From Bacteroidia bacterium (lineage in GTDB: Bacteria > Bacteroidota > Bacteroidia > Cytophagales > Cyclobacteriaceae), in NCBI GenBank assembly GCA_030430675.1, contig JAUIKU010000002.1:1-63789 (forward strand): DNA of 63,789 bases, written 5' to 3'. Numbering within the stretch: the stretch's first letter is position 1; every line of letters begins with the position of its first letter. A program made the position numbers and the translations under genes. Positions 1 to 63,789 of the stretch are shown here, in pieces. A model generated the notes under the pieces. The model saw only the letters and a program-made list of their open reading frames with translations, did not search any database and was not told where the DNA came from.

Positions 1-1
1 C

Positions 2-268
2 GATCTGTTAAAGCAGGGAATGGAAGCCATGGGATTTGAATTTTTGGTTAAGGAAGGTTTTAGATTACCCATGCTGAATGCCATAAAATTGCCGGAACAT
101 CTGGATGACCAGGCCATAAGGAGTAAATTATTAAATGACTACCAAATTGAGATTGGCGCAGGTCTGGGAGACTTTGCCGGGAAGGTCTGGCGAATCGGGC
201 TTATGGGTGAAAATGCCCGGCCAGCTGCAGTAGATCGACTGTTAGCTGCCTTGAATGAGATAGTATGA
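2..268 (+). CDS. Class V aminotransferase, C-terminal fragment (alanine-glyoxylate/serine-pyruvate type)
   Basis: Only the last 89 codons are present; the reading frame is open to the left edge, so the gene begins outside the window. The segment matches the C-terminal subdomain of fold-type I class V PLP aminotransferases of the alanine-glyoxylate/serine-pyruvate group: LPMLNAIKLPE, then a YQIEIGAGLG stretch and the closing WRIGLMGENAR motif, whose Arg is the usual carboxylate-binding region. The PLP lysine is not in the window. The next gene starts 4 bases after the stop, so the two are probably co-transcribed, linking amino-group transfer to glyoxylate or pyruvate with the sugar-acid genes that follow. 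The exact substrate cannot be told from this fragment. Confidence 0.8.
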   Translation, partial: DLLKQGMEAMGFEFLVKEGFRLPMLNAIKLPEHLDDQAIRSKLLNDYQIEIGAGLGDFAGKVWRIGLMGENARPAAVDRLLAALNEIV

Positions 269-272
269 TCAA

Positions 273-1277
273 ATGATTAGACTGGTTCAGTTACATCATA
301 AAGAACACGGAAGGGCGGTGGCCGTGGTTGAGGAACCAGACCTGGTTTTATTGGATGGAGTGGGCTCAGTTTATCAACTTGCCCACCAGGTACTGCAAGA
401 AAGTTCAAGCCTGGAACTCATAGCAAGAAGCCGCTTGTCAACCACATCGATTGCTTATGATCCGGTGTACTTTGGCAATAGTGAATGGAAATTGCTGCCC
501 TGTTTTTATCAGCCCAATGATCCGCAGAAATGCATGTTGTCCGGGACCGGTTTAACACATAAAGCCAGTGCTGAAAACCGACAAAAAATGCACGATGCGG
601 CTGACCAGGGTACCATGACGGACAGCATGAAAATGTACCGGATCGGGGTGGATGGTGGTAAACCCTCGCCGGGAACCATCGGAGCGCAACCCGAATGGTT
701 CTATAAAGGCGACGGGACCATGCTGAAGGCACACAATGAACCACTTGAAGTCCCTGACTTTGCTGACGATGGGGGAGAGGAACCTGAGATTGCCGGAGTT
801 TATCTGTGTGATAAATCAGGCAAGCCATACCGGGTAGGATTTGCCACTTCCAATGAATTTTCCGATCATATAATGGAGAAAAAAAACTACCTCTATTTGG
901 CTCCATCAAAGCTCAGAAATTGCTCCATCGGTCCGGAATTGGTGGTCGGCAGTGATTTCAAAAATATTCAGGGCACCGTTCAGGTGAGTCGATCACAGAA
1001 CGATATATGGGGGCAACAGATTCAATCCGGGGAGGAAAATATTGTTCACAGCTTGGAAAACCTGGAATACCACCACTTTAAGTACCCGGCACACAATCAG
1101 CCAGGTATGGTGCATATTCATTTTATGGGTGCGGATGCCTTTAGCTATGGCGCGGGTATTCAACTGCAGCACGGTGACATTATGGAAGTGCATTGGGAGG
1201 GGATGGGTCGGCCGCTAAGGAACCCGCTGATCAGGATGAATATGCAGCCATCTTTCTTTAATATTCCTCCACTTTAA
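273..1277 (+). CDS. GguC/AraD1 family protein (FAH-fold sugar-acid enzyme)
   Basis: 334 residues, cytosolic, no signal peptide. It resembles the AraD1/GguC family, relatives of fumarylacetoacetate hydrolase that are often found with pentose or sugar-acid catabolism. Visible marks are SGTGLTHK near residue 90, the GAQPEWFYKG segment near 130, a GDDGGEEPE-like acidic metal-binding patch near 165 and GIQLQHGDIMEV near 295. In this fold the acidic residues bind Mg2+ or Mn2+. It lies 4 bases after the aminotransferase and 46 bases before a sugar-alcohol oxidase, which fits 2-keto-3-deoxy acid metabolism. The family assignment is firm, while the precise reaction (dehydratase or hydrolase) is inferred. 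Confidence 0.8.
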   Translation: MIRLVQLHHKEHGRAVAVVEEPDLVLLDGVGSVYQLAHQVLQESSSLELIARSRLSTTSIAYDPVYFGNSEWKLLPCFYQPNDPQKCMLSGTGLTHKASAENRQKMHDAADQGTMTDSMKMYRIGVDGGKPSPGTIGAQPEWFYKGDGTMLKAHNEPLEVPDFADDGGEEPEIAGVYLCDKSGKPYRVGFATSNEFSDHIMEKKNYLYLAPSKLRNCSIGPELVVGSDFKNIQGTVQVSRSQNDIWGQQIQSGEENIVHSLENLEYHHFKYPAHNQPGMVHIHFMGADAFSYGAGIQLQHGDIMEVHWEGMGRPLRNPLIRMNMQPSFFNIPPL

Positions 1278-1323
1278 AAGCCAGTGTTACTCTCATAGAT
1301 GAATTACAAACAGACTACCAACC

Positions 1324-2709
1324 ATGAAGAAGCGAACATTTTTAAAGAAAGGAGGGACGCTGGTTTTGGGAGGTTCCCTGCTAGCTTTTTGTTCCAGGTC
1401 GGGGAATAAGGAGGGGGAATCAGTGTTGACAAATAACAATACTTCATCTATACCTGCCAGCTCTCATAAAAACTGGGCGGGTAATCTGGAATATTCCGCA
1501 AAAGAGTTTTATCAGCCAGAGTCCGTGGAGGAATTACAGGAATTGATAAGAGCTGCCGACAAGATAAGGCCTCTGGGCACCAGGCATTGTTTTAATACTA
1601 TTGCAGACAGTAAGCACAGTCAGGTATCAGTACGTTCATTTGACAATATGATCACCATAGATTCAAATGCCGGAACCGCTACTATTGACGCTGGTGCCAG
1701 TTATGGACAGATTTGTACTGATCTGTATAAAAGAGGATATGCATTGCATAACCTGGCTTCACTACCCCATATTTCAGTTGCAGGAGCTATGGCCACTGCT
1801 ACCCATGGATCCGGTGTTAAAAACGGGAATTTGGGCAGTGCAGTTTCCGCCTTTACCTTTATCGATGCTCAGGGCGAGATCCAGCGGTTGTCAAGAAAAG
1901 ATGATGGTGAAATATTTGATGGGATGGTAACTCATCTCGGCGGGCTAGGAGTAATAATCGATATCACGCTGGACCTTGAAACAGCCTTTGATGCCGTTCA
2001 GCAGGTATATCAGTTCTTACCTGTCAGCAACCTCCTAGAAAATTTTTCCAGGATCATGAGTAGCGGCTACAGCGTGAGTTTATTCACGGATTATCAGACA
2101 GAAACGGTCAATCAGGTTTGGGTGAAATCAAAAGTAGGGCAGCAGGAACCAGCAGTGGCAGATTTTTTTGGCGCCAAAGCGGCCACTAAAGATCTGCACC
2201 CTATTGTAACCTTATCTGCAGAAAACTGCACCTCACAAATGGGCGTTCCGGGTCCGTGGTACGAACGGCTTCCTCATTTTAAAATGGAGTTCACCCCCAG
2301 TAGTGGCAAAGAGTTGCAATCGGAGTTCTTTGTACCAATGGATAAGGCGGCAGCGGCCTTTGAAGTGATCAGTGCCCTTAAAGACCATCTGAAAAAAGTG
2401 TTGATGATTTCTGAGGTACGGGCCATAGCTGCTGATAAACAATGGATGAGTCCTTTTTACCAGCAGGACTCCATTGCCTTTCACTTTACCTGGGAACAGG
2501 ACCGCCAGGGGGTAGCGCAGGTGCTGCCTTTAATTCAGGAAGGCCTTAAACCATTTGGGGTCAGGCCTCATTGGGGTAAAGTATTTACCATCGACCCGCA
2601 GCTTTTACAATCCCTTTATCCCAATCGAAACAACTTCCTGGAAGTTTTGGCTCGATATGACCCAAATGGAAAGTTTCGTAATGATTTCATACAAAAATAT
2701 CTCTATTGA
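1324..2709 (+). CDS. FAD-linked alditol oxidase/aldonolactone oxidase-like protein, exported
   Basis: 461 residues. The N-terminus MKKRTFLKKGGTLVLGGSLLAFC is a basic-plus-hydrophobic export signal, Tat-like although KR replaces RR. Residues 50-220 form a PCMH-type FAD domain with RPLGTRHCFN, whose His aligns with the covalent FAD-linking His of alditol oxidases, followed by DAGASYGQI and the ATATHGSG loop. The C-terminal half matches the D-arabinono-1,4-lactone oxidase domain with an HWGK motif near residue 415. It probably oxidises a sugar alcohol or lactone with O2. It sits between the GguC gene and a sulfatase 3 bases downstream and fits a carbohydrate-oxidation cluster. A periplasmic alditol oxidase is unusual, since studied homologues are cytosolic. 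Confidence 0.8.
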   Translation: MKKRTFLKKGGTLVLGGSLLAFCSRSGNKEGESVLTNNNTSSIPASSHKNWAGNLEYSAKEFYQPESVEELQELIRAADKIRPLGTRHCFNTIADSKHSQVSVRSFDNMITIDSNAGTATIDAGASYGQICTDLYKRGYALHNLASLPHISVAGAMATATHGSGVKNGNLGSAVSAFTFIDAQGEIQRLSRKDDGEIFDGMVTHLGGLGVIIDITLDLETAFDAVQQVYQFLPVSNLLENFSRIMSSGYSVSLFTDYQTETVNQVWVKSKVGQQEPAVADFFGAKAATKDLHPIVTLSAENCTSQMGVPGPWYERLPHFKMEFTPSSGKELQSEFFVPMDKAAAAFEVISALKDHLKKVLMISEVRAIAADKQWMSPFYQQDSIAFHFTWEQDRQGVAQVLPLIQEGLKPFGVRPHWGKVFTIDPQLLQSLYPNRNNFLEVLARYDPNGKFRNDFIQKYLY

Positions 2710-2712
2710 CTA

Positions 2713-4236
2713 ATGATAAATTCACCAGGGCAACATATAATTTCAAAGCTAAACCATTTAGCAGTATATCTTAGAGTACCTATTTTCTGCCGCCAGTTAC
2801 ATGCTTATACCATCGGTGTGCTGGTCTTGTCTGTTATCTTATTGCTCGGTTCATGTAAATCGGAGGTAACAACCCCGATTACGGCAGAAGACCGTCCGCT
2901 TAATTTCGTCGTTATCTTTTGCGATGATTTGGGTTATGGAGATTTAAGCAGTTTCGGCAACCCGGTGATACAGACACCCAATCTGGATCGCATGGTTTAT
3001 GAGGGGCAAAAGTGGACACAGTTCTATGTAGCAGACCCGGTTTGTACTCCCAGTCGTTCGGCCCTGATGACCGGCCGCTACCCCATCAGAACGGGGATGA
3101 CTTCCAAGAAACGAGCAGTGTTGTTCCCTGATTCCGGCAGTGGTTTGCAACCCGATGAGATCACCGTGGCCGAGGTATTGAAACAAAAAGACTATGCCAC
3201 GGCACATGTTGGCAAATGGCACCTGGGGCATCTACCGGAGTATCTGCCTACCGCTCAAGGGTTTGACTACTATTATGGCATTCCGTATTCCAATGATATG
3301 AATGCCGCAGAGGGTAAAAGTAAGCTTTACCGGGACCAAATGTCAGATCCCGACTTCTATCCGGATACCCAAAACTATAATGTTCCCTTGATGGAGAATG
3401 AGGAGATACTGGAACAACCTGCTGATCAGAACACCATTACCAGGCGATATACCGAAAGGGCAGTGCAATACATACAGGATAACCAGGATAAACCATTCTT
3501 TTTATATCTGGCCCATTCTATGCCTCATATTCCGCTGTTTGCCAGTGAGGAATTCCGGGGAAGCAGTAAGCATAGTCTCTATGCCGATGTAATACAGGAG
3601 ATTGACTGGAGTGTGGGGGAGGTATTACAAACCCTTCGCGATTTGGACCTGGATCAGCATACCATTGTAATGTTCAGTTCGGACAACGGGCCCTGGTTGT
3701 CTTTTGAAACCCACGGAGGGTCTGCCGGACCTTTACGGGCAGGTAAAGGGACCACATTCGAGGGAGGACAACGAGTACCCACGATTTTTTGGGGTCCCGG
3801 TAATGTCCAACCGGGTATAGTGGATGAAATGGGTTCGACTTTAGATGTAATCAATACCTTTGCCGTTATGGCAGGGGCTGATTTGCCCACCGATCGTAAA
3901 CTGGACGGATATGATCTGTCTGGAGTATTGAAAGGAGAGGAGCAGACCAGCCCCAGAACGCAGTTTTATTACTGGGCCTTTTCGGAACTTCACGCAGTGC
4001 GGTCTGGTCCCTGGAAGCTACACGTTCAGCAAAGAAAGCCGGTTCATTATGGTAATATTGCAGCAATGGATGGACCTGAGCTATACCACCTGGAAGCTGA
4101 TATTTCCGAAAAATATGACCGGTACGATCAGTATCCGGAAGTGGTAAACTCCCTGGAGTCACTGATGAGTGATCATCTAAAAGATGTAGAAGGATCTACT
4201 CCGGATCAATTGGTAATCAAGATAAAAACAGAATAA
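2713..4236 (+). CDS. Arylsulfatase (sulfatase family S1), lipoprotein
   Basis: 507 residues. An unusually long N-terminus precedes a hydrophobic segment ending in LLLGSC, a probable lipobox, so the enzyme is likely anchored and faces the periplasm or cell surface. The catalytic core starts with the metal-binding FCDDLGYGD. The maturation motif is CTPSR with Cys111 as the predicted formylglycine, followed by LMTGRYP. Further marks are GKWHLGH near 172, a SDNGPW metal site near 320 and the GTTFEGGQR segment. It should hydrolyse sulfate esters, probably of glycans, given the esterase 6 bases downstream. Substrate class cannot be decided. No formylglycine-generating enzyme is in the window. Confidence 0.9.
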   Translation: MINSPGQHIISKLNHLAVYLRVPIFCRQLHAYTIGVLVLSVILLLGSCKSEVTTPITAEDRPLNFVVIFCDDLGYGDLSSFGNPVIQTPNLDRMVYEGQKWTQFYVADPVCTPSRSALMTGRYPIRTGMTSKKRAVLFPDSGSGLQPDEITVAEVLKQKDYATAHVGKWHLGHLPEYLPTAQGFDYYYGIPYSNDMNAAEGKSKLYRDQMSDPDFYPDTQNYNVPLMENEEILEQPADQNTITRRYTERAVQYIQDNQDKPFFLYLAHSMPHIPLFASEEFRGSSKHSLYADVIQEIDWSVGEVLQTLRDLDLDQHTIVMFSSDNGPWLSFETHGGSAGPLRAGKGTTFEGGQRVPTIFWGPGNVQPGIVDEMGSTLDVINTFAVMAGADLPTDRKLDGYDLSGVLKGEEQTSPRTQFYYWAFSELHAVRSGPWKLHVQQRKPVHYGNIAAMDGPELYHLEADISEKYDRYDQYPEVVNSLESLMSDHLKDVEGSTPDQLVIKIKTE

Positions 4237-4242
4237 ATACAA

Positions 4243-5697
4243 ATGCAAAAGAGAAATTTAACTTTAACGGCTTTTCTTATACTGACAATATGCAGTGCTG
4301 CAATCGCCGAAATCAGGCTTCCCGCTATTGTTTCTTCCAATATGGTACTGCAACGCAATACTACCGTAGTGCTTTGGGGGTGGGCAGATCCTAATGAAAA
4401 CCTCACCATTGAAGCCAGCTGGTTGTCAGCTGCTTTGACTACCAAGGCGGATGCTCAGGGAAACTGGAAGATCGATGCAGCAACTAACGACAGCAGAGAT
4501 ACCCACACTATCAGGATAAAGGGTAAAGCGTCAGAGGTTTTACTGGAAAACGTACTGCTGGGAGAGGTTTGGTTGTGCTCGGGACAATCCAATATGCAGC
4601 AGCCGCTGAAAGGATATCAGGGCCAGCCCACCTTTGGTGGTGCCATGGCGGTGGCCAAGAGCCGGAACCCGAACCTAAGACTGTTTACGGTAAACAGGGT
4701 AGGTTCTAAAGTGCCGCAGGAAGACGTGGAAAAATATACCGGCTGGCAACAGTCATCACCGGAACTTGCCCTGGAGTTTAGTGCGGTAGCCTACTTTTTT
4801 GGCAACGAGCTTCAGGAAATCCTGGACGTGCCTGTGGGTATGATACACACTTCTTGGGGTGGAAGTAGTGTACAAGCCTGGATCAGCAAAGAAGTAATGG
4901 AACAATATCAACCGGTGGATCTGGAAACCGTTGACATAAACAAAGGAACAAATCACATACCCACAGCTTTGTTCAACGCCATGATCAATCCCTTGATTCC
5001 CTATACCATCAAGGGGGCACTTTGGTACCAGGGGGAATCAAATCGAATGGAGCCCGAAAAATACCGGGAACTTTTTCCGGCAATGGTGAAGGACTGGCGG
5101 GATCGTTGGAATATCGGTGAGTTTCCTTTTTACTTTGTTCAAATAGCACCGTTTATGTATGATAATGATAATGAGGTTTTTCAGACTGCTGAAAATTCTG
5201 CTTTTATCAGGGAAGTGCAGTTGCAATGCGTTGATTTGATTCCGAACTCGGGGATAGCAATTACCATGGATATAGGAGATGATTACTGCATACATCCGCC
5301 TAAGAAAAAAGAGGTGGCTGACCGCCTGTTATATAACGCATTGAATCAGACCTACGGTTTATCGGTAATAGATGGAATGTCGCCGGTATATGATTCTCTT
5401 TACACCGAAGAGGGAGGAATAGTACTCACTTTTAAACATGCAGAATCAGGTATGTTCGCTTACGAGAACCCAAAGGGATTTGAAATAGCAGGGCAGGACA
5501 AAGTGTTCTATCCCGCAGAAGCTACCATTGTAAATCGCACCAATGTTTTGGTCAAAAGTGACAGGGTGCCAGAACCTGTGGCAGTGCGTTATGCCTGGCG
5601 AAACTGGGTGGAAGGAACACTATTTGATACCAATTTACTGCCTGCCTCGTCGTTCCGGACTGATGATTGGGATGACGCTACCCGGTTTAAAGAGTAA
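4243..5697 (+). CDS. Sialate O-acetylesterase family (SGNH carbohydrate esterase), secreted
   Basis: 484 residues with a Sec signal peptide (hydrophobic residues 6-23). The SGNH-hydrolase block begins with LCSGQSNMQ, where Ser116 is the predicted nucleophile. Further marks are SWGGSSVQAW near 205, ALWYQGESN near 265 and the DYCIHPPKK block holding the catalytic His351. The family removes acetyl groups from O-acetylated sialic acid or other acetylated glycans, and many Bacteroidota members act on plant or algal acetylated polysaccharides. It follows the sulfatase by 6 bases, so the two are probably one transcript acting on a decorated glycan. Its stop codon directly abuts the stop of the convergent enolase-family gene. 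Confidence 0.88.
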   Translation: MQKRNLTLTAFLILTICSAAIAEIRLPAIVSSNMVLQRNTTVVLWGWADPNENLTIEASWLSAALTTKADAQGNWKIDAATNDSRDTHTIRIKGKASEVLLENVLLGEVWLCSGQSNMQQPLKGYQGQPTFGGAMAVAKSRNPNLRLFTVNRVGSKVPQEDVEKYTGWQQSSPELALEFSAVAYFFGNELQEILDVPVGMIHTSWGGSSVQAWISKEVMEQYQPVDLETVDINKGTNHIPTALFNAMINPLIPYTIKGALWYQGESNRMEPEKYRELFPAMVKDWRDRWNIGEFPFYFVQIAPFMYDNDNEVFQTAENSAFIREVQLQCVDLIPNSGIAITMDIGDDYCIHPPKKKEVADRLLYNALNQTYGLSVIDGMSPVYDSLYTEEGGIVLTFKHAESGMFAYENPKGFEIAGQDKVFYPAEATIVNRTNVLVKSDRVPEPVAVRYAWRNWVEGTLFDTNLLPASSFRTDDWDDATRFKE

Positions 5698-6966
5698 TTA
5701 GGCCTTAACCGGAGCGTGGGCATTGATGAAATCCGGGTCAATCTCAATGCCACTACCCGGACCTGAAGGTACCCGGATCTTACCTTCACGTACTGTAAAA
5801 TCAGAGCTATCGCAGCTGAAGGGAACCTGTTCATTGAACCCTTTAAATTCGTGATACGGTCCCGCATTGGGTAATGCAGAGACAAAGTGCATCATGTAAA
5901 GGTAACCCAAGCCGGAACCGGAAATGTGGGGTATACAGGTTTTACCCACTGCATGAGCCATCAGTGCTACTTTCATAGACCGGATCATGCCTCCGAAATA
6001 AAAAATATCCGGTTGCACAATATCCAGGGCATTGTTAGCTATGAGCCATCTGAACTGATGCAGGCTGGGCTCCTGTTCTCCTCCCGCAATAGGAATAACC
6101 AGAGCGTCAGCTACTGTTTTGGTCTCCTGGTACCAGTCAAACGGTACCGGTTCTTCATAAAAGTCAATGTTGTTCTCCTGCAAAATACCTCCAATCCTGA
6201 TGGCTTCCTGTACGTTATAGGACCCATTGGAATCGGCATAAATGGTCATGCTATTCCCAAATGCATTGCGTACCATTGGTATCAGTTTTTCGGTTCGGCC
6301 TGTTGGGTATTCCGGGCTACTCATTCGACCCCCGATCTTGAACTTTATGGCATTGGCGCCGGTCTCCCGGGCATTCTCAATTATTCCCTCCAGGGATTCT
6401 TCTGCTGATTTGCCCCGGAAGTTGTTGGCCCGGTAGACGCCAATTTCAGGATGGTGAATTTCACCCAGGAGCCGGCCAATGGCTTTTCCGGAGATCCTGC
6501 CCAGCAAATCCAATATGGCAAATTCAATGGTAGCCAGTGGTACCCATAAGGCGAGGTTTTGCAGTTTATAGTTGCTCTTATACACATATACCTCATCCAG
6601 TAACAATTCAATATCCCGGGCGTCCTTTCCGATAAAAAATGGCTGTAGTCGATTGACAAAGATGGGGTACAAAGAGACCATCTGCATGTTGTTACTAACA
6701 CAGTATCCCAATGCGCCTTCGGTGGTACGAACCTGGCAGATATAATTTTGATCCTTGACCAGTAATTCAAGTGATTCAATAATCACTGGTTCTTTAAACT
6801 GGCGCTTATCAATTACCGTGTCGTGTAACACCTGGTCCAGGGTGTGATAAGGCAAAGCAGAGGCCTTTGCGCTAACATGGCTATTACAACTACCGACGGC
6901 CAATCCGGTAGCCCCGGCCACAGCAGAAGCCAAAAACTTTCTTCTCTTTATATCCTGTTTGGCCAT
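5698..6966 (-). CDS. Mandelate racemase/muconate lactonizing enzyme family protein with Tat signal
   Basis: 422 residues. The N-terminus has a twin-arginine signal (KRRKFLASA) and a possible Tat lipobox (VGSC, Cys27), so the enzyme appears to be exported. The enolase-superfamily barrel is intact: a K-x-K pair (K208, K210), metal ligands D245, E271 or E272 and E297, D320 and the general base candidate H347 (PHIS). The family dehydrates or epimerises sugar acids through an enolate intermediate, using Mg2+. The gene starts 23 bases after the TolC gene on the same strand and may be the last gene of the efflux operon. Alternatively it has its own promoter and belongs with the convergent sugar genes. 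Substrate is unknown. Confidence 0.85.
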   Translation of the reverse strand: MAKQDIKRRKFLASAVAGATGLAVGSCNSHVSAKASALPYHTLDQVLHDTVIDKRQFKEPVIIESLELLVKDQNYICQVRTTEGALGYCVSNNMQMVSLYPIFVNRLQPFFIGKDARDIELLLDEVYVYKSNYKLQNLALWVPLATIEFAILDLLGRISGKAIGRLLGEIHHPEIGVYRANNFRGKSAEESLEGIIENARETGANAIKFKIGGRMSSPEYPTGRTEKLIPMVRNAFGNSMTIYADSNGSYNVQEAIRIGGILQENNIDFYEEPVPFDWYQETKTVADALVIPIAGGEQEPSLHQFRWLIANNALDIVQPDIFYFGGMIRSMKVALMAHAVGKTCIPHISGSGLGYLYMMHFVSALPNAGPYHEFKGFNEQVPFSCDSSDFTVREGKIRVPSGPGSGIEIDPDFINAHAPVKA

Positions 6967-6989
6967 GAAAGCAAAATACTGAATTCTGT

Positions 6990-8300
6990 TTAGAATTCAG
7001 TATCCAGCAGGTGTCCGCTCAGTTGTAATAATGCCAATTCTGCATTTTTTGCGGCATATTTTGCTTCGTTATATATCAGGGAGGCATTTAAAAGATTTAC
7101 CTGTGCCTGACGGAACTCTATGGATGTTACCTGACCAAACTTGTTTTGCTCCACCGTACGCTCGAAGTTATGATGACTGGTTTCCAGGTTCTTTCTCTGG
7201 GCATCCAGAATAAATAAGGCCGTCTGGTAGGTGGTCCAGGCATTGTTTAGATCGCGGTCCAACTGCTGCTGAGCACGCTCCTTGTTGATCCGCTGGCTTT
7301 CCAATGCTACCTTGGCATTCTGTACCCTGGTGCTGGTGGCACCTCCGTCATAGATGTTCCAGTTGAGACTTAGGCCCACCAATGGACCGGTGGTACGAAG
7401 ATCAGCAAACCCGGAGTCCTCTTCATAGTCGTTCTTGTTCCAGTTATAGCTGGCATTCGCGCCCAGCCTGGGAACCCACCCCGACTTGCTGATACCAACA
7501 TCGAATTCGCTGGATTGGATCTGCCGGTCAATCTGCAAAATGGATATGTTCTTGTTCATGACTTCCTCCCGCAATGCTTCGATATCAACATCCCTGACAT
7601 AATATACGGTAGTATCCACGGAAAATTCCGTATTTACTTCTCTTCCCATCAGCAGGTTGAGATCTCTTTTGGCGTTGCCCAGTTGTTGTACCACAGTGAG
7701 ATAATTTACACTATCGGTGTTGACATCCACTTCTGCATTTAACACATCCAACTTAGTTGATTGGCCATAGTCAAAGCTGTATTGCGCCCGCTGCAGCCTT
7801 GTTTTTGAAATATCAAGGGTTTGTCGTTGGATTAGCTCGTTTTCAGTTAAGCGCGCTACTTCATGGTAGGCCACAAATAGCTGTAGTAAGGCTGCTTCAG
7901 TGATTTGACGTGCCTGAAGTTCACTCAGGATGGCACCCTGTTTGGCCCGTTCAAAAGTGTATTTTCTGCCCATGCCATCGAATATGGTATAGTCCAGATT
8001 TACCGATGAGTTATAGTTAATAACACTGCCGCTGTTGTTAAAAACAAAGCCCTCATCATCAAATCGCTTGACATTATTATCGCGGTAGCTGGTACCTGCC
8101 TGAACAGATAATGTAGGAAGGTAGGAGTTGTTCTTGATGCTGGCGTTGTTATTGGCAATTTCCACATCGTTGTTAGCTACTTTGATATCATAGTTAAACT
8201 CCAGGGCCAACTTTACCGCCTCGGATTTGGTCAACAACTCCTGTGCGTAACCAGTCTGGGTATACAGTATTATGATTAGAAAATATTTAAGCGATTTCAT
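6990..8300 (-). CDS. TolC family outer-membrane efflux protein
   Basis: 436 residues from the ATG at 8300, followed by a clear Sec signal (MKSLKYFLIIILYTQTGYAQ). An in-frame TTG at 8324 would add a poly-lysine stretch with no signal function, so I reject it. The protein has the two-repeat TolC architecture: long amphipathic coiled-coil helices rich in Q, N and A (for example KSEAVKLALEFNYDIKVANNDVEIANN and its second-half equivalent near 240), each with beta strands such as NYNSSVNLDYTIFD and GLSLNWNIYDGG. It forms the outer-membrane exit duct of the tripartite pump encoded immediately upstream, with which its start overlaps by 14 bases. No specific substrate can be inferred. Confidence 0.92.
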   Translation of the reverse strand: MKSLKYFLIIILYTQTGYAQELLTKSEAVKLALEFNYDIKVANNDVEIANNNASIKNNSYLPTLSVQAGTSYRDNNVKRFDDEGFVFNNSGSVINYNSSVNLDYTIFDGMGRKYTFERAKQGAILSELQARQITEAALLQLFVAYHEVARLTENELIQRQTLDISKTRLQRAQYSFDYGQSTKLDVLNAEVDVNTDSVNYLTVVQQLGNAKRDLNLLMGREVNTEFSVDTTVYYVRDVDIEALREEVMNKNISILQIDRQIQSSEFDVGISKSGWVPRLGANASYNWNKNDYEEDSGFADLRTTGPLVGLSLNWNIYDGGATSTRVQNAKVALESQRINKERAQQQLDRDLNNAWTTYQTALFILDAQRKNLETSHHNFERTVEQNKFGQVTSIEFRQAQVNLLNASLIYNEAKYAAKNAELALLQLSGHLLDTEF

Positions 8301-11300
8301 ATGCTTTTTCTTCTTCTTCTTCAACTTTTTGTTCTATTATGGCCCTTTCCACCTCTTCTTCGGAAGGCTTCTTGCCGGTTTTCAACCACTTTCCGTAAAC
8401 CTTGAATTTGTTGCCAATAGATAACAAAAGGGGCAGCATCAATAAAGTCAACAGTGTGGCTACCACGATGCCATATGAGATTGAGATGGCCATTGGTATT
8501 AAAAATTGCGCTTGTCTGCTTTTCTCCAGGATTAGTGGGGATAAACCCGCTACAGTGGTTAGTGAGGTAAGAAAGATGGCCCGAAATCGAGACTTACCGG
8601 CTGCAATTAATGCATCGTCAAAATTGTAGCCTTCTTTAAGAAAGGTGTTGAACTTTCCGATCAGCACCAGTCCGTCGTTGACCACAATTCCTATTAAGGC
8701 AATGATGCCCAGAAACGAGAGAATATTAATGGGCAGATCGTGAATATAGTGTCCCCAGGCAACACCGATCAGACTGAATGGGATCATGATAAGTAAAAGC
8801 AGGGGCTGACTAAAACTGCGGAAGGTAAAGGCGATCAGCACGTAGATCATGAATAACGCGATAGGTAAAACCTTTTGGGCTGAGTCAGTTACCTTGGTAG
8901 CTTCCCGATTTTGTCCCTCAAAGGAGGCGGTTACCGAAGGGAATTGCCCCTGGATTACCGGCAGTAATTCTTCTTTAAGTTCCGCCATAATTTCAGTGGC
9001 GCTGTTTTTGGGGTCCTTGAGATCGGCCTCCACATTGATTTCACGTTTGCCATCCAAATGATTGATTGAAATTTCACCTCTCTCTATTTTATAGTTGGCG
9101 ATTTCTCGCAAAGGTACCCGCTGCCCGGTTGGTGACACTATTCGCATCTGATCCAGATTCTGGATACTGGATCTTTCTGACCGGTCATATCTTACCCATA
9201 CCCTGATTTCATCACGCCCCCGTTGGAAACGTTGCACCTGATTTCCAAAGAAGCCGCTGCGTACCTGGTTGATTACGTCGTTGAGGTTGAACCCCAGGGC
9301 ATATGCATTGTCCTTAAGGGTTAACTCAATCTCCTTTATTCCCTCAGGGTCATTGTCCGAAATATCCTTCAATAGCGGGTTGTTCCGATAGGAGGCCAAT
9401 AAAAGTTCCTTGGCCCCTTTCAGTTCTTCTATGTTACTGCCCATTATAGACACCGAAATGGGTTTACCACCGAAGTTTGAACCTGCCCCATATTCAACAC
9501 TCTCTATTCCGTATAGTTCTCCCACTTCGTCGTCCAACGCACTGGCGATGGCAAATGAAGGAAAATCACGGGATTCTCCGGGCAGTAAGTTGATAGACAG
9601 GCTGGCATTGGCGGTCCCGGGGCCTATTTTGCGGATTACATTTTCCACCACCTGTAGGTTGCCGGTCTGTCTTTTGGTAAACGCTTCATTGACCCTCCAG
9701 GTGGCATCTTCAATTTTGGTAATAATGGAGTCTGTAATATGCTCACTGGTACCCTGCGGCATTTTCAAAGTAACCTGGATTCGGTCACTGGCGACATTTG
9801 GGAAAAAGCTCATGCGAATAAGACCGCCACCCATGGCTCCGAAGGTGATTATAAGGAACATGACCGGGATAGCAATCCCCAGGAACTTGTTTTTCAGGAA
9901 GAAAGTAATGCAGGGGGTGTAGGTTGTATCTCTCATCCACCTGATGAACCGGTCTGCGTATCGATTGATCATATAGGTCTTTTGCTCACTGCGCAAGGCT
10001 TTGGAATGAGCGATATGTGCTGGTAATATGATTAATGCCTCAACCAGTGAAACCGACAGCGTAAGAATGACTATGGTGGAGACTTCGCTAAAGAACTCCC
10101 CTATACGACCGTCCAGAAAATAGAAAGTACTGAAAGCGATCAAGGTGGTGAATATAGCGGAAGTGATTGCCGGTATTACTTCCCTGGTACCATCGAGAGC
10201 TGCAGTTATGGCATCCTTGCCCTCCTTATAGTGCGCGTAAATATTTTCAGCGATTACGATACCGTCATCCACCAGGATACCAATTACGATAATCATTCCG
10301 AATAGTGAGAGCACATTGATCGTTACCCCCAGACTGCTGGCGAATATGAACATGCCAAAAAATGAAATAGGCAATCCGAATGCTACCCAAAATGCCAGTC
10401 TGGGCTTTAAAAATATTGCCAGGAACAACAGTACCAGAAAAATACCCTGCATTCCGTTTTTCAACAGTAGTTCGGTGCGTTGAACAACCACCAACGACCG
10501 GTCGCTGGTAACATTTAATTTCACATTGTTGTGCTGGTTGTTGAAGTCCTCCATATAATCCTTCGTTTTGTTAGCGGCGGCGATCATATCTTCGCTATTG
10601 GTAGTACTAACAGCAATATCGATCGAGGGGGTGCCATTGAAGTACAGGCGATCCGGATTCTCCGACCATTTGTCACGAACCTCGGCTATATCGGATAACA
10701 ATACTTTGTTTCCAGCCTGGGTGGCTTTTACTACAATGTGATCGAGTTCATTGCCGTAATAAGACCGGTTGTTAACCCTGATCAAATATTCTTCGGTCTC
10801 TGTTTTGATGGACCCACCGGTAGCCAGAATATTGGCCTTGGCTACAGCAGTGGCTATTTCGGAAAAGGTCACATCGTAGGCTCTCATCCGGTCTTCGTTT
10901 ACCGCTATCTCTATTTCTTCTGCGGGAAACCCGGAGGTTTCCACCTGTGAGATCCCTTCCAAACTTCGGAGGTCAGTTTCAACCCTTCTGGCCAGATTTT
11001 TTAGAGTTCTAAGGGGGACATTATCCCCGCTCAGTGCCACGGCGATGGCTTCTGTGCGGAAGATACCCTTGGCGATTACCGGTGGCTCCATACCTACCGG
11101 GTAGGAGGGGACCCGGTCAACGGCGTTTTTGATATCGGCCAGTACTACGTCGATATCGTATCCTTTGAGCACTTCGATGGTAATAGATGCCGAATTTTCA
11201 GATGATACCGATGTGAATCTGTCGATTCCCACTAACCCTCTCAGGTTGTCTTCAATTTTCATTACCACTCCCTCTTCCATTTCCAGGGGGGAGGCCCCGG

Positions 11301-11457
11301 GATAGTTCACATTTATATTGATAATACGGGACTCATTCAGCGGAAAGAATGACGATTTTAGGCTAAATATTCCCACCGTTCCCAGCACGATGATGGCCAG
11401 AATAGTTACGTTGACGGTTACCGGGTACTTAACGAAATGGGCAATTACTTTTTGCAT
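8287..11457 (-). CDS. RND-family efflux pump inner-membrane transporter (AcrB/hydrophobe-amphiphile type)
   Basis: 1056 residues, the usual length for HAE-type RND pumps. It has two halves of six membrane helices each, with large periplasmic porter loops at about 40-330 and 560-860. The proton-relay helix TM4 contains VGILVDDGIVIAENI with the paired Asp residues of the family, and TM10-11 carry GIVVNDGLVLI. The C-terminus is a strongly acidic tail (EEEVER, VEEEEEKAYE). It starts 7 bases after the adaptor gene, and its last 14 bases overlap the TolC start, so translation is coupled. With the adaptor and TolC it forms an envelope-spanning exporter driven by proton motive force, probably induced through the MarR regulator. 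Confidence 0.95.
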   Translation of the reverse strand: MQKVIAHFVKYPVTVNVTILAIIVLGTVGIFSLKSSFFPLNESRIININVNYPGASPLEMEEGVVMKIEDNLRGLVGIDRFTSVSSENSASITIEVLKGYDIDVVLADIKNAVDRVPSYPVGMEPPVIAKGIFRTEAIAVALSGDNVPLRTLKNLARRVETDLRSLEGISQVETSGFPAEEIEIAVNEDRMRAYDVTFSEIATAVAKANILATGGSIKTETEEYLIRVNNRSYYGNELDHIVVKATQAGNKVLLSDIAEVRDKWSENPDRLYFNGTPSIDIAVSTTNSEDMIAAANKTKDYMEDFNNQHNNVKLNVTSDRSLVVVQRTELLLKNGMQGIFLVLLFLAIFLKPRLAFWVAFGLPISFFGMFIFASSLGVTINVLSLFGMIIVIGILVDDGIVIAENIYAHYKEGKDAITAALDGTREVIPAITSAIFTTLIAFSTFYFLDGRIGEFFSEVSTIVILTLSVSLVEALIILPAHIAHSKALRSEQKTYMINRYADRFIRWMRDTTYTPCITFFLKNKFLGIAIPVMFLIITFGAMGGGLIRMSFFPNVASDRIQVTLKMPQGTSEHITDSIITKIEDATWRVNEAFTKRQTGNLQVVENVIRKIGPGTANASLSINLLPGESRDFPSFAIASALDDEVGELYGIESVEYGAGSNFGGKPISVSIMGSNIEELKGAKELLLASYRNNPLLKDISDNDPEGIKEIELTLKDNAYALGFNLNDVINQVRSGFFGNQVQRFQRGRDEIRVWVRYDRSERSSIQNLDQMRIVSPTGQRVPLREIANYKIERGEISINHLDGKREINVEADLKDPKNSATEIMAELKEELLPVIQGQFPSVTASFEGQNREATKVTDSAQKVLPIALFMIYVLIAFTFRSFSQPLLLLIMIPFSLIGVAWGHYIHDLPINILSFLGIIALIGIVVNDGLVLIGKFNTFLKEGYNFDDALIAAGKSRFRAIFLTSLTTVAGLSPLILEKSRQAQFLIPMAISISYGIVVATLLTLLMLPLLLSIGNKFKVYGKWLKTGKKPSEEEVERAIIEQKVEEEEEKAYEIA

Positions 11458-11464
11458 GATACGA

Positions 11465-12577
11465 TCATTTAATAATCTGAACCTCCATCCCGTGATAGCC
11501 GCCAGCCACTGGACGGGTTACCAGCTGGTCACCATCATCCAGTCCTCGAACGATAACCGTAGATTCACTGAAATAGACCGGTTCCACTGGCTTTGACATA
11601 AGTGCTCCATCCTTTACCACGAATAGTTCCGACTGGTTCATCAATAGATTGCGGTTAACTTCAAAGGCATTGAGCTCTTCTTTCCCGTGAATCTCCGCTT
11701 CCAGGTACATGCCTTCTTTCAGATCCTCACCGCTAAGCTCAATGAAGGCCTGGACGGTCTGGGTAGCCTGGTCAACCCTGCCGTTAATCCTGATTATTTT
11801 ACCGGTCCAGGTTCTGTCTGAAGCTTCACCTTCCCGCACCACCACCATCTGACCCACAGAGATATAGGGATAAAAAGACTTGCCTACCGCCACTTCCAGT
11901 TCATAAACCGAAGGGTCAATAAAGTCACCCAGTTTCTGTCCCGGTCTCACCAAACTGCCTGGATTTACCAAAGCCTCTGTCAATATCCCGTTGAATGGAG
12001 CGTGCAGGTTGTATTTGTTATACACTAACTCCATGTTTTTGGTAGCGTAGTAAGTGGTGTAGATGTTTTTTCCGGTGATAAAGAATTTTTCCTGTTCAGA
12101 AGCTGTTTCAGGCAGGGGAGGTACCGGTTTGTTCATGTCGAACTCCCGGATGTAATCATCCCATTTTTTATAAGCCTCAGGGAAGTCCAGCCGCAGGTCG
12201 GGTAATGCTGAAGTGATTAGGTTCTGTAAACTGCTCTTTTGGGCTTGCAGGTTGGCACTGTAATCATTGTCCCGGATTTTGATCATAAGCTCCCCACGAC
12301 GATAGCTGTTTCCGGGTTTAAACTCTTTGGTAGTGGTCTCCATAACGCCCTGTACTTCGGCGAACAGTTCGATACGGTTCTTGGCACGTAGTATCCCGCT
12401 TTCCATTACTTTAGTATCTATGTCCCTGTTGGTTACTTCCTCGGTGGATACTGACTGTACCACCTTATCGGGTTGTTTCCTTTGCGGCCGTTCACGACCA
12501 GCCAGACTACTCGCTATAAAGAATCCGGCTGCTAACAGTATTACACCGGTTAAGGCACTGATTATTTTACTTCTCAT
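11465..12577 (-). CDS. RND efflux periplasmic adaptor (HlyD/MFP family)
   Basis: 370 residues. A single N-terminal membrane segment (residues 5-25) anchors the protein. Then come a lipoyl-like half (AEVQGVMETTTKEFKPGNSYRRG near 75), a helical hairpin around 105-175, the second lipoyl half (YNLHAPFNGILTEALVNPGSLVRPG) and beta-barrel and membrane-proximal domains near 215-360. It bridges the RND pump and TolC across the periplasm. The gene starts 13 bases after the MarR gene and ends 7 bases before the pump gene. The hairpin is short and Pro/Glu-containing (PVPPLPETASEQ), so docking to TolC may differ from the E. coli AcrA pattern. Confidence 0.92.
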   Translation of the reverse strand: MRSKIISALTGVILLAAGFFIASSLAGRERPQRKQPDKVVQSVSTEEVTNRDIDTKVMESGILRAKNRIELFAEVQGVMETTTKEFKPGNSYRRGELMIKIRDNDYSANLQAQKSSLQNLITSALPDLRLDFPEAYKKWDDYIREFDMNKPVPPLPETASEQEKFFITGKNIYTTYYATKNMELVYNKYNLHAPFNGILTEALVNPGSLVRPGQKLGDFIDPSVYELEVAVGKSFYPYISVGQMVVVREGEASDRTWTGKIIRINGRVDQATQTVQAFIELSGEDLKEGMYLEAEIHGKEELNAFEVNRNLLMNQSELFVVKDGALMSKPVEPVYFSESTVIVRGLDDGDQLVTRPVAGGYHGMEVQIIK

Positions 12578-12590
12578 CTATGTATGTTGA

Positions 12591-13055
12591 TTAGGCAACA
12601 AGTAATTGTTTTTCAATATTTAGTTGCATATGCTTAAACTTATCGATCATAAAGGCTACGTCACTTTCGGACATGCCCTGTTGAATGTTTCTGATCATTT
12701 CTTTCAGTATGGGACGGGCCTGCTCGTAATACTCAAGTCCTTTTTTGGTGATGTGTACCAGTTTGATACGTTTGTCCTGTTTGTAAGGTACTCTGACAAC
12801 CAGTCCTTTCCTTTCCACGGTATCCAGAAGGCGTGCTAAACTGGCTTTATCCCTGTTTGTAATCAGGGCCAAATCATTTTGCGGCTGTCCATCGTTTGAA
12901 TAGAGGATCTTAAGCAGGACTAACTGCACTTTGGTCAGGTCAATATCCCTCTCCAGAAGTTGATTGGTGATATAAGCGTCAATCAGTTTCATGGTCTTGC
13001 CCATCCAGGGCAACAGGGTATCATCGAATTCATTTCCTCTTACTACCTTGTCCAT
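12591..13055 (-). CDS. MarR family transcriptional regulator of the efflux operon
   Basis: 154 residues with the typical MarR length and winged-helix order: a dimerisation helix at the N-terminus, a helix-turn-helix near 55-85 (NDLALITNRDKASLARLLDTVERKGLV) and the wing with the conserved basic stretch VPYKQDKRIKLVHITKKG. Members act as dimers that repress their own promoter and leave DNA when they bind a small, often phenolic ligand or when oxidised. As first gene of the operon it probably autoregulates itself and the pump. A 12-base imperfect palindrome sits 37-48 bases upstream of its start. The inducer is unknown. Confidence 0.92.
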   Translation of the reverse strand: MDKVVRGNEFDDTLLPWMGKTMKLIDAYITNQLLERDIDLTKVQLVLLKILYSNDGQPQNDLALITNRDKASLARLLDTVERKGLVVRVPYKQDKRIKLVHITKKGLEYYEQARPILKEMIRNIQQGMSESDVAFMIDKFKHMQLNIEKQLLVA

Positions 13056-13078
13056 AATATCTGCAAGTTAATGGCTAA

Positions 13079-13107
13079 AAATGATAACTAATTGTATATG
13101 CAACAAA
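13079..13107 (-). promoter_or_regulatory. Candidate promoter and MarR operator upstream of the efflux operon
   Basis: Read on the minus strand, TTTG (13107-13104) is followed 17 bases later by TATCATTTTT (13086-13077). This resembles the Bacteroidota TTTG/TAnnTTTG promoter with an imperfect -7 element and a short spacer. Between them lies TTGTATATGCAA (13092-13103, plus strand), which is palindromic except for one base pair, a common shape for MarR-family operators. Binding there would block the promoter. This is pattern-based inference. Confidence 0.4.
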
Positions 13108-13324
13108 TGTAACGATGTTCAGCCCTAAATGTTTATTTATTGACGCAATTTTTTTATGATCCCTCAAATTTTAACATCTGTTCTGAAGCAAATTGATAGC
13201 AAATTTGAAGAGATCTTGAAGTTATTATACGGAGTGAGCTTTTATCACTTGATTAAACAGTGGTCAGCGGTTTGGTATAGCAATATTGAATGTGCATATT
13301 GATAGTTGGTAAAAATCCTTGCCC

Positions 13325-14677
13325 ATGGTTGACTTCCTCAAGATTCTATTAGTATTGTACTGCCTGCCATTGATCACAGGTTGTAATAAAAACTCAACGG
13401 AGAAAAGTACAACCGATACCAAAGTAATAGAGCAACCGAATATCATATTAATAATGGCAGATGATCTGGGTATGGAAACTTTATCCGCATATGGAGGAGA
13501 AAGTTATGACACCCCTAACCTTGATCTATTGGCCAGCAGCGGCATGAAGTTTACCAACTGCTATTCCACTCCATTATGTACAACTTCCAGGGTCCAGATT
13601 ATGACCGGCAAATACAATCACCGGAACTATATTGGTTTTGGTCTGCTGGATGCCGGTGAAAGAACTTTTGGACATGCCTTAAAAGATAGAGGATATAAAA
13701 CCGGTGTTGCAGGAAAGTGGCAATTATACGGCAACCAGCGTCAACAGGAGCTGGCCGGTGGTAGCACTGGAACGCTACCTTTGGCTGCGGGTTTTGATGC
13801 TTACAGACTTTGGCAGGTTCAGGATCGAGGCTGGCGCTATAAGACGCCCACCCTGGAAACTTCAGGTAAAGGACTGGTTACCTATGAAGAGGACTATGGT
13901 CCCGATAAGTTTGTGGAGTTTATCGAGGCGTTTATGGAGGAACATCAACGAGAACCATTTTTTGTTTACTATCCCATGTGCCTGGTACACGACCCCTTTC
14001 TGCCCGTTCCTGACCACAGTGAGTTTGGTTCATACCTGCCGGAAACCAACCTCAACGATACTACCTATTTCCGGGACATGATGGGGTATATGGATAAGTT
14101 GATTGGTCGAATCGTACATAAGACCGACCAACTGGGAATCAGGGAAAATACTATCATAATTTTTACCGGTGACAATGGCACCGATCGCGATGTGATTTCT
14201 CGATGGCAGGGGCAAAGGGTGCAGGGACAAAAGGGTTATACGGTTGAGGCGGGTACACATGTACCTCTGATCGTAAATTGGAAAGGAACCATTGCAGAAG
14301 GACAGGTAAATGAAAACCTGATTGATTTTACGGACTTTTATCCCACTTTACTGGACATTGCCGGCGGAGGGTCCGGTGACCCGGGATCGTTGGATGGTAT
14401 TAGTTTTTATCCCCAGCTGTTAGGAGAAGCGTCTGAAACCAGGCCCTGGATCTTTTGCCATTACTACCCGAATTGGGGCAACTTCCCTTCCCGGCGTTAT
14501 GTGCAAAATACAGAGTTGAAATTATACGATGATGGCAGTATTTTTCGAATAAATGAAGATCCTGCAGAGCAGCATCCGATCCCCCTGCAACAACTCAATG
14601 ACAGTCAACAGACGTTAATAGCTGGGTTTGAAACGGTGCTCCACCGGATGAAACCGGCAGGTTCAGGCCTGGATTGA
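13325..14677 (+). CDS. Arylsulfatase-like lipoprotein with variant CTTSR site
   Basis: 450 residues from the ATG at 13325; a TTG two codons earlier is less likely. A short lipoprotein signal ends at LITGC (Cys20), so the mature protein is probably membrane-anchored in the periplasm or on the surface. The core has LIMADDLGMETLSAYGG (metal site), then CTTSR with Cys85 as the predicted formylglycine, MTGKYNHRNY, GKWQLYG near 139 and the FTGDNGTD metal and sulfate site near 280. Compared with the canonical C-x-P-x-R maturation motif, Pro is replaced by Thr. It belongs to the alkaline phosphatase/sulfatase superfamily. It is transcribed away from the MarR gene and appears monocistronic. Substrate is unknown. 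Confidence 0.85.
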   Translation: MVDFLKILLVLYCLPLITGCNKNSTEKSTTDTKVIEQPNIILIMADDLGMETLSAYGGESYDTPNLDLLASSGMKFTNCYSTPLCTTSRVQIMTGKYNHRNYIGFGLLDAGERTFGHALKDRGYKTGVAGKWQLYGNQRQQELAGGSTGTLPLAAGFDAYRLWQVQDRGWRYKTPTLETSGKGLVTYEEDYGPDKFVEFIEAFMEEHQREPFFVYYPMCLVHDPFLPVPDHSEFGSYLPETNLNDTTYFRDMMGYMDKLIGRIVHKTDQLGIRENTIIIFTGDNGTDRDVISRWQGQRVQGQKGYTVEAGTHVPLIVNWKGTIAEGQVNENLIDFTDFYPTLLDIAGGGSGDPGSLDGISFYPQLLGEASETRPWIFCHYYPNWGNFPSRRYVQNTELKLYDDGSIFRINEDPAEQHPIPLQQLNDSQQTLIAGFETVLHRMKPAGSGLD

Positions 14678-14678
14678 T

Positions 14679-16166
14679 CTAAAGGCACAATAAATAGGCT
14701 TCCAGTGCCTGTTTTTCCTCATTTGCCAGTTCGAGCTCAAGAACCAAATTAAAAAACTCAACTGCATCTGCCAGTGTGGGCAGACGTCCGTCGTGAAGAT
14801 ATGGAGGGGAGTCTTTTATTCCACGTAAGGGAAAAGTTTTAATGGGTCCCTCAGGCCTTCCTTTGTAAAATCGTTCCACTTGCAGGTCGTGCATATAGTC
14901 ATCCACGAATGCAGGGCCATTATGACATTGCACACATTTTCCTTTTCCGAAGAATATCTGTTCCCCCAACAATTCAATATCACTGGCCTTTTCGGGTAAC
15001 AACCGCCCTAAGGGCCCGAGTTTGGGTGCGGGGGGGAAGTCCAGGATTGAGTTAAAATCACCCATGCGGTTGGTTACTTCCCGTTTTTGTGACCGGGGTC
15101 CGATTGCCTGTTGCATTCCGGGATCACCGTCGAAATATTCTTCAACTTCTGCAAAGTGATCCATGCTGCGAATAGATCTCTTGGAAGAAAATTGCATCAG
15201 GTTGAAGTTGCCCCGCATGGGAGGTGTGTCTACCCGCAAACGCGCTAAGTTGGGACGGGCATCCGGTGCCAATTCAAAGGCCCCGTTGGTATGGCCGTTG
15301 ACATGGCAGGAAAAGCAGGACACCCCGGCACTTGGTTCGGCAGTAATTCGATGGGTGGTGTGGTTGAACCAGGTAGTGGGTGTAGGTTTTAATAATTCCT
15401 TAAGCCCCTCCATTTGTTCCGCAGTAAGCAGTCCATCGAATATTTCATAATAGTTGCTGATAGTAACTTCCCGTCCTCTGGTAACATCTCCCAGTTCTTT
15501 GTGATTGGTTAAGAACATGGGAGGTGGGAACTCTGGCAGATATTCATCGGGGAAATCATGGTCCACATCAATACGCTGATGCTCCGGATGCTCCTGGTTC
15601 CAGCTATCCGGGAATACCATATGTGCGATAGATTGCAGGGGATGGGCCAGAGGTTTATAAGGAAACAAGTCCCTGGATTTTATCTCCTCCGGTGAAAGTT
15701 CGGCTAATGCCTCAAATGAACCAATTGATTCCGGCAATCTGGCAATAGGTCCGGCCATGACCGGTTTACGGCCACCGGACATGAATTGGCCCTCAATGGC
15801 TTTACCGTTAAAATCAAACCGGCTGGCCATATATTCATCCACGTCTTTCATCAACTGGGGCTTTTGTTCTTTATGGAAAGCCAGCCAGTCCTCGAAAGGC
15901 ATTGGCAATTCCGGGCTGCCGAAAGAGCTTTTTCCTCTGCCGGCATACTCCCATAATTCAAATGGTTGCCGTTCACCCTTCTTAAGGTCGGGGTATGTCT
16001 TTAGACTATCCACATAGCTGCTACCCAAACCGTAGTCGGATTCGCTATAGTTTTCCACTACTGCACCCGGACTTTGCAGCATGTGCAGATCGACATCAGC
16101 TACCTGGAAGGCAACAGTTGCCAAAAACAGGATTACAATTATACTGGCAAGTACCTTTCGTTTCAT
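14679..16166 (-). CDS. Di-heme cytochrome c peroxidase/MauG-like protein, exported
   Basis: 495 residues with a Sec signal or membrane anchor (residues 4-22). Two c-type heme sites are visible: CFSCH near 290 and CVQCH near 407. The C-terminal block FPLRGIKDSPPYLHDGRLPTL is the hallmark of the bacterial cytochrome c peroxidase/MauG family, and RLPTLADAVEFF closes the domain. The roughly 250 residues before the first heme are longer than in classical peroxidases and not recognised. It probably acts in the periplasm in peroxide reduction or oxidation of an unknown substrate. It converges on the sulfatase gene, with 1 base between the stops. Heme attachment needs a cytochrome c maturation system not present here. 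Confidence 0.85.
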   Translation of the reverse strand: MKRKVLASIIVILFLATVAFQVADVDLHMLQSPGAVVENYSESDYGLGSSYVDSLKTYPDLKKGERQPFELWEYAGRGKSSFGSPELPMPFEDWLAFHKEQKPQLMKDVDEYMASRFDFNGKAIEGQFMSGGRKPVMAGPIARLPESIGSFEALAELSPEEIKSRDLFPYKPLAHPLQSIAHMVFPDSWNQEHPEHQRIDVDHDFPDEYLPEFPPPMFLTNHKELGDVTRGREVTISNYYEIFDGLLTAEQMEGLKELLKPTPTTWFNHTTHRITAEPSAGVSCFSCHVNGHTNGAFELAPDARPNLARLRVDTPPMRGNFNLMQFSSKRSIRSMDHFAEVEEYFDGDPGMQQAIGPRSQKREVTNRMGDFNSILDFPPAPKLGPLGRLLPEKASDIELLGEQIFFGKGKCVQCHNGPAFVDDYMHDLQVERFYKGRPEGPIKTFPLRGIKDSPPYLHDGRLPTLADAVEFFNLVLELELANEEKQALEAYLLCL

Positions 16167-16290
16167 AAGATTTATGGCGGTTTAGAAATTATAAAAGGTC
16201 TTATTTTACGATTTTTCCTTGTGGCATGTACCGGAGAAGGACGAATTGACTAACTTGAATGATGAACGGGGCTAACAAAATGATGAATTT

Positions 16291-16968
16291 ATGCACTGTC
16301 TGATCGTTGATGATGACCCCCTGATCTGTGATCTGCTCAGCCACTTTTGTACCAAGGTGGAATTCATTTCAGGTACCACCGTTACCGGTAGTGGGTTTGA
16401 GTCGATAAACCTGTTGGGGCAAAATGCCTTTGATATAGTACTGCTGGACTATGATCTGCCTGATATCACCGGCAAGGAGATACTGAAATTGATCGACAGT
16501 GGTACGGCGGTGATCATGGTTACGGCCCACCGGGATTTTGCCTCGGAATCCTATGAGTACCCTCAGATCGTTGATTACCTGGTAAAGCCGGTTGAGTTCA
16601 GCAGGTTTTATCAGGGAATCCAGAAAGCCAGGAATTATTTGACCCGTCAGGAACCCGATAACCTGATGTTTGTGAAAGATGGCACCAGGTTGATCAGGAT
16701 AGATCTTGATAAGGTGTTGTTTATCAGGTCGGCCGGAAATTATGCGGAATTGCATTTTAGTGACAGGAAGGTCCTGACACTGATGACTTTGAAGGAACTG
16801 GAACAAAAATTACCGGGGTTTTTTCAACGTGTGCACCGTTCCTGTATCGTAAACGTTCGCATGATCGAAAGTATCGCCAACGGGGAATTGACCATAAATC
16901 AGCAGGAAGTATCCATTAGCTCCAGCTACGAAAAAGAACTGATGAAGAAAATTAGTCTGTTGAGTTAA
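16291..16968 (+). CDS. LytTR family response regulator
   Basis: 225 residues. The receiver domain (1-120) has the acidic pocket DDD at 7-9, phosphoacceptor Asp53 (VLLDYDLPD), the switch Thr in VTAH and the conserved Lys in YLVKPVEF. The LytTR DNA-binding domain (130-225) has the family pattern FVKDGTRLIRIDLDKVLFI and the FQRVHRSCIVNVRMIESI strand. It should bind paired direct repeats in promoters when phosphorylated. LytTR regulators are usually paired with a LytS/AlgZ-type kinase; none is adjacent, so this is an orphan in the window. The hybrid kinase at 18311-20959 is on the opposite strand and is only a possible partner. Confidence 0.93.
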   Translation: MHCLIVDDDPLICDLLSHFCTKVEFISGTTVTGSGFESINLLGQNAFDIVLLDYDLPDITGKEILKLIDSGTAVIMVTAHRDFASESYEYPQIVDYLVKPVEFSRFYQGIQKARNYLTRQEPDNLMFVKDGTRLIRIDLDKVLFIRSAGNYAELHFSDRKVLTLMTLKELEQKLPGFFQRVHRSCIVNVRMIESIANGELTINQQEVSISSSYEKELMKKISLLS

Positions 16969-17006
16969 CTGGGGCCAAGAACTGCAATGTTCCTGGCCCC
17001 GGTTAA
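16965..17006. terminator. Bidirectional stem-loop between convergent genes
   Basis: TTAACTGGGGCCAAGAAC (16965-16982) pairs with GTTCCTGGCCCCGGTTAA (16989-17006) over 18 bases, with two G-U pairs and a 6-base loop. It begins in the stop codon of the LytTR regulator and ends 10 bases before the stop of the convergent outer-membrane protein gene. No long T tract follows on either strand, so the terminator role rests on position and stem stability. Confidence 0.7.
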
Positions 17007-17016
17007 ATAACAAACA

Positions 17017-18165
17017 CTAGTTATGGTCTAAGTTTAAATTATTATTCATCTCCATATGCTTCATGGAATGCCCGCCGAAACGGTAGGAGATGCTAAAGCT
17101 TATTAGGTAATCGGCAAAGGCAGCATCCCCATGGCGGTACTCGCCGGTTTCTATGGTTCTCACCTTGTCCTGATAACTTTGCGTCCTGTTTCTGGCCACT
17201 GCTACCGGGACACTGAGGTTGATATTGTAGCGACTTCTGGTATAATTCACACCAGGTTCAATGGAAACAGCATAACCGGGACGCCGGTATCCTGCACTAC
17301 CCCCGATCAGGTCTTCTGATGGGATCCCTTCAATACGGCCACCCAGGTATAAACTAAATCCCTGCAACTTGGTGTTGTAGAAGGCACCAAGTCTGGCGGC
17401 ATACTGGTCAGGAACACTGAACTCGCTATTGCCGTTTCGAGTAAGCACCCCATTGGTTTCCTTTGGATTGATCAGGTAAAAGAGGTTTACATTGAGAAAA
17501 AACGAGTTTGAAAGGGCGTGATAACCCTGAACATCAATGCCTATACCCGTACCCCCGTCGCCTGGCTGAATGGATTGATCGACCACAGCTTCCCGGTCCT
17601 GATCCCGTTCGGGACCCTGGTTGTAAAAGGTATCGGTGTAGTCATATTTTCCGGTGGGGAGTTTAACTCCCAGGCTGACAGCATAGTTGAACTTGGCATG
17701 CTCCATGGGGTCCCACAGCCAATAGCCAAGCCCCAGACGGATATCGGATAACCCACTGGAAGAAGTTTCGTGCCTTTCTCCCAACCCGTTGGGGGGATTA
17801 CCTCCGTGTTCATACATCGAAGACCGTTTGTGAAAGAGTACCGGTATAATGGTATAAGCATAAAGCCTGTCGGTAATACCATAATTGGTAAAGAAGTCAA
17901 GAAAGGTTGAATGGTTGATAACTTCAGTACCCAATGCTACTCTCTCTTCTTCTTCGTGTGTTCCCCTGAAGTGACGGAAACTTTTAAAGTAGCGGAATCC
18001 GGTGCCAGCTAAAAACTCACCCTTGGTGAGGTTTATATTTTGACTGAATATGGAATTCCCAGCAGCACATGATGAGCCCCGTATGGCCACACATCCCTGG
18101 CTATAAACCTGGGTACTAATTGTAAAACACAATATAATTATAAGGTAGAAGTAAGTGTTTCTCAT
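17017..18165 (-). CDS. Outer-membrane beta-barrel protein of unknown function
   Basis: 382 residues from the ATG at 18165, which begins a good Sec signal (MRNTYFYLIIILCF to VYSQ). An ATG at 18219 would put 18 residues before it and is less likely. The mature N-terminus carries two close cysteines in QGCVAIRGSSC. The rest is rich in alternating aromatic/polar beta strands with Gly-Tyr-Phe ends, such as FNYAVSLGVKLPTGKYDYTD and LISFSISYRFGG, typical of transporter-like outer-membrane barrels. The C-terminus is extended beyond the last strand by a His/Met/Asn-rich tail (HSMKHMEMNNN), which could bind metal. The function is not recognised. It lies 145 bases downstream of the hybrid kinase gene in the same direction. 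Confidence 0.7.
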   Translation of the reverse strand: MRNTYFYLIIILCFTISTQVYSQGCVAIRGSSCAAGNSIFSQNINLTKGEFLAGTGFRYFKSFRHFRGTHEEEERVALGTEVINHSTFLDFFTNYGITDRLYAYTIIPVLFHKRSSMYEHGGNPPNGLGERHETSSSGLSDIRLGLGYWLWDPMEHAKFNYAVSLGVKLPTGKYDYTDTFYNQGPERDQDREAVVDQSIQPGDGGTGIGIDVQGYHALSNSFFLNVNLFYLINPKETNGVLTRNGNSEFSVPDQYAARLGAFYNTKLQGFSLYLGGRIEGIPSEDLIGGSAGYRRPGYAVSIEPGVNYTRSRYNINLSVPVAVARNRTQSYQDKVRTIETGEYRHGDAAFADYLISFSISYRFGGHSMKHMEMNNNLNLDHN

Positions 18166-18310
18166 AGAAAATCTTGTTAGTTGGATTGGTGTAGAGAGTA
18201 ATAATATGATATTTATCATTTCCGTTGGGAACTAATATTTGGATTAGCCCAATAGCTTGATGAATGAGGTGTTATAAATGATAAGTCAGAAGTGAAAGAT
18301 ATCTGACTGG

Positions 18311-20959
18311 CTAACCAACTGGGGTATACAACCTGCTTTCATACCGGAATGCACATTGAAAATACAGCAGACTATTTCGAATGACATCTATCTTGTCATC
18401 ATTGAGTTCTGCTGGATCTTCCGGTAAAGCCTGATTCAGTCTACCTAGCTGCAGGCTTCTGATATGGGTGGTCAGTTTGTGCATGATACCATTCCATTCG
18501 GTGTGGTCCCTGCTGTCGAACACCTTTTCAAACCTTTCCAGGTAATCGGTGAATTCCTGCTGTAAAATTTTAAGAAAATTCCTGATTTTATCAGGCTGAT
18601 GATCGTATTGCTCATAGGTGGCTTCCAACTGGGGAATGTCGTATTCATTTCTGCCCAGCAGCATAACTACCAGGTCCATCAGCTCACTAATTTCAAATGG
18701 CTTTTGCAGGTAAAAGGGAGTAATGGATTTCATTCGTTCAGGATCAAAAGCCGACAGTATCACCAGGGGAATTTTTGTTGTTTTGCAGAACGTTGCAAGA
18801 AAGGAATCGATAGCCTGGTTGTTGAGCATCAGATCACTCAGCAAAAGATCTGCTGAGTTGGCATCAGCAATATCTTTACTTTCTTCAATTTTGGTAACCT
18901 GGTTAATGACAATATTGGGTATATCAAGGGCATGCGTGACCATGAGCAAAGTCGATGGGTCATCTTCTATATGCAGTATTGAGTAGTGACCTTTTAGAGA
19001 AGGCAGTGGGATCCCGGATGTATGGATAACAGGTTTGGCTTCCGGTGTATGTCCCGGAATCAGCGGCAGGTTAACTATGAAAGTCGATCCGCTATTCAGT
19101 TCGGAAACTACCTCCAGACTGCCTCCAAATAAATCTACCAACTGCTTCACAATAGAAAGTCCCAACCCATAACCTTCATCTCCGGTAGGGCTATCCGCTT
19201 TCTCCTGGAAAAACCTGTTTCGGATTTTCTGAAGATTTTCAGATTGTATCCCCCGGCCGCTGTCGGAAACTTTTACCTGAAGCATTTCTGCTTCCCTGGT
19301 ACTGGTACTTAGCCTCACAAACCCCTGCTCGGTAAATTTTATGGCGTTAACCACCAGATTAGTAACAATCTGGTTGAATCTTAGAGGATCCGTAAGATAG
19401 GAGGTCTTTTTAAGAGAGTCTTGTATCTCCAGTTCAAATGAAAGCCCTTTATTTACTGCCTCATATCGATATCCGGCATAAATATCGGTTAGCAATGAAC
19501 TATAGTTGGCAGCCACTAAATTTAAATGGACTTTTCCCTCAGTTAGTTTTTGGTGGTCCAGCACATCGTGCATCAGACCCGATAAACTACGAGCACTGCG
19601 CTCAAGAGACTCTATAATAGGTTTTTGCGCCCTGGAGGGATTGTTTTTGTTGAGAAGCCGGGTCAGACCCAATATGGCATTTAAAGGCGTTCTTAACTCG
19701 TGACTCATATTTTGCAGGAACTGATCTCTTTCTCTTATGGCCTGTTGTTCCCGGCCCAGGGCCGCTTTGAGTTCTGTCAATTGTTGATCAATACGCTGAC
19801 GCATTCGCACGAAAGCCCTGGCCAGCAATCCCAGTTCATCTTTCCGGCTTTCCGGCAGCTTGGTTGGCCGGGTATGATCAGTGTCCTCCTCATATGAGCT
19901 GACCGCCCGGGTAATTTGATTGATATTGTTTGACAGCATGCGGGCAAACAGGAATGCGATAATTACCGATACCACACAGGCTAGCAGCACCAGCCTGAGT
20001 GAGTCGTTTCTCACCAGGTAGGCACTGCGAAAAAGCAGCTTATCTTCCAGCATATTCACCAGGTAGATTCTTTGTCCGGAGGAGTAGTTTAGTGTTTCCA
20101 GGTGGTACAGGTAGTCATTTTGCCGGTGATCCCGGATAAAGCCAAATTCATTTTCCCCGAGTAATGAAACAACCGGGCTTCCAAAATCTTTGGTAAAGGA
20201 CAGGCCGGTGCTTAGCTGACTGCCAAAGCATTTATTCATATCAGGGGCGAAGAGGTAGTCACCTGCCTGGTTTACCATCATCAGTCGATAATCGGACTCC
20301 ATAATGCCCTTTAATTCTTCGTAAAACCCGGTCAGGTCCACGTTTATCACCAGCAGGGCTTTAAGTGTTTGCGTATTGTCATAGATCTGTCCAAGTGCCC
20401 TTAAGGTTGGTGTATGGGGAAGGCTTACCTTTCCAAACTCTTCATTCAGGTTTATATCGGAGTAATAATAACTGCCTTTGGAAATTTTTAAGGCTTCCTG
20501 GTAATACAGCCTGTCACCCTTGAACTGTAGCTGGTCTTCAGGAACCTGGACTATTCTTCCATCGATCTTGTCGTACCTGATTACCTCTTTTCCCCGGTTA
20601 TTCACGTCCAGTAACCGTATTTGGAAATAATTGGGTTTATTATTTAGTATAACAGAGAACAGTGACTTTAGGTCCTCCAGGTTGGCTCCCTCGGGCTGGT
20701 TAATAAATCCTCCCAATACCGGGTTATTGGTAGTTACCGCAATATCATTGGCTACTTCATTGAGTAAAGAATTAAAAGATTTGATGGCGAGATTGGAAGT
20801 ATACTGCATTCTTTCCTGGCTGTGAGAGGTGATCACAGTAGCGGCCTGCCGGTAAACCAGGTAGCCTACCACCAAAATTGCCAATATATTCAGACCGGCG
20901 AAGAATAATGCAAATCTGCTTACCAGGGAGTGCCAGAATTTGATTTTATTAGTTGCCAT
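18311..20959 (-). CDS. Cache-domain hybrid sensor histidine kinase with receiver and HPt
   Basis: 882 residues, an inner-membrane sensor. TM1 (about 12-33) and TM2 (about 322-342) flank a periplasmic double-Cache-like sensor with repeated Y and N ligand-pocket motifs. A HAMP linker (about 345-400) follows, then HisKA with phospho-His420 (MSHELRTPLN) and an HATPase domain (N-box NAIKF, G-boxes DSGRGI and GYGLGLSIV). After these come a receiver with Asp709 (LLLSDLML) and a C-terminal HPt-like helical domain with His827 (MHKLTTHIRS). So phosphate can pass His-Asp-His inside one protein, implying a separate response regulator. It follows the cyclase-TPR gene by 43 bases and is probably co-transcribed. 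The ligand is unknown. Confidence 0.9.
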   Translation of the reverse strand: MATNKIKFWHSLVSRFALFFAGLNILAILVVGYLVYRQAATVITSHSQERMQYTSNLAIKSFNSLLNEVANDIAVTTNNPVLGGFINQPEGANLEDLKSLFSVILNNKPNYFQIRLLDVNNRGKEVIRYDKIDGRIVQVPEDQLQFKGDRLYYQEALKISKGSYYYSDINLNEEFGKVSLPHTPTLRALGQIYDNTQTLKALLVINVDLTGFYEELKGIMESDYRLMMVNQAGDYLFAPDMNKCFGSQLSTGLSFTKDFGSPVVSLLGENEFGFIRDHRQNDYLYHLETLNYSSGQRIYLVNMLEDKLLFRSAYLVRNDSLRLVLLACVVSVIIAFLFARMLSNNINQITRAVSSYEEDTDHTRPTKLPESRKDELGLLARAFVRMRQRIDQQLTELKAALGREQQAIRERDQFLQNMSHELRTPLNAILGLTRLLNKNNPSRAQKPIIESLERSARSLSGLMHDVLDHQKLTEGKVHLNLVAANYSSLLTDIYAGYRYEAVNKGLSFELEIQDSLKKTSYLTDPLRFNQIVTNLVVNAIKFTEQGFVRLSTSTREAEMLQVKVSDSGRGIQSENLQKIRNRFFQEKADSPTGDEGYGLGLSIVKQLVDLFGGSLEVVSELNSGSTFIVNLPLIPGHTPEAKPVIHTSGIPLPSLKGHYSILHIEDDPSTLLMVTHALDIPNIVINQVTKIEESKDIADANSADLLLSDLMLNNQAIDSFLATFCKTTKIPLVILSAFDPERMKSITPFYLQKPFEISELMDLVVMLLGRNEYDIPQLEATYEQYDHQPDKIRNFLKILQQEFTDYLERFEKVFDSRDHTEWNGIMHKLTTHIRSLQLGRLNQALPEDPAELNDDKIDVIRNSLLYFQCAFRYESRLYTPVG

Positions 20960-21002
20960 TGAGAATTATGTGATGGTACACAGGTATTAAGCCTTGTGAT
21001 GG

Positions 21003-23546
21003 CTAATTCGCATTGAGCCACATTAACTCATTGTTGGTATGGTATTCCGAGAGTTTTCTATGGAAGATCTTTTTCATTTCTTCCTGTTGTTGCATCTTAT
21101 CATTCAATATCTGCATAAACCGGGTGTCCTCCCGTAAATTATCCAACAATGGATCTGTGAGAAGGAATTCCGTCCTGAAAAATGCACCATCAGTTTTTTC
21201 CTTTTCGCTGGCCATATTCAACCACTGATAGGCCTCTTCTTTCTCACCAAGAGCAGCATAAATGATTCCCAAGTCGTAGAATTCACCCATCCCATAACTT
21301 GTACTTTGTTGGTCTGCCACTGACTGTAACAGTTGGTCCCGGTACTTTTCCATAAGATCTTTTCCTTCCTGTTTCTTGCCATTCTTCATCATGGCATAAC
21401 CAAGTCTGTGTATAAAGGGATAGATCGCATATTGATCTTTAAACTCATTCACTGAACCTATCATTTCACGGTAGTAATGTTCTGCCTGTTCGAAGTCGCC
21501 AATAAAAAGGTGAGACTCCGCTACCATATTTTTGGCATTTACCAGCTCCGGTCGGAGTTTCAACGATTCTTCGGCATATTTAAGAGCGCTTTCTAAATCC
21601 CGGTAATACCGACTACAACCAATTAGCTCCTCTAGTACCTGGAAATTGGTAGGATCATTTTGATACGAAATCTGGAAATTCTTGCAGGCCAGTTCCATAT
21701 CCATCTGCCTTAGAAAATATCCATTGGCCAGGTTAGAGTCAAAGTTTTCCATCCGGTGAACCGAAGTGCCTTTTAACATATATTCAACCGCCGCTTCGGG
21801 TTGTTGATTCATCATGTAGTACTGTCCCAGCATCCAATAGGCAAACCCGTAATTGGGATTTAATTCAATCGTCTTTCTAAATAAATCAGCTGCTGGCTTA
21901 AACAGATGCACCAAATCATACAGCTGGGCCTTAGTGCTATATCCAAAGAAATAATTATTGTCCTTTTCAATACCTTGCTCTACCAGCACCATAGCACTGT
22001 CATACCATATTGATTTTTCATATCCATAAGTTGACAAGTTAGCCAGCAATCTTGCTTTCAGGACATAGGGCCAGCCGAATTCCGGATCTAGTTTTATTGA
22101 CTCATCACATAGCCTTATGGCTTTCAATATATCAGATTTGGAATTCGTGGTGATATAGTCAGCTTTTAGATATTGTTCGTAGGCTTTTAGGTTGGCAGTA
22201 GGGGCGTTTTTAATTAGTTCACGCTCCTCAGTGGTAACAATAACCTCCAGATTATCTGCAATGGTCTGGGCAATTTCACTTTGCAATTCGAAAATATCGG
22301 TTAATCTGCGGTCATAGTTGTCGGCCCAAATATGTTCATCGTTCTCAGCAGCGATCAATTGAGCGGTGATCCTCACCTCGTCGCCAACCCTTTGGACACT
22401 GCCTTCCAGTATATTGGCCACTTCCAGATCCCTGGCGATATCCTTTATGCTCATATTCTGATTGCGGTACTTTTCCACTGATGTACGAGATATTACCTTT
22501 AAGTCCCTGATCCTGGACAGGTTATTCAGTATGGCCTCCATTACGCCATCGGAAAAATAGACGTTCTCTTCATTTCCGCTGAGGTTTTTAAATGGCAGCA
22601 CTGCGATGGATTTATTATAGTATGATGCGGCAACCTCTGAATCATCGGTCATAACCGGTTTGCCGTTGATTTTTGGGAAAAAATAGGCAACAGCAATTAA
22701 AGCTATTAAACCCATCTGTATCAGGTTGCTGGTTAGCGGTTTGCGTTTAGTGGTTTCCAGTGGATTTTTCCAGGACTTATCGGAGGAAGTGCGCACAAAC
22801 CCACTGGGACCTTTCTCATAGGTCCAGGCCAGGAACAGGGCTGCCAGCAGCCCACCTCCCAAAAGGACAAATAATGCAAGATCACCCCATGAAGGTAAGC
22901 TTTCGACCAACTGTGTTCTTCGAACTATCAAAACCAGCAATATTGAAGTCAAGATGTAGCTGATCCCTGCTCTTAGCACCCCTCTTCGTTGTATCTCTGC
23001 CCAAAATTGTCCTTTTAGATCTTTATTCCCCACATCAGGTACCGGCAGGCCTACACCCTGTAGGGCATAGGTCCTTACACCATAGTCTACGTTTTTCAAA
23101 CTGATCTCACCCAGGTATCTGGATTGAATATCGCTTAGCCCATGAATGGCTTTTTCAATAGATTCAGAAACATAGATGCCTCCCGGGTCTGCCACAGACT
23201 CCAACCTGGATGCAACATTGACTCCATCTCCAAAGACGTCATGTTCGTTAATCGTGATATCACCCAGGTGGATTCCAATACGGAGATCCGCATCCAGGTC
23301 TGCCCGAGAGGCACGTTGGATTTCAATAGCACAGTTTACCGCATCTATGGCAGAGTTGAATTGGGCAAGTACCCCATCACCCATCTCCTTGATCCATTTG
23401 CCGCGGTATTTTTCTACCATTGGTTTCTGGATCTCTTTGCTCTTTCGGACCAACTCCATCGCTTTTTCCGTATCTCTTCCCATGATCGCGGTATATCCGG
23501 CTATGTCGGTAAACATGATGGCGGCAAGTTGAACCGATCCACTCAT
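21003..23546 (-). CDS. Class III adenylate cyclase with TolB/FlgO-like domain and TPR repeats
   Basis: 847 residues. The N-terminal class III cyclase domain (6-165) has metal Asp14 and Asp57, the adenine-selecting pair Lys53/Asp103 and transition-state Asn110/Arg114, so it should make cAMP. After a linker come three membrane segments (about 193-212, 223-243 and 274-290). Then a TolB-N/FlgO-like domain (about 315-445, SIAVLPFKNLSG to HIWADNYDRR) precedes about 400 residues of TPR-type helical repeats (YEQYLKADY onwards). The cyclase is cytosolic, and the TPR part is on the far side of an odd number of membrane segments if the predictions hold. It leads an apparent operon with the Cache kinase and is divergent from a second kinase-cyclase operon. 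Confidence 0.9.
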   Translation of the reverse strand: MSGSVQLAAIMFTDIAGYTAIMGRDTEKAMELVRKSKEIQKPMVEKYRGKWIKEMGDGVLAQFNSAIDAVNCAIEIQRASRADLDADLRIGIHLGDITINEHDVFGDGVNVASRLESVADPGGIYVSESIEKAIHGLSDIQSRYLGEISLKNVDYGVRTYALQGVGLPVPDVGNKDLKGQFWAEIQRRGVLRAGISYILTSILLVLIVRRTQLVESLPSWGDLALFVLLGGGLLAALFLAWTYEKGPSGFVRTSSDKSWKNPLETTKRKPLTSNLIQMGLIALIAVAYFFPKINGKPVMTDDSEVAASYYNKSIAVLPFKNLSGNEENVYFSDGVMEAILNNLSRIRDLKVISRTSVEKYRNQNMSIKDIARDLEVANILEGSVQRVGDEVRITAQLIAAENDEHIWADNYDRRLTDIFELQSEIAQTIADNLEVIVTTEERELIKNAPTANLKAYEQYLKADYITTNSKSDILKAIRLCDESIKLDPEFGWPYVLKARLLANLSTYGYEKSIWYDSAMVLVEQGIEKDNNYFFGYSTKAQLYDLVHLFKPAADLFRKTIELNPNYGFAYWMLGQYYMMNQQPEAAVEYMLKGTSVHRMENFDSNLANGYFLRQMDMELACKNFQISYQNDPTNFQVLEELIGCSRYYRDLESALKYAEESLKLRPELVNAKNMVAESHLFIGDFEQAEHYYREMIGSVNEFKDQYAIYPFIHRLGYAMMKNGKKQEGKDLMEKYRDQLLQSVADQQSTSYGMGEFYDLGIIYAALGEKEEAYQWLNMASEKEKTDGAFFRTEFLLTDPLLDNLREDTRFMQILNDKMQQQEEMKKIFHRKLSEYHTNNELMWLNAN

Positions 23547-23928
23547 AGTTGAGATATTAAAATATTGGAGTAGCGCATATTTAAGAAGAAGGCAAGCAAT
23601 TGATGATTCGTTCGAGTAGGATGTATATAAACCACCTTAAGTTAGCTAAAAGCAAATAGTATACAAACTGATACAATTGGGGTAAAAGTTAATGCTGCTA
23701 ATATTAGGTGAGATCACCCCCGAAATCATTTCAGTAAAGTACCTATTCACTCAGGCTTTCGTCATGCTGCTCCTGATAGTACTTCGGGGACTGGAAAAAC
23801 CTGCTTTTCAAAGGTGATTGTGATGCAGTGGGGGGTACAATTCTCTTTTTCAATTAAATTTTATTCGTATCTTTTGCATTGTTGATTGCTTCACCAGCAG
23901 TTTACAACTGATTCCAAAGACAATCAAG
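23547..23928. promoter_or_regulatory. 382-base divergent intergenic region between two kinase/cyclase operons
   Basis: No convincing gene is present. The region must hold promoters for the leftward cyclase-TPR operon and the rightward propeller-kinase operon. For the rightward one, TATCTTTTG (23868-23876) resembles TAnnTTTG, 53 bases before the start codon. A short inverted repeat GGTGAGATCACC (23707-23718) lies near the middle. No long hairpin or known riboswitch was recognised. Confidence 0.45.
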
Positions 23929-26900
23929 ATGCTAAAGTGCCCACCTGTCGTATTCCAAATACTATCCCTATTCTTATTTCTGACCGTTGAGACAACTTGG
24001 TCACAGGGTCAGTTAGGACGGCCTTTTATTAACAACTACAGCTATCAGGACTACCCGGGCGGCCCTACCAACTGGTGGGCCATTGAGGGAGATGACGGAA
24101 TGATGTATTTCGCCAACGGCAATGGCATTATGGAATATGACGGGGTGAACTGGAAAATGATCGAAGTGGGTGGAAACGGCGGAGTGCGGTGCTTTGCCAA
24201 GGATGACCATGGCGTTATCCATGTGGGTGGCATTGGTGAGTTAGGTTATATAAGAGCCGATGAACGGGGAGAATGGAAATACGAATCCCTGGTGGATAAG
24301 ATTCCGGAGGAGCACAGGTTGTTTGGAGATGTATGGGAGGTTGACTTTTTCCAGGGTAAGATCATCTTCAGAACCGAGTTTAAACTGTACCTGTGGGATG
24401 GACAATCCATGCAGGTAATAACTACAGAAAACGCCTTTCATGTGGGAAAGATAGTGCATGATAAGTACTACGTGAGGTTGTGGGATGTGGGGCTATGCGT
24501 TATGGAGAATAATGAATTCAGGCTGGTGCCGGGAGGTGAGAAATTTGCTGACGAAAGAATATACGTCATCCTGCCCTATGATGAAGACCAGGTATTGATC
24601 GGGTGCCGAAACCTGGGGTTCTTTATATACGATGGTCAGGAATTCCGGCCATTTGTCACCGAGATAGACCATTTGATCAAGGAAACCATATACTTACCGG
24701 GACTTGCCCTTCCCAATGGCAGGTTTATTATCAACTCATTTAACGATGGGGCATTTTTGATCAACCGGCAAGGTAAGCTGCTTCAGAAATATACCACTGA
24801 AACGGGCATGCAAACCGGTAGTGTTGACTTTACATACCTCGATTCAAGAGGTGTACTGTGGATGCCATTGTTTAACGGGATTTCCTCGGTAAATCTCAAT
24901 TCCACCTTTACGGTAGTCGATACGGATATGGGCCTGGAGGACAATGTAGTGTATGCCACATACACCCACGGCAATATGTTGTATTTCAGTACTAACAACG
25001 GAATTTTTTATCTGGAAGATGGAGCAAATCATATTAATCAGGTCGAAGGTACAGCAGGTCAGGGAGGAGGATTTCTGGAAGCCAGGGGACGGCTATACAC
25101 AGGTACCGGCACCATGGGTGTTATTGAACTTACCGGCAAGTCATTCAAACAAGTAAGGAAAAGTGTAAACTATGATTTCAGGGCACGAAGGTTTGCTAAT
25201 TCAAAGGTGGACAGCAACAGGTTTTATGTAACGCATCAACAAGGACTGGCAAGTTTTTATTTTGATGCCGAGACCAACCAGTTCAAGGAAGAATCTAATA
25301 TGCCTATGATCACCGGGTCCGGTTATAACAATATGGTGGAGAATGAAAATGGTGACCTGTGGATTACCACTGATGCCAATGGCCAGATATATCTGCTTAA
25401 ACCCAATATTTCAGATGGGAAATTAGATTTGGCTGCATCTCAAATGGTTACTTATGATATGAGTAGTGGGTTATCCGATGCAGAAATTGACGTTTTTGAA
25501 ATTTGGGATTCGGTATATTTTTTCGCACTTGACGAAAAAACTTTTTTGTTTGACCCTGAGGAAGATCGGTTCATTGAAAAGAAATTCTTTTACCACCATT
25601 TGATTGACTGGGAAGGTGCATATGCGGAGCCGTATGAAGATCCGGATGGCAGGATATGGCTGGATGCCGGGACGGGAATAACGGTAATCAGCAGGAATGA
25701 AGATGGAAGTTATGATTATAATGAAGAAACCTTTAAGGAGCTGAAAAATAGACGTTTATGGTCTTTCAATGTGGAAAAAATGCAAGGAGACGGAGCGCAG
25801 GTTGTTTGGATATCCGGTCCGGATGGTGTAGTGCGTTACCAGGGAAAACTCGACCAACCATTTTCACCGGATTTTAACCTGCTGATCAGAAGCATCAGTG
25901 TAGCAGGTGACTCACTGGTGTTTGGCGGTACTGGTGATACACCTGCAGATTTTGAGATCAATTACCAACTGAACTCGGTGGCACTGGACTATGCAGCTCC
26001 GTTGTACATCAATCAAAGCGATGTGGAGTACAGTACTTACCTGATGGGTCTGGATTCCGACTGGTCGGATTGGAGTAAAACCACCTCCCGGGAGTATATA
26101 AACCTTCCTCCCGGGAAATACACCTTCCAGGCCCGGGCCCGTAACCTGGTGGGCAATGTAACTGATATAACCACCGCTTCATTTACCATAGTCCCCCCCT
26201 GGTACCGTACCTGGTGGGCTTATCTGGTATATGCGTTGGGCGCTGTCTTTCTGATGTATTCAGTGGTAAGAACCCGTACCAGGATATTGCTTAGACAACA
26301 AAAGGAGCTGGAGCAAAAGGTAGAGGAGCGTACCTCGGAGGTCAGGCAGCGACTGGATGAATTGGCCACGATCAATAAAGTGAGTACCGCGTTAACTGAA
26401 AAACTTGAGTTAAATGAGCTGATCAAGCTGGTGGGGGACCAGATGAAGCAATTGTTCAAATCGGACATCACCTTCCTGGCTCTTCTGGACACCGAAACCA
26501 ATATTGTAAACTTTCCATACCAGGATGGAGATAATATGGCCCCCCTGCAATACGGCGAAGGACTGACCTCCAAAATTATTGAGACAGGGCAACCCCTGTT
26601 GATAAACAAGGACAAAGAGATTGACCAGGAGTATTCCAGGTCGGGAATTGCACAAGTCGGAAAGAATGCGGCATCCTTTCTCGGAGTACCTATTCCGGTA
26701 GAAGACAAGGTCATCGGAGTACTCAGTGTACAGAGCACCAAATTCGAAAGCCGGTTTACCGAAGAAGACAAGGGTTTACTGACCACCATTGCCATCAACG
26801 TGGGTGTGGCGCTTCACAATGCCGAATTATTTGAGCAGGCCAAAGAGGCCAAGGCCAAAGCGGAAGATGCCAATGAAGCAAAGAGTGCGTTCCTTTCCAC

Positions 26901-28293
26901 GGTTAGCCATGAATTGAGAACACCTTTAACCTCGGTGCTGGGATTTGCCAAGATCATAAGAAAACGATTGGAGGATAAAATATTTCCGGCGGTTACCATA
27001 GATGACCAGAGAATTAAACGCACTATGAAACAGGTGGCGGAAAATCTCAACGTGGTGGTGGCGGAAGGGGAGCGCCTGACCAACCTGATCAATGATGTGC
27101 TGGATCTGGCTAAAATTGAGTCGGGCCGAATGGAATGGAATATGAAACCGATGTTCCTGCAGGACGTTATAGGACGGGCCATCTCGGGAACTGCTGCCCT
27201 TTTTGAGCAAAGGGATCTTCCTTTGAAAGACAAGGTGCCCCAGGACCTGCCCCTGGTAAATGGTGACCAGGACAAGCTGATACAAGTAGTGATAAATTTG
27301 CTGTCTAACGCGGTTAAATTTACTGAAAAGGGTAGTGTTACCATTGAGGCTTACCAGGATAAAAACCAGATCATAGTAGAAGTTCAGGATACCGGAATTG
27401 GCATTGCAGAGGAAGATAAACACAAGGTATTCGAGCGGTTCCGACAAGCAGGTGACACGCTGACCGATAAACCACAGGGCACCGGGTTAGGGCTCCCAAT
27501 ATGCCGGGAAATAATAGAGTATCACGGCGGAATCATCTGGATGAAAAGTGAGCCCGGGGTGGGTAGTACGTTTTTCTTTTCTTTGCCAGTGCTTGGAGAA
27601 GGTGTTGATAAACAGCCAATTGAGTTGAATAGAATTATTAAGACTTTAAAAAAGCAAATCAAACACTCATCCCTTAGCAAGGTAGAGAGCACGGCCACTA
27701 TTTTGGTAGTGGATGACGATACTCCAATCAGATCATTGCTGCGACAGGAACTTTCGGATGCCGGCTACCGGGTGCAGGAGGCAGCCAATGGCAAGGCAGC
27801 TTTGGACATGGTGAGACTGGAGAAACCGGATTTGATCATCCTGGACGTAATGATGCCCGAGATCAATGGATTTGATGTGGCCGCCGTTTTGAAGAATGAT
27901 CCAGCAACCATGGATATTCCAATCATCATTCTATCGATTGTTCAGGACAAAGAGCGAGGATACCGCATTGGGGTGGATAGGTACCTGACCAAGCCAATAG
28001 ATACCGAGAAGCTGTTTCACGAAGTAGATGTACTGTTGGAACAGGGGGTTTCCAAAAAGAAAGTGCTGGTGGTTGATGAAGACACCGGGGCTATTGCCAC
28101 TTTGTCGGATGTGCTTAAGGCCCGTGGTTATAAGGTACTGGAAGCCAACTCCGGAAACATTATGCAGAAAGCCACTGAGGTAAAGCCCGATATAATCATG
28201 TTGAATTCGGTCTACAATGGTGACAGGAAATTCATAGAGAACTTGAAGTTACAGAAGGGTATGGAGAATGTGATGTTCTTTGTATATGAATAG
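23929..28293 (+). CDS. Propeller hybrid histidine kinase with GAF domain and two receivers
   Basis: 1454 residues. After a signal peptide come two-component propeller repeats (about 30-660, for example GDLWITTDANGQIYLL) and a Y_Y_Y domain (about 680-755), which together form an extracytoplasmic sensor. A membrane segment (about 762-783) leads into a coiled coil, a GAF domain (about 825-965), HisKA with His994 (VSHELRTPLT), HATPase (VQDTGIGI, GTGLGLPI), a receiver with Asp1306 (LILDVMMPE) and a terminal pseudo-receiver in which Asn1426 replaces the phosphoacceptor Asp. Unlike Bacteroides HTCS proteins it has no AraC-type DNA-binding end. The downstream receiver and cyclase genes probably act as output. 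The stimulus is unknown, possibly a glycan. Confidence 0.93.
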   Translation: MLKCPPVVFQILSLFLFLTVETTWSQGQLGRPFINNYSYQDYPGGPTNWWAIEGDDGMMYFANGNGIMEYDGVNWKMIEVGGNGGVRCFAKDDHGVIHVGGIGELGYIRADERGEWKYESLVDKIPEEHRLFGDVWEVDFFQGKIIFRTEFKLYLWDGQSMQVITTENAFHVGKIVHDKYYVRLWDVGLCVMENNEFRLVPGGEKFADERIYVILPYDEDQVLIGCRNLGFFIYDGQEFRPFVTEIDHLIKETIYLPGLALPNGRFIINSFNDGAFLINRQGKLLQKYTTETGMQTGSVDFTYLDSRGVLWMPLFNGISSVNLNSTFTVVDTDMGLEDNVVYATYTHGNMLYFSTNNGIFYLEDGANHINQVEGTAGQGGGFLEARGRLYTGTGTMGVIELTGKSFKQVRKSVNYDFRARRFANSKVDSNRFYVTHQQGLASFYFDAETNQFKEESNMPMITGSGYNNMVENENGDLWITTDANGQIYLLKPNISDGKLDLAASQMVTYDMSSGLSDAEIDVFEIWDSVYFFALDEKTFLFDPEEDRFIEKKFFYHHLIDWEGAYAEPYEDPDGRIWLDAGTGITVISRNEDGSYDYNEETFKELKNRRLWSFNVEKMQGDGAQVVWISGPDGVVRYQGKLDQPFSPDFNLLIRSISVAGDSLVFGGTGDTPADFEINYQLNSVALDYAAPLYINQSDVEYSTYLMGLDSDWSDWSKTTSREYINLPPGKYTFQARARNLVGNVTDITTASFTIVPPWYRTWWAYLVYALGAVFLMYSVVRTRTRILLRQQKELEQKVEERTSEVRQRLDELATINKVSTALTEKLELNELIKLVGDQMKQLFKSDITFLALLDTETNIVNFPYQDGDNMAPLQYGEGLTSKIIETGQPLLINKDKEIDQEYSRSGIAQVGKNAASFLGVPIPVEDKVIGVLSVQSTKFESRFTEEDKGLLTTIAINVGVALHNAELFEQAKEAKAKAEDANEAKSAFLSTVSHELRTPLTSVLGFAKIIRKRLEDKIFPAVTIDDQRIKRTMKQVAENLNVVVAEGERLTNLINDVLDLAKIESGRMEWNMKPMFLQDVIGRAISGTAALFEQRDLPLKDKVPQDLPLVNGDQDKLIQVVINLLSNAVKFTEKGSVTIEAYQDKNQIIVEVQDTGIGIAEEDKHKVFERFRQAGDTLTDKPQGTGLGLPICREIIEYHGGIIWMKSEPGVGSTFFFSLPVLGEGVDKQPIELNRIIKTLKKQIKHSSLSKVESTATILVVDDDTPIRSLLRQELSDAGYRVQEAANGKAALDMVRLEKPDLIILDVMMPEINGFDVAAVLKNDPATMDIPIIILSIVQDKERGYRIGVDRYLTKPIDTEKLFHEVDVLLEQGVSKKKVLVVDEDTGAIATLSDVLKARGYKVLEANSGNIMQKATEVKPDIIMLNSVYNGDRKFIENLKLQKGMENVMFFVYE

Positions 28294-28376
28294 GTAACGG
28301 GCTAAGGGCCTAAGGGCGTGGAACCTAGAGATATTCGTAAATCATAACTCGTAATTATTAATTGAATAATAGCTGG

Positions 28377-28751
28377 ATGGATAAGAAAATTTTAATTGTG
28401 GATGATGAATCTCACATCCGAATGCTGATTGAACAAACCCTCGAGGACCTGGAAGATAATGGTGTGGAATTGTTGTTTGCGGAGAATGGCCAACAGGCAC
28501 TGGATTTGATCCAATCTGAAAAACCTAACCTGGTATTTCTGGATGTTATGATGCCTCAAATGAATGGGATGGAGGTTTGTTATAAGGTAAAAAAGGAGCT
28601 GTTATTGGATGAGGTATATATCATTTTGTTAACTGCCAAGGGGCAGGAGGTAGACCGTCAAAAAGGTTTGGAAATGGGTGCCAACAAGTATATGACCAAA
28701 CCATTCGACCCCGATGAAATGCTCGAAATAGCGGAAGAGGTTCTCAATTAG
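28377..28751 (+). CDS. Single-domain response regulator (CheY-like receiver)
   Basis: 124 residues from the ATG at 28377; a TTG five codons earlier is less likely. It is a complete receiver: acidic pair in VDDES, phosphoacceptor Asp55 (VFLDVMMPQMNG), switch Thr in LLTAKG and conserved Lys in KYMTKPFDP. There is no output domain, so it acts by protein-protein contact or as a phosphorelay shuttle. It lies 83 bases after the propeller hybrid kinase and 11 bases before the GAF-cyclase, all in one direction. A natural reading is that it carries phosphate from the kinase and modulates the cyclase. That link is inferred from gene order only. Confidence 0.93.
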   Translation: MDKKILIVDDESHIRMLIEQTLEDLEDNGVELLFAENGQQALDLIQSEKPNLVFLDVMMPQMNGMEVCYKVKKELLLDEVYIILLTAKGQEVDRQKGLEMGANKYMTKPFDPDEMLEIAEEVLN

Positions 28752-28762
28752 CAGGAGGAACC

Positions 28763-30454
28763 ATGTCAAATGTCAAAAGCCAAACTGCGCTGCGAAAAGC
28801 GCTTCGCCACGTACTTCAAAAAGATGCTGAATCGGTAACACTAATAAAGCAGCTTGCCGATAGACTCCAGCTGAATTTTAGTGTATTGGATTCCAACAGT
28901 ACTCTACTTTGGGGAGAAAATTTGGATTATGGCCGCAGCTATGAGCTATCGCAGCACGGGAATACCTTTGGTACTATATGGTCAGAATCCCTGGATGCCG
29001 AGCAGATAGGCCGTTTGATTGACCTATTGGTACGCAAAGAGCTTGAGAAAAAAAAGATCGGGAATGAAGTGCTGGGCCTCTATCGCGAGATCAATATGAT
29101 TTATGATCTCAGTGAACAAATATCGGAGACCATAGATGCCGGGTCAATTGCCCGGATTGCACTAAAAGAAGCCTCTCAGATTATTCATGCTACCCATGGG
29201 TTATTTCTGATGCTGGATGGCGATACCGTGGTTGAGATGGCATCTTTGGGTAATAACCCTCAGCGTCAGGAAAATATCAGCCGACAGAACAGACTGCTCA
29301 AGGAGTTGATCAACCGGGGGGTTTCCTCCATTGTTTCACCGGAAAGCATCAGCTCAAACCCGGCACTGAGCCATCTGAAAGCCGTGATGTACGCACCGCT
29401 GAAGGTGAAACACCGTACCCTGGGCGTTATTATGATGGGTCACGATCAATCCAGGGAGTTTACCGCAGCAGAATTGAAGCTGTTGACCACTATTGCGTTG
29501 CAGGCCGCAGCCGCCATAGAAAGTGCTCATTTATACCAGAAAGGGCTGCAGGAGGCCAGGGAAAGGGAAGAAGCCATCAGAAAGATACACCAGGTAAGTC
29601 AGAAGTTTGTTCCTTCGGAATTTCTCAAGTCTCTGGGTAAAGAAAAGTTAACCGAGGTTTCATTGGGGGATCTGGTGGAGCGTGAAGTAACGGTTTTACT
29701 GGCAGATATTCGGGGGTTTACCACCTTGTCAGAGAGCTTAAAACCCAAAGACAATTTTCTGTTTATCAACACATTCAACAAGCGCATGGGCCCGGTAATA
29801 CGCAGGCATGAGGGGTTTATTATACAGTATCTGGGTGATGGGTTTATGGCCCTGTTTCCATCGGGTTCCCAGGACGCCTTGAGGGCTTCCGTCGAAATGC
29901 ACCGGGAACTGGATCAGTATAACCGGGAGCGCCTGGAGAAGGGGCGAAAGCCCATTAGTATCGGAATTGGAATGCAGAATGGTAAACTGATTATGGGCAT
30001 CACCGGCGACTCCGAGCGTCTGGATGCTGCCATTATATCAGATACTGTAAATACTGCTGCCAGAGTGGAGGGGCTATCCAAACATTTTGGTGCCTCTATT
30101 TTGCTTACGGAGTTGTGCAAAAACAATCTCAGACATCCCCAGGAATTTGACTTTAGATTTCTGGGCCCGGTAGTGGTAAAAGGAAAACAGCAGCCTATTA
30201 ACCTTTTTGAGTGCTTCAATGGTGATGACAAGCCTCTTTTTCAGCACAAGAAGGATTCACTAGAGACGTTTAATCAGGGCATGGAACAGTATTTTAATAA
30301 GGAATTCGCCATGGCTGCTGTTACATTTCAACAGGTAGTAAAAATGAACCCCAATGACCATACTGCCAAATTATTCCTGAACCGGTCCGCTCATCTTATT
30401 ACCCAGGAAATCGGTGATGATTGGAAAGGTGTAGAAAGCATTGGAAACAAATAA
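28763..30454 (+). CDS. GAF-domain class III nucleotide cyclase with atypical base-selecting residues
   Basis: 563 residues, cytosolic, preceded by a strong Shine-Dalgarno (AGGAGG at 28753-28758). A small N-terminal region (1-100) and a GAF domain (about 115-265) precede a coiled-coil linker with VPSEFLKSLG and the cyclase domain (about 305-480). Metal ligands Asp315 (LLADIRGF) and Asp359 (YLGDGFMALF) and catalytic Asn430/Arg434 are present. The base-selecting positions are Gln355 and Ala423, not the Lys and Asp/Thr of adenylate cyclases nor the Glu/Cys of guanylate cyclases. The C-terminal 85 residues contain one TPR-like unit (FNKEFAMAAVTFQQVV). It is the last gene of the propeller-kinase operon. 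Product nucleotide is uncertain. Confidence 0.9.
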   Translation: MSNVKSQTALRKALRHVLQKDAESVTLIKQLADRLQLNFSVLDSNSTLLWGENLDYGRSYELSQHGNTFGTIWSESLDAEQIGRLIDLLVRKELEKKKIGNEVLGLYREINMIYDLSEQISETIDAGSIARIALKEASQIIHATHGLFLMLDGDTVVEMASLGNNPQRQENISRQNRLLKELINRGVSSIVSPESISSNPALSHLKAVMYAPLKVKHRTLGVIMMGHDQSREFTAAELKLLTTIALQAAAAIESAHLYQKGLQEAREREEAIRKIHQVSQKFVPSEFLKSLGKEKLTEVSLGDLVEREVTVLLADIRGFTTLSESLKPKDNFLFINTFNKRMGPVIRRHEGFIIQYLGDGFMALFPSGSQDALRASVEMHRELDQYNRERLEKGRKPISIGIGMQNGKLIMGITGDSERLDAAIISDTVNTAARVEGLSKHFGASILLTELCKNNLRHPQEFDFRFLGPVVVKGKQQPINLFECFNGDDKPLFQHKKDSLETFNQGMEQYFNKEFAMAAVTFQQVVKMNPNDHTAKLFLNRSAHLITQEIGDDWKGVESIGNK

Positions 30455-30481
30455 CCCTGTTGCTCTCACCGCCTTGAGATG

Positions 30482-31444
30482 TTAAACCGGTTTATCCAGC
30501 TTCGCAGTATCGTTCTTGCCGGAGAGTAGAGAGGCGATAATCCCGGTTATCAATGAAACCATTATGAAGCTCAGCGAAACGAATGTCGGAAAATTATAGT
30601 GGTTGCTTAGTCCGATCTTAATCCCCACGAAAATTAAAATGAAAACCAGGCTGAATTTCATATACCTGAACCGGTCCAGTATATTGGCCAGAAAGAAATA
30701 AAGGTTGCGCAAGCCAAGTATGGCAAAAATATTTGAAGTAAATACGATAAACGGATCCGTGGTAATTGCGAAAATTGCCGGAATCGAGTCTATGGCGAAC
30801 AATATATCCGTAAACTCTATGACCACCAATGCCGCCATGGATACCGTGGCATATTTACGTCCGTCCTGCTCGATAAAATATGCGGAGGAGATATGATCCC
30901 ACTTAATGGGGTACAGTAATTCCAGTGGTTTCAGCGCGGGGTTTTTATAATAGTTCACGTTATCATGCCTGACCGTCATCATTCTTATGGCAGAATATAT
31001 TAGCACCCCTCCCAGTATATAGGTTGACCAGTGAAACTTCAATATGATCGAAGCCCCCAAGAAGATCATAATCCCGCGGAACACGATAGCACCCAGTACT
31101 CCCCAGAATAAAATGTTGTGCTGATATCTTGCCGGTATTTTGAAATAGGAGAATATAATGGCAATCACGAATATATTGTCCAGGCTTAATGATTTTTCAA
31201 CTGCATATCCGGTATAGTACTGCAGCATGGCCAGGTATGGTTCGGTGCCCTGTATATTGATACCTAGCCAATTGTATTTATAAATATAGTAGATGGCGAC
31301 TCCGAAGAGCAACGCCAGAAAGATCCACACGGCCGTCCAGATCAAAGATTGTTTGGCCGAGATCTCATGGTCCTTCCGGTGAAATACCCCTAAATCCAAG
31401 AAGAGCAGGAATAGGATCAGAACAATAAACAGCGTCCAGATCAT
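30482..31444 (-). CDS. TerC family integral membrane protein
   Basis: 320 residues with about nine hydrophobic segments, as in TerC/Alx-type proteins (LysE superfamily). Characteristic parts are the first helix with LDLGVFHRKDHEIS, the acidic motif LSLDNIFVIAIIFSYFKIP and the paired EFTDILFAIDSIPAIFAIT. The acidic residues within these helices are thought to bind metal ions. Members are implicated in Mn2+ export, tellurite resistance and metalation of exported proteins. The gene is divergent from the giant cotransporter gene and shares a 144-base upstream region with it, which places it at the border of an ion-transport gene block. Transported ion here is not determinable. Confidence 0.92.
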   Translation of the reverse strand: MIWTLFIVLILFLLFLDLGVFHRKDHEISAKQSLIWTAVWIFLALLFGVAIYYIYKYNWLGINIQGTEPYLAMLQYYTGYAVEKSLSLDNIFVIAIIFSYFKIPARYQHNILFWGVLGAIVFRGIMIFLGASIILKFHWSTYILGGVLIYSAIRMMTVRHDNVNYYKNPALKPLELLYPIKWDHISSAYFIEQDGRKYATVSMAALVVIEFTDILFAIDSIPAIFAITTDPFIVFTSNIFAILGLRNLYFFLANILDRFRYMKFSLVFILIFVGIKIGLSNHYNFPTFVSLSFIMVSLITGIIASLLSGKNDTAKLDKPV

Positions 31445-31588
31445 GGCAAAAAATGCGGTTTAAAAGTGCAGTCCCAAAAATAGAATTTACTTCAGGTATT
31501 ACAGCGGTTCATAACAAGATTATTACGCTTCATGCTCGGAAAAGACATATTTTTATAGCACCTTACCACATTACAGGAATTAAAACTT

Positions 31589-34500
31589 ATGGCCAGAGCT
31601 CAAAAATTTGGCACTTTCGGAGGAGTTTTTGTTCCCTCTGTACTTACCATTTTAGGTGTGATAATGTACCTGAGGCTGGGTTGGGTGGTTGGAAACTCAG
31701 GTCTTATCGGAACTATCGTCATTATCCTTATTGCCCATGTTATTTCGATAACCACCGGTTTGTCCGTTTCTTCAATTGCTACGGACAAAAAGGTCAAGGC
31801 GGGAGGCATCTATTACATGCTTTCACGAAGTCTTGGTTTACCTATTGGCGGCGCTATTGGGATAGCCCTGTTTGTGGCTACTGCACTTAGTATTGCCATG
31901 TATATCGTGGGTTTCGCAGAGAGTTTTAACAGCGTTATCGGTTTAAACTCCCTGGATATGGACGCACTGGAACGGGTGAACAACCTCCGAATCACCGGTA
32001 CCATCACGCTGATTGCGATCAGTAGTATCGCCATGGTAAGCACCTCCCTGGCTATTAAAACCCAATACTACATACTCGGTGCGATCTTTTTGTCTTTAGT
32101 TTCCATTTTTGCAGGGGGAATGTTCCTGGATCACGAGTTTGTTCCACTCAGTCGACCTATGTTTGCTACCGCCGGTGCAACTTCAATGGAAACAGTGTTT
32201 GCCATATTTTTTCCGGCGGTTACGGGATTTACCGCAGGTGTGGCCATGTCAGGAGATCTGAAGGATCCCAAGAAATCAATACCGGTAGGTACCATGGCAG
32301 CCATCGGGGTTGGGCTGGTAATTTACATTGCTCTGGCAATATTTCTTTCGGCAAATGTGGACGAACAGGTTTTGAGGGAAGATACCAATATACTGGCCCG
32401 CATCGCCTTGTTTTCAGCTTATGGAGCTCCTTTTTTGATGGCCGGTATTTGGGGGGCCACCCTGTCTTCGGCACTGGGTGGAATTCTGGGAGGTCCCAGG
32501 ATCCTGCAGGCCATGTCACTGGATAAGGTTACTCCAAGGATATTTGCCAGGGGAGCAGGGAAGTCCAACGAGCCAAGAAATGCTTTAATATTTGCCTTCG
32601 TGATCGCGGAAGCGGGCATTTTGATAGGAGAACTTGATTTGATTGCCCCCATTGTTTCCATGTTTTACCTTACCGCCTATGGGTTCATCAATCTTACTTG
32701 TGCTCTGGAGAGTTGGTCGGGCTCCGACTTTAGGCCTAGCTTCAATATTCCCAGAAGTATTTGCTGGATAGGGGCCATTGCCACTTTCGGGGTAATGTTC
32801 AAGCTGGACATGCTGGCCATGTTTGCCGCCTTTGTGGTGATCGGCCTTATATTTCTCTACTTAACCCGAAAGCAGATCAGTATGGGCTTTAGTGATGTGT
32901 GGCAGGGTGTATGGTCAGAAGTGGTGCGACTGGCCTTGTCGAGAATTAGCCAGGCAGAAACAGACAAGAGAAGCTGGCGCCCCAATATTATACTATTTAG
33001 CGGAAGTACCGACCGGCGGCCTCACCTGTTGGAATACGGTACCAGACTGGTTGGCAAGTTGGGGTTATTATCCAATTTTGACCTGGTGGAAGACCAACAC
33101 ACCAAAGTTTCATTTGCCAAAAGAGAACAGGTGGTCGAGGCCGGGACTGAAAGTAAAGGGGTATTTACCAGGCAGTACAGTTGTAGCGACCTCTATTCCG
33201 GAATAGAAAGAATTGCAGAAACTTATGGGTTTTCGGGTTTGGACCCCAATACTATTTTGATGGGTTGGGCCCGCTATACTGATCACCCCATAAGGTTTAG
33301 TCAGCTTATCCACAAATTTCAGCAGTTGGATTACAGTATGCTGATTATGGATTACGATCAACGGGTGGGCTTCGGTAAGAAGAGCAGAATAGACATATGG
33401 AGTCAAAACGGCGGGAGACATCTCACCTTTGCTCTCACAATATCGAGGTTTCTCAATACTTCGGATGACTGGCAGGACGCCCGGGTAAGGTTGAATATTC
33501 TGGCGGATACCAGCAGAGTGGACGATATGATTATCCATCAGCGGCTGGATCAGGTTCAGGAAGACCTGAGAATAAACTTTGAAGTAAGAATTGTCAATAC
33601 TGCTCTGGAGCAGCGATCATTTTATGAGATCGTACAGTTCGAATCTGCGGAGGCCGACCTGGTGTACCTGGAGCTTCCCGATCTGGAGGAAGGATCGGAG
33701 AAGGCATTCTTCGAAAAAACTGACCATCTTTGCAAAGAGATAGGTACGGTGATTCTGTATCAGGGTTCCAGGGAATTTGAAGCAATTGACCTGGGCATCC
33801 AGGCGCATTCACTGGAGACGCTGTCTGCGGAAGAAGCATCGGACCTCAATTATGCCTCGCTTCCCTCGGCCAAAATACCCGACTTACGACTACCTGTACA
33901 AACTCAAATGGCTCAATCCCTGGATGCCGTTGATAAGACTGCACAGAACCTGGTTCAGACCTATTACCAGGACTTTTTGATTCCCTATGCCAACAAGCAG
34001 GTCCATTTTATTCAGTCATTTCAGCAATTGACCAAAGAATTCTACCAGTCCTTTAATACCAATCATCAGAGCGGTGAAAATGAATTGATGAGGGTATTAG
34101 ATAAAAGGGAAAAGCAATTGCTTGAAACAGCATTGAGTTATTTTCAGGATTATCACTCCAATCATCTTACCAATCAGCAACAGAAACTGGCTGCCTCGGT
34201 AGAATATTTACAGGGAAGTATCAATGGGATAATTGACAAGAGCCCGCCATTTGTTGAGGTCGAATATTCAAAGGAAGCGCTGAGTTCACATCAGCTTCAT
34301 CAAATCAGCCTGTGGCAGCGTGTCAAATCAATGTTTGGCAGCAAAGCAGTGGTCTATCAACTGAATTATCAATTGCTGGTGCTGCTTCATTTTGGCTTTC
34401 ACTTGAAAAAATCTTTGGTGGAAATTCAGCGGCAAATCAATCAGCACAGTATTCAGTTCGGTAATGATTTAAGAAAAACTTTGCGCCGGATGATTGCCGG

Positions 34501-36757
34501 GATTCATTCCGTTAAAATGGAGCAGACATCGGAAACTGCCCTGGAAAAACTTGCTGAGGAAGATGCTCAAATTCAGCAAAGACTGTATGAACTGGAGTCC
34601 AAAACAGGTGGCCAAATAAACGCCTACCGGGATTATCTGCTCAATGATGGTATTAGTCGCTTACAATTGTTGTCGGAGGAAATGGACGACCTTTCAATCA
34701 ATAAAGTTATTGGTCAGGAAACCAGGTCCAGAAAAAGATGGGCGGTGCTGGACGATCAGTTTGATGAACTAGTTTCGGCCTGGAATTACAACCAGCCCCT
34801 CGATTTGAACGTCAGTGAATTGGAATTAAAGCTGCTGCTTATGCAGATAGAGCTGGGGAATTCGTTAGATCAGTTGCTGATCAAATTCAGGACGCTGCCA
34901 CAAAGAAAAGTAATTCAAAAAACCGAGCGACTTCTGGACACCCTGCAGCGTATGGTGAATCAAATTGACGGAGATAAAAATTTAAAACTTACCACTACCC
35001 ATGAACCAGCGGAGCTTTCGGAGTTGACTGAGACCGTGCGTGACTTTATTTCCCATACCAGGGAAATTGCCGAAGCACTACCGGATAAATTGGCTGTGCC
35101 CAATTTACAGGACCTGGACAGTGATAACTATGAAGAGGTGGAGGCGATTGAAATCAGCCCCCGTAATGTAGTAGTACACCTTATTCAATCCAATATAATT
35201 TCCCAGTTGGAAACGTATTCCGGGCAACTGCAAGCGGTATTGGCTAAAGCGGATCATACTATACTGGATGTCATGCAAGTGGTGAGGCTGGCATTGGACG
35301 ATTCAGGTTCAGAAGGTGAGATGCATGATGACGGAGAAAAGTTGCGAGCCACTATTGAAGGTGAGATAGGTCGTCTAAAAGAAAGCGTAGAGCAGGTTAG
35401 AGGGCTGATAGACCGCCAGAATTCCAGTTTAAGTGAGAACTATAATGGGGTTCAGCAGAATTTGAATGCCCGCTCAATAATCAAATCCGCCCTGGAATTC
35501 GACTACTACCTGATGACCCAAAAGCAGACCCAGGTCATCAACAAGTTCGGTATAGCCACCAGAAAAATCAAGAATCAAATACAGGCCGGTCTAACCAGTT
35601 TGTATTATCGCAGGAGTGAAGGTTTGATTGCGGCTAAAAAATTCAAACACCAGCAGAAAGAGATTGGCAATTGGACCACCCGTATTTCAAAAATGGTGAT
35701 GGCGGTCAGTCCCAAAAACCAGGTGATGGAGGATTTGCCATTTTACTATAAACAGCTGTTTCTGCGTCCCCATAGTGTATCTAAAGACCTGTGGTTGGAA
35801 CGTGAGGATGACAGGACGGAAGCAGAGGAAAGTGTTTCATTCTACCGCAGGGTAAGGTCCGGAGGCTTGTTGATTTTAGGGCCCCCTTATTCCGGTAAGA
35901 CCTATTTGTCGGAATACATCGCCAACAACCATTTTAAGCCGGAGCATTGTTTTACAATTAACCCTCCGGAAGAAGGAAGTATCGCCCTGGTAGAGTTTCA
36001 CCGAGCTATCAAAAAAGGCCTGAAGTATTATGGAGAAATTCAATCGGCATTCGATCAGTTAACAGACGGAGCGGTACTGATTTTCAATGATGCTGAGAAA
36101 TGGTGGGAGAGGAGTGAACACGGGTTTGCGTTACTGGAGAGTCTGATGGGCATGATAGAGACTTACAGTCATAAAGCTTTGTTTATTGTTAATATGAATT
36201 GGCATAGTTTCCAGCTGATCAATGATATTGGTGCAATTGAGGAGAACTTCTTTAAGGTGATAAAGACCCAGCCGTTCAATGCTGAAGAACTCAAGCAGGT
36301 AATACTTTCGCGGCATAGAACCAGCAGATTGAAATTCAGACTGGAAGGCAAACATGAAGATACCATGAGCGAGTGGAAGTTGGCCAAGCTGTTTACCAGG
36401 TATTTTGACCTGTCCAACGGTAATGTGGGTGTGGCGCTGCAGCAATGGGTCTGCAATATTGAAAGTATTACTTCACAGGGTGAAATTGCCATAAAGAATC
36501 CCAGACGACCGGACCAGGAAGCCTTAAAGAGCCTGCATAACGACCGGGTAATTATACTTATACAGTTTGTACTGCACCGAAAGCTCAGTACCGAACGCCT
36601 GTCGCGGATTATGCAATCTGACATGGAGGAAATGGTTAAGCAACTTGAAGTTTTGCATCGCCTGGATATTCTCCGGGAGAAAAACGGCATCTGGGAGATT
36701 AACCGATATTTGAGACCTTTGTTGGTAGCATCTTTTGAAGAAGATCTTTTACTATAA
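31589..36757 (+). CDS. SLC12-like cation-chloride cotransporter fused to helical region and AAA+/winged-helix ATPase
   Basis: 1722 residues. Residues 1-430 are an APC-superfamily permease with about 12 helices; the start FGGVFVPSVLTILGVIMYLRLGW is cation-chloride-cotransporter-like. Residues 460-750 match the SLC12 cytosolic C-terminal domain (SWRPNIILFSG at 463, DIWSQNGGRHLTFAL near 603). Residues 760-1410 are a long, mostly helical, Gln/Leu-rich region not recognised. Residues 1420-1640 form a P-loop ATPase: Walker A GPPYSGKT (1431-1438), Walker B-like VLIFND (1496-1501), and a sensor-2-like NVGVAL near 1612. Residues 1650-1715 resemble a winged helix. Bacterial SLC12 relatives are normally permease-sized or permease plus C-domain, so an ATPase fusion is remarkable. 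Two MscS-type genes follow after 9 and 64 bases. Transported ions and ATPase role are unknown. Confidence 0.85.
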   Translation: MARAQKFGTFGGVFVPSVLTILGVIMYLRLGWVVGNSGLIGTIVIILIAHVISITTGLSVSSIATDKKVKAGGIYYMLSRSLGLPIGGAIGIALFVATALSIAMYIVGFAESFNSVIGLNSLDMDALERVNNLRITGTITLIAISSIAMVSTSLAIKTQYYILGAIFLSLVSIFAGGMFLDHEFVPLSRPMFATAGATSMETVFAIFFPAVTGFTAGVAMSGDLKDPKKSIPVGTMAAIGVGLVIYIALAIFLSANVDEQVLREDTNILARIALFSAYGAPFLMAGIWGATLSSALGGILGGPRILQAMSLDKVTPRIFARGAGKSNEPRNALIFAFVIAEAGILIGELDLIAPIVSMFYLTAYGFINLTCALESWSGSDFRPSFNIPRSICWIGAIATFGVMFKLDMLAMFAAFVVIGLIFLYLTRKQISMGFSDVWQGVWSEVVRLALSRISQAETDKRSWRPNIILFSGSTDRRPHLLEYGTRLVGKLGLLSNFDLVEDQHTKVSFAKREQVVEAGTESKGVFTRQYSCSDLYSGIERIAETYGFSGLDPNTILMGWARYTDHPIRFSQLIHKFQQLDYSMLIMDYDQRVGFGKKSRIDIWSQNGGRHLTFALTISRFLNTSDDWQDARVRLNILADTSRVDDMIIHQRLDQVQEDLRINFEVRIVNTALEQRSFYEIVQFESAEADLVYLELPDLEEGSEKAFFEKTDHLCKEIGTVILYQGSREFEAIDLGIQAHSLETLSAEEASDLNYASLPSAKIPDLRLPVQTQMAQSLDAVDKTAQNLVQTYYQDFLIPYANKQVHFIQSFQQLTKEFYQSFNTNHQSGENELMRVLDKREKQLLETALSYFQDYHSNHLTNQQQKLAASVEYLQGSINGIIDKSPPFVEVEYSKEALSSHQLHQISLWQRVKSMFGSKAVVYQLNYQLLVLLHFGFHLKKSLVEIQRQINQHSIQFGNDLRKTLRRMIAGIHSVKMEQTSETALEKLAEEDAQIQQRLYELESKTGGQINAYRDYLLNDGISRLQLLSEEMDDLSINKVIGQETRSRKRWAVLDDQFDELVSAWNYNQPLDLNVSELELKLLLMQIELGNSLDQLLIKFRTLPQRKVIQKTERLLDTLQRMVNQIDGDKNLKLTTTHEPAELSELTETVRDFISHTREIAEALPDKLAVPNLQDLDSDNYEEVEAIEISPRNVVVHLIQSNIISQLETYSGQLQAVLAKADHTILDVMQVVRLALDDSGSEGEMHDDGEKLRATIEGEIGRLKESVEQVRGLIDRQNSSLSENYNGVQQNLNARSIIKSALEFDYYLMTQKQTQVINKFGIATRKIKNQIQAGLTSLYYRRSEGLIAAKKFKHQQKEIGNWTTRISKMVMAVSPKNQVMEDLPFYYKQLFLRPHSVSKDLWLEREDDRTEAEESVSFYRRVRSGGLLILGPPYSGKTYLSEYIANNHFKPEHCFTINPPEEGSIALVEFHRAIKKGLKYYGEIQSAFDQLTDGAVLIFNDAEKWWERSEHGFALLESLMGMIETYSHKALFIVNMNWHSFQLINDIGAIEENFFKVIKTQPFNAEELKQVILSRHRTSRLKFRLEGKHEDTMSEWKLAKLFTRYFDLSNGNVGVALQQWVCNIESITSQGEIAIKNPRRPDQEALKSLHNDRVIILIQFVLHRKLSTERLSRIMQSDMEEMVKQLEVLHRLDILREKNGIWEINRYLRPLLVASFEEDLLL

Positions 36758-36766
36758 TCGTTATTT

Positions 36767-37516
36767 ATGAAGGAACTGGCGGCATTGGAGGTGGCGATAG
36801 TGAAACTGGTAATAGTTTCACTGATTCTGTTTGGATTTCTTTGGCTGGTAAAGCTGGCTATTCGCAACACACCTGTTAGGAAGTCCGTGCGGTCCAGAAT
36901 TGACCGGATACTGCCGTCTATTGAAGGTATCGTGTGGTTTGGCTTTATGCTCTGGAGTGCCGGTCAATTAATCCAAAATGAAGTTTGGAACGCCATTGGA
37001 GTGCTCATTATCATTTTGTTGTTGTTGGTGCTTTTGTTCTGGTTGGTGATTCGGGATTACGTAGCAGGGATTATCCTAAAAACAGACGGTTCTATTAAGA
37101 CCAACGACTGGATAAGGGTAAGGGATATCGAAGGAAAGATTAAAGAATTGGGAGGCCGTACCATGATAGTCCGTACCGAATCGGGAGAGACGGTAAATAT
37201 TCCCTACAGTACCATTTCAGGAGAGATAAGCGCCAAACCCAACCCAGCTGAAGAAATAATCAATCACAGCTTTGAAATAAAGTTATCCAAGGCTACTGAT
37301 GCCGAAACGGCTATCACTCAAATTAAAAAGAGTATTCTCAATGCACCCTGGTCATCGGTAAAGAAGAACCCGGAAATAAGACTAATCAATGATAATTCCT
37401 CTTATTATCACTTTGAGATAAATCTGTTCTCTCTGCGTACGGTATACTTCCAGAAAATAAAAGAGTACCTGATCCACAGACTGGCGACGAGTGGATATGA
37501 AAAAGTTGAGTTGTAA
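36767..37516 (+). CDS. Divergent MscS-family mechanosensitive channel protein
   Basis: 249 residues. Hydrophobic segments lie at about 10-30, 48-68 and 73-96, the last leading into VIRDYVAGIIL. The soluble part (about 100-249) resembles the MscS beta and alpha/beta domains: KTNDWIRVRDIEGKIKELG, then a strand VNIPYSTI equivalent to the usual IPN motif. The pore helix lacks the Gly/Ala-packed pattern typical of MscS TM3, so gating or conduction may differ, or it may be a channel partner. It starts 9 bases after the SLC12-ATPase gene and is almost certainly co-transcribed. Assignment to the MscS family is by the soluble-domain motifs; conduction is unproven. Confidence 0.7.
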   Translation: MKELAALEVAIVKLVIVSLILFGFLWLVKLAIRNTPVRKSVRSRIDRILPSIEGIVWFGFMLWSAGQLIQNEVWNAIGVLIIILLLLVLLFWLVIRDYVAGIILKTDGSIKTNDWIRVRDIEGKIKELGGRTMIVRTESGETVNIPYSTISGEISAKPNPAEEIINHSFEIKLSKATDAETAITQIKKSILNAPWSSVKKNPEIRLINDNSSYYHFEINLFSLRTVYFQKIKEYLIHRLATSGYEKVEL

Positions 37517-37580
37517 CAGTATAGTTTATATTGCAGGTATTACTGTTACCAGGGTATAATCACTAAAAATTCATTAGAAG

Positions 37581-38450
37581 ATGGACTTCAAATCAGAAAT
37601 TCTGGCCACCGTAGAAGAATACTGGCAACTGTTGGCCCAATGGACCCCCAGACTGGCCATGGGTATTATTGTTTTGCTGATCTTTTGGTTTCTGTCTGTT
37701 CAGGCAAAGAGATTGATTGGTATCAGGTTGAAGACCAAAATGGATGATCCGCTCTTGGCCAGATTTTTATCGAATATGTCCAAATGGATATTTCTTATTT
37801 TGGGTATTGCCCTTTCAATGAAGGTAATGGGGCTAGGTGATATCGCCGGAGGGTTGGTGGCCGGTGCCGGAATTTCAGCCTTTATTATCGGATTTGCCTT
37901 TAAGGATATTGGTGAAAACTTTCTGGCAGGCATATTGCTGGCCTTCAAGCGACCATTTAGGGTTGGGGATACCATAGAAATTGAAAAAACTATTGGCAAT
38001 GTGGTTGCCCTGGATATGCGCACTACGCAGGTGAAGACATTCGATGGAAAGGATGTGTTCATTCCCAACAGTACACTTATTAAAAACCACCTGATCAATT
38101 ATACCATCGACGGATTTCTGCGGCAGGATTTCCTTATTTCTGTGGATTATGAAACTGACCTAACCAAAGCAATAGGCATTATACTGGAAACGCTTGATGA
38201 TGTTTCCGGTATACTGCAGGGTGAGAAGAAACCTACTGTGGTGGTATCCAGCCTTGACAGCAGTTCCATAGCACTGCAGGTGTTTTACTGGCTGGATACA
38301 TTCGACAAGTCTATTTCAGGATTGAAGGTTAAAACTGAAGCCATTCAGGGTAGTCTGAGAGCACTTGAAGGGGAAAACATCTATATGCCAGGGGATATTT
38401 ATGAACTAAAGAACTATCATCAGGATAAACTGCGTATAGAAAGCGAGTAA
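37581..38450 (+). CDS. MscS-family mechanosensitive ion channel
   Basis: 289 residues, close to E. coli MscS in length. Three helices lie at about 20-42, 65-83 and 88-112; the third has the classical packed pore sequence GGLVAGAGISAFIIGFAFKDI. The beta domain follows with RPFRVGDTIEIEKTIGNV and the KDVFIPNSTLIKN motif, then the alpha/beta domain. The channel should open on membrane tension and release solutes on osmotic downshock. It follows the divergent MscS-type gene by 64 bases, and both lie downstream of the SLC12-ATPase, suggesting one osmotic-response transcript. The spacer has no recognisable terminator. The gene ends 24 bases before the convergent peroxidase. Confidence 0.93.
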   Translation: MDFKSEILATVEEYWQLLAQWTPRLAMGIIVLLIFWFLSVQAKRLIGIRLKTKMDDPLLARFLSNMSKWIFLILGIALSMKVMGLGDIAGGLVAGAGISAFIIGFAFKDIGENFLAGILLAFKRPFRVGDTIEIEKTIGNVVALDMRTTQVKTFDGKDVFIPNSTLIKNHLINYTIDGFLRQDFLISVDYETDLTKAIGIILETLDDVSGILQGEKKPTVVVSSLDSSSIALQVFYWLDTFDKSISGLKVKTEAIQGSLRALEGENIYMPGDIYELKNYHQDKLRIESE

Positions 38451-38473
38451 GATCCTAGACCTTATTCTTAGAT

Positions 38474-39880
38474 CTATCTAATGTTTCCTCCCACTGGTAA
38501 GCCACTGGGCACTTTTTCAGGGATGGTCCGGTCGAATTCGGGATCGTTCAGGGTGTTGAGAAAAGAAATGATGGACGACATGTCCTTTACTTTAATGTCC
38601 AGTTCGTGCACCAAAGGGTCCAACTCTTCGTCAGCTACCGATGGGTGTTGTGATTTGCCCACAGAAATATCTTCATAGAACTCAAGCACGCGCTTTAAGG
38701 TTGGCAGACTGCCATTGTGCATATAAGGCGCTGTAAATCGTAAATTACGCAAGGTTGGCGTGCGAAAGGCAAAGGTACTGTCAATCCCCTGATCGAATTC
38801 GGAAAGCTTTTTATTTGGAGGGGCACTTAACACGTGAGGCTTAAAATCAGAGAACATGGCCCCGTTGTGACAATTGGGGCAACCGGCCTTCTTAAAAGTT
38901 TCCAACCCTTCTTTTTCGGAAATGGAAATAGCCTCCCGGTCTCCCCTCATGTACTGGTCAAAACGCGAGTTGTTGGTTACCAGGGTCCTCTCAAAGGCCG
39001 CGATGGCTTTTCCAATATTGGATGAGTTAATAGCATTTTCTGTCCCGAATGCCTGACGGAACAACTGCTGGTATTCCGGTATACCCTTTAATCGTTCCAC
39101 CACTTCGGCAAGAATATCCTGCTCGGTATAATGTGTTCCCCTCATTTCTTCCAGGGTCTTAATGGGTTCGATGGCCTGTTGTTCAAGGCTTTTGACCCTG
39201 CTATCCCAAAACATGGGCGCCTGATCCGGTGCATATTTATTGCTGACCTGGATGCCATTGAACGCAGTATTTAATATGGATTGCGCGTTTCTTTTTACAA
39301 ATGGAATGGTATTGGGTTGATTGAACTTTCTTTTGCTTCCAAGTCCCCGGCCGTTTACCCCGATTGAAATGTCTAAGAATTCAGCGTATCCGCTCTCCGG
39401 ATGATGACAGGTTACACAGGCAACATCTTTATTTCCCGACAGTAGGGGATCGTAGAAAAGTAATTTGCCCAGAGCTGTTTTAGCGGGACTGGGAGGGTTG
39501 CCTGGAGGTGACTCAACATCGGTTGGCAGGGCGCGAATTATGGTGGAAACTTTAATCCTGTCGGTGGAATTGGTTTTGTTTTCTTCTGATGTGTGGCACC
39601 CTGTCACCATCAGAACCAGGTAGAAAGCAATGTGCAAAATAGTCTGGCAGTTGAAGCTTTCCTGCCGGAAAGGATTGTCCAATTCGGGAACTACAAACCC
39701 TTGAATTTGCCTGTGAAGTTCACATAGCCATTTAATTTGAGTCAATCGCTTTTTCACGGTTAATACACCCCTCAAAATAATTAGAGAATCAGGCGAATCT
39801 TTAATATATTCATATACCTGACCAGGTGGTAGTATCTGCTTAAAAAAATTAATTGATATGAGAATAAAGATTGCAATCAC
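38474..39880 (-). CDS. Di-heme cytochrome c peroxidase, probable lipoprotein (start uncertain)
   Basis: The open frame gives 468 codons, but the 5' end overlaps the start of the divergent FG-GAP gene by 23 bases and the first 60 or so residues look non-coding. A hydrophobic stretch ending in MVTGC at residue 95 looks like a lipobox, so the true start is probably downstream, perhaps GTG at 39757 (after GAGGGG) or a TTG near the lipobox. The mature part is a standard di-heme peroxidase: LLFYDPLLSGN, CVTCH, later CPNCH, and FRTPTLRNLRFTAPYMHNGSLPTL. It should reduce peroxide in the periplasm using electrons from small donors. It interrupts the ion-transport block. Confidence 0.8.
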   Translation of the reverse strand: MIAIFILISINFFKQILPPGQVYEYIKDSPDSLIILRGVLTVKKRLTQIKWLCELHRQIQGFVVPELDNPFRQESFNCQTILHIAFYLVLMVTGCHTSEENKTNSTDRIKVSTIIRALPTDVESPPGNPPSPAKTALGKLLFYDPLLSGNKDVACVTCHHPESGYAEFLDISIGVNGRGLGSKRKFNQPNTIPFVKRNAQSILNTAFNGIQVSNKYAPDQAPMFWDSRVKSLEQQAIEPIKTLEEMRGTHYTEQDILAEVVERLKGIPEYQQLFRQAFGTENAINSSNIGKAIAAFERTLVTNNSRFDQYMRGDREAISISEKEGLETFKKAGCPNCHNGAMFSDFKPHVLSAPPNKKLSEFDQGIDSTFAFRTPTLRNLRFTAPYMHNGSLPTLKRVLEFYEDISVGKSQHPSVADEELDPLVHELDIKVKDMSSIISFLNTLNDPEFDRTIPEKVPSGLPVGGNIR

Positions 39881-41015
39881 GGTAATTCCTGGATTAATAG
39901 GACTTCTGATGGTTTCAGTATCAACGGGGAATGCCCAGGAACCGGGTTTTCAGGCACAGGTCCTCGATGATAATGTTGAAATTGGTTATGGGTTGGCCAT
40001 CGGTGATGTAGATGGTGACGGCAAGGACGATATTTTACTGGCCGATAAAAAGCAGTTCGTATGGTATCGCAATGGCGACTGGAAACGATTTGTGATGCTG
40101 GATAACCTTACGGAAAGAGACAATGTATGTCTGGCGGCTCGGGACATTGACGGTGATGGCATGGTTGAAGTGGCAGTGGGAGCGCAATGGAACCCCGGTG
40201 AAACCAGCGATTCCAAGGCATCCGGATCTGTGCATTATTTACAGAGGCCGGAGGTGCCTACGCAACTCTGGACACCAGTGGAACTGTTTCATGTGCCCAC
40301 AGTACATCGTATGCACTGGGTTAGGACCAGTGTGGGATACCAACTGGTAATGTTACCATTACATGGAGTTGGCAATTCCAATGGAGAGGGTGAAGCAGTT
40401 CAGGTAATTGCTTACCAGATGCCTGAAGATCCCGCAGACTCCTGGAAATACAGTGTAATCGATCAATCAATGCACATGACACATAATTTTGATGTGATCG
40501 ATCGCGGTGGGCCTGAGACCTTGTTGATAGGTGGCAAGGAGGGAGCCAAAGTGATACCTTTTAAGAAGAACAGGTGGCAGGCGGGAAAACCCACCGATCT
40601 TTGGATCAAAAATCACGGATTTGGTGAAATACGATCGAATGCCGAAATCATTGCCGGAATACAACCCATGCACGGGAATGAACTGGTGATCTATCACAAC
40701 CAGCGAAATCGTCAGGTGTTGACCAATACCCTTAACCAGGGACATGCCCTGGCATTGGCGGATCTGCTGGGTCAGGGCACGGACCAGATATTGGTGGGTT
40801 GGCGTGAGGAGAATGATGCCGGAGAGATGGGTATAAAGTTATTTATGGCAACCGATCAGTCAATGAAAAACTGGAGTTCCGTCTGGATTGATAAAAATGG
40901 TATGGCCTGTGAGGATTTGAAAGTGGCAGACCTCAATGGAGACGGCAAACCCGATATTGTGGCTGCCGGTAGAAGCACCGGGAATCTGAAAATTTACTGG
41001 AATGACAGTAACTAG
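39858..41015 (+). CDS. FG-GAP/VCBS repeat protein, secreted
   Basis: 385 residues with a Sec signal peptide (residues 4-26, cleavage after GNAQ). At least three Ca2+-binding-like FG-GAP repeats are visible: GDVDGDGKDDILLAD near 52, RDIDGDGMVEVAVGA near 96 and ADLNGDGKPDIVAAG near 355, consistent with a beta-propeller. Such proteins bind ligands or partners outside the cell; no catalytic site is seen. It diverges from the peroxidase gene, whose annotated 5' end overlaps it. It is followed by convergent mgtE with 22 bases between stops. Function beyond a secreted propeller cannot be stated. Confidence 0.8.
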   Translation: MRIKIAITVIPGLIGLLMVSVSTGNAQEPGFQAQVLDDNVEIGYGLAIGDVDGDGKDDILLADKKQFVWYRNGDWKRFVMLDNLTERDNVCLAARDIDGDGMVEVAVGAQWNPGETSDSKASGSVHYLQRPEVPTQLWTPVELFHVPTVHRMHWVRTSVGYQLVMLPLHGVGNSNGEGEAVQVIAYQMPEDPADSWKYSVIDQSMHMTHNFDVIDRGGPETLLIGGKEGAKVIPFKKNRWQAGKPTDLWIKNHGFGEIRSNAEIIAGIQPMHGNELVIYHNQRNRQVLTNTLNQGHALALADLLGQGTDQILVGWREENDAGEMGIKLFMATDQSMKNWSSVWIDKNGMACEDLKVADLNGDGKPDIVAAGRSTGNLKIYWNDSN

Positions 41016-41037
41016 AGACTCGAGATGCTGTACACAA

Positions 41038-42381
41038 CTAGGTTACCCCCAGCATAGACCCCAATGCGGTTGCTAGTCCCAGGAAGCTCATAAAGCCCAC
41101 GATATCAGTCACCGTGGTAAGGATAATGGATGAAGACTGCGCGGGATCCTGACCAAACGATTTCAGCAAGATTGGAATTACTGCTCCGGAAAAGCCCGCT
41201 ATCACCATTGAAAATACCATTGATACGGCGATTACCAGGGACAAAGCATAGGAGTCCGCCCAGAAATAAACAATGACTGCGGTAGTCAGGGCCACCGCCA
41301 CTCCGTTTAAAAAGCCCACCGTAACTTCTTTTCGGGCTACCTTTATCCATTGGCCGATCCGTATTTCGCGCAATGCCAGGCCTCTCATGGTTACTGCCAG
41401 TGCCTGAGATCCGGTATTACCGGATTGTCCTGCCACTACTGGCAAAAATACCGCCAGTACCGTAATGCGAGCAATGGTTTCTTCGAAAAGGCCTACTACC
41501 GAAGCAGCCAGAAAAGCGGTAGCAAGATTTATCTCCAGCCAGGGCAGGCGCTTTTTTACGGCAAATCCCACTTTGGAAAGGGCACGTTCTTCGCGGCCGG
41601 CTCCAAACAATGCCTGAATATCCTCGGTAGCGTCTTCCTGGGCGGCTTTGACCAGCGTGTTGTTCCTGATTATACCCAGTAGTTTCTGGTCAAGATCCAA
41701 TACCGGGAGATTATAAAGCTTGTTTTTGTTTTGTAGTTCCACAACTTCCTCCATTGAAGCCATGACATGGATTCCCAAAGTTGGTTCAATAAGCTTATCC
41801 AGGGTTTGATGTGGATCTGAGATAGCTACCACCTCCAGTGGTGTCCGGCCCAGTAATTTCCCCTGATCGTCTACCACGTAAATGTTGACCATTCTCTGAT
41901 CCGTCAGGGTCCTTAGTTTTTCCAATACTTCATGCACAGTATCTGCTGGGTGAAATGAAATGATCCTGGTATCCATTAAAAAACCAGCACAATTTTCAGG
42001 ATAGGTCAGCAGTTGTCTTATTTCTTTCGCCCGCTTTTCCGGTAACAGGCTCAATTTCCTGTCGATCATTGAACTTTTCAACCGCGACAACATGATGGCA
42101 CCGGTGTAGGGATCAATAGCGGGAAACAATTGTTTAAAGCGCTCCTGGTCCAAATGTTCTATGGCCTGAGAAGCGATGTCTCCTTTCAGCCGTAACAGGA
42201 TCTCCCGGGATAATTCCAGGGGAAGGTTTTGCAGGTAGTACAACAACTCTTCAATGGATGCGCTATTAAGCAGATCAACCGCCTCGCCGGGAAATTTGCG
42301 AATATAATCTTCAACCAGCTGTTGTTTTATATCAGGTGTTTCCAAGATCAGTGTATTTGAAGTGATTATAGTTTTATTCAT
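41038..42381 (-). CDS. mgtE: Magnesium transporter MgtE
   Basis: 447 residues in the MgtE order: an N-terminal helical Mg2+-sensing domain (about 25-125, MgtE_N), paired CBS domains (about 130-255), a plug helix (residues near 265-280) and five membrane helices (about 285-447). The pore signatures are intact: FLPVVAGQSGNTGSQALAV and, near the C-terminus, ILTTVTDIVGF, whose Asp corresponds to the pore Mg2+-binding acidic residue. It admits Mg2+ when cytosolic Mg2+ is low. Its start overlaps the end of the preceding soluble MgtE-like gene by 8 bases, so translation is coupled, and that gene in turn follows an MscS-type gene by 2 bases. Confidence 0.93.
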   Translation of the reverse strand: MNKTIITSNTLILETPDIKQQLVEDYIRKFPGEAVDLLNSASIEELLYYLQNLPLELSREILLRLKGDIASQAIEHLDQERFKQLFPAIDPYTGAIMLSRLKSSMIDRKLSLLPEKRAKEIRQLLTYPENCAGFLMDTRIISFHPADTVHEVLEKLRTLTDQRMVNIYVVDDQGKLLGRTPLEVVAISDPHQTLDKLIEPTLGIHVMASMEEVVELQNKNKLYNLPVLDLDQKLLGIIRNNTLVKAAQEDATEDIQALFGAGREERALSKVGFAVKKRLPWLEINLATAFLAASVVGLFEETIARITVLAVFLPVVAGQSGNTGSQALAVTMRGLALREIRIGQWIKVARKEVTVGFLNGVAVALTTAVIVYFWADSYALSLVIAVSMVFSMVIAGFSGAVIPILLKSFGQDPAQSSSIILTTVTDIVGFMSFLGLATALGSMLGVT

Positions 42382-43183
42382 CAGTCGATCTGAACAGGCT
42401 GGTCAGACCGATCTGATACAATTCCGCTAAAGCACCACTAGCCTTCCAGGCCTGGCGTAGGGAACTTTTTCCAGTTGTTTTTATTTCCAGAATTAGCGCA
42501 CTGTTGATGGCACCAAGGAATTGTCCCTGTGAATCCACTACGGGTATTTGACTGCTGTCAGGCCAACTTCTTCCTTCAAGCAAATTTTCAGATATTCTGG
42601 TGTCTGCCAGAAGACTGGGTGGCGGAGGTTTCATAATAGCTGCAACCCTGGTTCTGCTATCGCTAGTGGCAATGAGGTCCTGCATAGAAAGATATCCTTT
42701 CAGTATTCTTTCATTATCCAGTACCGGGACGTAATTGCCCAGGGACTGAGTACAGGTTTTTACCCGCTCCAGGGCCTCTGATGCCATCAAATGGTGGTTA
42801 AGGGTGAAAATGGCCGGATCGATGTAGGCGCCGATGGTGTCTTTGGGAAAGCTCAATGCACTTCGCATCTCCATTATCTTGTCGGAATCGGTAGTTTGCA
42901 ACAACCTTTCCCGGCTTTCCTGGTCCATGGGTCGAAGTATGGCTGCCGCAATATTTACCGGAAGCGCATTCATTATTTTGGATGCTGTTTCCACATCTAG
43001 TTTTTTGAGTAAATGACCGGATTGAAAAACGTCCATTAATGAGAACAATCTGGAGGTAATATGTGCCGGCAATTGAACAGCTAGCCGGATGATTTCGTCT
43101 TCGGTACTTTTTTCCACCAGACCGACCGCTTCCCTGGTATGGTTAATTACAAAGTTTTCCAGCAGCTTATCTTCACTTTGCAT
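42374..43183 (-). CDS. Soluble MgtE-like regulatory protein (MgtE_N plus CBS pair, no channel)
   Basis: 269 residues, no membrane segment. Residues about 15-120 resemble the MgtE N-terminal superhelical domain (LPAHITSRLFSLMD, HLLKKLDVETASKIMNALP), followed by a CBS-like pair (about 130-250; SLGNYVPVLDNERILKGYLSM and SQIPVVDSQGQFLGAIN). The channel half is entirely missing and the gene is not broken, since it ends in a stop that overlaps the mgtE start. The design suggests a stand-alone sensor that pairs with the cytosolic domains of MgtE or with the MscS protein encoded just upstream (2-base gap). A role as regulatory subunit is an inference; a decayed paralogue is the alternative. Confidence 0.82.
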   Translation of the reverse strand: MQSEDKLLENFVINHTREAVGLVEKSTEDEIIRLAVQLPAHITSRLFSLMDVFQSGHLLKKLDVETASKIMNALPVNIAAAILRPMDQESRERLLQTTDSDKIMEMRSALSFPKDTIGAYIDPAIFTLNHHLMASEALERVKTCTQSLGNYVPVLDNERILKGYLSMQDLIATSDSRTRVAAIMKPPPPSLLADTRISENLLEGRSWPDSSQIPVVDSQGQFLGAINSALILEIKTTGKSSLRQAWKASGALAELYQIGLTSLFRSTDE

Positions 43184-43185
43184 GA

Positions 43186-44001
43186 CTATTGATCTTTCAG
43201 CAATTCAGATTTTTCTTCATTGAAATTCTTGGCCGGTACCGTAACGATACCAGTCCCGGTTTTTATATGTACTTCCGTGGCAGTGATTTTAACAATTGTT
43301 CCCTCAATATTTCCGATTCGCACCGGATCTCCTTCCCGATATGACTTTTGCAGGTAGAAGGACCCTAAGATATTGCTGACAGAGGTGCTGGCACCAAGAC
43401 CAAACGCCAGTGCTGCCCCAAACAGCAATGCGGCAATGATAATGGTAACCAGGTTGGTAAGAAATAATATATCGATACCAACTTGATTAATTGCGATCAC
43501 AGAAGCTACGAACATAATCACAAACTGCACCAGTTTTCTCACATGGTCTCCCTTGGGGATCCCGGCTTTTATTATACTGGAGCTCATCAAATCTCCTACC
43601 AGCCGTCCAATAATAATGCCTGCAAAAATAATTATGATGGCCGCTAATATATTGGGGAGGTAACCCAGCAAGGCATTGAACCAGGTGGTTAAAATAGACA
43701 GCCCCAGAAGTTGAGTGATCATCGCTAGTGCCAGCAATATTATTATCCAGAATATGGTATTGGCGATTATCCTGGCAGTTCCGTTAAGGTCAACCTTTAA
43801 CAGGCGATTCTGCAACCTGGAGTTGACCTGGCGATCGAGATAGCGGATAAACCGGGTTACCAGATTTCTGGCAACAACCGCTAATATCCACCCCGCCAGG
43901 GCTATTACCAACCCCACTACCAATTTTGGAAAGATATCAACGGACCCGGCGATCAACTGCCGGGTTAACTCTTGAAATTGCTCTGTCAGGGAACTGTTCA
44001 T
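43186..44001 (-). CDS. MscS-type ion channel family protein (CmpX/TM-helix type)
   Basis: 271 residues. Hydrophobic helices at about 25-45, 78-100, 107-128 and 143-200 include duplicated Gly-rich TM-helix repeats, and the pore-like helix reads FGAALAFGLGASTSVSNILGS. The short beta domain has YREGDPVRIGNIEGTIVKIT and VTVPAKNF. The large C-terminal alpha/beta domain of canonical MscS is missing, as in CmpX-type small channels. It is first in a three-gene unit with the soluble MgtE-like gene (2 bases away) and mgtE, and diverges from rimK across 210 bases. It probably responds to membrane tension or ionic stress; the coupling to Mg2+ uptake is suggested by gene order. Confidence 0.85.
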   Translation of the reverse strand: MNSSLTEQFQELTRQLIAGSVDIFPKLVVGLVIALAGWILAVVARNLVTRFIRYLDRQVNSRLQNRLLKVDLNGTARIIANTIFWIIILLALAMITQLLGLSILTTWFNALLGYLPNILAAIIIIFAGIIIGRLVGDLMSSSIIKAGIPKGDHVRKLVQFVIMFVASVIAINQVGIDILFLTNLVTIIIAALLFGAALAFGLGASTSVSNILGSFYLQKSYREGDPVRIGNIEGTIVKITATEVHIKTGTGIVTVPAKNFNEEKSELLKDQ

Positions 44002-44211
44002 AATAATATAAGATACTAATCTTTTGGTTATCTACCATTGGCTGAAACCTTAAAATATTGTGTAGGTAAAGTTTGAAGATTTGATTGCGATTGGTTTGAT
44101 GGAACATGCATCTTTTAGTAAATTGTTTAGCTCACCGTTCCATAGAGCAGGCAGGTATTCTATTCCGGCTCTATCCGATGATAGTATAACTTTCAATTCA
44201 ATTAAGTGTTT

Positions 44212-45120
44212 ATGAATATTGCAGTTCTTTCCCGAAATCCCGATCTCTACTCCACCCGCAGATTGATCGAGGCAATCAAAAATAGGGGGCACAATGGCAG
44301 GGTAGTTGACCACCTCAATTGTGATATCATTATGGATGAAGATGGCCCCTCTATATACTATGAGGGAAAGTCCTTGAATAATATTGATGCTATTATACCC
44401 AGGATTGGTGCATCGGTAACATTCTATGGTTCTGCAGTGGTACGGCAGTTTGAGATGATGAAAATTTTTAGTACGGTAGATTCTTTGGCAATTACCAGGT
44501 CCAGAGATAAATTAAGAAGTTTACAGATCCTTTCCAGGTCAGGTGTGGGGATGCCTAAAACAGCCTTCACAAATTTCAGCAAACAGGAAAATAAAGTTTT
44601 AAAACACATTGGAGAGGCCCCGGTAGTGATAAAATTGTTAGAGGGTACTCAGGGATTGGGAGTAATTTTGGCCGAAACCAATAAAGCCGCAAAGTCCGTG
44701 GTGGAAGCTTTTGAGAGTTTAAATACCCGGGTAATACTGCAGGAGTTTATCGCAGAGGCAGGAGGATCCGACATAAGAATATTTATTGTGGATGGAGAGG
44801 TAGTAGGGTCCATGAAGAGGCAAGGCGCCGAAGGAGAGTTTCGTTCCAATTTGCATCGAGGTGGTAAAGCCACTACTATCAAATTGAGTAGAGCAGAAAA
44901 GGCCACGGCTTTAAAAGCCGCCAAATGTATGGGACTGGCTATAGCAGGAGTGGATTTGTTACAATCGAAAAGGGGACCCATGGTGTTGGAAGTAAATTCC
45001 AGTCCCGGCCTGGAGGGGATTGAAACGGCCACCGGTGCAGATATTGCTTCCAAGATCGTTGAGTACATAGAAAGATCGACCGCCAAAAAGAGAATGCCCA
45101 AAGATAGAATTAAAGCATGA
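44212..45120 (+). CDS. rimK: RimK-type ATP-grasp ligase (alpha-L-glutamate ligase)
   Basis: 302 residues from the ATG at 44212; a GTG two codons earlier is possible. It is very similar in layout to E. coli RimK: N-terminal [18 protein letters not shown], then [15 protein letters not shown], the ATP-grasp core [18 protein letters not shown] and the Mg2+-binding C-terminal block [14 protein letters not shown]. RimK adds glutamates to the C-terminus of ribosomal protein S6 and can make poly-glutamate in vitro. The next gene encodes an M14-type deacylase, a pairing known from other rimK loci. The third usual partner, the RimB-type protease-like protein, is not present here. Confidence 0.93.
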
Positions 45121-45166
45121 TGACCTCCGACGCTTTGCAGGATTTGGCTTGTTGCTTTTTGTTGAT

Positions 45167-46120
45167 ATGAGGAAAAATCGCAAGCTCCGGGTTGGAGGAA
45201 ATGATCTAAAACCCAATACCAGTTTTCAGGTAAGCTTGGATATTGCCAGGCTGCCTTCCAGAACCCCAATTGAGATTCCGGTATTTGTTTCCTCTGGTAG
45301 TACCGTAGGACCGGTGATATTGCTGCTGGCCGGATTACATGGTGATGAAGTCAACAGTGTTGAAATCATACGTAGTTTGATGGAACAGGGATTGAATCGA
45401 CCTTTAAAGGGGACCGTTATCTGTATTCCGGTATTGAATATTTATGGTTTCATCTCATTTTCCAGAGACGTGACGGATGGTAAAGATGTCAACAGGTCAT
45501 TTCCCGGAACCCTCAATGGTTCCCTGGCCAGTCGTATTGCCTATCACCTTAGGAAAGAGATCCTGCCGGTAGTGGATTATGTGATAGACTTTCACACCGG
45601 TGGAGCCAGCAGATCCAACTATCCTCAAGTCCGCTATCATTTTGAAGATATGGATTCGAAAACACTGGCTGATACCTTTTCCGCACCATTCATTGTCAAC
45701 TCGAAACCAATTCCCAAATCGTTGCGGCATTTATGCACTAAAATGGGCATCCCAATAATTATTTATGAGGGAGGTGAGTCGCTGAGACATGATAAATTTG
45801 CTGCTTCCGTTGGGATCCAGGGAATACTGAGGGTAATGCAATCATTTGAAATGATTCAGGCCCGGGAGTATTCTGTTGAAGCCCCCATATTAATCAGCAG
45901 AAGAAGATGGATCCGGGCCAGGAATTCGGGGATGTTTCATGTTGAGATAGGCAATGGAGATGCTGTGGTAAAGGGCCAGGTGCTGGGATTTATCACCGAC
46001 CCGTTTGCAGACTTCAAAGTGAAGATAAAAGCACCTGCCGAAGGAATGGTGATCGGAGTAAACAACAGCCCCATCGTCAATCGGGGAGATGCTTTGGTTC
46101 ATCTGGGATTCAGATCTTAG
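45167..46120 (+). CDS. Succinylglutamate desuccinylase/aspartoacylase family (M14-type) hydrolase
   Basis: 317 residues from the ATG at 45167; a TTG at 45149 is an alternative. Zinc ligands of the M14/AstE fold are visible: His and Glu in LAGLHGDEVNS, and the later His in VIDFHTGGASRSNYPQ, with the conserved DVNRSFPG arginine block. The catalytic Glu lies in IIYEGGES near 205. The C-terminal domain is a beta barrel with a lipoyl-like GMVIGVNNSPIVNRGD loop. The family cleaves N-acyl or amide bonds of acidic amino acids. Placed 46 bases after rimK, it may trim or recycle glutamate-containing products, an inference from linkage. True AstE activity is unlikely, as no arginine-succinyl genes are present. 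Confidence 0.85.
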   Translation: MRKNRKLRVGGNDLKPNTSFQVSLDIARLPSRTPIEIPVFVSSGSTVGPVILLLAGLHGDEVNSVEIIRSLMEQGLNRPLKGTVICIPVLNIYGFISFSRDVTDGKDVNRSFPGTLNGSLASRIAYHLRKEILPVVDYVIDFHTGGASRSNYPQVRYHFEDMDSKTLADTFSAPFIVNSKPIPKSLRHLCTKMGIPIIIYEGGESLRHDKFAASVGIQGILRVMQSFEMIQAREYSVEAPILISRRRWIRARNSGMFHVEIGNGDAVVKGQVLGFITDPFADFKVKIKAPAEGMVIGVNNSPIVNRGDALVHLGFRS

Positions 46121-46144
46121 CTCTTAGACCTTAGATTTAAGATC
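46113..46144. terminator. Weak stem-loop spanning the convergent stops
   Basis: GATCTTA (46113-46119) pairs with TAAGATC (46138-46144), with an 18-base loop containing TTAGACCTTAG. It overlaps the stop codons of both convergent genes. The stem is short and AT-rich, so terminator function is only plausible. Confidence 0.35.
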
Positions 46145-47573
46145 AACCAAACAGTTCCATAATGGGTGCTCCCTGGCCGTCTGGTGTGGTATAGAAAGGC
46201 CTTCCTTCTATGGTGTAATGTGTTTCCGGATCAATGCCCAGTGCATGGTAAACGGACTGATGTATCTGATCGATTACCACAGTATTCTCTATGGAGGAGC
46301 AGGGCCTTTCTTCCGCGGTCTTGCCAAACACAAAACCTTTCTTTATGCCGCCACCCCACATCAGGATGGAACTGCCATCGGTAAAATGGCGGTGCATTCC
46401 GTAGAATTTTTCATCTTCAATCAAATCGGGTTGATTGACCTGGTCTTTTACCTTCAGTCCCGGACGACCTTCCATAATTGCATCACGGCTAAACTCACTG
46501 GCCATAATGATCAATGTCCGGTCCAGATGCCCGGATTGATCGAGATCTTTTATCAACTGGGCTACCGGGCGATCGATCAGATCTTTCATTCTTTTGGCTC
46601 TCAGGTGCCCGTTCTCATGAGTATCCCACCCCAGGAAAGGTTCGTATTCGGTAGATACGCTAATGAATCGTCCTCCGTTCATGGCCAGTCGTTTTGCCAA
46701 CAGACAGCCCAACCCGAACCGGCCGGTATTATACTGTTCATAACTATCCATTGGCTCACTGGACAGGTCAAATAGTTTGGCCTCAGGTGATCGCAGTAGC
46801 TGATAGGATCGTTCCATAGATCTGGCCAATGATTCCTGCTGATAGTCACTTCCCTGTTTTAGCATGGGATTCTGCTCTGCCAGTTCCCGGTATAATTTAT
46901 ATCTCGATTCGAATCTGGATAGCGACATCCCTTGTGGTGGTTGCACACTTTCCAGCCCACTGGAGGGATCGGGTATCAGGAAGGGTCCGTATTCACTGCC
47001 CAGAAATCCAGCTGAGTGAAAGGCCTTCAATTCTTCTGCCTCTCCCACGGTAAATCTTTGTCCCATGGCGATAAAAGGTGGAATTACCGGATTCAACGAT
47101 CCTTTTTCCTTGGCTATCCAGGCCCCAATATGTGGAGGCTGAACGGATTGTGGCGGTTCATAACAGGTGTGCCAGTGATACTGATGCCGGGTATGTAAGA
47201 TATGGCCCAGGTCGGCGGAGCGGTACGACCTGATTATGGTGCCTTTGTCCATTACCTGTCCGATTGCCGACAGGCCTTCACTGAAATACAGGCCGTCTAC
47301 GATAGTTGGGACTTTGGGAAAAGTACTAAGTACTCTTTTGCTTTCAACACCTTTTTCATAGGGAACATAGGCTTTGGGATCGAAGGTCTCGGTATGGGCC
47401 ATACCGCCTGCCATCCACAATAGAATTACCGTGTCCGCAGTGGCCGGCAGCACCGGAGCTTTGCTGCAGGAAGCCAGAAAGCTGGCAGAGGGAATGGTGG
47501 TGGCTGCGGCAGCCAGGCTGGCGGTGCCCATTTTCTTAATAAAGTCCCTGCGTGCGTTAAACAATTCTTTCAT
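46143..47573 (-). CDS. DUF1501 family protein (sulfatase-fold), Tat lipoprotein
   Basis: 476 residues. The N-terminus holds a twin-arginine motif (ARRDFIKKMG) and a lipobox (FLASC), indicating Tat export and lipid anchoring. The DUF1501 core has LLWMAGGMAHTETFDPK near 52, the RYRSADLGHILHTRHQYHWH-like region near 115-130, GRFISVSTEYEPFLGWDTHENGH near 300, and the C-terminal HRHFTDGSSILMWGGGI. This fold is related to alkaline phosphatase/sulfatase enzymes, but activities of DUF1501 proteins are not established. It starts 2 bases after the large cytochrome/DUF1549/DUF1553 gene. This pairing is abundant in Planctomycetes and Verrucomicrobia and less so in Bacteroidota. Confidence 0.88.
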   Translation of the reverse strand: MKELFNARRDFIKKMGTASLAAAATTIPSASFLASCSKAPVLPATADTVILLWMAGGMAHTETFDPKAYVPYEKGVESKRVLSTFPKVPTIVDGLYFSEGLSAIGQVMDKGTIIRSYRSADLGHILHTRHQYHWHTCYEPPQSVQPPHIGAWIAKEKGSLNPVIPPFIAMGQRFTVGEAEELKAFHSAGFLGSEYGPFLIPDPSSGLESVQPPQGMSLSRFESRYKLYRELAEQNPMLKQGSDYQQESLARSMERSYQLLRSPEAKLFDLSSEPMDSYEQYNTGRFGLGCLLAKRLAMNGGRFISVSTEYEPFLGWDTHENGHLRAKRMKDLIDRPVAQLIKDLDQSGHLDRTLIIMASEFSRDAIMEGRPGLKVKDQVNQPDLIEDEKFYGMHRHFTDGSSILMWGGGIKKGFVFGKTAEERPCSSIENTVVIDQIHQSVYHALGIDPETHYTIEGRPFYTTPDGQGAPIMELFG

Positions 47574-47575
47574 GA

Positions 47576-50398
47576 CTAATAGATAAATTGAAATTCAGGA
47601 GAGAGTACCATAGCCCACAACAGGTCCTGCATGGCCTCTTTTGACGGTTGCTCACCCAGGGTTTGGGTCACAGTTTTTATTTCCTTTTTACTGGGTACCC
47701 TTCCAAACGCTTTGAGATAAAGCGATTCCGCCAACTCCTCGTTTTCCAGGTTGTTCTGTGAGAGCCATCGTTCCGCCCCGTCTTTAAGTACTTCATTAAA
47801 GTAGGCCCCATTGGTTAGCTCCAATGCCTGTAACAGGGTGGCCTGGTCTGCCCTGGTGGTAGCCACATTTTCCCTGCTGGGCCTTCCCAGCGCCTTCATA
47901 AAGGGATGTTGCCTCACTAGGCTGGCCCGGGCAAAGGGACGCTCTGATTCCTGAAATGACAGGGTAACTAACCGGTCCCAGTGTTTTGATCCGTAATTTC
48001 TAACCTTACTCCAATTGTCATCTTCAAAATTCAGGGTCATCCATTCCGGTGGCGGTGATTTATCGGTGCTTTTCCAGTCGGTATTGGAGGTTACCAATAA
48101 GGTATCGCCGTTTTGTTGAATGATACGCAGCGCCAGTAATATGCCGGCCGGGTTGGCAATGCTTCCCTCATTAACACCTTTGATAGCAATGATGTTTTTT
48201 TCCGGATTCAACCTGTCGGCAATCTCAAGTTTGCTGACCTTTCGCCAGTCATTGCCCTGTGCCAGGGATTCGCCGTTCAGGAACAATTCGAATGAATGGT
48301 CCACCGACAGCAGCAGACTGGCCTGACTGGCCGGTTGATTTTTCAGGTCAAATACATAGCGAAAGTACCGTTCTCCCGGCTCCGGCAGCACATCTCGGTC
48401 GAATTTTATTTCACGATGCCAGATACGGCTGGTGGAAAATTCTTCCTGGACGGGGCTATAGGCTGTTGCGTAATAGACAGGAGCGGCAATCTGACTGAGG
48501 GCATCGGTAAATTGCTCTGCTGTCAACCTGCGGGGAACAGGGCCTTCAAAAACGTACTTGCCGGAAGCTAACTTGGCCACATCATCATACCCTACTGCTG
48601 GCAGCTGATATGCCCGGGAAGTGATAATGATCTTGATCAAATGTTTCAAGTCGTATCCTGACTCTCTGAAATCTGCCGCCAGCCAATCCAATAGTGCCGC
48701 ATCCCAGGGTGGCTGGTCCATTTCATCTACCGGTTCAACCAATCCCCGACCCAGCAGTTTTTTCCAGACCCTGTTGGTAACTGTCCGGTACAAGCGGCCG
48801 TTTTCCGGTTTGGTAATCACTTGTGACAGCTTTTCCAGCCTGCCCCTGATACTATCGGCTTCTACCGATCCCAATTCCGAATAAAGGAACGCGGGTTTGG
48901 CGAACTTACCCAAAGGTTGGTCGCACCGGTTCAGTTCCAGTGCTGAATCAGCAAAAATAGCGGCAAATCCATAGGCCTGCTCTAAAGTGAGGTTACTTAC
49001 AAAGCTATTGTGGCAAGAGGCGCATTTCAGGTTCATACCCATCAGGGACTGGCTGATGTTCTGAGCCGCCTGCATTTCGGGGCTTTGACTGGAATTCACG
49101 ACACCACGCCATTTTATGCCTTTGATAAACCCTTCCGAATCCGCCGTGGGATTGACCAGTTCCTGTACCATAAGGTCGTAGGGTTTGTTATCCAAAAGCG
49201 AATGATAAAGCCAATCTGTAATCTGCTTGCGACCTCCGGTAATAAACCCGGTGCCTGAATAATCATTGCGCAGCAAATCATTCCAAAAGCTCAACCAGTG
49301 CTGGGTGTAATTGTGATGGTCGTTCAAAAGCTGGTCTACCAGTTTTTCTCTTTTGTCTTTCTCCTGATCCATACGGAAATCAGCTACCTGTTCCGGTGTG
49401 GGTAGCAGCCCTATGATATCGAGATACGCTCTTCTAATAAACGTCTGATCATCAACTACATGTGGCCAGTTAATGCGATTGTTGCTAAAATAACTGTCCA
49501 CCAATTTATCTACCGGGTGACCGAGTGATGGCGACTCCGGTAAAGCCGGTTTGGCCAGTGCCAATGGCGCTTCCGGAAACACCTGTAAAGCCCGGTCGGC
49601 CCAATAGGCTCCCTGGTCTATCCATAGTTTGATGAGGGCAATCTGGTGATCCTTCAACACCTTGCCCTTTTTTGGCATTACCTCGTCATGGTCAGCAGGC
49701 AGTGAAACCCTGCGATAAAGTTCACTATTGGCAGAGGATCCCGCAACAATGATTTCGCCGGATTCGCCCCCCTGATAAACGCCTCTTTTGTGCTCCAGAA
49801 TTAATTCACCTTTTTGCTTGTTTTCACTGTGACACTGATAACAATTGCGGGCAAAGATAGCGCGTACTTCCAGGTTTAGCCGTTCCAGGTGCATTTCGGA
49901 ATAGCTATCCATTTGATTCAGTTCTGCCAGCAAGTCAGCAGAGCCCTGGTGATCATAGCTGTCTTCCTGCTGGTAGAACACCTCCGTGAGGAAGTCTTCC
50001 CCGTGTGTCAGACTGGCCCCCAGATGACTGGCTATGGTAAGAAACGATACTGTGATAAACAGGGCCATACGATAAGGGATAAGACTGGATAGTGTGCCTT
50101 TTTCAGTGAACCTCAGCAGTACCGCACAGGCAACGGCAGTGGCTGCAGTGGTTATACCCCAATTCTGATGCGACTGGACCAGAGTACCCTGGTAGTCATT
50201 GTAAGTACCCAGGAACCATCCCAATATGGCGGAAGCTACCGCAGAAGCTGCACCCAGCATCACCATCCAGTTGATACCCTGCCGTAAACCCGCTCTTTTT
50301 CCACCTACGGTTAGAAGCTCTAAAATAAAAGCTACCACCAGTAACCCGATGGGAAAATGTACCATCAACGGATGCAATCTGCCGATAAATAGTTCCAT
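47576..50398 (-). CDS. Planctomycete-type cytochrome c with DUF1549 and DUF1553 domains, membrane-anchored
   Basis: 940 residues. Residues 1-120 carry four hydrophobic helices (DUF2231-like, starting LHPLMVHFPIGLLVVAF). A PSCyt1-type heme domain (about 180-265) has CYQCH and the MPKKGKVLKDHQIALIKLWIDQGAYW motif. DUF1549 (about 300-500) carries a second CASCH site. A beta-sandwich insertion (about 660-780) and the DUF1553 domain (from about 800, with split elements near 560) complete it. The protein is likely a periplasm-facing redox enzyme attached to the inner membrane, working with the DUF1501 partner 2 bases downstream. Substrate is unknown; a link to breakdown of sulfated or methylated glycans has been proposed for such pairs but cannot be shown here. 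Confidence 0.88.
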   Translation of the reverse strand: MELFIGRLHPLMVHFPIGLLVVAFILELLTVGGKRAGLRQGINWMVMLGAASAVASAILGWFLGTYNDYQGTLVQSHQNWGITTAATAVACAVLLRFTEKGTLSSLIPYRMALFITVSFLTIASHLGASLTHGEDFLTEVFYQQEDSYDHQGSADLLAELNQMDSYSEMHLERLNLEVRAIFARNCYQCHSENKQKGELILEHKRGVYQGGESGEIIVAGSSANSELYRRVSLPADHDEVMPKKGKVLKDHQIALIKLWIDQGAYWADRALQVFPEAPLALAKPALPESPSLGHPVDKLVDSYFSNNRINWPHVVDDQTFIRRAYLDIIGLLPTPEQVADFRMDQEKDKREKLVDQLLNDHHNYTQHWLSFWNDLLRNDYSGTGFITGGRKQITDWLYHSLLDNKPYDLMVQELVNPTADSEGFIKGIKWRGVVNSSQSPEMQAAQNISQSLMGMNLKCASCHNSFVSNLTLEQAYGFAAIFADSALELNRCDQPLGKFAKPAFLYSELGSVEADSIRGRLEKLSQVITKPENGRLYRTVTNRVWKKLLGRGLVEPVDEMDQPPWDAALLDWLAADFRESGYDLKHLIKIIITSRAYQLPAVGYDDVAKLASGKYVFEGPVPRRLTAEQFTDALSQIAAPVYYATAYSPVQEEFSTSRIWHREIKFDRDVLPEPGERYFRYVFDLKNQPASQASLLLSVDHSFELFLNGESLAQGNDWRKVSKLEIADRLNPEKNIIAIKGVNEGSIANPAGILLALRIIQQNGDTLLVTSNTDWKSTDKSPPPEWMTLNFEDDNWSKVRNYGSKHWDRLVTLSFQESERPFARASLVRQHPFMKALGRPSRENVATTRADQATLLQALELTNGAYFNEVLKDGAERWLSQNNLENEELAESLYLKAFGRVPSKKEIKTVTQTLGEQPSKEAMQDLLWAMVLSPEFQFIY

Positions 50399-50537
50399 TT
50401 ATTTATGATTCAGCTTTGTTAAAAATAACAGATTAATTTGATTATTTGAGCAATCGAGAAAGAGGAACTATCAGATATTTGATGTCAGGAGCTGTCGACC
50501 GGCAGCAATTTCTTCCCTTTTTATTAACTTGAAAGTG

Positions 50538-51569
50538 ATGAAAGCCATGGTACTGTCGGAACTGGTTCAATTACAGCCGTCGTCCAAACCGCTGCAGTTA
50601 CGGGAGCTGCCTAAGCCACGGGCAGGTCCTGGTCAGATACTGTTAAAGGTGCATGTTTGCGGTGTATGCCATACAGAACTGGACGAGATTGAAGGAAGAA
50701 CCGCGCCTGCCATCATGCCGATGATCCTGGGACATCAAGTGGTAGGCACTGTGGCTGTATGTGGCACGAATTCTTCTATTTTCTCCAAGGGTGAAAGGGT
50801 AGGAGTAGCCTGGATATATACCGCCTGTGAAAACTGTGAGTACTGCCAAACCGGCAGAGAAAATCTTTGTTCGGAGTTTCGGGCTACCGGAAGAGATGCC
50901 TATGGTGGCTATGCCGAATATATGGTGGTTCCGGAGAGATTTGCCTACCCGGTTCCCAAATCACTGACAGATTTACAAACGGCCCCGTTGCTTTGCGCCG
51001 GAGCAATTGGTTACCGGTCACTAATGCTGACAGGAATTAGCAACGGACAGCGGTTAGGATTGACGGGGTTTGGCGCTTCTGCCCATCTGGTAATAAAAAT
51101 GGCACGCTTTAAATATCCCGATTCGAAAATCTTCGTATTCGCCCGCAATCAACAACAAAGAGCGTTTGCCAGGGAATTAGGGGCGTTCTGGGTGGGAGAT
51201 ACCGAAGAACAACCTCTGCAGTTATTGGATGCCATTATAGATACCACACCAGTGTGGTTTCCGGTAGTAAAAGCTTTGGAGTCATTAAAACCCGGTGGAA
51301 GACTGGTTATCAATGCGATAAGGAAAGAAAATTATGATCAGCAAACATTGCTGGACCTGGAGTATCACCGGCATTTGTGGATGGAAAGGGAGTTAAAAAG
51401 TGTCGCCAATATCACCAGGAAAGACGTGGTGGAGTTTCTTCAACTGGCAGCAGAAATTCCCATAGAGCCCCTGGTTAAAGAATATTCGTTAGAACAGGCC
51501 AATGAGGCATTGATCGATCTAAAATTCAAATCGGAGAAAGGGGCAAAAGTTTTAAGAATCCCTAATTAA
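50538..51569 (+). CDS. Zinc-dependent alcohol dehydrogenase family protein
   Basis: 343 residues from the ATG at 50538; a TTG three codons upstream is an alternative. It is a medium-chain dehydrogenase: catalytic zinc site with Cys in CGVCHTE, the GHQ motif near 65, and the structural zinc cluster CENCEYCQTGRENLC near 95-109. The Rossmann fold has GLTGFGASAHL, where the usual GxGxxG is altered, and FVFARNQQQRAFARELGA. It probably oxidises or reduces an alcohol/aldehyde with NAD(P). It is monocistronic, convergent on the Gfo/Idh/MocA gene with 9 bases between stops. The specific substrate cannot be predicted. Confidence 0.88.
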   Translation: MKAMVLSELVQLQPSSKPLQLRELPKPRAGPGQILLKVHVCGVCHTELDEIEGRTAPAIMPMILGHQVVGTVAVCGTNSSIFSKGERVGVAWIYTACENCEYCQTGRENLCSEFRATGRDAYGGYAEYMVVPERFAYPVPKSLTDLQTAPLLCAGAIGYRSLMLTGISNGQRLGLTGFGASAHLVIKMARFKYPDSKIFVFARNQQQRAFARELGAFWVGDTEEQPLQLLDAIIDTTPVWFPVVKALESLKPGGRLVINAIRKENYDQQTLLDLEYHRHLWMERELKSVANITRKDVVEFLQLAAEIPIEPLVKEYSLEQANEALIDLKFKSEKGAKVLRIPN

Positions 51570-51578
51570 TAATTACCT

Positions 51579-52946
51579 CTATCCAAAGGGATGCTGCCAG
51601 GGGTCACGGTATGGACGTTTCAATTTGGCCGTTACTTCCGGATCACCCACCACCACTTTCTTTTCGGGGTCATAGATCAGAGGCCGCCCACCCGCTTCCA
51701 TGGACAGATTGGCCAGGATACAACTGGCGGTGGATATATGTCCATTCATAATGTCGGCCACCGGCTTCTTGTTTTGCTCAATGGCCGCCAGCCAGTCGAT
51801 CATGTGGCGACGGGTAGCGGGGGCAGCATTCAGTTCATTGTCTTTTTCTTCAAGATCTTCCGGGTACTGCTCTTTTTCATAGAGTACGTCGAAATGTATA
51901 GGTTTGCCGTCTCCATATGGAACAAAATCAGCCTGCATGGTACTGCCAGCCAATGTGCCCTTTTCACCGAAGAGTTTAAAGGACCAGGGATATTCAGGAT
52001 CCGCGGGGGTTCCCCAGCTGCGATGCTGCCACACGCAGTTCAGTTCCGGGTATTCAAAAATGGCGGACTGGGTATCAGAGATATTGGATTTGCCATCCTT
52101 TTGTACGTAGATGCCGCCGGTAGAGACGATGGTTTCAGGCCAGCCAAGATCCAGCATCCAGCGCACCGTATCCAGCATATGAACACACATATCGCCCATA
52201 ATCCCGTTACCGTACTCCATAAAAGTTCGCCACCATCGACGATGAGGGATGCCATCATAGGGTCTCAGAGGTGCGGGTCCGGTCCACATTTCATAGTCCA
52301 GAAACTCCGGAACTTCCTGCAGGGGCGGATTTCCATTGGCCCTCATATGGAAGTAGCAGCACATTTCAACATGAGAAATCTTTCCCAGTAAACCGGCATC
52401 TACCACCTGTTCCTTGGCATCGATCAAATGGGGTGTGCTTTTGCGCTGAGTACCGATTTGTACTACACGGTTATACTTTTGTGCTGCGGCTACCAGTGCT
52501 TCACCTTCCATTACATCGACGCTTATGGGCTTTTGTAAGTAAACGTGCGCTCCGGCTTTCATAGCTTCAATTCCCTGCAGGGCATGCCAATGATCCGGAG
52601 AGCCAATTAACACCAGTTCCAGGTCTCCTTCTGCCAGCATCTTTCGGTAATCGTTGTACATCCGGGGTTTTTTACCGGATTTCTGTCGTTGGGCAATCAG
52701 GGAGGCATCCTCCTCCAGAAAATTCTTATCGACGTCACATATGGAAACCACTTCGACATCTGCTACCTGTATCAATTTGAAAAGGTCACTGGTGCCATAC
52801 CAGCCGCAGCCAATAAGACCTACCCGCCAGGGCTTCTCCCGGTAAATAAGGTCAAAACCGTAAAGCCCGAAGGAAGATAATACCGCACTGGCAGTAGCAC
52901 CTTTTAAGAAGTGCCTGCGATTGATATTGAAGTTTTCGATTTTCAT
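51579..52946 (-). CDS. Gfo/Idh/MocA family oxidoreductase, Tat-exported
   Basis: 455 residues. A twin-arginine signal (NRRHFLKGATASAVLSSFG) directs export. The Rossmann domain follows with VGLIGCGWYGTSD near 42 and the QKPISVD signature, the equivalent of the EKP motif of this family with Gln for Glu. The C-terminal domain contains HRRWWRTFMEYGNGIMGDMCVHMLDTVRWML, typical of secreted Bacteroidota members. Known exported relatives such as glucose-fructose oxidoreductase carry a tightly bound NADP. It probably acts on a sugar or glycoside in the periplasm. It has no same-strand partner nearby and ends next to the alcohol dehydrogenase. Confidence 0.9.
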   Translation of the reverse strand: MKIENFNINRRHFLKGATASAVLSSFGLYGFDLIYREKPWRVGLIGCGWYGTSDLFKLIQVADVEVVSICDVDKNFLEEDASLIAQRQKSGKKPRMYNDYRKMLAEGDLELVLIGSPDHWHALQGIEAMKAGAHVYLQKPISVDVMEGEALVAAAQKYNRVVQIGTQRKSTPHLIDAKEQVVDAGLLGKISHVEMCCYFHMRANGNPPLQEVPEFLDYEMWTGPAPLRPYDGIPHRRWWRTFMEYGNGIMGDMCVHMLDTVRWMLDLGWPETIVSTGGIYVQKDGKSNISDTQSAIFEYPELNCVWQHRSWGTPADPEYPWSFKLFGEKGTLAGSTMQADFVPYGDGKPIHFDVLYEKEQYPEDLEEKDNELNAAPATRRHMIDWLAAIEQNKKPVADIMNGHISTASCILANLSMEAGGRPLIYDPEKKVVVGDPEVTAKLKRPYRDPWQHPFG

Positions 52947-53038
52947 TTTTCCCGTGGTGTTTAATAGAAGACAGTTTGCTTAATATACCTAAATATAACG
53001 GCTGCCTGAAATCGACCGCAAAAAAATCGCAAAAACTG

Positions 53039-55576
53039 TTAAAGGGTAAAGTTGAAACTGAATTTTACGGCAAAATTTTCGCCTTGTGAGTCGTCCAGAT
53101 AGGTAAGTCGATGTATAGCGTCTATTCTGAACACCCGGAAAATATTCTCAATGCCATAACCCAGCTCCAGATATGGGTCATCCCCCAGGGCCTTGATGGG
53201 AGCAGTGGGCAGGCCATTAATGCCCACTTCCGAGTGCAGGTTAAGGTTATCCTCTCCGACCGTACCGGTCAGCAGGTTCATGGTGCCGACCATTCTCCAT
53301 TTCAGCTTCTTAAACAGGGGCACCCTGTTCAAAAGGAAGCCCTCAAAATGGTGTTGATAGTTCAGCGAGGCATAGGTATCACTGACAAATTCGGAGAAAC
53401 CCATGGTGTTGTAGGCAATTGCCACGTAGTAAGGAGATTCGTTACCCAGGTGAGCGGAGAGCAGTGGCAGTGGTACCTGACCGAAAATTTTGCTGCCGGT
53501 TACGGACAGGTCTGAAACCCCCAGAAAACCCATTTTCAGGGATTTGGTAATGTTCAAAGCAATCTTGTGATAATTAAAATCACCGCCTAAAACGTCTTTC
53601 ATTCCCAGGGTATAGCGCAGCGTGATGATTGGTGAATTAATGGCACCTAAACTTTGTCTTACATTGTCGTTCTGAATCCACCTTTCGTCCCGGCTGTACC
53701 TGGTTTCAAGGGTCAGTTCGGTGGTTTCAAAATCCTGCATCAGTTCCGAGTCCACAGATCCGGGGTCTAGCCGGTAGGCATAGTTGAAAGTGCTATCAAG
53801 ATCGATGGGTTGATATTGCCTGCTTCTGAGCACCACCTTTTGATTGAGTCCGCGATGCAACTCCTTTTTGAACTGCAACCTGTTTTCCCTTAAGTAATAG
53901 GGGGTTTCATAATCAATGTTCCTAAAAAAGGTTTCGAAAGCAATTAGTCTGAGGTCACCAAAAATATCATCGAAAGTTAGCCCCACCTGCTGAATGTCAC
54001 GGGTGCTGTAGACACCTATTTCGGTCCATGGTTTTCGGGAGATAATGTAATCGATACCGGCACCATACTTAAGATCTTTGTCTCTGGTACCATAGGCCAG
54101 GTAGCCGCTTAATATCCATTTGTTGCTAAAGTCGATGGTGGTGCGACCCCCGAAGCGGAACCGGTTGCCTTCCAGATCATTGTTTGCATAAAAGAGGGGA
54201 TAGGGCCCTGCTTCAAATTTTTTTCCCAGGTCGAAATAACCGGAACCGAGATAAGTAATCAGGTCGGTGGCCCGTTTTACCGGAGGGATCTGTTTCATGG
54301 TATCGATCATGATCATCACATTCTTTTCGGTGGTAGTTAATGGAATGTGACGGTTATTATCCCAGAATTGTCTGTCCGGTACCTGGACATCTTCCGCCAT
54401 CTCGATCTTCTGATCGTAAAACCTGGTGGGATGCGGCTGATTGATTTCAATGTCTTTATTGGAAATAAAAAACTTGGCCAGTATACCGGTCATTTCATCT
54501 TTAAATCCAAACTCCTTCAACAGTTGAAAATCAGTTAATACCCGGGTTTTTACCGGTAACCAGGGACCTTCTTTGCTGGGTTCCAGTTCCTGTTGGATCT
54601 TCAGCTTTTCAATAAAATTCAGGTTGGTCACCCGGTCAACCCACAGATCTACCTGCTTTAGTGCATATTGTTCCTTGGTAACCCAAATTGAGCCGGTAAA
54701 GGCCAGATCTCCAGGCCGTTTGGGGTACAGATCAAGTCGGTAGCAAAAATGACCCTCGACCATCAGACTATCGGTTAGAAATACATCGTAATAACCATTC
54801 CAACCGTCTGCTACAGGAGAGACAAATTCTTTATTCCAGATATTCAACCAGTTTTGATAAAAATTGTACTCCTGGAAGGTGGACCCGATGAGCTGCGATA
54901 CCAGGGTGCCGTCTTCAATTCCCACTCCGCTGATCTTGGTTTTTTTTATGAACTCCTTCTTCAATTCAGGGTCACTGCGAAAGTAAAAATCAGAGATGGA
55001 CTCTGAAATAAACAAGGGCAAAATAGCCTCTCCGTCTTCCCCGGCAATCTGGTCCACACTGTCGATCACCTGCTTAACCTTTTTTACGATCTTTCGTTTC
55101 CTGAATTTGTCGGTCAGGTTATCCAGGTCAATTTCAATCTTGGTATAACTCTCATACTGATAGGCTTCCAAAGTGCGTTTGTCATTCTGTTCCTTATTCC
55201 GTATAACATTTCTAAGAATGGCAAAAGCCGGATTCTCCTCTGCCGTAAACACCATCTCCTCCAGGTTTTGAATGGTTTCTTCCAGTTGGAAATTGATTAC
55301 CTGCTGGCCTGGTAATACCGCTTTCGATCTTGGATGGTATCCGATATAGGAGGCAGTTATGGAATCTGCGGGCTCTGTTAGTCGTAATTGGTAGTATCCG
55401 GAAAAATCGGTATTGGTGCCCAGTGAGGTACCGTTGACCACAATATTGGCAAAGGGTACCGGGTCTCCGGTTTGACTGTCAGTTACCTTTCCGGAAATGG
55501 TAATATCCTGGGCAAACGTTACTGAACAGCAACAAAGCAGAAGAATACCGGTTAAGAAGTAAAAATATGCCCTCAA
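53039..55576 (-). CDS. DUF5686 outer-membrane protein with carboxypeptidase-regulatory-like domain
   Basis: 845 residues starting with TTG at 55576; no in-frame ATG gives the signal peptide MRAYFYFLTGILLLCCCSVTFAQ, so TTG is preferred. Residues 24-110 form a CarboxypepD_reg-like beta-sandwich (ISGKVTDSQTGDPVPFANIVVNGTSLG), as seen at the start of many Bacteroidota TonB-linked proteins. The rest is DUF5686: a soluble region with FRKRKIVKKVKQVID, and a C-terminal beta barrel ending in FAVKFSFNFTL. It is thought to sit in the outer membrane, with unknown cargo or role. It lies 138 bases downstream of the BLUF-cyclase gene in the same direction. Confidence 0.88.
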   Translation of the reverse strand: MRAYFYFLTGILLLCCCSVTFAQDITISGKVTDSQTGDPVPFANIVVNGTSLGTNTDFSGYYQLRLTEPADSITASYIGYHPRSKAVLPGQQVINFQLEETIQNLEEMVFTAEENPAFAILRNVIRNKEQNDKRTLEAYQYESYTKIEIDLDNLTDKFRKRKIVKKVKQVIDSVDQIAGEDGEAILPLFISESISDFYFRSDPELKKEFIKKTKISGVGIEDGTLVSQLIGSTFQEYNFYQNWLNIWNKEFVSPVADGWNGYYDVFLTDSLMVEGHFCYRLDLYPKRPGDLAFTGSIWVTKEQYALKQVDLWVDRVTNLNFIEKLKIQQELEPSKEGPWLPVKTRVLTDFQLLKEFGFKDEMTGILAKFFISNKDIEINQPHPTRFYDQKIEMAEDVQVPDRQFWDNNRHIPLTTTEKNVMIMIDTMKQIPPVKRATDLITYLGSGYFDLGKKFEAGPYPLFYANNDLEGNRFRFGGRTTIDFSNKWILSGYLAYGTRDKDLKYGAGIDYIISRKPWTEIGVYSTRDIQQVGLTFDDIFGDLRLIAFETFFRNIDYETPYYLRENRLQFKKELHRGLNQKVVLRSRQYQPIDLDSTFNYAYRLDPGSVDSELMQDFETTELTLETRYSRDERWIQNDNVRQSLGAINSPIITLRYTLGMKDVLGGDFNYHKIALNITKSLKMGFLGVSDLSVTGSKIFGQVPLPLLSAHLGNESPYYVAIAYNTMGFSEFVSDTYASLNYQHHFEGFLLNRVPLFKKLKWRMVGTMNLLTGTVGEDNLNLHSEVGINGLPTAPIKALGDDPYLELGYGIENIFRVFRIDAIHRLTYLDDSQGENFAVKFSFNFTL

Positions 55577-55714
55577 ATGAAATAGAGATTAATACGTTTG
55601 CTAAGGTGCTTAACGATTTTAAGTTGAAAATGGATCCGAATTTACTAACAAAGAAGGGAGAAATTAGTTTGCAACCGATGTCAAATTTGATATTGACCGC
55701 AGCCCTGTACAAAA

Positions 55715-56758
55715 TTACAGTATTTTTAACTTTTGGGAAATTTTCGTGGGAGGCACTTCAAAGATCAGATGGGGATGCTCCAGAGTAAAAATCTTCAGTC
55801 GCTGGGTTTTTCCTTTAGGTTGGTAGGTGCCCAGCGATTTGATTGACCATTTGGTTTGCTCATTGAGGCAGTTTCTGAATCGGTGATCGAACAAAATTGG
55901 AAATCCCTTTTTACGGGTGTGGGATTGCAATCTGGCCGCGGAGTTGACCACATCTCCCAAAAGGGTAAAATCTTTCTTGTCGGATGACCCGATGTTGCCT
56001 TCCACCAAATCACCGGCGGAAATACCAATGCCACAGTAAACCAGTCTGCCAAATGCTGAACTGGAGTGCTCCCTTAAAGATTTCAGTTCAAGGATGATGG
56101 CAACAGCCGATGCCAATGCCTGCTGGCAGTCTTCCATGGGAAAGTAAGCCATAAAACCATCGCCCAGCAACTTGGATATCCTGCCATTGGTATTTTTTAT
56201 AGCCTTTGAAGCAATGGAGAAGAAGGTATTGAGCAACGCCTGAAGTTCCACCAGGTCCATTTTTTCCACCAGGGTGGAAAAACCTACGATATCGGCGAAC
56301 AGCACCACTTTTTCCTGCCTTGCCAACTCCCAGTCCAGCGGGTTTTCACCTTGCTGCAGTCCACTTAACACCTCATGGGGCACATAGTGTTCCATGGTGC
56401 GATAGGTGCGGGTCACCAGGTCCAGCAGATTTCTCAGGGGAGCCACCACAGGGTCCTTGCTTCGTTCCAGGGCGATGGTTTTCATGCCCCAGTCACCATA
56501 CAAGCGGTGCAGCACCCCTTTCTCAACTTTTACCACGAATAACCCGGTATGTCGAGGGTCATTTTTTATTCTGTCCAGGCATTGATACAGGGCCTCAGGT
56601 TCCCCTTCCAGTATCTGATAAAACAGCCCTTTGAAATGGAACAGTACTCCGGTGAGATTGGACCTGGCATTATTTCGTTGTGAAACAGCTGCGATTTCTT
56701 CGATATCAGCATTGGAGAGTCCGGAAATACTGGAACTGATATAGGTTATTCTGTCCAT
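55715..56758 (-). CDS. BLUF-domain class III adenylyl cyclase (predicted photoactivated adenylyl cyclase)
   Basis: 347 residues, cytosolic. Residues 1-98 are a BLUF flavin domain: Tyr6 and Gln48 match the light-active Tyr and Gln, Asn30 sits in the flavin pocket, and Trp90/Met92 (GDWGMKTI) match the semi-conserved C-terminal strand. A linker helix pair (about 100-145, with VPHEVLSGL) joins a class III cyclase domain (150-335) with metal ligands Asp156 and Asp200, ATP-selecting Lys196 and Thr265, and Asn272/Arg276. Layout and length match the Beggiatoa bPAC enzyme, as recalled from memory. Blue light should raise cAMP. It is divergent from the thioredoxin/ApbE cassette and upstream of the DUF5686 gene. 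FAD binding and cyclase activity are predicted, not shown. Confidence 0.92.
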   Translation of the reverse strand: MDRITYISSSISGLSNADIEEIAAVSQRNNARSNLTGVLFHFKGLFYQILEGEPEALYQCLDRIKNDPRHTGLFVVKVEKGVLHRLYGDWGMKTIALERSKDPVVAPLRNLLDLVTRTYRTMEHYVPHEVLSGLQQGENPLDWELARQEKVVLFADIVGFSTLVEKMDLVELQALLNTFFSIASKAIKNTNGRISKLLGDGFMAYFPMEDCQQALASAVAIILELKSLREHSSSAFGRLVYCGIGISAGDLVEGNIGSSDKKDFTLLGDVVNSAARLQSHTRKKGFPILFDHRFRNCLNEQTKWSIKSLGTYQPKGKTQRLKIFTLEHPHLIFEVPPTKISQKLKIL

Positions 56759-56823
56759 ATAACAAGATAACTAATTCTACGGCTTGTACAAGATGTCCCT
56801 GGAGAAGCTATAATGTCAGTTAA

Positions 56824-56863
56824 CCGGTACTTCGGAGGCTGGGTTGACAGATATTAGTACCGG
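56824..56863. repeat. Inverted repeat between the BLUF-cyclase and thioredoxin genes
   Basis: CCGGTACT (56824-56831) and AGTACCGG (56856-56863) form a perfect 8-base inverted repeat with 24 bases between, in the 200-base divergent spacer. A further GGTACT lies at 56906-56911. This could be an operator for a dimeric regulator or a stem-loop in the cyclase 5' leader. No regulator is identified. Confidence 0.45.
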
Positions 56864-56958
56864 AAAAGATTTTTTAAAAAAGTGATATAAATCATATACC
56901 CAATTGGTACTGAGCAAAGTTGAATTGACGTTGAGGAAATAACTTTAAAAATTATTCT

Positions 56959-57396
56959 ATGAGATACTTCCTGACATCGATGCTATCAATTGTCATCCTC
57001 TTACCTGTGACAGCTCAGGATTGGTTGACTTCTTTTGAAGAGGCTAAGCAGGTTGCCGATCAAAAAGACCGGCACATAATCCTGGTTTTTCAGGGGTCGG
57101 ATTGGTGTGCGCCCTGTATTAAACTGGACAGAGAGGTTTGGAGCACTGAAGAGTTTAAAAATTATGCCAGTGATCACTTTGTGATGTTACAGGCCGACTT
57201 TCCCAGGAAGAAGGCCAATCAATTGCCCCAGGACCTCAAACAGCACAACAGCGAGTTAGCTGAAAAGTATAACAGGGAGGGCTATTTTCCACTGGTCGTG
57301 GTGCTTGATAAGCATGGTAACGTATTGGGAAAGACAGGTTATCAAAAAATTTCCACCAAGGAGTTCATCGAATTGCTGGTGTCTTATGAGGGTTAA
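56959..57396 (+). CDS. Thioredoxin-fold protein, secreted
   Basis: 145 residues with a Sec signal peptide (residues 1-19, cleavage after VTAQ). The thioredoxin-like domain carries a redox Cys pair CAPC (Cys50/Cys53) in SDWCAPCIKLD, and the cis-Pro region YFPLVVVLD near 115. It resembles the small periplasmic thioredoxin_7/DsbD-gamma-like group of Bacteroidota. It begins a tight four-gene set with ApbE, DUF4266 and DUF3570; its last 11 bases overlap the ApbE start. It may keep cysteines of a partner reduced, for instance the Cys pair at the end of the DUF4266 lipoprotein. That partner is inferred. Confidence 0.88.
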   Translation: MRYFLTSMLSIVILLPVTAQDWLTSFEEAKQVADQKDRHIILVFQGSDWCAPCIKLDREVWSTEEFKNYASDHFVMLQADFPRKKANQLPQDLKQHNSELAEKYNREGYFPLVVVLDKHGNVLGKTGYQKISTKEFIELLVSYEG

Positions 57397-58384
57397 GCTT
57401 TTGAGAAAGTTCATCATTTTCATTCTATTGGCCATTACCCACCATGCTGTACTGGCTCAAAATCTTTATCACCGCACCCTGAAACTGATGGGCAGCCGGT
57501 TTGATATTACCGTATCGGCACTGGATTCCGTTGCCGGTAATGGCTATATCGATCAGGCCATTGAAGAGATTACCCGTATTGAACGGATGATCTCATCCTG
57601 GGATCCGAACTCTCAAACCAGTCTGATCAATCAAAATGCCGGTATCAAGCCGATTAGGGTTGACAAAGCACTTTTTGAGCTGGTGCAACGCGCTATTGCG
57701 ATATCCGACCTGACCAATGGAGCATTCGATATAAGTTATGCCTCCATGGACAAAATATGGAAGTTTGATGGAAGTATGTCCATGCTTCCATCAGCAGAGG
57801 CCATTGAATCCTCAATCAGGAACGTGGGGTACCAGCACATTGTGCTGGATCAGCTGCAGCAGACTGTTTTTCTGGAAAAACCAGGCATGAAGATTGGGTT
57901 CGGAGCAATAGGCAAGGGCTTTGCAGCCGACCAGGCCAAACTTTTATTGTCCAATAATGGGGTAGAAGCAGGAATTATCAATGCCTCCGGTGATATGAGT
58001 ACCTGGGGTAAACAACCGGGAGGAGAGGACTGGAAAGTGGCCATAACTAATCCTTATGACAAGCAAAAGGCCTATGCGGTGCTGCCAATTTCGGAAGGTG
58101 CGGTAGTGACTTCCGGTAACTACGAAAAGTATATAGAAATAGAGGGCAAAAGATATTCGCATATCATTGACCCTCGAACCGGATATCCGGCCCGGGGGAT
58201 ACTTAGTGTTACCGTCTTTGCTTCCAAGGCGGAGCTGGCGGATGCTCTCTCCACTGCAGTGTTTGTTATGGGTGTAGCAACCGGTATCGACAGAATCAAC
58301 CAACTGCCGGGGATTGAATGCATAGTTATTGACGATCAGGGGAAAATACATACTTCTGCAAACATTGAAATAAGTAAAATTTAG
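57386..58384 (+). CDS. apbE: FAD:protein FMN transferase (ApbE)
   Basis: 332 residues from the ATG at 57386, which begins a signal peptide (LLRKFIIFILLAITHH, then VLAQ) and overlaps the thioredoxin stop by 11 bases; the in-frame start at 57305 adds a meaningless leader. ApbE motifs are clear: LMGSRFDITVSA near 30, MISSWDPNSQTSLIN near 70, KIGFGAIGKGFAADQA near 170, NASGDMSTWG near 195 and the RYSHIIDPRTGYP block near 255. The enzyme transfers FMN from FAD to Thr/Ser of an acceptor in the periplasm, using Mg2+. No obvious FMN acceptor motif is seen in the neighbours. It is followed 7 bases later by the DUF4266 gene. Confidence 0.93.
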   Translation: MRVKLLRKFIIFILLAITHHAVLAQNLYHRTLKLMGSRFDITVSALDSVAGNGYIDQAIEEITRIERMISSWDPNSQTSLINQNAGIKPIRVDKALFELVQRAIAISDLTNGAFDISYASMDKIWKFDGSMSMLPSAEAIESSIRNVGYQHIVLDQLQQTVFLEKPGMKIGFGAIGKGFAADQAKLLLSNNGVEAGIINASGDMSTWGKQPGGEDWKVAITNPYDKQKAYAVLPISEGAVVTSGNYEKYIEIEGKRYSHIIDPRTGYPARGILSVTVFASKAELADALSTAVFVMGVATGIDRINQLPGIECIVIDDQGKIHTSANIEISKI

Positions 58385-58391
58385 AAACCGT

Positions 58392-58610
58392 ATGAAAATC
58401 AAAATCACACTGCTGACGCTTTTAATGGTGACACTAATTTTTGGTTCCTGTACTACTGTCAGGGAATATGAAAAGATCAATATCAACGATCCCGATATGG
58501 AACTCTCTACTAAAAAACTGGAACGATTCGAAATCAATTTCCAGGTTTACCGGGAAGCGGCTTCCGGAGCTAATGGCGGTAAAACCGGTGGTGGGTGTGG
58601 CTGTAACTGA
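58392..58610 (+). CDS. DUF4266 lipoprotein
   Basis: 72 residues. A lipoprotein signal ends at LIFGSC (Cys20), so the mature protein is only about 53 residues long. The characteristic DUF4266 pattern is present: VREYEKININDPDM, then a short helix and a Gly-rich end GGKTGGGCGCN. The final Cys-Gly-Cys pair could bind metal, heme or be oxidised by the thioredoxin protein; this is speculation. The gene lies 7 bases after apbE and 6 bases before the DUF3570 gene. The four-gene order thioredoxin-ApbE-DUF4266-DUF3570 recurs in Gram-negative bacteria to my recollection. Its function has not been established. Confidence 0.9.
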   Translation: MKIKITLLTLLMVTLIFGSCTTVREYEKININDPDMELSTKKLERFEINFQVYREAASGANGGKTGGGCGCN

Positions 58611-58616
58611 TGAAGG

Positions 58617-59945
58617 ATGAAGATTAGCCTTATAATAATTTGCCTATTAGCGGGAGTGACGGTTAGGGCACAGGACAGTACCCAGTTGGTTCAGTACAAA
58701 AAGAGAGTGCTGGAATCAACTGAGGTGGATTTTTTAATGAGTTATTATACCCAGGACGGGGAGAACTCCTCGGTAGGAGGCGGGATAGGGACGGAAGAGT
58801 TAACGGATCTCACCCCTACAATAGTGGTGTCCATTCCCCTAAACGATGATGATGTTCTCAGTATCGATGCTGGAATTTCCGCATATTCTTCTGCTTCCTC
58901 CAGTAATATTGACCCCTTCGATGGTGACCGGCCGGCAGACCCCAATTACGCGTCATCCGGAGCTTCCCGCAGTGATGTTTGGGCGGGAGTAACCGGTACT
59001 TATAGTCACAGCTCCGATGACCGCAATACGATCTGGACTACAAACCTGTCATTTTCCGCAGAGTATGATTACGTTTCAATCGGATTTGGAGGAAGCTATA
59101 CCCGTCTTTTTAATGAAAAGAATACGGAATTTTCGATTAAGGGAAATGTTTACCTGGACACCTGGAGTGCCATATATCCTATTGAATTGAGGGGGTACTC
59201 GAGCGCTGACAACGATGATGAAGATGATGATTACAGGTTCAATTTGGACGATTACCCAATTACAGGTAATCCGAATTACCATCCGGTTAACTTTAAACCG
59301 TTTGACAGTGAAACCAGGAATTCCTATTCAATGGGGTTAACTTTTTCACAAATCCTTTCCAAAAGGATGCAGGCACTGGTATCCATTGATGGTGTATTGC
59401 AGCAGGGATTGTTGTCCACTCCTTACCACCGGATATATTTTTCAGATATAGAAGATTCCTTCGTGGAAAACTTTCATCTGGCCGATGATGTGGAAAGACT
59501 GCCGGACCAGAGGATAAAGATTGCTGTGGGCGGAAGACTCAACTATTTTCTCAATGAAAGAGTAACCATTCGAACCTATTATCGATACTATATCGATGAT
59601 TGGGATATAGATGCTCATACCCTGAGTTTAACGGTTCCGGTCAAACTATCCGACAAATTTACCGTGTATCCGAATTATCGCTACTATACTCAAACACAGA
59701 CCAAATACTTTGCACCCTACAATCAACATTTGTCCACGGAGCAGTATTACACTTCAGACTATGATTTGTCCAAATTCGATGCCAGCCAGTATGGGGTGGG
59801 AATTTCATATACCGATATTTTTACCGGGTTTAAAATGTGGAAGTTTGGACTGAAGAGCGTGGATCTGCGCTACAACTATTATCAAAGAAGCAACGGTCTT
59901 ACTGCAAATATTATCTCCGGAGGGCTCAAGTTTGTGCTGGAATAA
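58617..59945 (+). CDS. DUF3570 outer-membrane protein
   Basis: 442 residues with a Sec signal (residues 1-18). The mature protein is strand-rich with many aromatic and acidic residues (YSSADNDDEDDDYRFNLDD near 200), and long stretches typical of outer-membrane barrels (YYRYYIDDWDIDAHTLSLTVPV). The C-terminus ends in a barrel-closing strand IISGGLKFVLE. Acidic loops may bind Ca2+. DUF3570 proteins commonly follow DUF4266 genes; the four genes form one unit. A role in an extracytoplasmic redox chain that needs flavinylation is suggested by the ApbE neighbour, but is inference. Confidence 0.88.
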   Translation: MKISLIIICLLAGVTVRAQDSTQLVQYKKRVLESTEVDFLMSYYTQDGENSSVGGGIGTEELTDLTPTIVVSIPLNDDDVLSIDAGISAYSSASSSNIDPFDGDRPADPNYASSGASRSDVWAGVTGTYSHSSDDRNTIWTTNLSFSAEYDYVSIGFGGSYTRLFNEKNTEFSIKGNVYLDTWSAIYPIELRGYSSADNDDEDDDYRFNLDDYPITGNPNYHPVNFKPFDSETRNSYSMGLTFSQILSKRMQALVSIDGVLQQGLLSTPYHRIYFSDIEDSFVENFHLADDVERLPDQRIKIAVGGRLNYFLNERVTIRTYYRYYIDDWDIDAHTLSLTVPVKLSDKFTVYPNYRYYTQTQTKYFAPYNQHLSTEQYYTSDYDLSKFDASQYGVGISYTDIFTGFKMWKFGLKSVDLRYNYYQRSNGLTANIISGGLKFVLE

Positions 59946-60049
59946 GAGGCCACCACTATTCCACAGCTGAAAAATCAATAGAAATTAACCGGATCATGGT
60001 TGGTGAAAATCGTGCAAGGCTTATATTGCCGTGCTAAATACTACGAATT

Positions 60050-60502
60050 ATGTTACAACTAAGATCTTTGTTTGTTTTTACCATTGTGGCAACATTGGGA
60101 CTATGGGCCTGTCAAAACACCGGTAAAACTGATGAAAGCGAAAACAATGCAAACCAAATAATGGAATCTTCACCTGTTTCGGAAACTTCCGGTGATCAAG
60201 CGAAACTTCGACATGTGGTACTGTTCAAATTTAAGGACGGTGCCGATCCGGAGGCAGTGGAAAAAGCCATCGCAGCCTTTGAAGCTCTGCCTGGAAAAAT
60301 CCCCCAGATCCGGGATTTTGAATGGGGCACCAACAACAGTCCCGAGGGACTGAACAAAGGCCTCACTCATTGCTTCTTACTTACCTTTCACAGCGAGGAG
60401 GACAGGGACATTTACCTGCCCCATCCGAACCACAAGGCCTTTGGTGCCCTGTTGGGAGATATACTGGAAGATGTAACAGTTGTGGATTATTGGACGGACT
60501 GA
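60050..60502 (+). CDS. Dabb (stress-responsive A/B barrel) domain lipoprotein
   Basis: 150 residues. The signal ends at LGLWAC (Cys21), a plausible lipobox with Trp nearby, followed by a low-complexity Glu/Asn linker. The Dabb domain (about 52-150) shows LRHVVLFKFKDG at its start, an IPQIRDFEWGTNNSPEG strand and the closing HPNHKAFGALLGDIL and VVDYWTD. The fold is a dimeric ferredoxin-like alpha+beta barrel of unknown ligand, associated with stress response in plants and bacteria. It is separated by 104 bases from the DUF3570 gene and probably has its own transcript. A hexamer repeat follows it. Confidence 0.88.
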   Translation: MLQLRSLFVFTIVATLGLWACQNTGKTDESENNANQIMESSPVSETSGDQAKLRHVVLFKFKDGADPEAVEKAIAAFEALPGKIPQIRDFEWGTNNSPEGLNKGLTHCFLLTFHSEEDRDIYLPHPNHKAFGALLGDILEDVTVVDYWTD

Positions 60503-60506
60503 GTCC

Positions 60507-60554
60507 AGTTTGAGTTTGAGTTTGAGTGTGGGTGTGAGTGTGAGTGTGAGTTTG
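60507..60554. repeat. Hexanucleotide tandem repeat before panD
   Basis: Eight consecutive 6-base units of AGTTTG/AGTGTG type (one unit GGTGTG) occupy 60507-60554 in the 88-base spacer between the Dabb gene and panD. No open frame spans it in the relevant strand. Length could vary by slippage and alter the distance to a panD promoter. Confidence 0.85.
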
Positions 60555-60590
60555 CATTGAGATGTGAGGGGGATTGAGTAATTTTGCCCA

Positions 60591-60941
60591 ATGCAAATAG
60601 AAGTGCTCAAATCCAAGATACACCGGGTCACTGTGACCGATGCAGATCTTGACTATGTAGGCAGTATTACCATTGACGAGGATCTGATGGATGCGGCCAA
60701 CATCATAGACGGTGAGAAAGTACAGGTGCTCAACGTCAATAACGGAGAAAGACTGGAAACCTATGTGATTAAAGGAGAGCGGGGGTCAGGTTATATCAGC
60801 CTGAACGGACCTGCAGCCAGGAGAGTATTGCCGGGAGATATTGTAATTGTGGTGTCCTATTGTTTGCTTGACTTTGAAGAAGCCAAGACTTTCGAACCAA
60901 CGGTAATATTTCCGGATAGCAAAACCAATAAACTGGTCTGA
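60591..60941 (+). CDS. panD: Aspartate 1-decarboxylase (PanD)
   Basis: 116 residues, the usual length. The proenzyme cleavage site Gly24-Ser25 is in DYVGSITID; self-cleavage gives a pyruvoyl-Ser25 cofactor on the alpha chain. Family marks are [14 protein letters not shown] at the start, [17 protein letters not shown] near 52, and the tail [18 protein letters not shown]. It makes beta-alanine from aspartate for pantothenate and coenzyme A. No other pantothenate gene is near; the hexamer repeat is just upstream. Activation by a PanZ-type factor is not expected in this phylum. Confidence 0.95.
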
Positions 60942-60965
60942 ATAATCCATCTGATACGGTCTTGG

Positions 60966-61610
60966 CTATTGTTTACTGTCTGTTTGCGCCAAAAACATCT
61001 CGGTTAATTCTTCCCGGTTAAACTCAATAGTCCACATCCCGCGCAGATCTCCCATCTCAAAGTCTATGGCCTGGTCCTGCGGATAATGTTCCCGGATCAC
61101 CTGGTAAGTTTCGTCGCTTATCTGAGTTCCCACAGTACCGTGACAATTCAGGCACAGGGGATTGTTTAGCATTATAGGTTTTCCGTACAGTAAGCTGTTG
61201 TTACCAATAGGCTGTACCTGTGGTGACAGGTCTGATTTATCCTGTGACTTTTGCCGATAATCGTCCAGTAGTTGATGTTCTACTTTTGAGGGAGTATTGT
61301 TTTGATTTCGTACTTTAAGGGAGGTACAGCCTACTTCCAATTGGGAGTAGCCGGTGGTTATGGTGTCCAGTATTTTAGTGGCCGACAGGTTACAAAAGCC
61401 AACTGCATGAGAAGGTCCCCCTTCGGAGATGGCCTTTTTAAGCTGACCTCCCAGGGCCATCTGGGCCTGGTTTGAGATCCTGTTACCCTCTGCCAGGGCA
61501 AACGCCATTAACTGCTCCTGGTCTACAGTTGCTTCTGTTGGCAACTGTTGTTTGGACTGATTGTTACAGGCAGCAAGTGTTAGCAGTAAGGTTATAGTTA
61601 GGTGTCTCAT
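60966..61610 (-). CDS. c-type heme lipoprotein (DUF3365/Tll0287-like)
   Basis: 214 residues. The signal ends at LLTLAAC (Cys15), a lipobox. The sequence has a DUF3365/Tll0287-type pattern: helical KAISEGGPSHAVGFCNLSA near 64, with Cys in the conserved position, then PIMLNNPLCLNCHGTVGTQ near 150 with a CxxCH heme site, and DFEMGDLRGMWTIEFNREEL at the end. Such proteins bind one heme c and have a PAS-like fold, possibly sensing gas or redox state. It converges on panD with 24 bases between stops. Function is not established. Confidence 0.85.
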   Translation of the reverse strand: MRHLTITLLLTLAACNNQSKQQLPTEATVDQEQLMAFALAEGNRISNQAQMALGGQLKKAISEGGPSHAVGFCNLSATKILDTITTGYSQLEVGCTSLKVRNQNNTPSKVEHQLLDDYRQKSQDKSDLSPQVQPIGNNSLLYGKPIMLNNPLCLNCHGTVGTQISDETYQVIREHYPQDQAIDFEMGDLRGMWTIEFNREELTEMFLAQTDSKQ

Positions 61611-61764
61611 AGCGGTATGGCAAATAGCTTAACTACAGAATAACATGGTAATTGTTCCCATGGATAAAAATAATAAAATATCCGCAATGCATTGGTTGGT
61701 AAACATGACCGGATCAATTTGCACCTACAGTTTAATTGATAGAAATCAGTACAAGCGAGTTACT

Positions 61765-63789
61765 ATGATAAGAGAATTAGCCAGTATAGTCCTGGTCTTT
61801 ACTGCAATCAATTTTTCAAGCCGGGCAACACCGTCAGAAGAAGTATTGATATTCCCATTCCCACAGGAGATGCGACTAACCGGGGAGGTATTCAGCCTTG
61901 ACCAATCGAATGTGATAATTGTGCCAGAAAAACCCAGTGACAATGATTTATTTCTTGCTCGCTTCTTGGTAAGGGAACTAAGCGACAAGTATGGTAAGGC
62001 CATAGAGATTAGAAGTGTTAGGGAAATTCCATCTGATAAGAAAGTGATACTGATTGGCACCTATGACAATTACCTGGTTAGTGCTTATGCCAGTAATCAA
62101 AGTATCAACTTAAATGCCCAAAGCCCGGGTCCGGAAGGTTATGTGATGAACATAACTTCCAATGTGATTTTAATTGGTGGATCTGATGACCAGGGAGCAT
62201 TTTATGGACTCCAATCGTTGCGGCAGTTGATTGCGAACGGGAACGGGGAGAATGTACCGGGAATGTCTGTTAGAGACTGGCCCAGGATGCCGTTCCGGGG
62301 GATACGATTATATGTGCCGGGACCGGACAATATGCCTTTTTTCAAGCGCTTTTTAAGAGACTTTATGGGCCTTTACAAGTTCAATAAGGTGATTTTGGAA
62401 TTGAATTGTATGAGGTTGGATAGACATCCTGAGGTTAATGCGGGGTGGGTGGAGTTTTCAAAGTACATGAAATATACCAGGTCCAATTCAACGGAAGGTA
62501 TCCGTGGTGAAGTAAAAAATTCCAGTCATTACGATGCAGGCGATGGTCAGATCATTGAAAAAGATGATGTGAAGGAAATTGTCAGGATTGCTAAAGAAAA
62601 TTTTATTGAGGTGATTCCGGAAATCCCTTCCCTTACACATGGCTATTATTTGTTGACCCGACATCCCGAGTTAGCCGAATATCCGGGTGATTATTGGCCA
62701 GACACCTACTGTCCTTCGAACCCGGGTTCGTACCAGTTGACATTTGATGTTTATGATGAATACATCGAGGTTATTGACCCAAAAATGATCCATATTGGTC
62801 ATGATGAATGGTGGGGAGCCCCTATAGATGTTTGTCCAAATTGCAAAGGCGGGGATTATTCCGAATTGTTTGCGCAAGACATCAATAAAATATACAAATA
62901 CCTCGATGACAAAGGCATCAAAACAGCTATGTGGGGGGACTACCTGCTGGAAAGTGTCAGGAACAAGGGGCCACAAAACAGGGTCTCGTCAACAGGTGTG
63001 AAGTATCAGACCCCAGGGGCCTTGCCGCCGGCCTTGGTAAAGAGCCAGATTCCCAAGGACATTTTGATCTTTAATTGGTTTTGGGTGGATCAAAAAAAGG
63101 AGAAGGAATTACATGAATTAGGCTTTACCCAAATTTTTGGAAACTTCAAACCCAATATTAGTGCCTGGGATCAGCGATTAACGGATATAAATGTTATTGG
63201 TGGTGCCCCTTCATCTTGGGCGGCAACAAATGAATTTAATATTGGTAAAGACCTGCTATTGGACTTCCTGGGTTGCGCCAATTTGTTATGGTCATCACAT
63301 ACCATATCAGGGGATGATCTGCAAGAGATCATATGGCGGTTGGTTCCGACAGTCAGACATGATTTGAGTGGTAAACTGGCTCCGAGCAAAGATGGTGATC
63401 CCATTGTTCCTGTAGACATTTCCACTCATTTCAATTTTACACAGCAATCAGATTTTTATGATCCCAGGTTGGACCAGTTAGGTACAGGAACATTCAAAAC
63501 ACAAAACATCCTTTTTGATGTTCCGGATCTTAGTGGTAAGATAAAACCGATAATTGCGGTAGCTGCCAGGGGCAGGGGTATTGGACCTGCGTTGCCTACT
63601 GCTATAAATGCTATTCAGATAAACGAAGATGTTAGCAGCCTGATATTTTTGCATGCCACGGCACAGCAGGCGGCCAACCAGAAAGCCTATTTTAACATAG
63701 CGGATTTCTTTGACTCTTCAGACCTTATTGGATGGTATGAAGTGGTATATGAGGATGGTTATAAGATTGTTGTTCCCTTACAATACGGG
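61765..63789 (+). CDS. GH20-like glycoside hydrolase (beta-N-acetylhexosaminidase family), 3' truncated by window
   Basis: 675 codons with no stop to the right edge. The start at 61765 gives a Sec signal (LASIVLVFTAINFSS). Residues about 30-170 resemble the GH20b N-terminal domain (FLVRELSDKYG, GYVMNITSNVILIGGSDDQGAFYGLQSL). The catalytic barrel begins with RDWPRMPFRGIRLY near 172. The catalytic pair Asp347-Glu348 is in HIGHDEWWG, with the general acid Glu348 as in GH20 enzymes. An unusual Cys pair (VCPNC) follows. It probably cleaves N-acetylhexosamine or related residues from glycans in the periplasm. It continues the carbohydrate theme of the left end of the window. Confidence 0.85.
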   Translation, partial: MIRELASIVLVFTAINFSSRATPSEEVLIFPFPQEMRLTGEVFSLDQSNVIIVPEKPSDNDLFLARFLVRELSDKYGKAIEIRSVREIPSDKKVILIGTYDNYLVSAYASNQSINLNAQSPGPEGYVMNITSNVILIGGSDDQGAFYGLQSLRQLIANGNGENVPGMSVRDWPRMPFRGIRLYVPGPDNMPFFKRFLRDFMGLYKFNKVILELNCMRLDRHPEVNAGWVEFSKYMKYTRSNSTEGIRGEVKNSSHYDAGDGQIIEKDDVKEIVRIAKENFIEVIPEIPSLTHGYYLLTRHPELAEYPGDYWPDTYCPSNPGSYQLTFDVYDEYIEVIDPKMIHIGHDEWWGAPIDVCPNCKGGDYSELFAQDINKIYKYLDDKGIKTAMWGDYLLESVRNKGPQNRVSSTGVKYQTPGALPPALVKSQIPKDILIFNWFWVDQKKEKELHELGFTQIFGNFKPNISAWDQRLTDINVIGGAPSSWAATNEFNIGKDLLLDFLGCANLLWSSHTISGDDLQEIIWRLVPTVRHDLSGKLAPSKDGDPIVPVDISTHFNFTQQSDFYDPRLDQLGTGTFKTQNILFDVPDLSGKIKPIIAVAARGRGIGPALPTAINAIQINEDVSSLIFLHATAQQAANQKAYFNIADFFDSSDLIGWYEVVYEDGYKIVVPLQYG

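What the first reader, a model, noticed from the sequence alone, without database searches (positions are those of the whole stretch)
31589..36757. Cation-chloride cotransporter fused to a long helical region and an AAA+/winged-helix ATPase
One uninterrupted 1722-codon gene joins an SLC12-type permease (1-430), the SLC12 cytosolic C-domain (about 460-750), an unrecognised helical region of roughly 650 residues, and a P-loop ATPase with Walker A at 1431-1438, Walker B-like 1496-1501, sensor-2-like 1612-1617 and a C-terminal winged helix. Known cation-chloride cotransporters are secondary carriers without an ATPase. The ATPase resembles ORC/Cdc6- or STAND-type regulatory switches more than an ABC motor. 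I infer an ion or volume sensor that gates the carrier, or a nucleotide-controlled regulator of the two channels encoded next.
Basis: partly seen in the sequence, partly recalled or inferred. Interest (0 to 1): 0.88.

Follow-up and report, generated by a model that had tools for sequence, protein, structure and literature searches.

The report
Ion carrier fused to AAA+ ATPase
A bacterial salt carrier related to our own chloride cotransporters is built in one piece with an ATP-binding switch and paired with a channel relative that seems to have lost its pore, in an arrangement that recurs across a large group of bacteria and looks like an undescribed way to control ion balance.

Summary
In detail: window 31589-36757 is one uninterrupted 1722-codon gene joining an SLC12-type carrier, its cytosolic domain, a long helical region (an internal duplication) and an AAA+ ATPase with a winged helix. 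It is not an assembly chimera: the fusion recurs in Bacteroidota, Ignavibacteria, Calditrichia, Marinimicrobia and Kapaibacteria, including named strains and single-contig genomes. The helical-plus-ATPase module is a widespread unit matched by none of the family libraries searched. Of 181 distinct module genes, 147 lie beside an MscS-family gene and 9 beside an ORF reduced to the soluble C-terminal MscS domain; 7 end at a contig or locus edge, 18 have neither. A separate lineage fused the same module to a Na+/H+ antiporter, in an operon with MscS, TrkH and TrkA; the window's own genome has a stand-alone copy in a TrkA-TrkH-antiporter-ATPase-MscS cluster. Most stand-alone modules have MscS partners with a Gly/Ala pore helix; partners of carrier-fused modules have lost it, though partners of a few unfused relatives have too. 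My reading: an ATP-dependent AAA+ switch with an MscS-derived sensor or scaffold controls monovalent-ion carriers. Fusion, linkage and pore-helix loss are shown; complex, sensing and gating are inferred. The window's second MscS gene is not a conserved part.

The parts
31589..36757 (+). Fused gene: SLC12-type carrier + helical region + AAA+ ATPase + winged helix, 1722 aa
31589..32878 (+). SLC12-type permease domain, residues 1-430; K+-site Tyr105 and Na+-site Ser293/Ser294 positions conserved in 53 of 54 fused relatives examined
   Evidence: site definitions from passages of PMC7889885
32879..33865 (+). SLC12 cytosolic C-terminal domain, residues about 431-759 (homology to KCC4 traced to residue 674)
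33893..34714 (+). Helical region, first half (residues 769-1042): long helices and a small beta insertion
   Evidence: AF2; internal duplication by profile comparison, probability 94, E 1e-7 for the single comparison
34715..35500 (+). Helical region, second half (residues 1043-1304)
35732..36511 (+). AAA+ ATPase core, residues 1382-1641
35879..35902 (+). Walker A GPPYSGKT (1431-1438), Lys1437
   Evidence: Lys kept in 73 of 77 SLC12-fused genes
36074..36091 (+). Walker B VLIFND (1496-1501)
36515..36742 (+). C-terminal winged helix, residues 1643-1718
   Evidence: AF2; match to ORC2 runs to model residue 963
36767..37516 (+). Conserved partner: MscS-fold protein (249 aa), three N-terminal helices, beta domain, C-terminal alpha/beta domain; pore helix without the Gly/Ala pattern
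   Evidence: Pfam MS_channel_2nd E 4e-12; AF2 pLDDT 90.5; best fold match MscS 6pwn E 4e-13; Gly+Ala fraction 0.09
36980..37087 (+). Helix of the partner in the place of the MscS pore helix (residues 72-107)
37581..38450 (+). Ordinary MscS-type channel gene (289 aa); next gene but not a conserved part of the system
   Evidence: Pfam E 3e-21; pore helix Gly+Ala 0.41; a second MscS gene follows in 2 of 46 loci

Best explanation
The gene is one form of a transporter-control system. A conserved module (duplicated helical stalk + AAA+ ATPase of the ORC/Cdc6-STAND side + winged helix) works with an MscS-fold partner and is tied to monovalent-ion carriers: fused to an SLC12 cotransporter here, fused to a Na+/H+ antiporter in another lineage, and in some stand-alone cases beside antiporter and Trk genes. 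Proposed working: the MscS-derived partner (membrane ring, or only its cytosolic domain) reads membrane or cytosolic osmotic state; it sets the nucleotide state of the AAA+ ring; the long helices pass this to the carrier's cytosolic side and switch ion flux on or off. ATP acts as a switch, not as the energy source for transport. Shown: the domains, the fusions to two kinds of carrier, the linkage with MscS genes, an intact Walker A in nearly all carrier-fused forms, and loss of the pore-helix pattern in the MscS partner of carrier-fused forms. Inferred: physical complex, ring assembly, sensing, ATP hydrolysis, direction of control.
For: Same module in several settings, homologous over its length between fused and stand-alone forms (profile comparison, probability 100, E 6.8e-45 for the single comparison, 920 columns). 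An MscS gene lies within 250 bases on the same strand in 151 of 181 distinct module genes and a short ORF directly downstream in 5 more; 4 of the 151 are short as well, so 147 have a full MscS gene and 9 a short ORF; 7 reach a contig or locus end, 18 have neither. The window's genome has only 9 MscS-beta genes in 4.96 Mb. Antiporter fusion: L237 has Pfam Na_H_Exchanger E 3.7e-21 and AAA_22 32.5 bits, above cut-off; NCBIfam's CPA2 antiporter model matches at E 4e-9 but below its cut-off; 9 of 79 genomes of its family carry the fusion as one ORF, all 9 followed by an MscS gene; a further one is L241. In the 4 loci with long flanks (L237, L239-L241) MscS, TrkH and TrkA follow in that order. The two kinds of fusion fall on opposite sides of a branch with support 100/99 in the ATPase tree. 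Stand-alone copy in the window's genome: TrkA-TrkH-antiporter-ATPase-MscS. A short module form is followed by a small gene and then an antiporter in 6 of 6 loci with long flanks; the middle gene is recognised as MscS in 4 of the 6. Pore-helix Gly+Ala fraction of full-length partners: SLC12-fused mean 0.108 (n 61, max 0.23), antiporter-fused 0.091 (n 4), A1-type unfused 0.305 (n 62, min 0.18); Mann-Whitney p 1e-21 for the first against the last, which ignores relatedness. All nine short ORFs match the C-terminal MscS domain (E 6e-5 or better) and none the membrane part. Walker A Lys in 73 of 77 SLC12-fused and 4 of 4 antiporter-fused genes.
Against: No biochemical or interaction evidence. 18 of 181 module genes have no recognised MscS neighbour although flank is present, among them the 1120-aa Flavobacteriales form (L108, L114). 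Partners of 5 A2-type modules without a fused carrier are also poor in Gly/Ala (mean 0.19), so pore-helix loss follows the A2 lineage and not carrier fusion alone; two of these five loci (L111, L115) have an antiporter gene close by on the other strand (as L232 and L233), and a third, L192, looks like a broken fused gene. One partner of a cut A2-type gene (L141) is rich in Gly/Ala (0.41). The carrier-fused rows are related, so only about two independent events support the pattern. Only 29 of 66 A1-type unfused modules keep the Walker A Lys, so ATP hydrolysis is not needed by every form. The carrier keeps the tested ion-site positions, so it could work without the module. Loss of Gly/Ala does not prove that the partner cannot conduct.
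Confidence: 0.57

Rival explanations
1. The AAA+ module is an assembly or remodelling factor: it uses ATP to assemble, insert or disassemble MscS-type rings and the attached carrier rather than to gate flux.
For: AAA+ proteins of this fold often remodel partner assemblies (general knowledge); the structural neighbours include RuvB, NSF D2 and TnsC, which act on partners; MscS linkage is tighter than the linkage to any one carrier.
Against: Permanent fusion to a carrier and one-to-one gene pairing favour a stable subunit over a catalytic assembly factor; 37 of 66 A1-type unfused genes show no Walker A Lys (one of them a gap).
Confidence: 0.18
2. The module regulates the MscS partner only (a nucleotide-controlled channel), and the fused carrier is a passenger that localises it.
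For: MscS is the most constant neighbour; A1-type unfused modules pair with MscS proteins that keep a channel-like pore helix. This may well be the ancestral state (inference; the tree is unrooted).
Against: For the window's gene the partner has lost the pore-helix pattern, and in nine relatives the whole membrane part, so there is no obvious channel left to regulate.
Confidence: 0.11
3. ATP hydrolysis powers the carrier: a hybrid primary-active transporter made from a secondary carrier.
For: Covalent fusion to two different secondary carriers and an intact Walker A in nearly all fused forms.
Against: K+-site and Na+-site positions of a coupled symporter are conserved in 53 of 54 fused carriers examined, which suggests that ion gradients still drive it; the ATPase is nearest to switch and remodeller AAA+ proteins and sits at the end of a long helical arm.
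Confidence: 0.05
4. The gene is a chance or assembly-born fusion without meaning, or a stress/defence effector.
For: The window's genome is in 368 contigs and may be a metagenome assembly; PADLOC gives two weak matches.
Against: Same fusion in records not titled as metagenome assemblies (Agaribacillus aureus BMA12, Fulvivirga marina 29W222, Thermonema rossianum DSM 10300, Imperialibacter sp. EC-SDR9) and in single-contig genomes (G032, G144, G665, G938).
Confidence: 0.03

Closest known systems
SLC12 cation-chloride cotransporters (KCC/NKCC; prokaryotic MaCCC)
   Same: Permease and cytosolic C-terminal domain; K+-site Tyr and Na+-site Ser-Ser positions. KCC1 binds ATP/ADP in its C-terminal domain (PMC8280820, passages including one of the abstract).
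   Different: Known members have no ATPase domain (recalled; none was seen in the passages read); here about 960 further residues carry a helical region and an AAA+ ATPase, and an MscS-fold partner is encoded next. The window's genome also has a 745-aa SLC12 gene without the extra part.
AAA+ ATPases of the ORC/Cdc6, RuvB, TnsC and STAND groups
   Same: Core fold, Walker A and B, C-terminal winged helix; Aeropyrum ORC2 Z 15.9 over 324 residues, 14% identity.
   Different: N-terminal 600-residue duplicated helical region, membrane carrier partner instead of DNA, Gly in place of the sensor-2 Arg. By Z alone ORC2 is tied with NSF D2.
MscS mechanosensitive channels
   Same: Partner aligns with MscS over its length.
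   Different: Pore-helix Gly/Ala pattern lost in partners of carrier-fused modules; nine partners are reduced to the soluble C-terminal domain.
TrkH/TrkA and KtrB/KtrA (nucleotide-gated K+ uptake; recalled)
   Same: Works-like comparison: a cytosolic nucleotide-binding ring gates a monovalent-cation membrane protein; Trk genes lie beside several module genes.
   Different: RCK rings bind nucleotides without a P-loop AAA+ ATPase (recalled); no similarity to the module was looked for.

Membership tests
SLC12 / CCC | Homology of the permease domain | tested here: met
   AA_permease E 2.4e-48; TIGR00930 E 6.5e-123 but 411.8 bits, below its cut-off 953.4; KCC4 E 9e-82
SLC12 / CCC | SLC12 cytosolic C-terminal domain | tested here: met
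   Alignment to KCC4 continues to residue 674
SLC12 / CCC | K+-site Tyr and Na+-site Ser pair | tested here: met
   Tyr105, Ser293 and Ser294 positions each kept in 53 of 54 fused carriers examined; other site positions differ, e.g. Thr for Asn298 and Leu for Trp300 of NKCC1
SLC12 / CCC | Electroneutral cation-Cl- cotransport | not testable with these tools
   needs flux assay
AAA+ (ORC/Cdc6-STAND side) | Walker A and Walker B | tested here: met
AAA+ (ORC/Cdc6-STAND side) | Core plus C-terminal winged helix | tested here: met
   AF2 and match to ORC2 over model residues 623-963
AAA+ (ORC/Cdc6-STAND side) | Sensor-2 arginine (not kept in STAND; recalled) | tested here: not met
   Gly at the position in GNVGVAL, invariant in 7 of 7 fused rows
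AAA+ (ORC/Cdc6-STAND side) | Pfam AAA family above curated cut-off | tested here: inconclusive
   window protein 14.9-16.7 bits against 21.2; relative L237 AAA_22 32.5 against 27
MscS channel (partner 36767-37516) | MscS beta domain and overall fold | tested here: met
   Pfam E 4e-12, Foldseek E 4e-13
MscS channel (partner 36767-37516) | Gly/Ala-rich pore helix | tested here: not met
   0.09 against 0.32-0.41 for four other MscS genes of the same genome
MscS channel (partner 36767-37516) | Heptamer with tension-gated current | not testable with these tools
   needs structure and patch clamp
Anti-phage defence system | Match to a known defence family | tested here: inconclusive
   PADLOC: mad8 E 0.00099 and Cas4 E 0.0013 on residues 760-1722, none up to E 0.01 for the stand-alone form or the partner

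The most novel reading that the evidence does not exclude
A new class of ion-transporter control: an AAA+ switch and an MscS-derived sensor form one complex with a secondary carrier. An ancestral ATPase-MscS pair controlled a real MscS channel; twice a fused carrier (SLC12, Na+/H+ antiporter) took over as the output, and MscS was kept as a non-conducting sensor or scaffold.
Probability: 0.4. Interest if true: 0.92.

Novelty: categorically new. Interest (0 to 1): 0.86.

Why it matters
Secondary carriers are known to be set by phosphorylation, by nucleotide-binding RCK or CBS domains, or by expression (recalled); a P-loop AAA+ ATPase built into an SLC12 or antiporter carrier would be a new principle. 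It also suggests that the MscS fold can serve as a sensor or scaffold without a pore, which would separate sensing from conduction in MscS-like proteins. The system is widespread in Bacteroidota and neighbouring phyla, occurs in named strains, and gives clear genetic tests. The bacterial protein may also help in understanding why human cotransporters bind ATP/ADP in their cytosolic domain (PMC8280820).

Tried and rejected
Assembly chimera: rejected, as the fusion recurs in named strains and single-contig genomes. Defence system: only weak PADLOC matches. Known family for residues 760-1722: Pfam, NCBIfam, PHROGs and the PDB by sequence gave nothing above cut-off or at a convincing E. My early view that stand-alone modules always lack the Walker A Lys (11 of 11 in the first sample) was wrong for the wider set: 29 of 66 A1-type unfused genes keep it. 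The second MscS gene as a system part: rejected, 2 of 46 loci. L192, where carrier and module are separate genes, looks like a broken fused gene rather than an ancestral split, because its near-copy L208 is fused and its two ORFs share a frame. The adjacency rule (within 250 bases, overlap under 200, same strand) counts L242 as 'none' although an MscS gene overlaps its called end by 226 bases. My class '800-type' of 12 holds 10 genes of 749-808 aa and 2 fragments of other forms (L123, L124): of the 10, 7 have a recognised MscS neighbour. The A1-type unfused class of 66 includes 4 pieces under 440 aa and 4 genes over 1100 aa.

Papers: searches returned 0 papers (cotransporter + ATPase domain + bacteria + MscS; MscS + AAA ATPase + operon + Bacteroidetes + potassium; cotransporter + AAA+ ATPase). 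Searches listed 15 of 68,268, 15 of 135, 1 of 1 and 12 of 44 papers; by titles and abstract starts none listed describes such a system. Passages only were seen of PMC4301019, PMC8280820, PMC10219603 and PMC7889885. The library is open-access only, so a description elsewhere is possible.
Full report
What is there. Window 31589-36757 is one open gene of 1722 codons. Residues 1-430 are an SLC12-type permease and about 431-759 the SLC12 cytosolic domain. Of the positions that make up the K+ and Na+ sites, as given for NKCC1 and KCC2 in PMC7889885 (passages), Tyr105, Ser293 and Ser294 are each kept in 53 of 54 fused relatives over 1600 aa and Ala290 in 54 of 54, while the positions of Asn298 and Trp300 of NKCC1 hold Thr and Leu in most. 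So the carrier is probably a working Na+/K+/Cl- or K+/Cl- symporter (inference). Residues 760-1722 match nothing above cut-off in Pfam or NCBIfam; PHROGs and PADLOC give weak matches only (best E 0.018 and 0.00099).

Structure of the extra part. AlphaFold2 gave mean pLDDT 85.6, pTM 0.54, from 59 sequences. Residues 1382-1722 are an AAA+ ATPase with winged helix. The best structural match is Aeropyrum ORC2, Z 15.9, rmsd 5.3, 324 residues including the winged helix; NSF D2 is tied by Z (15.2) but covers 209 residues of the core only. Foldseek's best is RuvB, E 6e-8, with ORC/Cdc6 chains and Pab2304 among the first 20. That this is the ORC/Cdc6-STAND side rests on the winged helix and on Pfam AAA_22 in a relative. 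The sensor-2 position holds Gly. The 600 residues before it are mostly long helices in two halves that match each other by profile comparison (probability 94, E 1e-7, 154 columns).

The module has a life of its own. The window's genome has a stand-alone copy of 1010 aa, followed with a one-base overlap by an MscS gene, in a cluster TrkA-TrkH-antiporter-ATPase-MscS-Zn protease-RimK. Matches to the module in sampled genomes: 15 of 59 relatives, 49 of 148 of the family, 29 of 291 of the order, 25 of 345 of the class, 60 of 296 of the phylum; the samples overlap and some lists include weak matches. A pattern scan of one genome for each of 84,980 species gave 63 loci from 123 pattern matches, all titled as Bacteroidota (under various names), Ignavibacteria, Calditrichia, Marinimicrobia or Kapaibacteria; it was built from the fused type and can miss other types. 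Fused and stand-alone modules are homologous along 920 columns.

Linkage with MscS. After removing duplicates there are 181 distinct module genes. Within 250 bases and on the same strand, 151 have a gene recognised as MscS and 5 more a short ORF directly downstream; 7 reach a contig or locus end and 18 have neither. Four of the 151 are short as well, so 147 have a full MscS gene and 9 a short ORF. By class: SLC12-fused 63 + 4 short of 77; A1-type unfused 62 of 66 (5 of them upstream); antiporter-fused 4 of 4; A2-type unfused 5 of 8; short type 7 of 12, two of the twelve being fragments; genes cut by contig or locus ends 10 + 1 short of 14. Many overlap by 1 or 4 bases. The window's genome has 9 MscS-beta genes in all, so chance adjacency would be rare.

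A second carrier. In L237, L239, L240 and L241 the same module is fused to a Na+/H+ exchanger domain; the best NCBIfam match is the CPA2 antiporter model, below its cut-off. In L237 the ATPase reaches Pfam AAA_22 above cut-off. Nine of 79 genomes in that family carry the fusion as one ORF of 1475-1501 residues, each followed by an MscS gene. In the four loci with long flanks MscS, TrkH and TrkA follow. In the ATPase tree of 96 rows the antiporter fusions form one clade (100/100) on the A1 side, while the SLC12 fusions lie beyond a branch with support 100/99: two separate fusions. A shorter module type (about 750-810 aa) is followed by a small gene and then an antiporter in 6 of 6 loci; the middle gene is recognised as MscS in 4 of the 6, and Pfam found no MscS domain in one of the other two (L221).

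The pore question. Over 22 residues of the pore helix the Gly+Ala fraction of full-length partners is 0.108 on average beside SLC12-fused modules (n 61), 0.091 beside antiporter-fused ones (n 4), 0.18 in the short type (n 7), 0.19 beside A2-type unfused modules (n 5) and 0.305 beside A1-type unfused modules (n 62); for cut genes 0.23 (A2, n 3) and 0.28 (A1, n 5). The window's partner has 0.09, while four other MscS genes of the same genome have 0.32-0.41. The pattern thus follows both carrier fusion and the A2 lineage; the antiporter fusions inside the A1 side give one contrast that lineage does not explain. One cut A2-type gene has a Gly/Ala-rich partner (L141, 0.41). The window's partner is still an MscS fold. 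Eleven ORFs of 97-142 aa follow modules directly; nine match the C-terminal MscS domain (a profile from 61 full-length partners, window residues 165-249) at E 6e-5 or better and none matches the membrane part; the most hydrophobic 19-residue stretches of the nine score 1.22 or less. Among 158 other ORFs of that size used as decoys, the four matches under E 0.01 (L046, L171, L047, L048) lie directly behind fused genes, three of them in copies of loci already counted, and two near E 0.01 (L037, L252) are pieces of MscS genes. So in these lineages what is kept is the cytosolic MscS domain, not the pore.

Walker A lysine is present in 73 of 77 SLC12-fused, 4 of 4 antiporter-fused, 8 of 8 A2-type unfused, 9 of 12 short-type (2 of the 12 are fragments), 8 of 9 cut A2, 0 of 5 cut A1 and 29 of 66 A1-type unfused modules.

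How it most likely works. The parts suggest an ATP-dependent switch that couples an MscS-derived sensor or scaffold to a monovalent-ion carrier. In stand-alone systems the output may be an MscS channel; in fused systems the output is the carrier and MscS remains as a subunit. This explains the constant MscS partner, the change of carrier, the Trk and antiporter neighbours, and the pore-helix loss. Complex formation, sensing of tension or crowding, and gating are inferred. Rivals are an assembly factor, a channel regulator, an ATP-driven carrier, or no function.

Novelty. Seven paper searches of an open-access library (long lists seen only in part) showed no description, and no matching family was found in the libraries named above. 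KCC1 binds ATP/ADP in its cytosolic domain (PMC8280820, passages), but an ATPase domain in a cotransporter is not known to me. The parts are of known kinds; the system as a whole is not one I can place.

Noticed in passing
L022:7412-17037: Window's genome: TrkA-TrkH-antiporter-ATPase-MscS-Zn protease-RimK cluster around the stand-alone module; TrkA-TrkH-antiporter-ATPase-MscS also in four further genomes of the genus (L033, L034, L039, L040), with Zn protease and RimK in L034 and L040 and RimK alone in L033.
   Followed up: partly
window 41038-44001 (-): An MgtE gene and a second gene with only the MgtE_N and CBS domains, beside a third MscS-type gene; three of the genome's nine MscS-beta genes lie in this window.
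   Followed up: no
L183:8770-12141, L170:6579-9941, L108, L109, L114: A 1120-residue module form in Flavobacteriales without a fused carrier; no MscS neighbour seen in L183, L108 or L114, while L170 and L109 end soon after the gene.
   Followed up: no
L242:5062-9459, L235:3160-7782, L236:6909-10796: Modules with some 300-550 extra N-terminal residues; in L242 they look like many membrane helices (by eye), and Pfam found no carrier family in L235 or L236 (L242 not scanned). L242 lies beside TrkA and TrkH.
   Followed up: partly
L237, L239-L241, L260-L266: A gene of 414-432 aa, in some loci weakly similar to the antiporter domain, sits directly upstream of the antiporter-ATPase fusion.
   Followed up: no
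L224:5233-8341: Genome G001 carries a third module copy of the short type followed by an MscS gene and an antiporter, besides its fused and stand-alone copies.
   Followed up: no
window 23929-30454: Large hybrid sensor kinase with response-regulator domains, a separate response regulator and a cyclase-like gene upstream of the fused gene (read by eye from the translations, not scanned).
   Followed up: no
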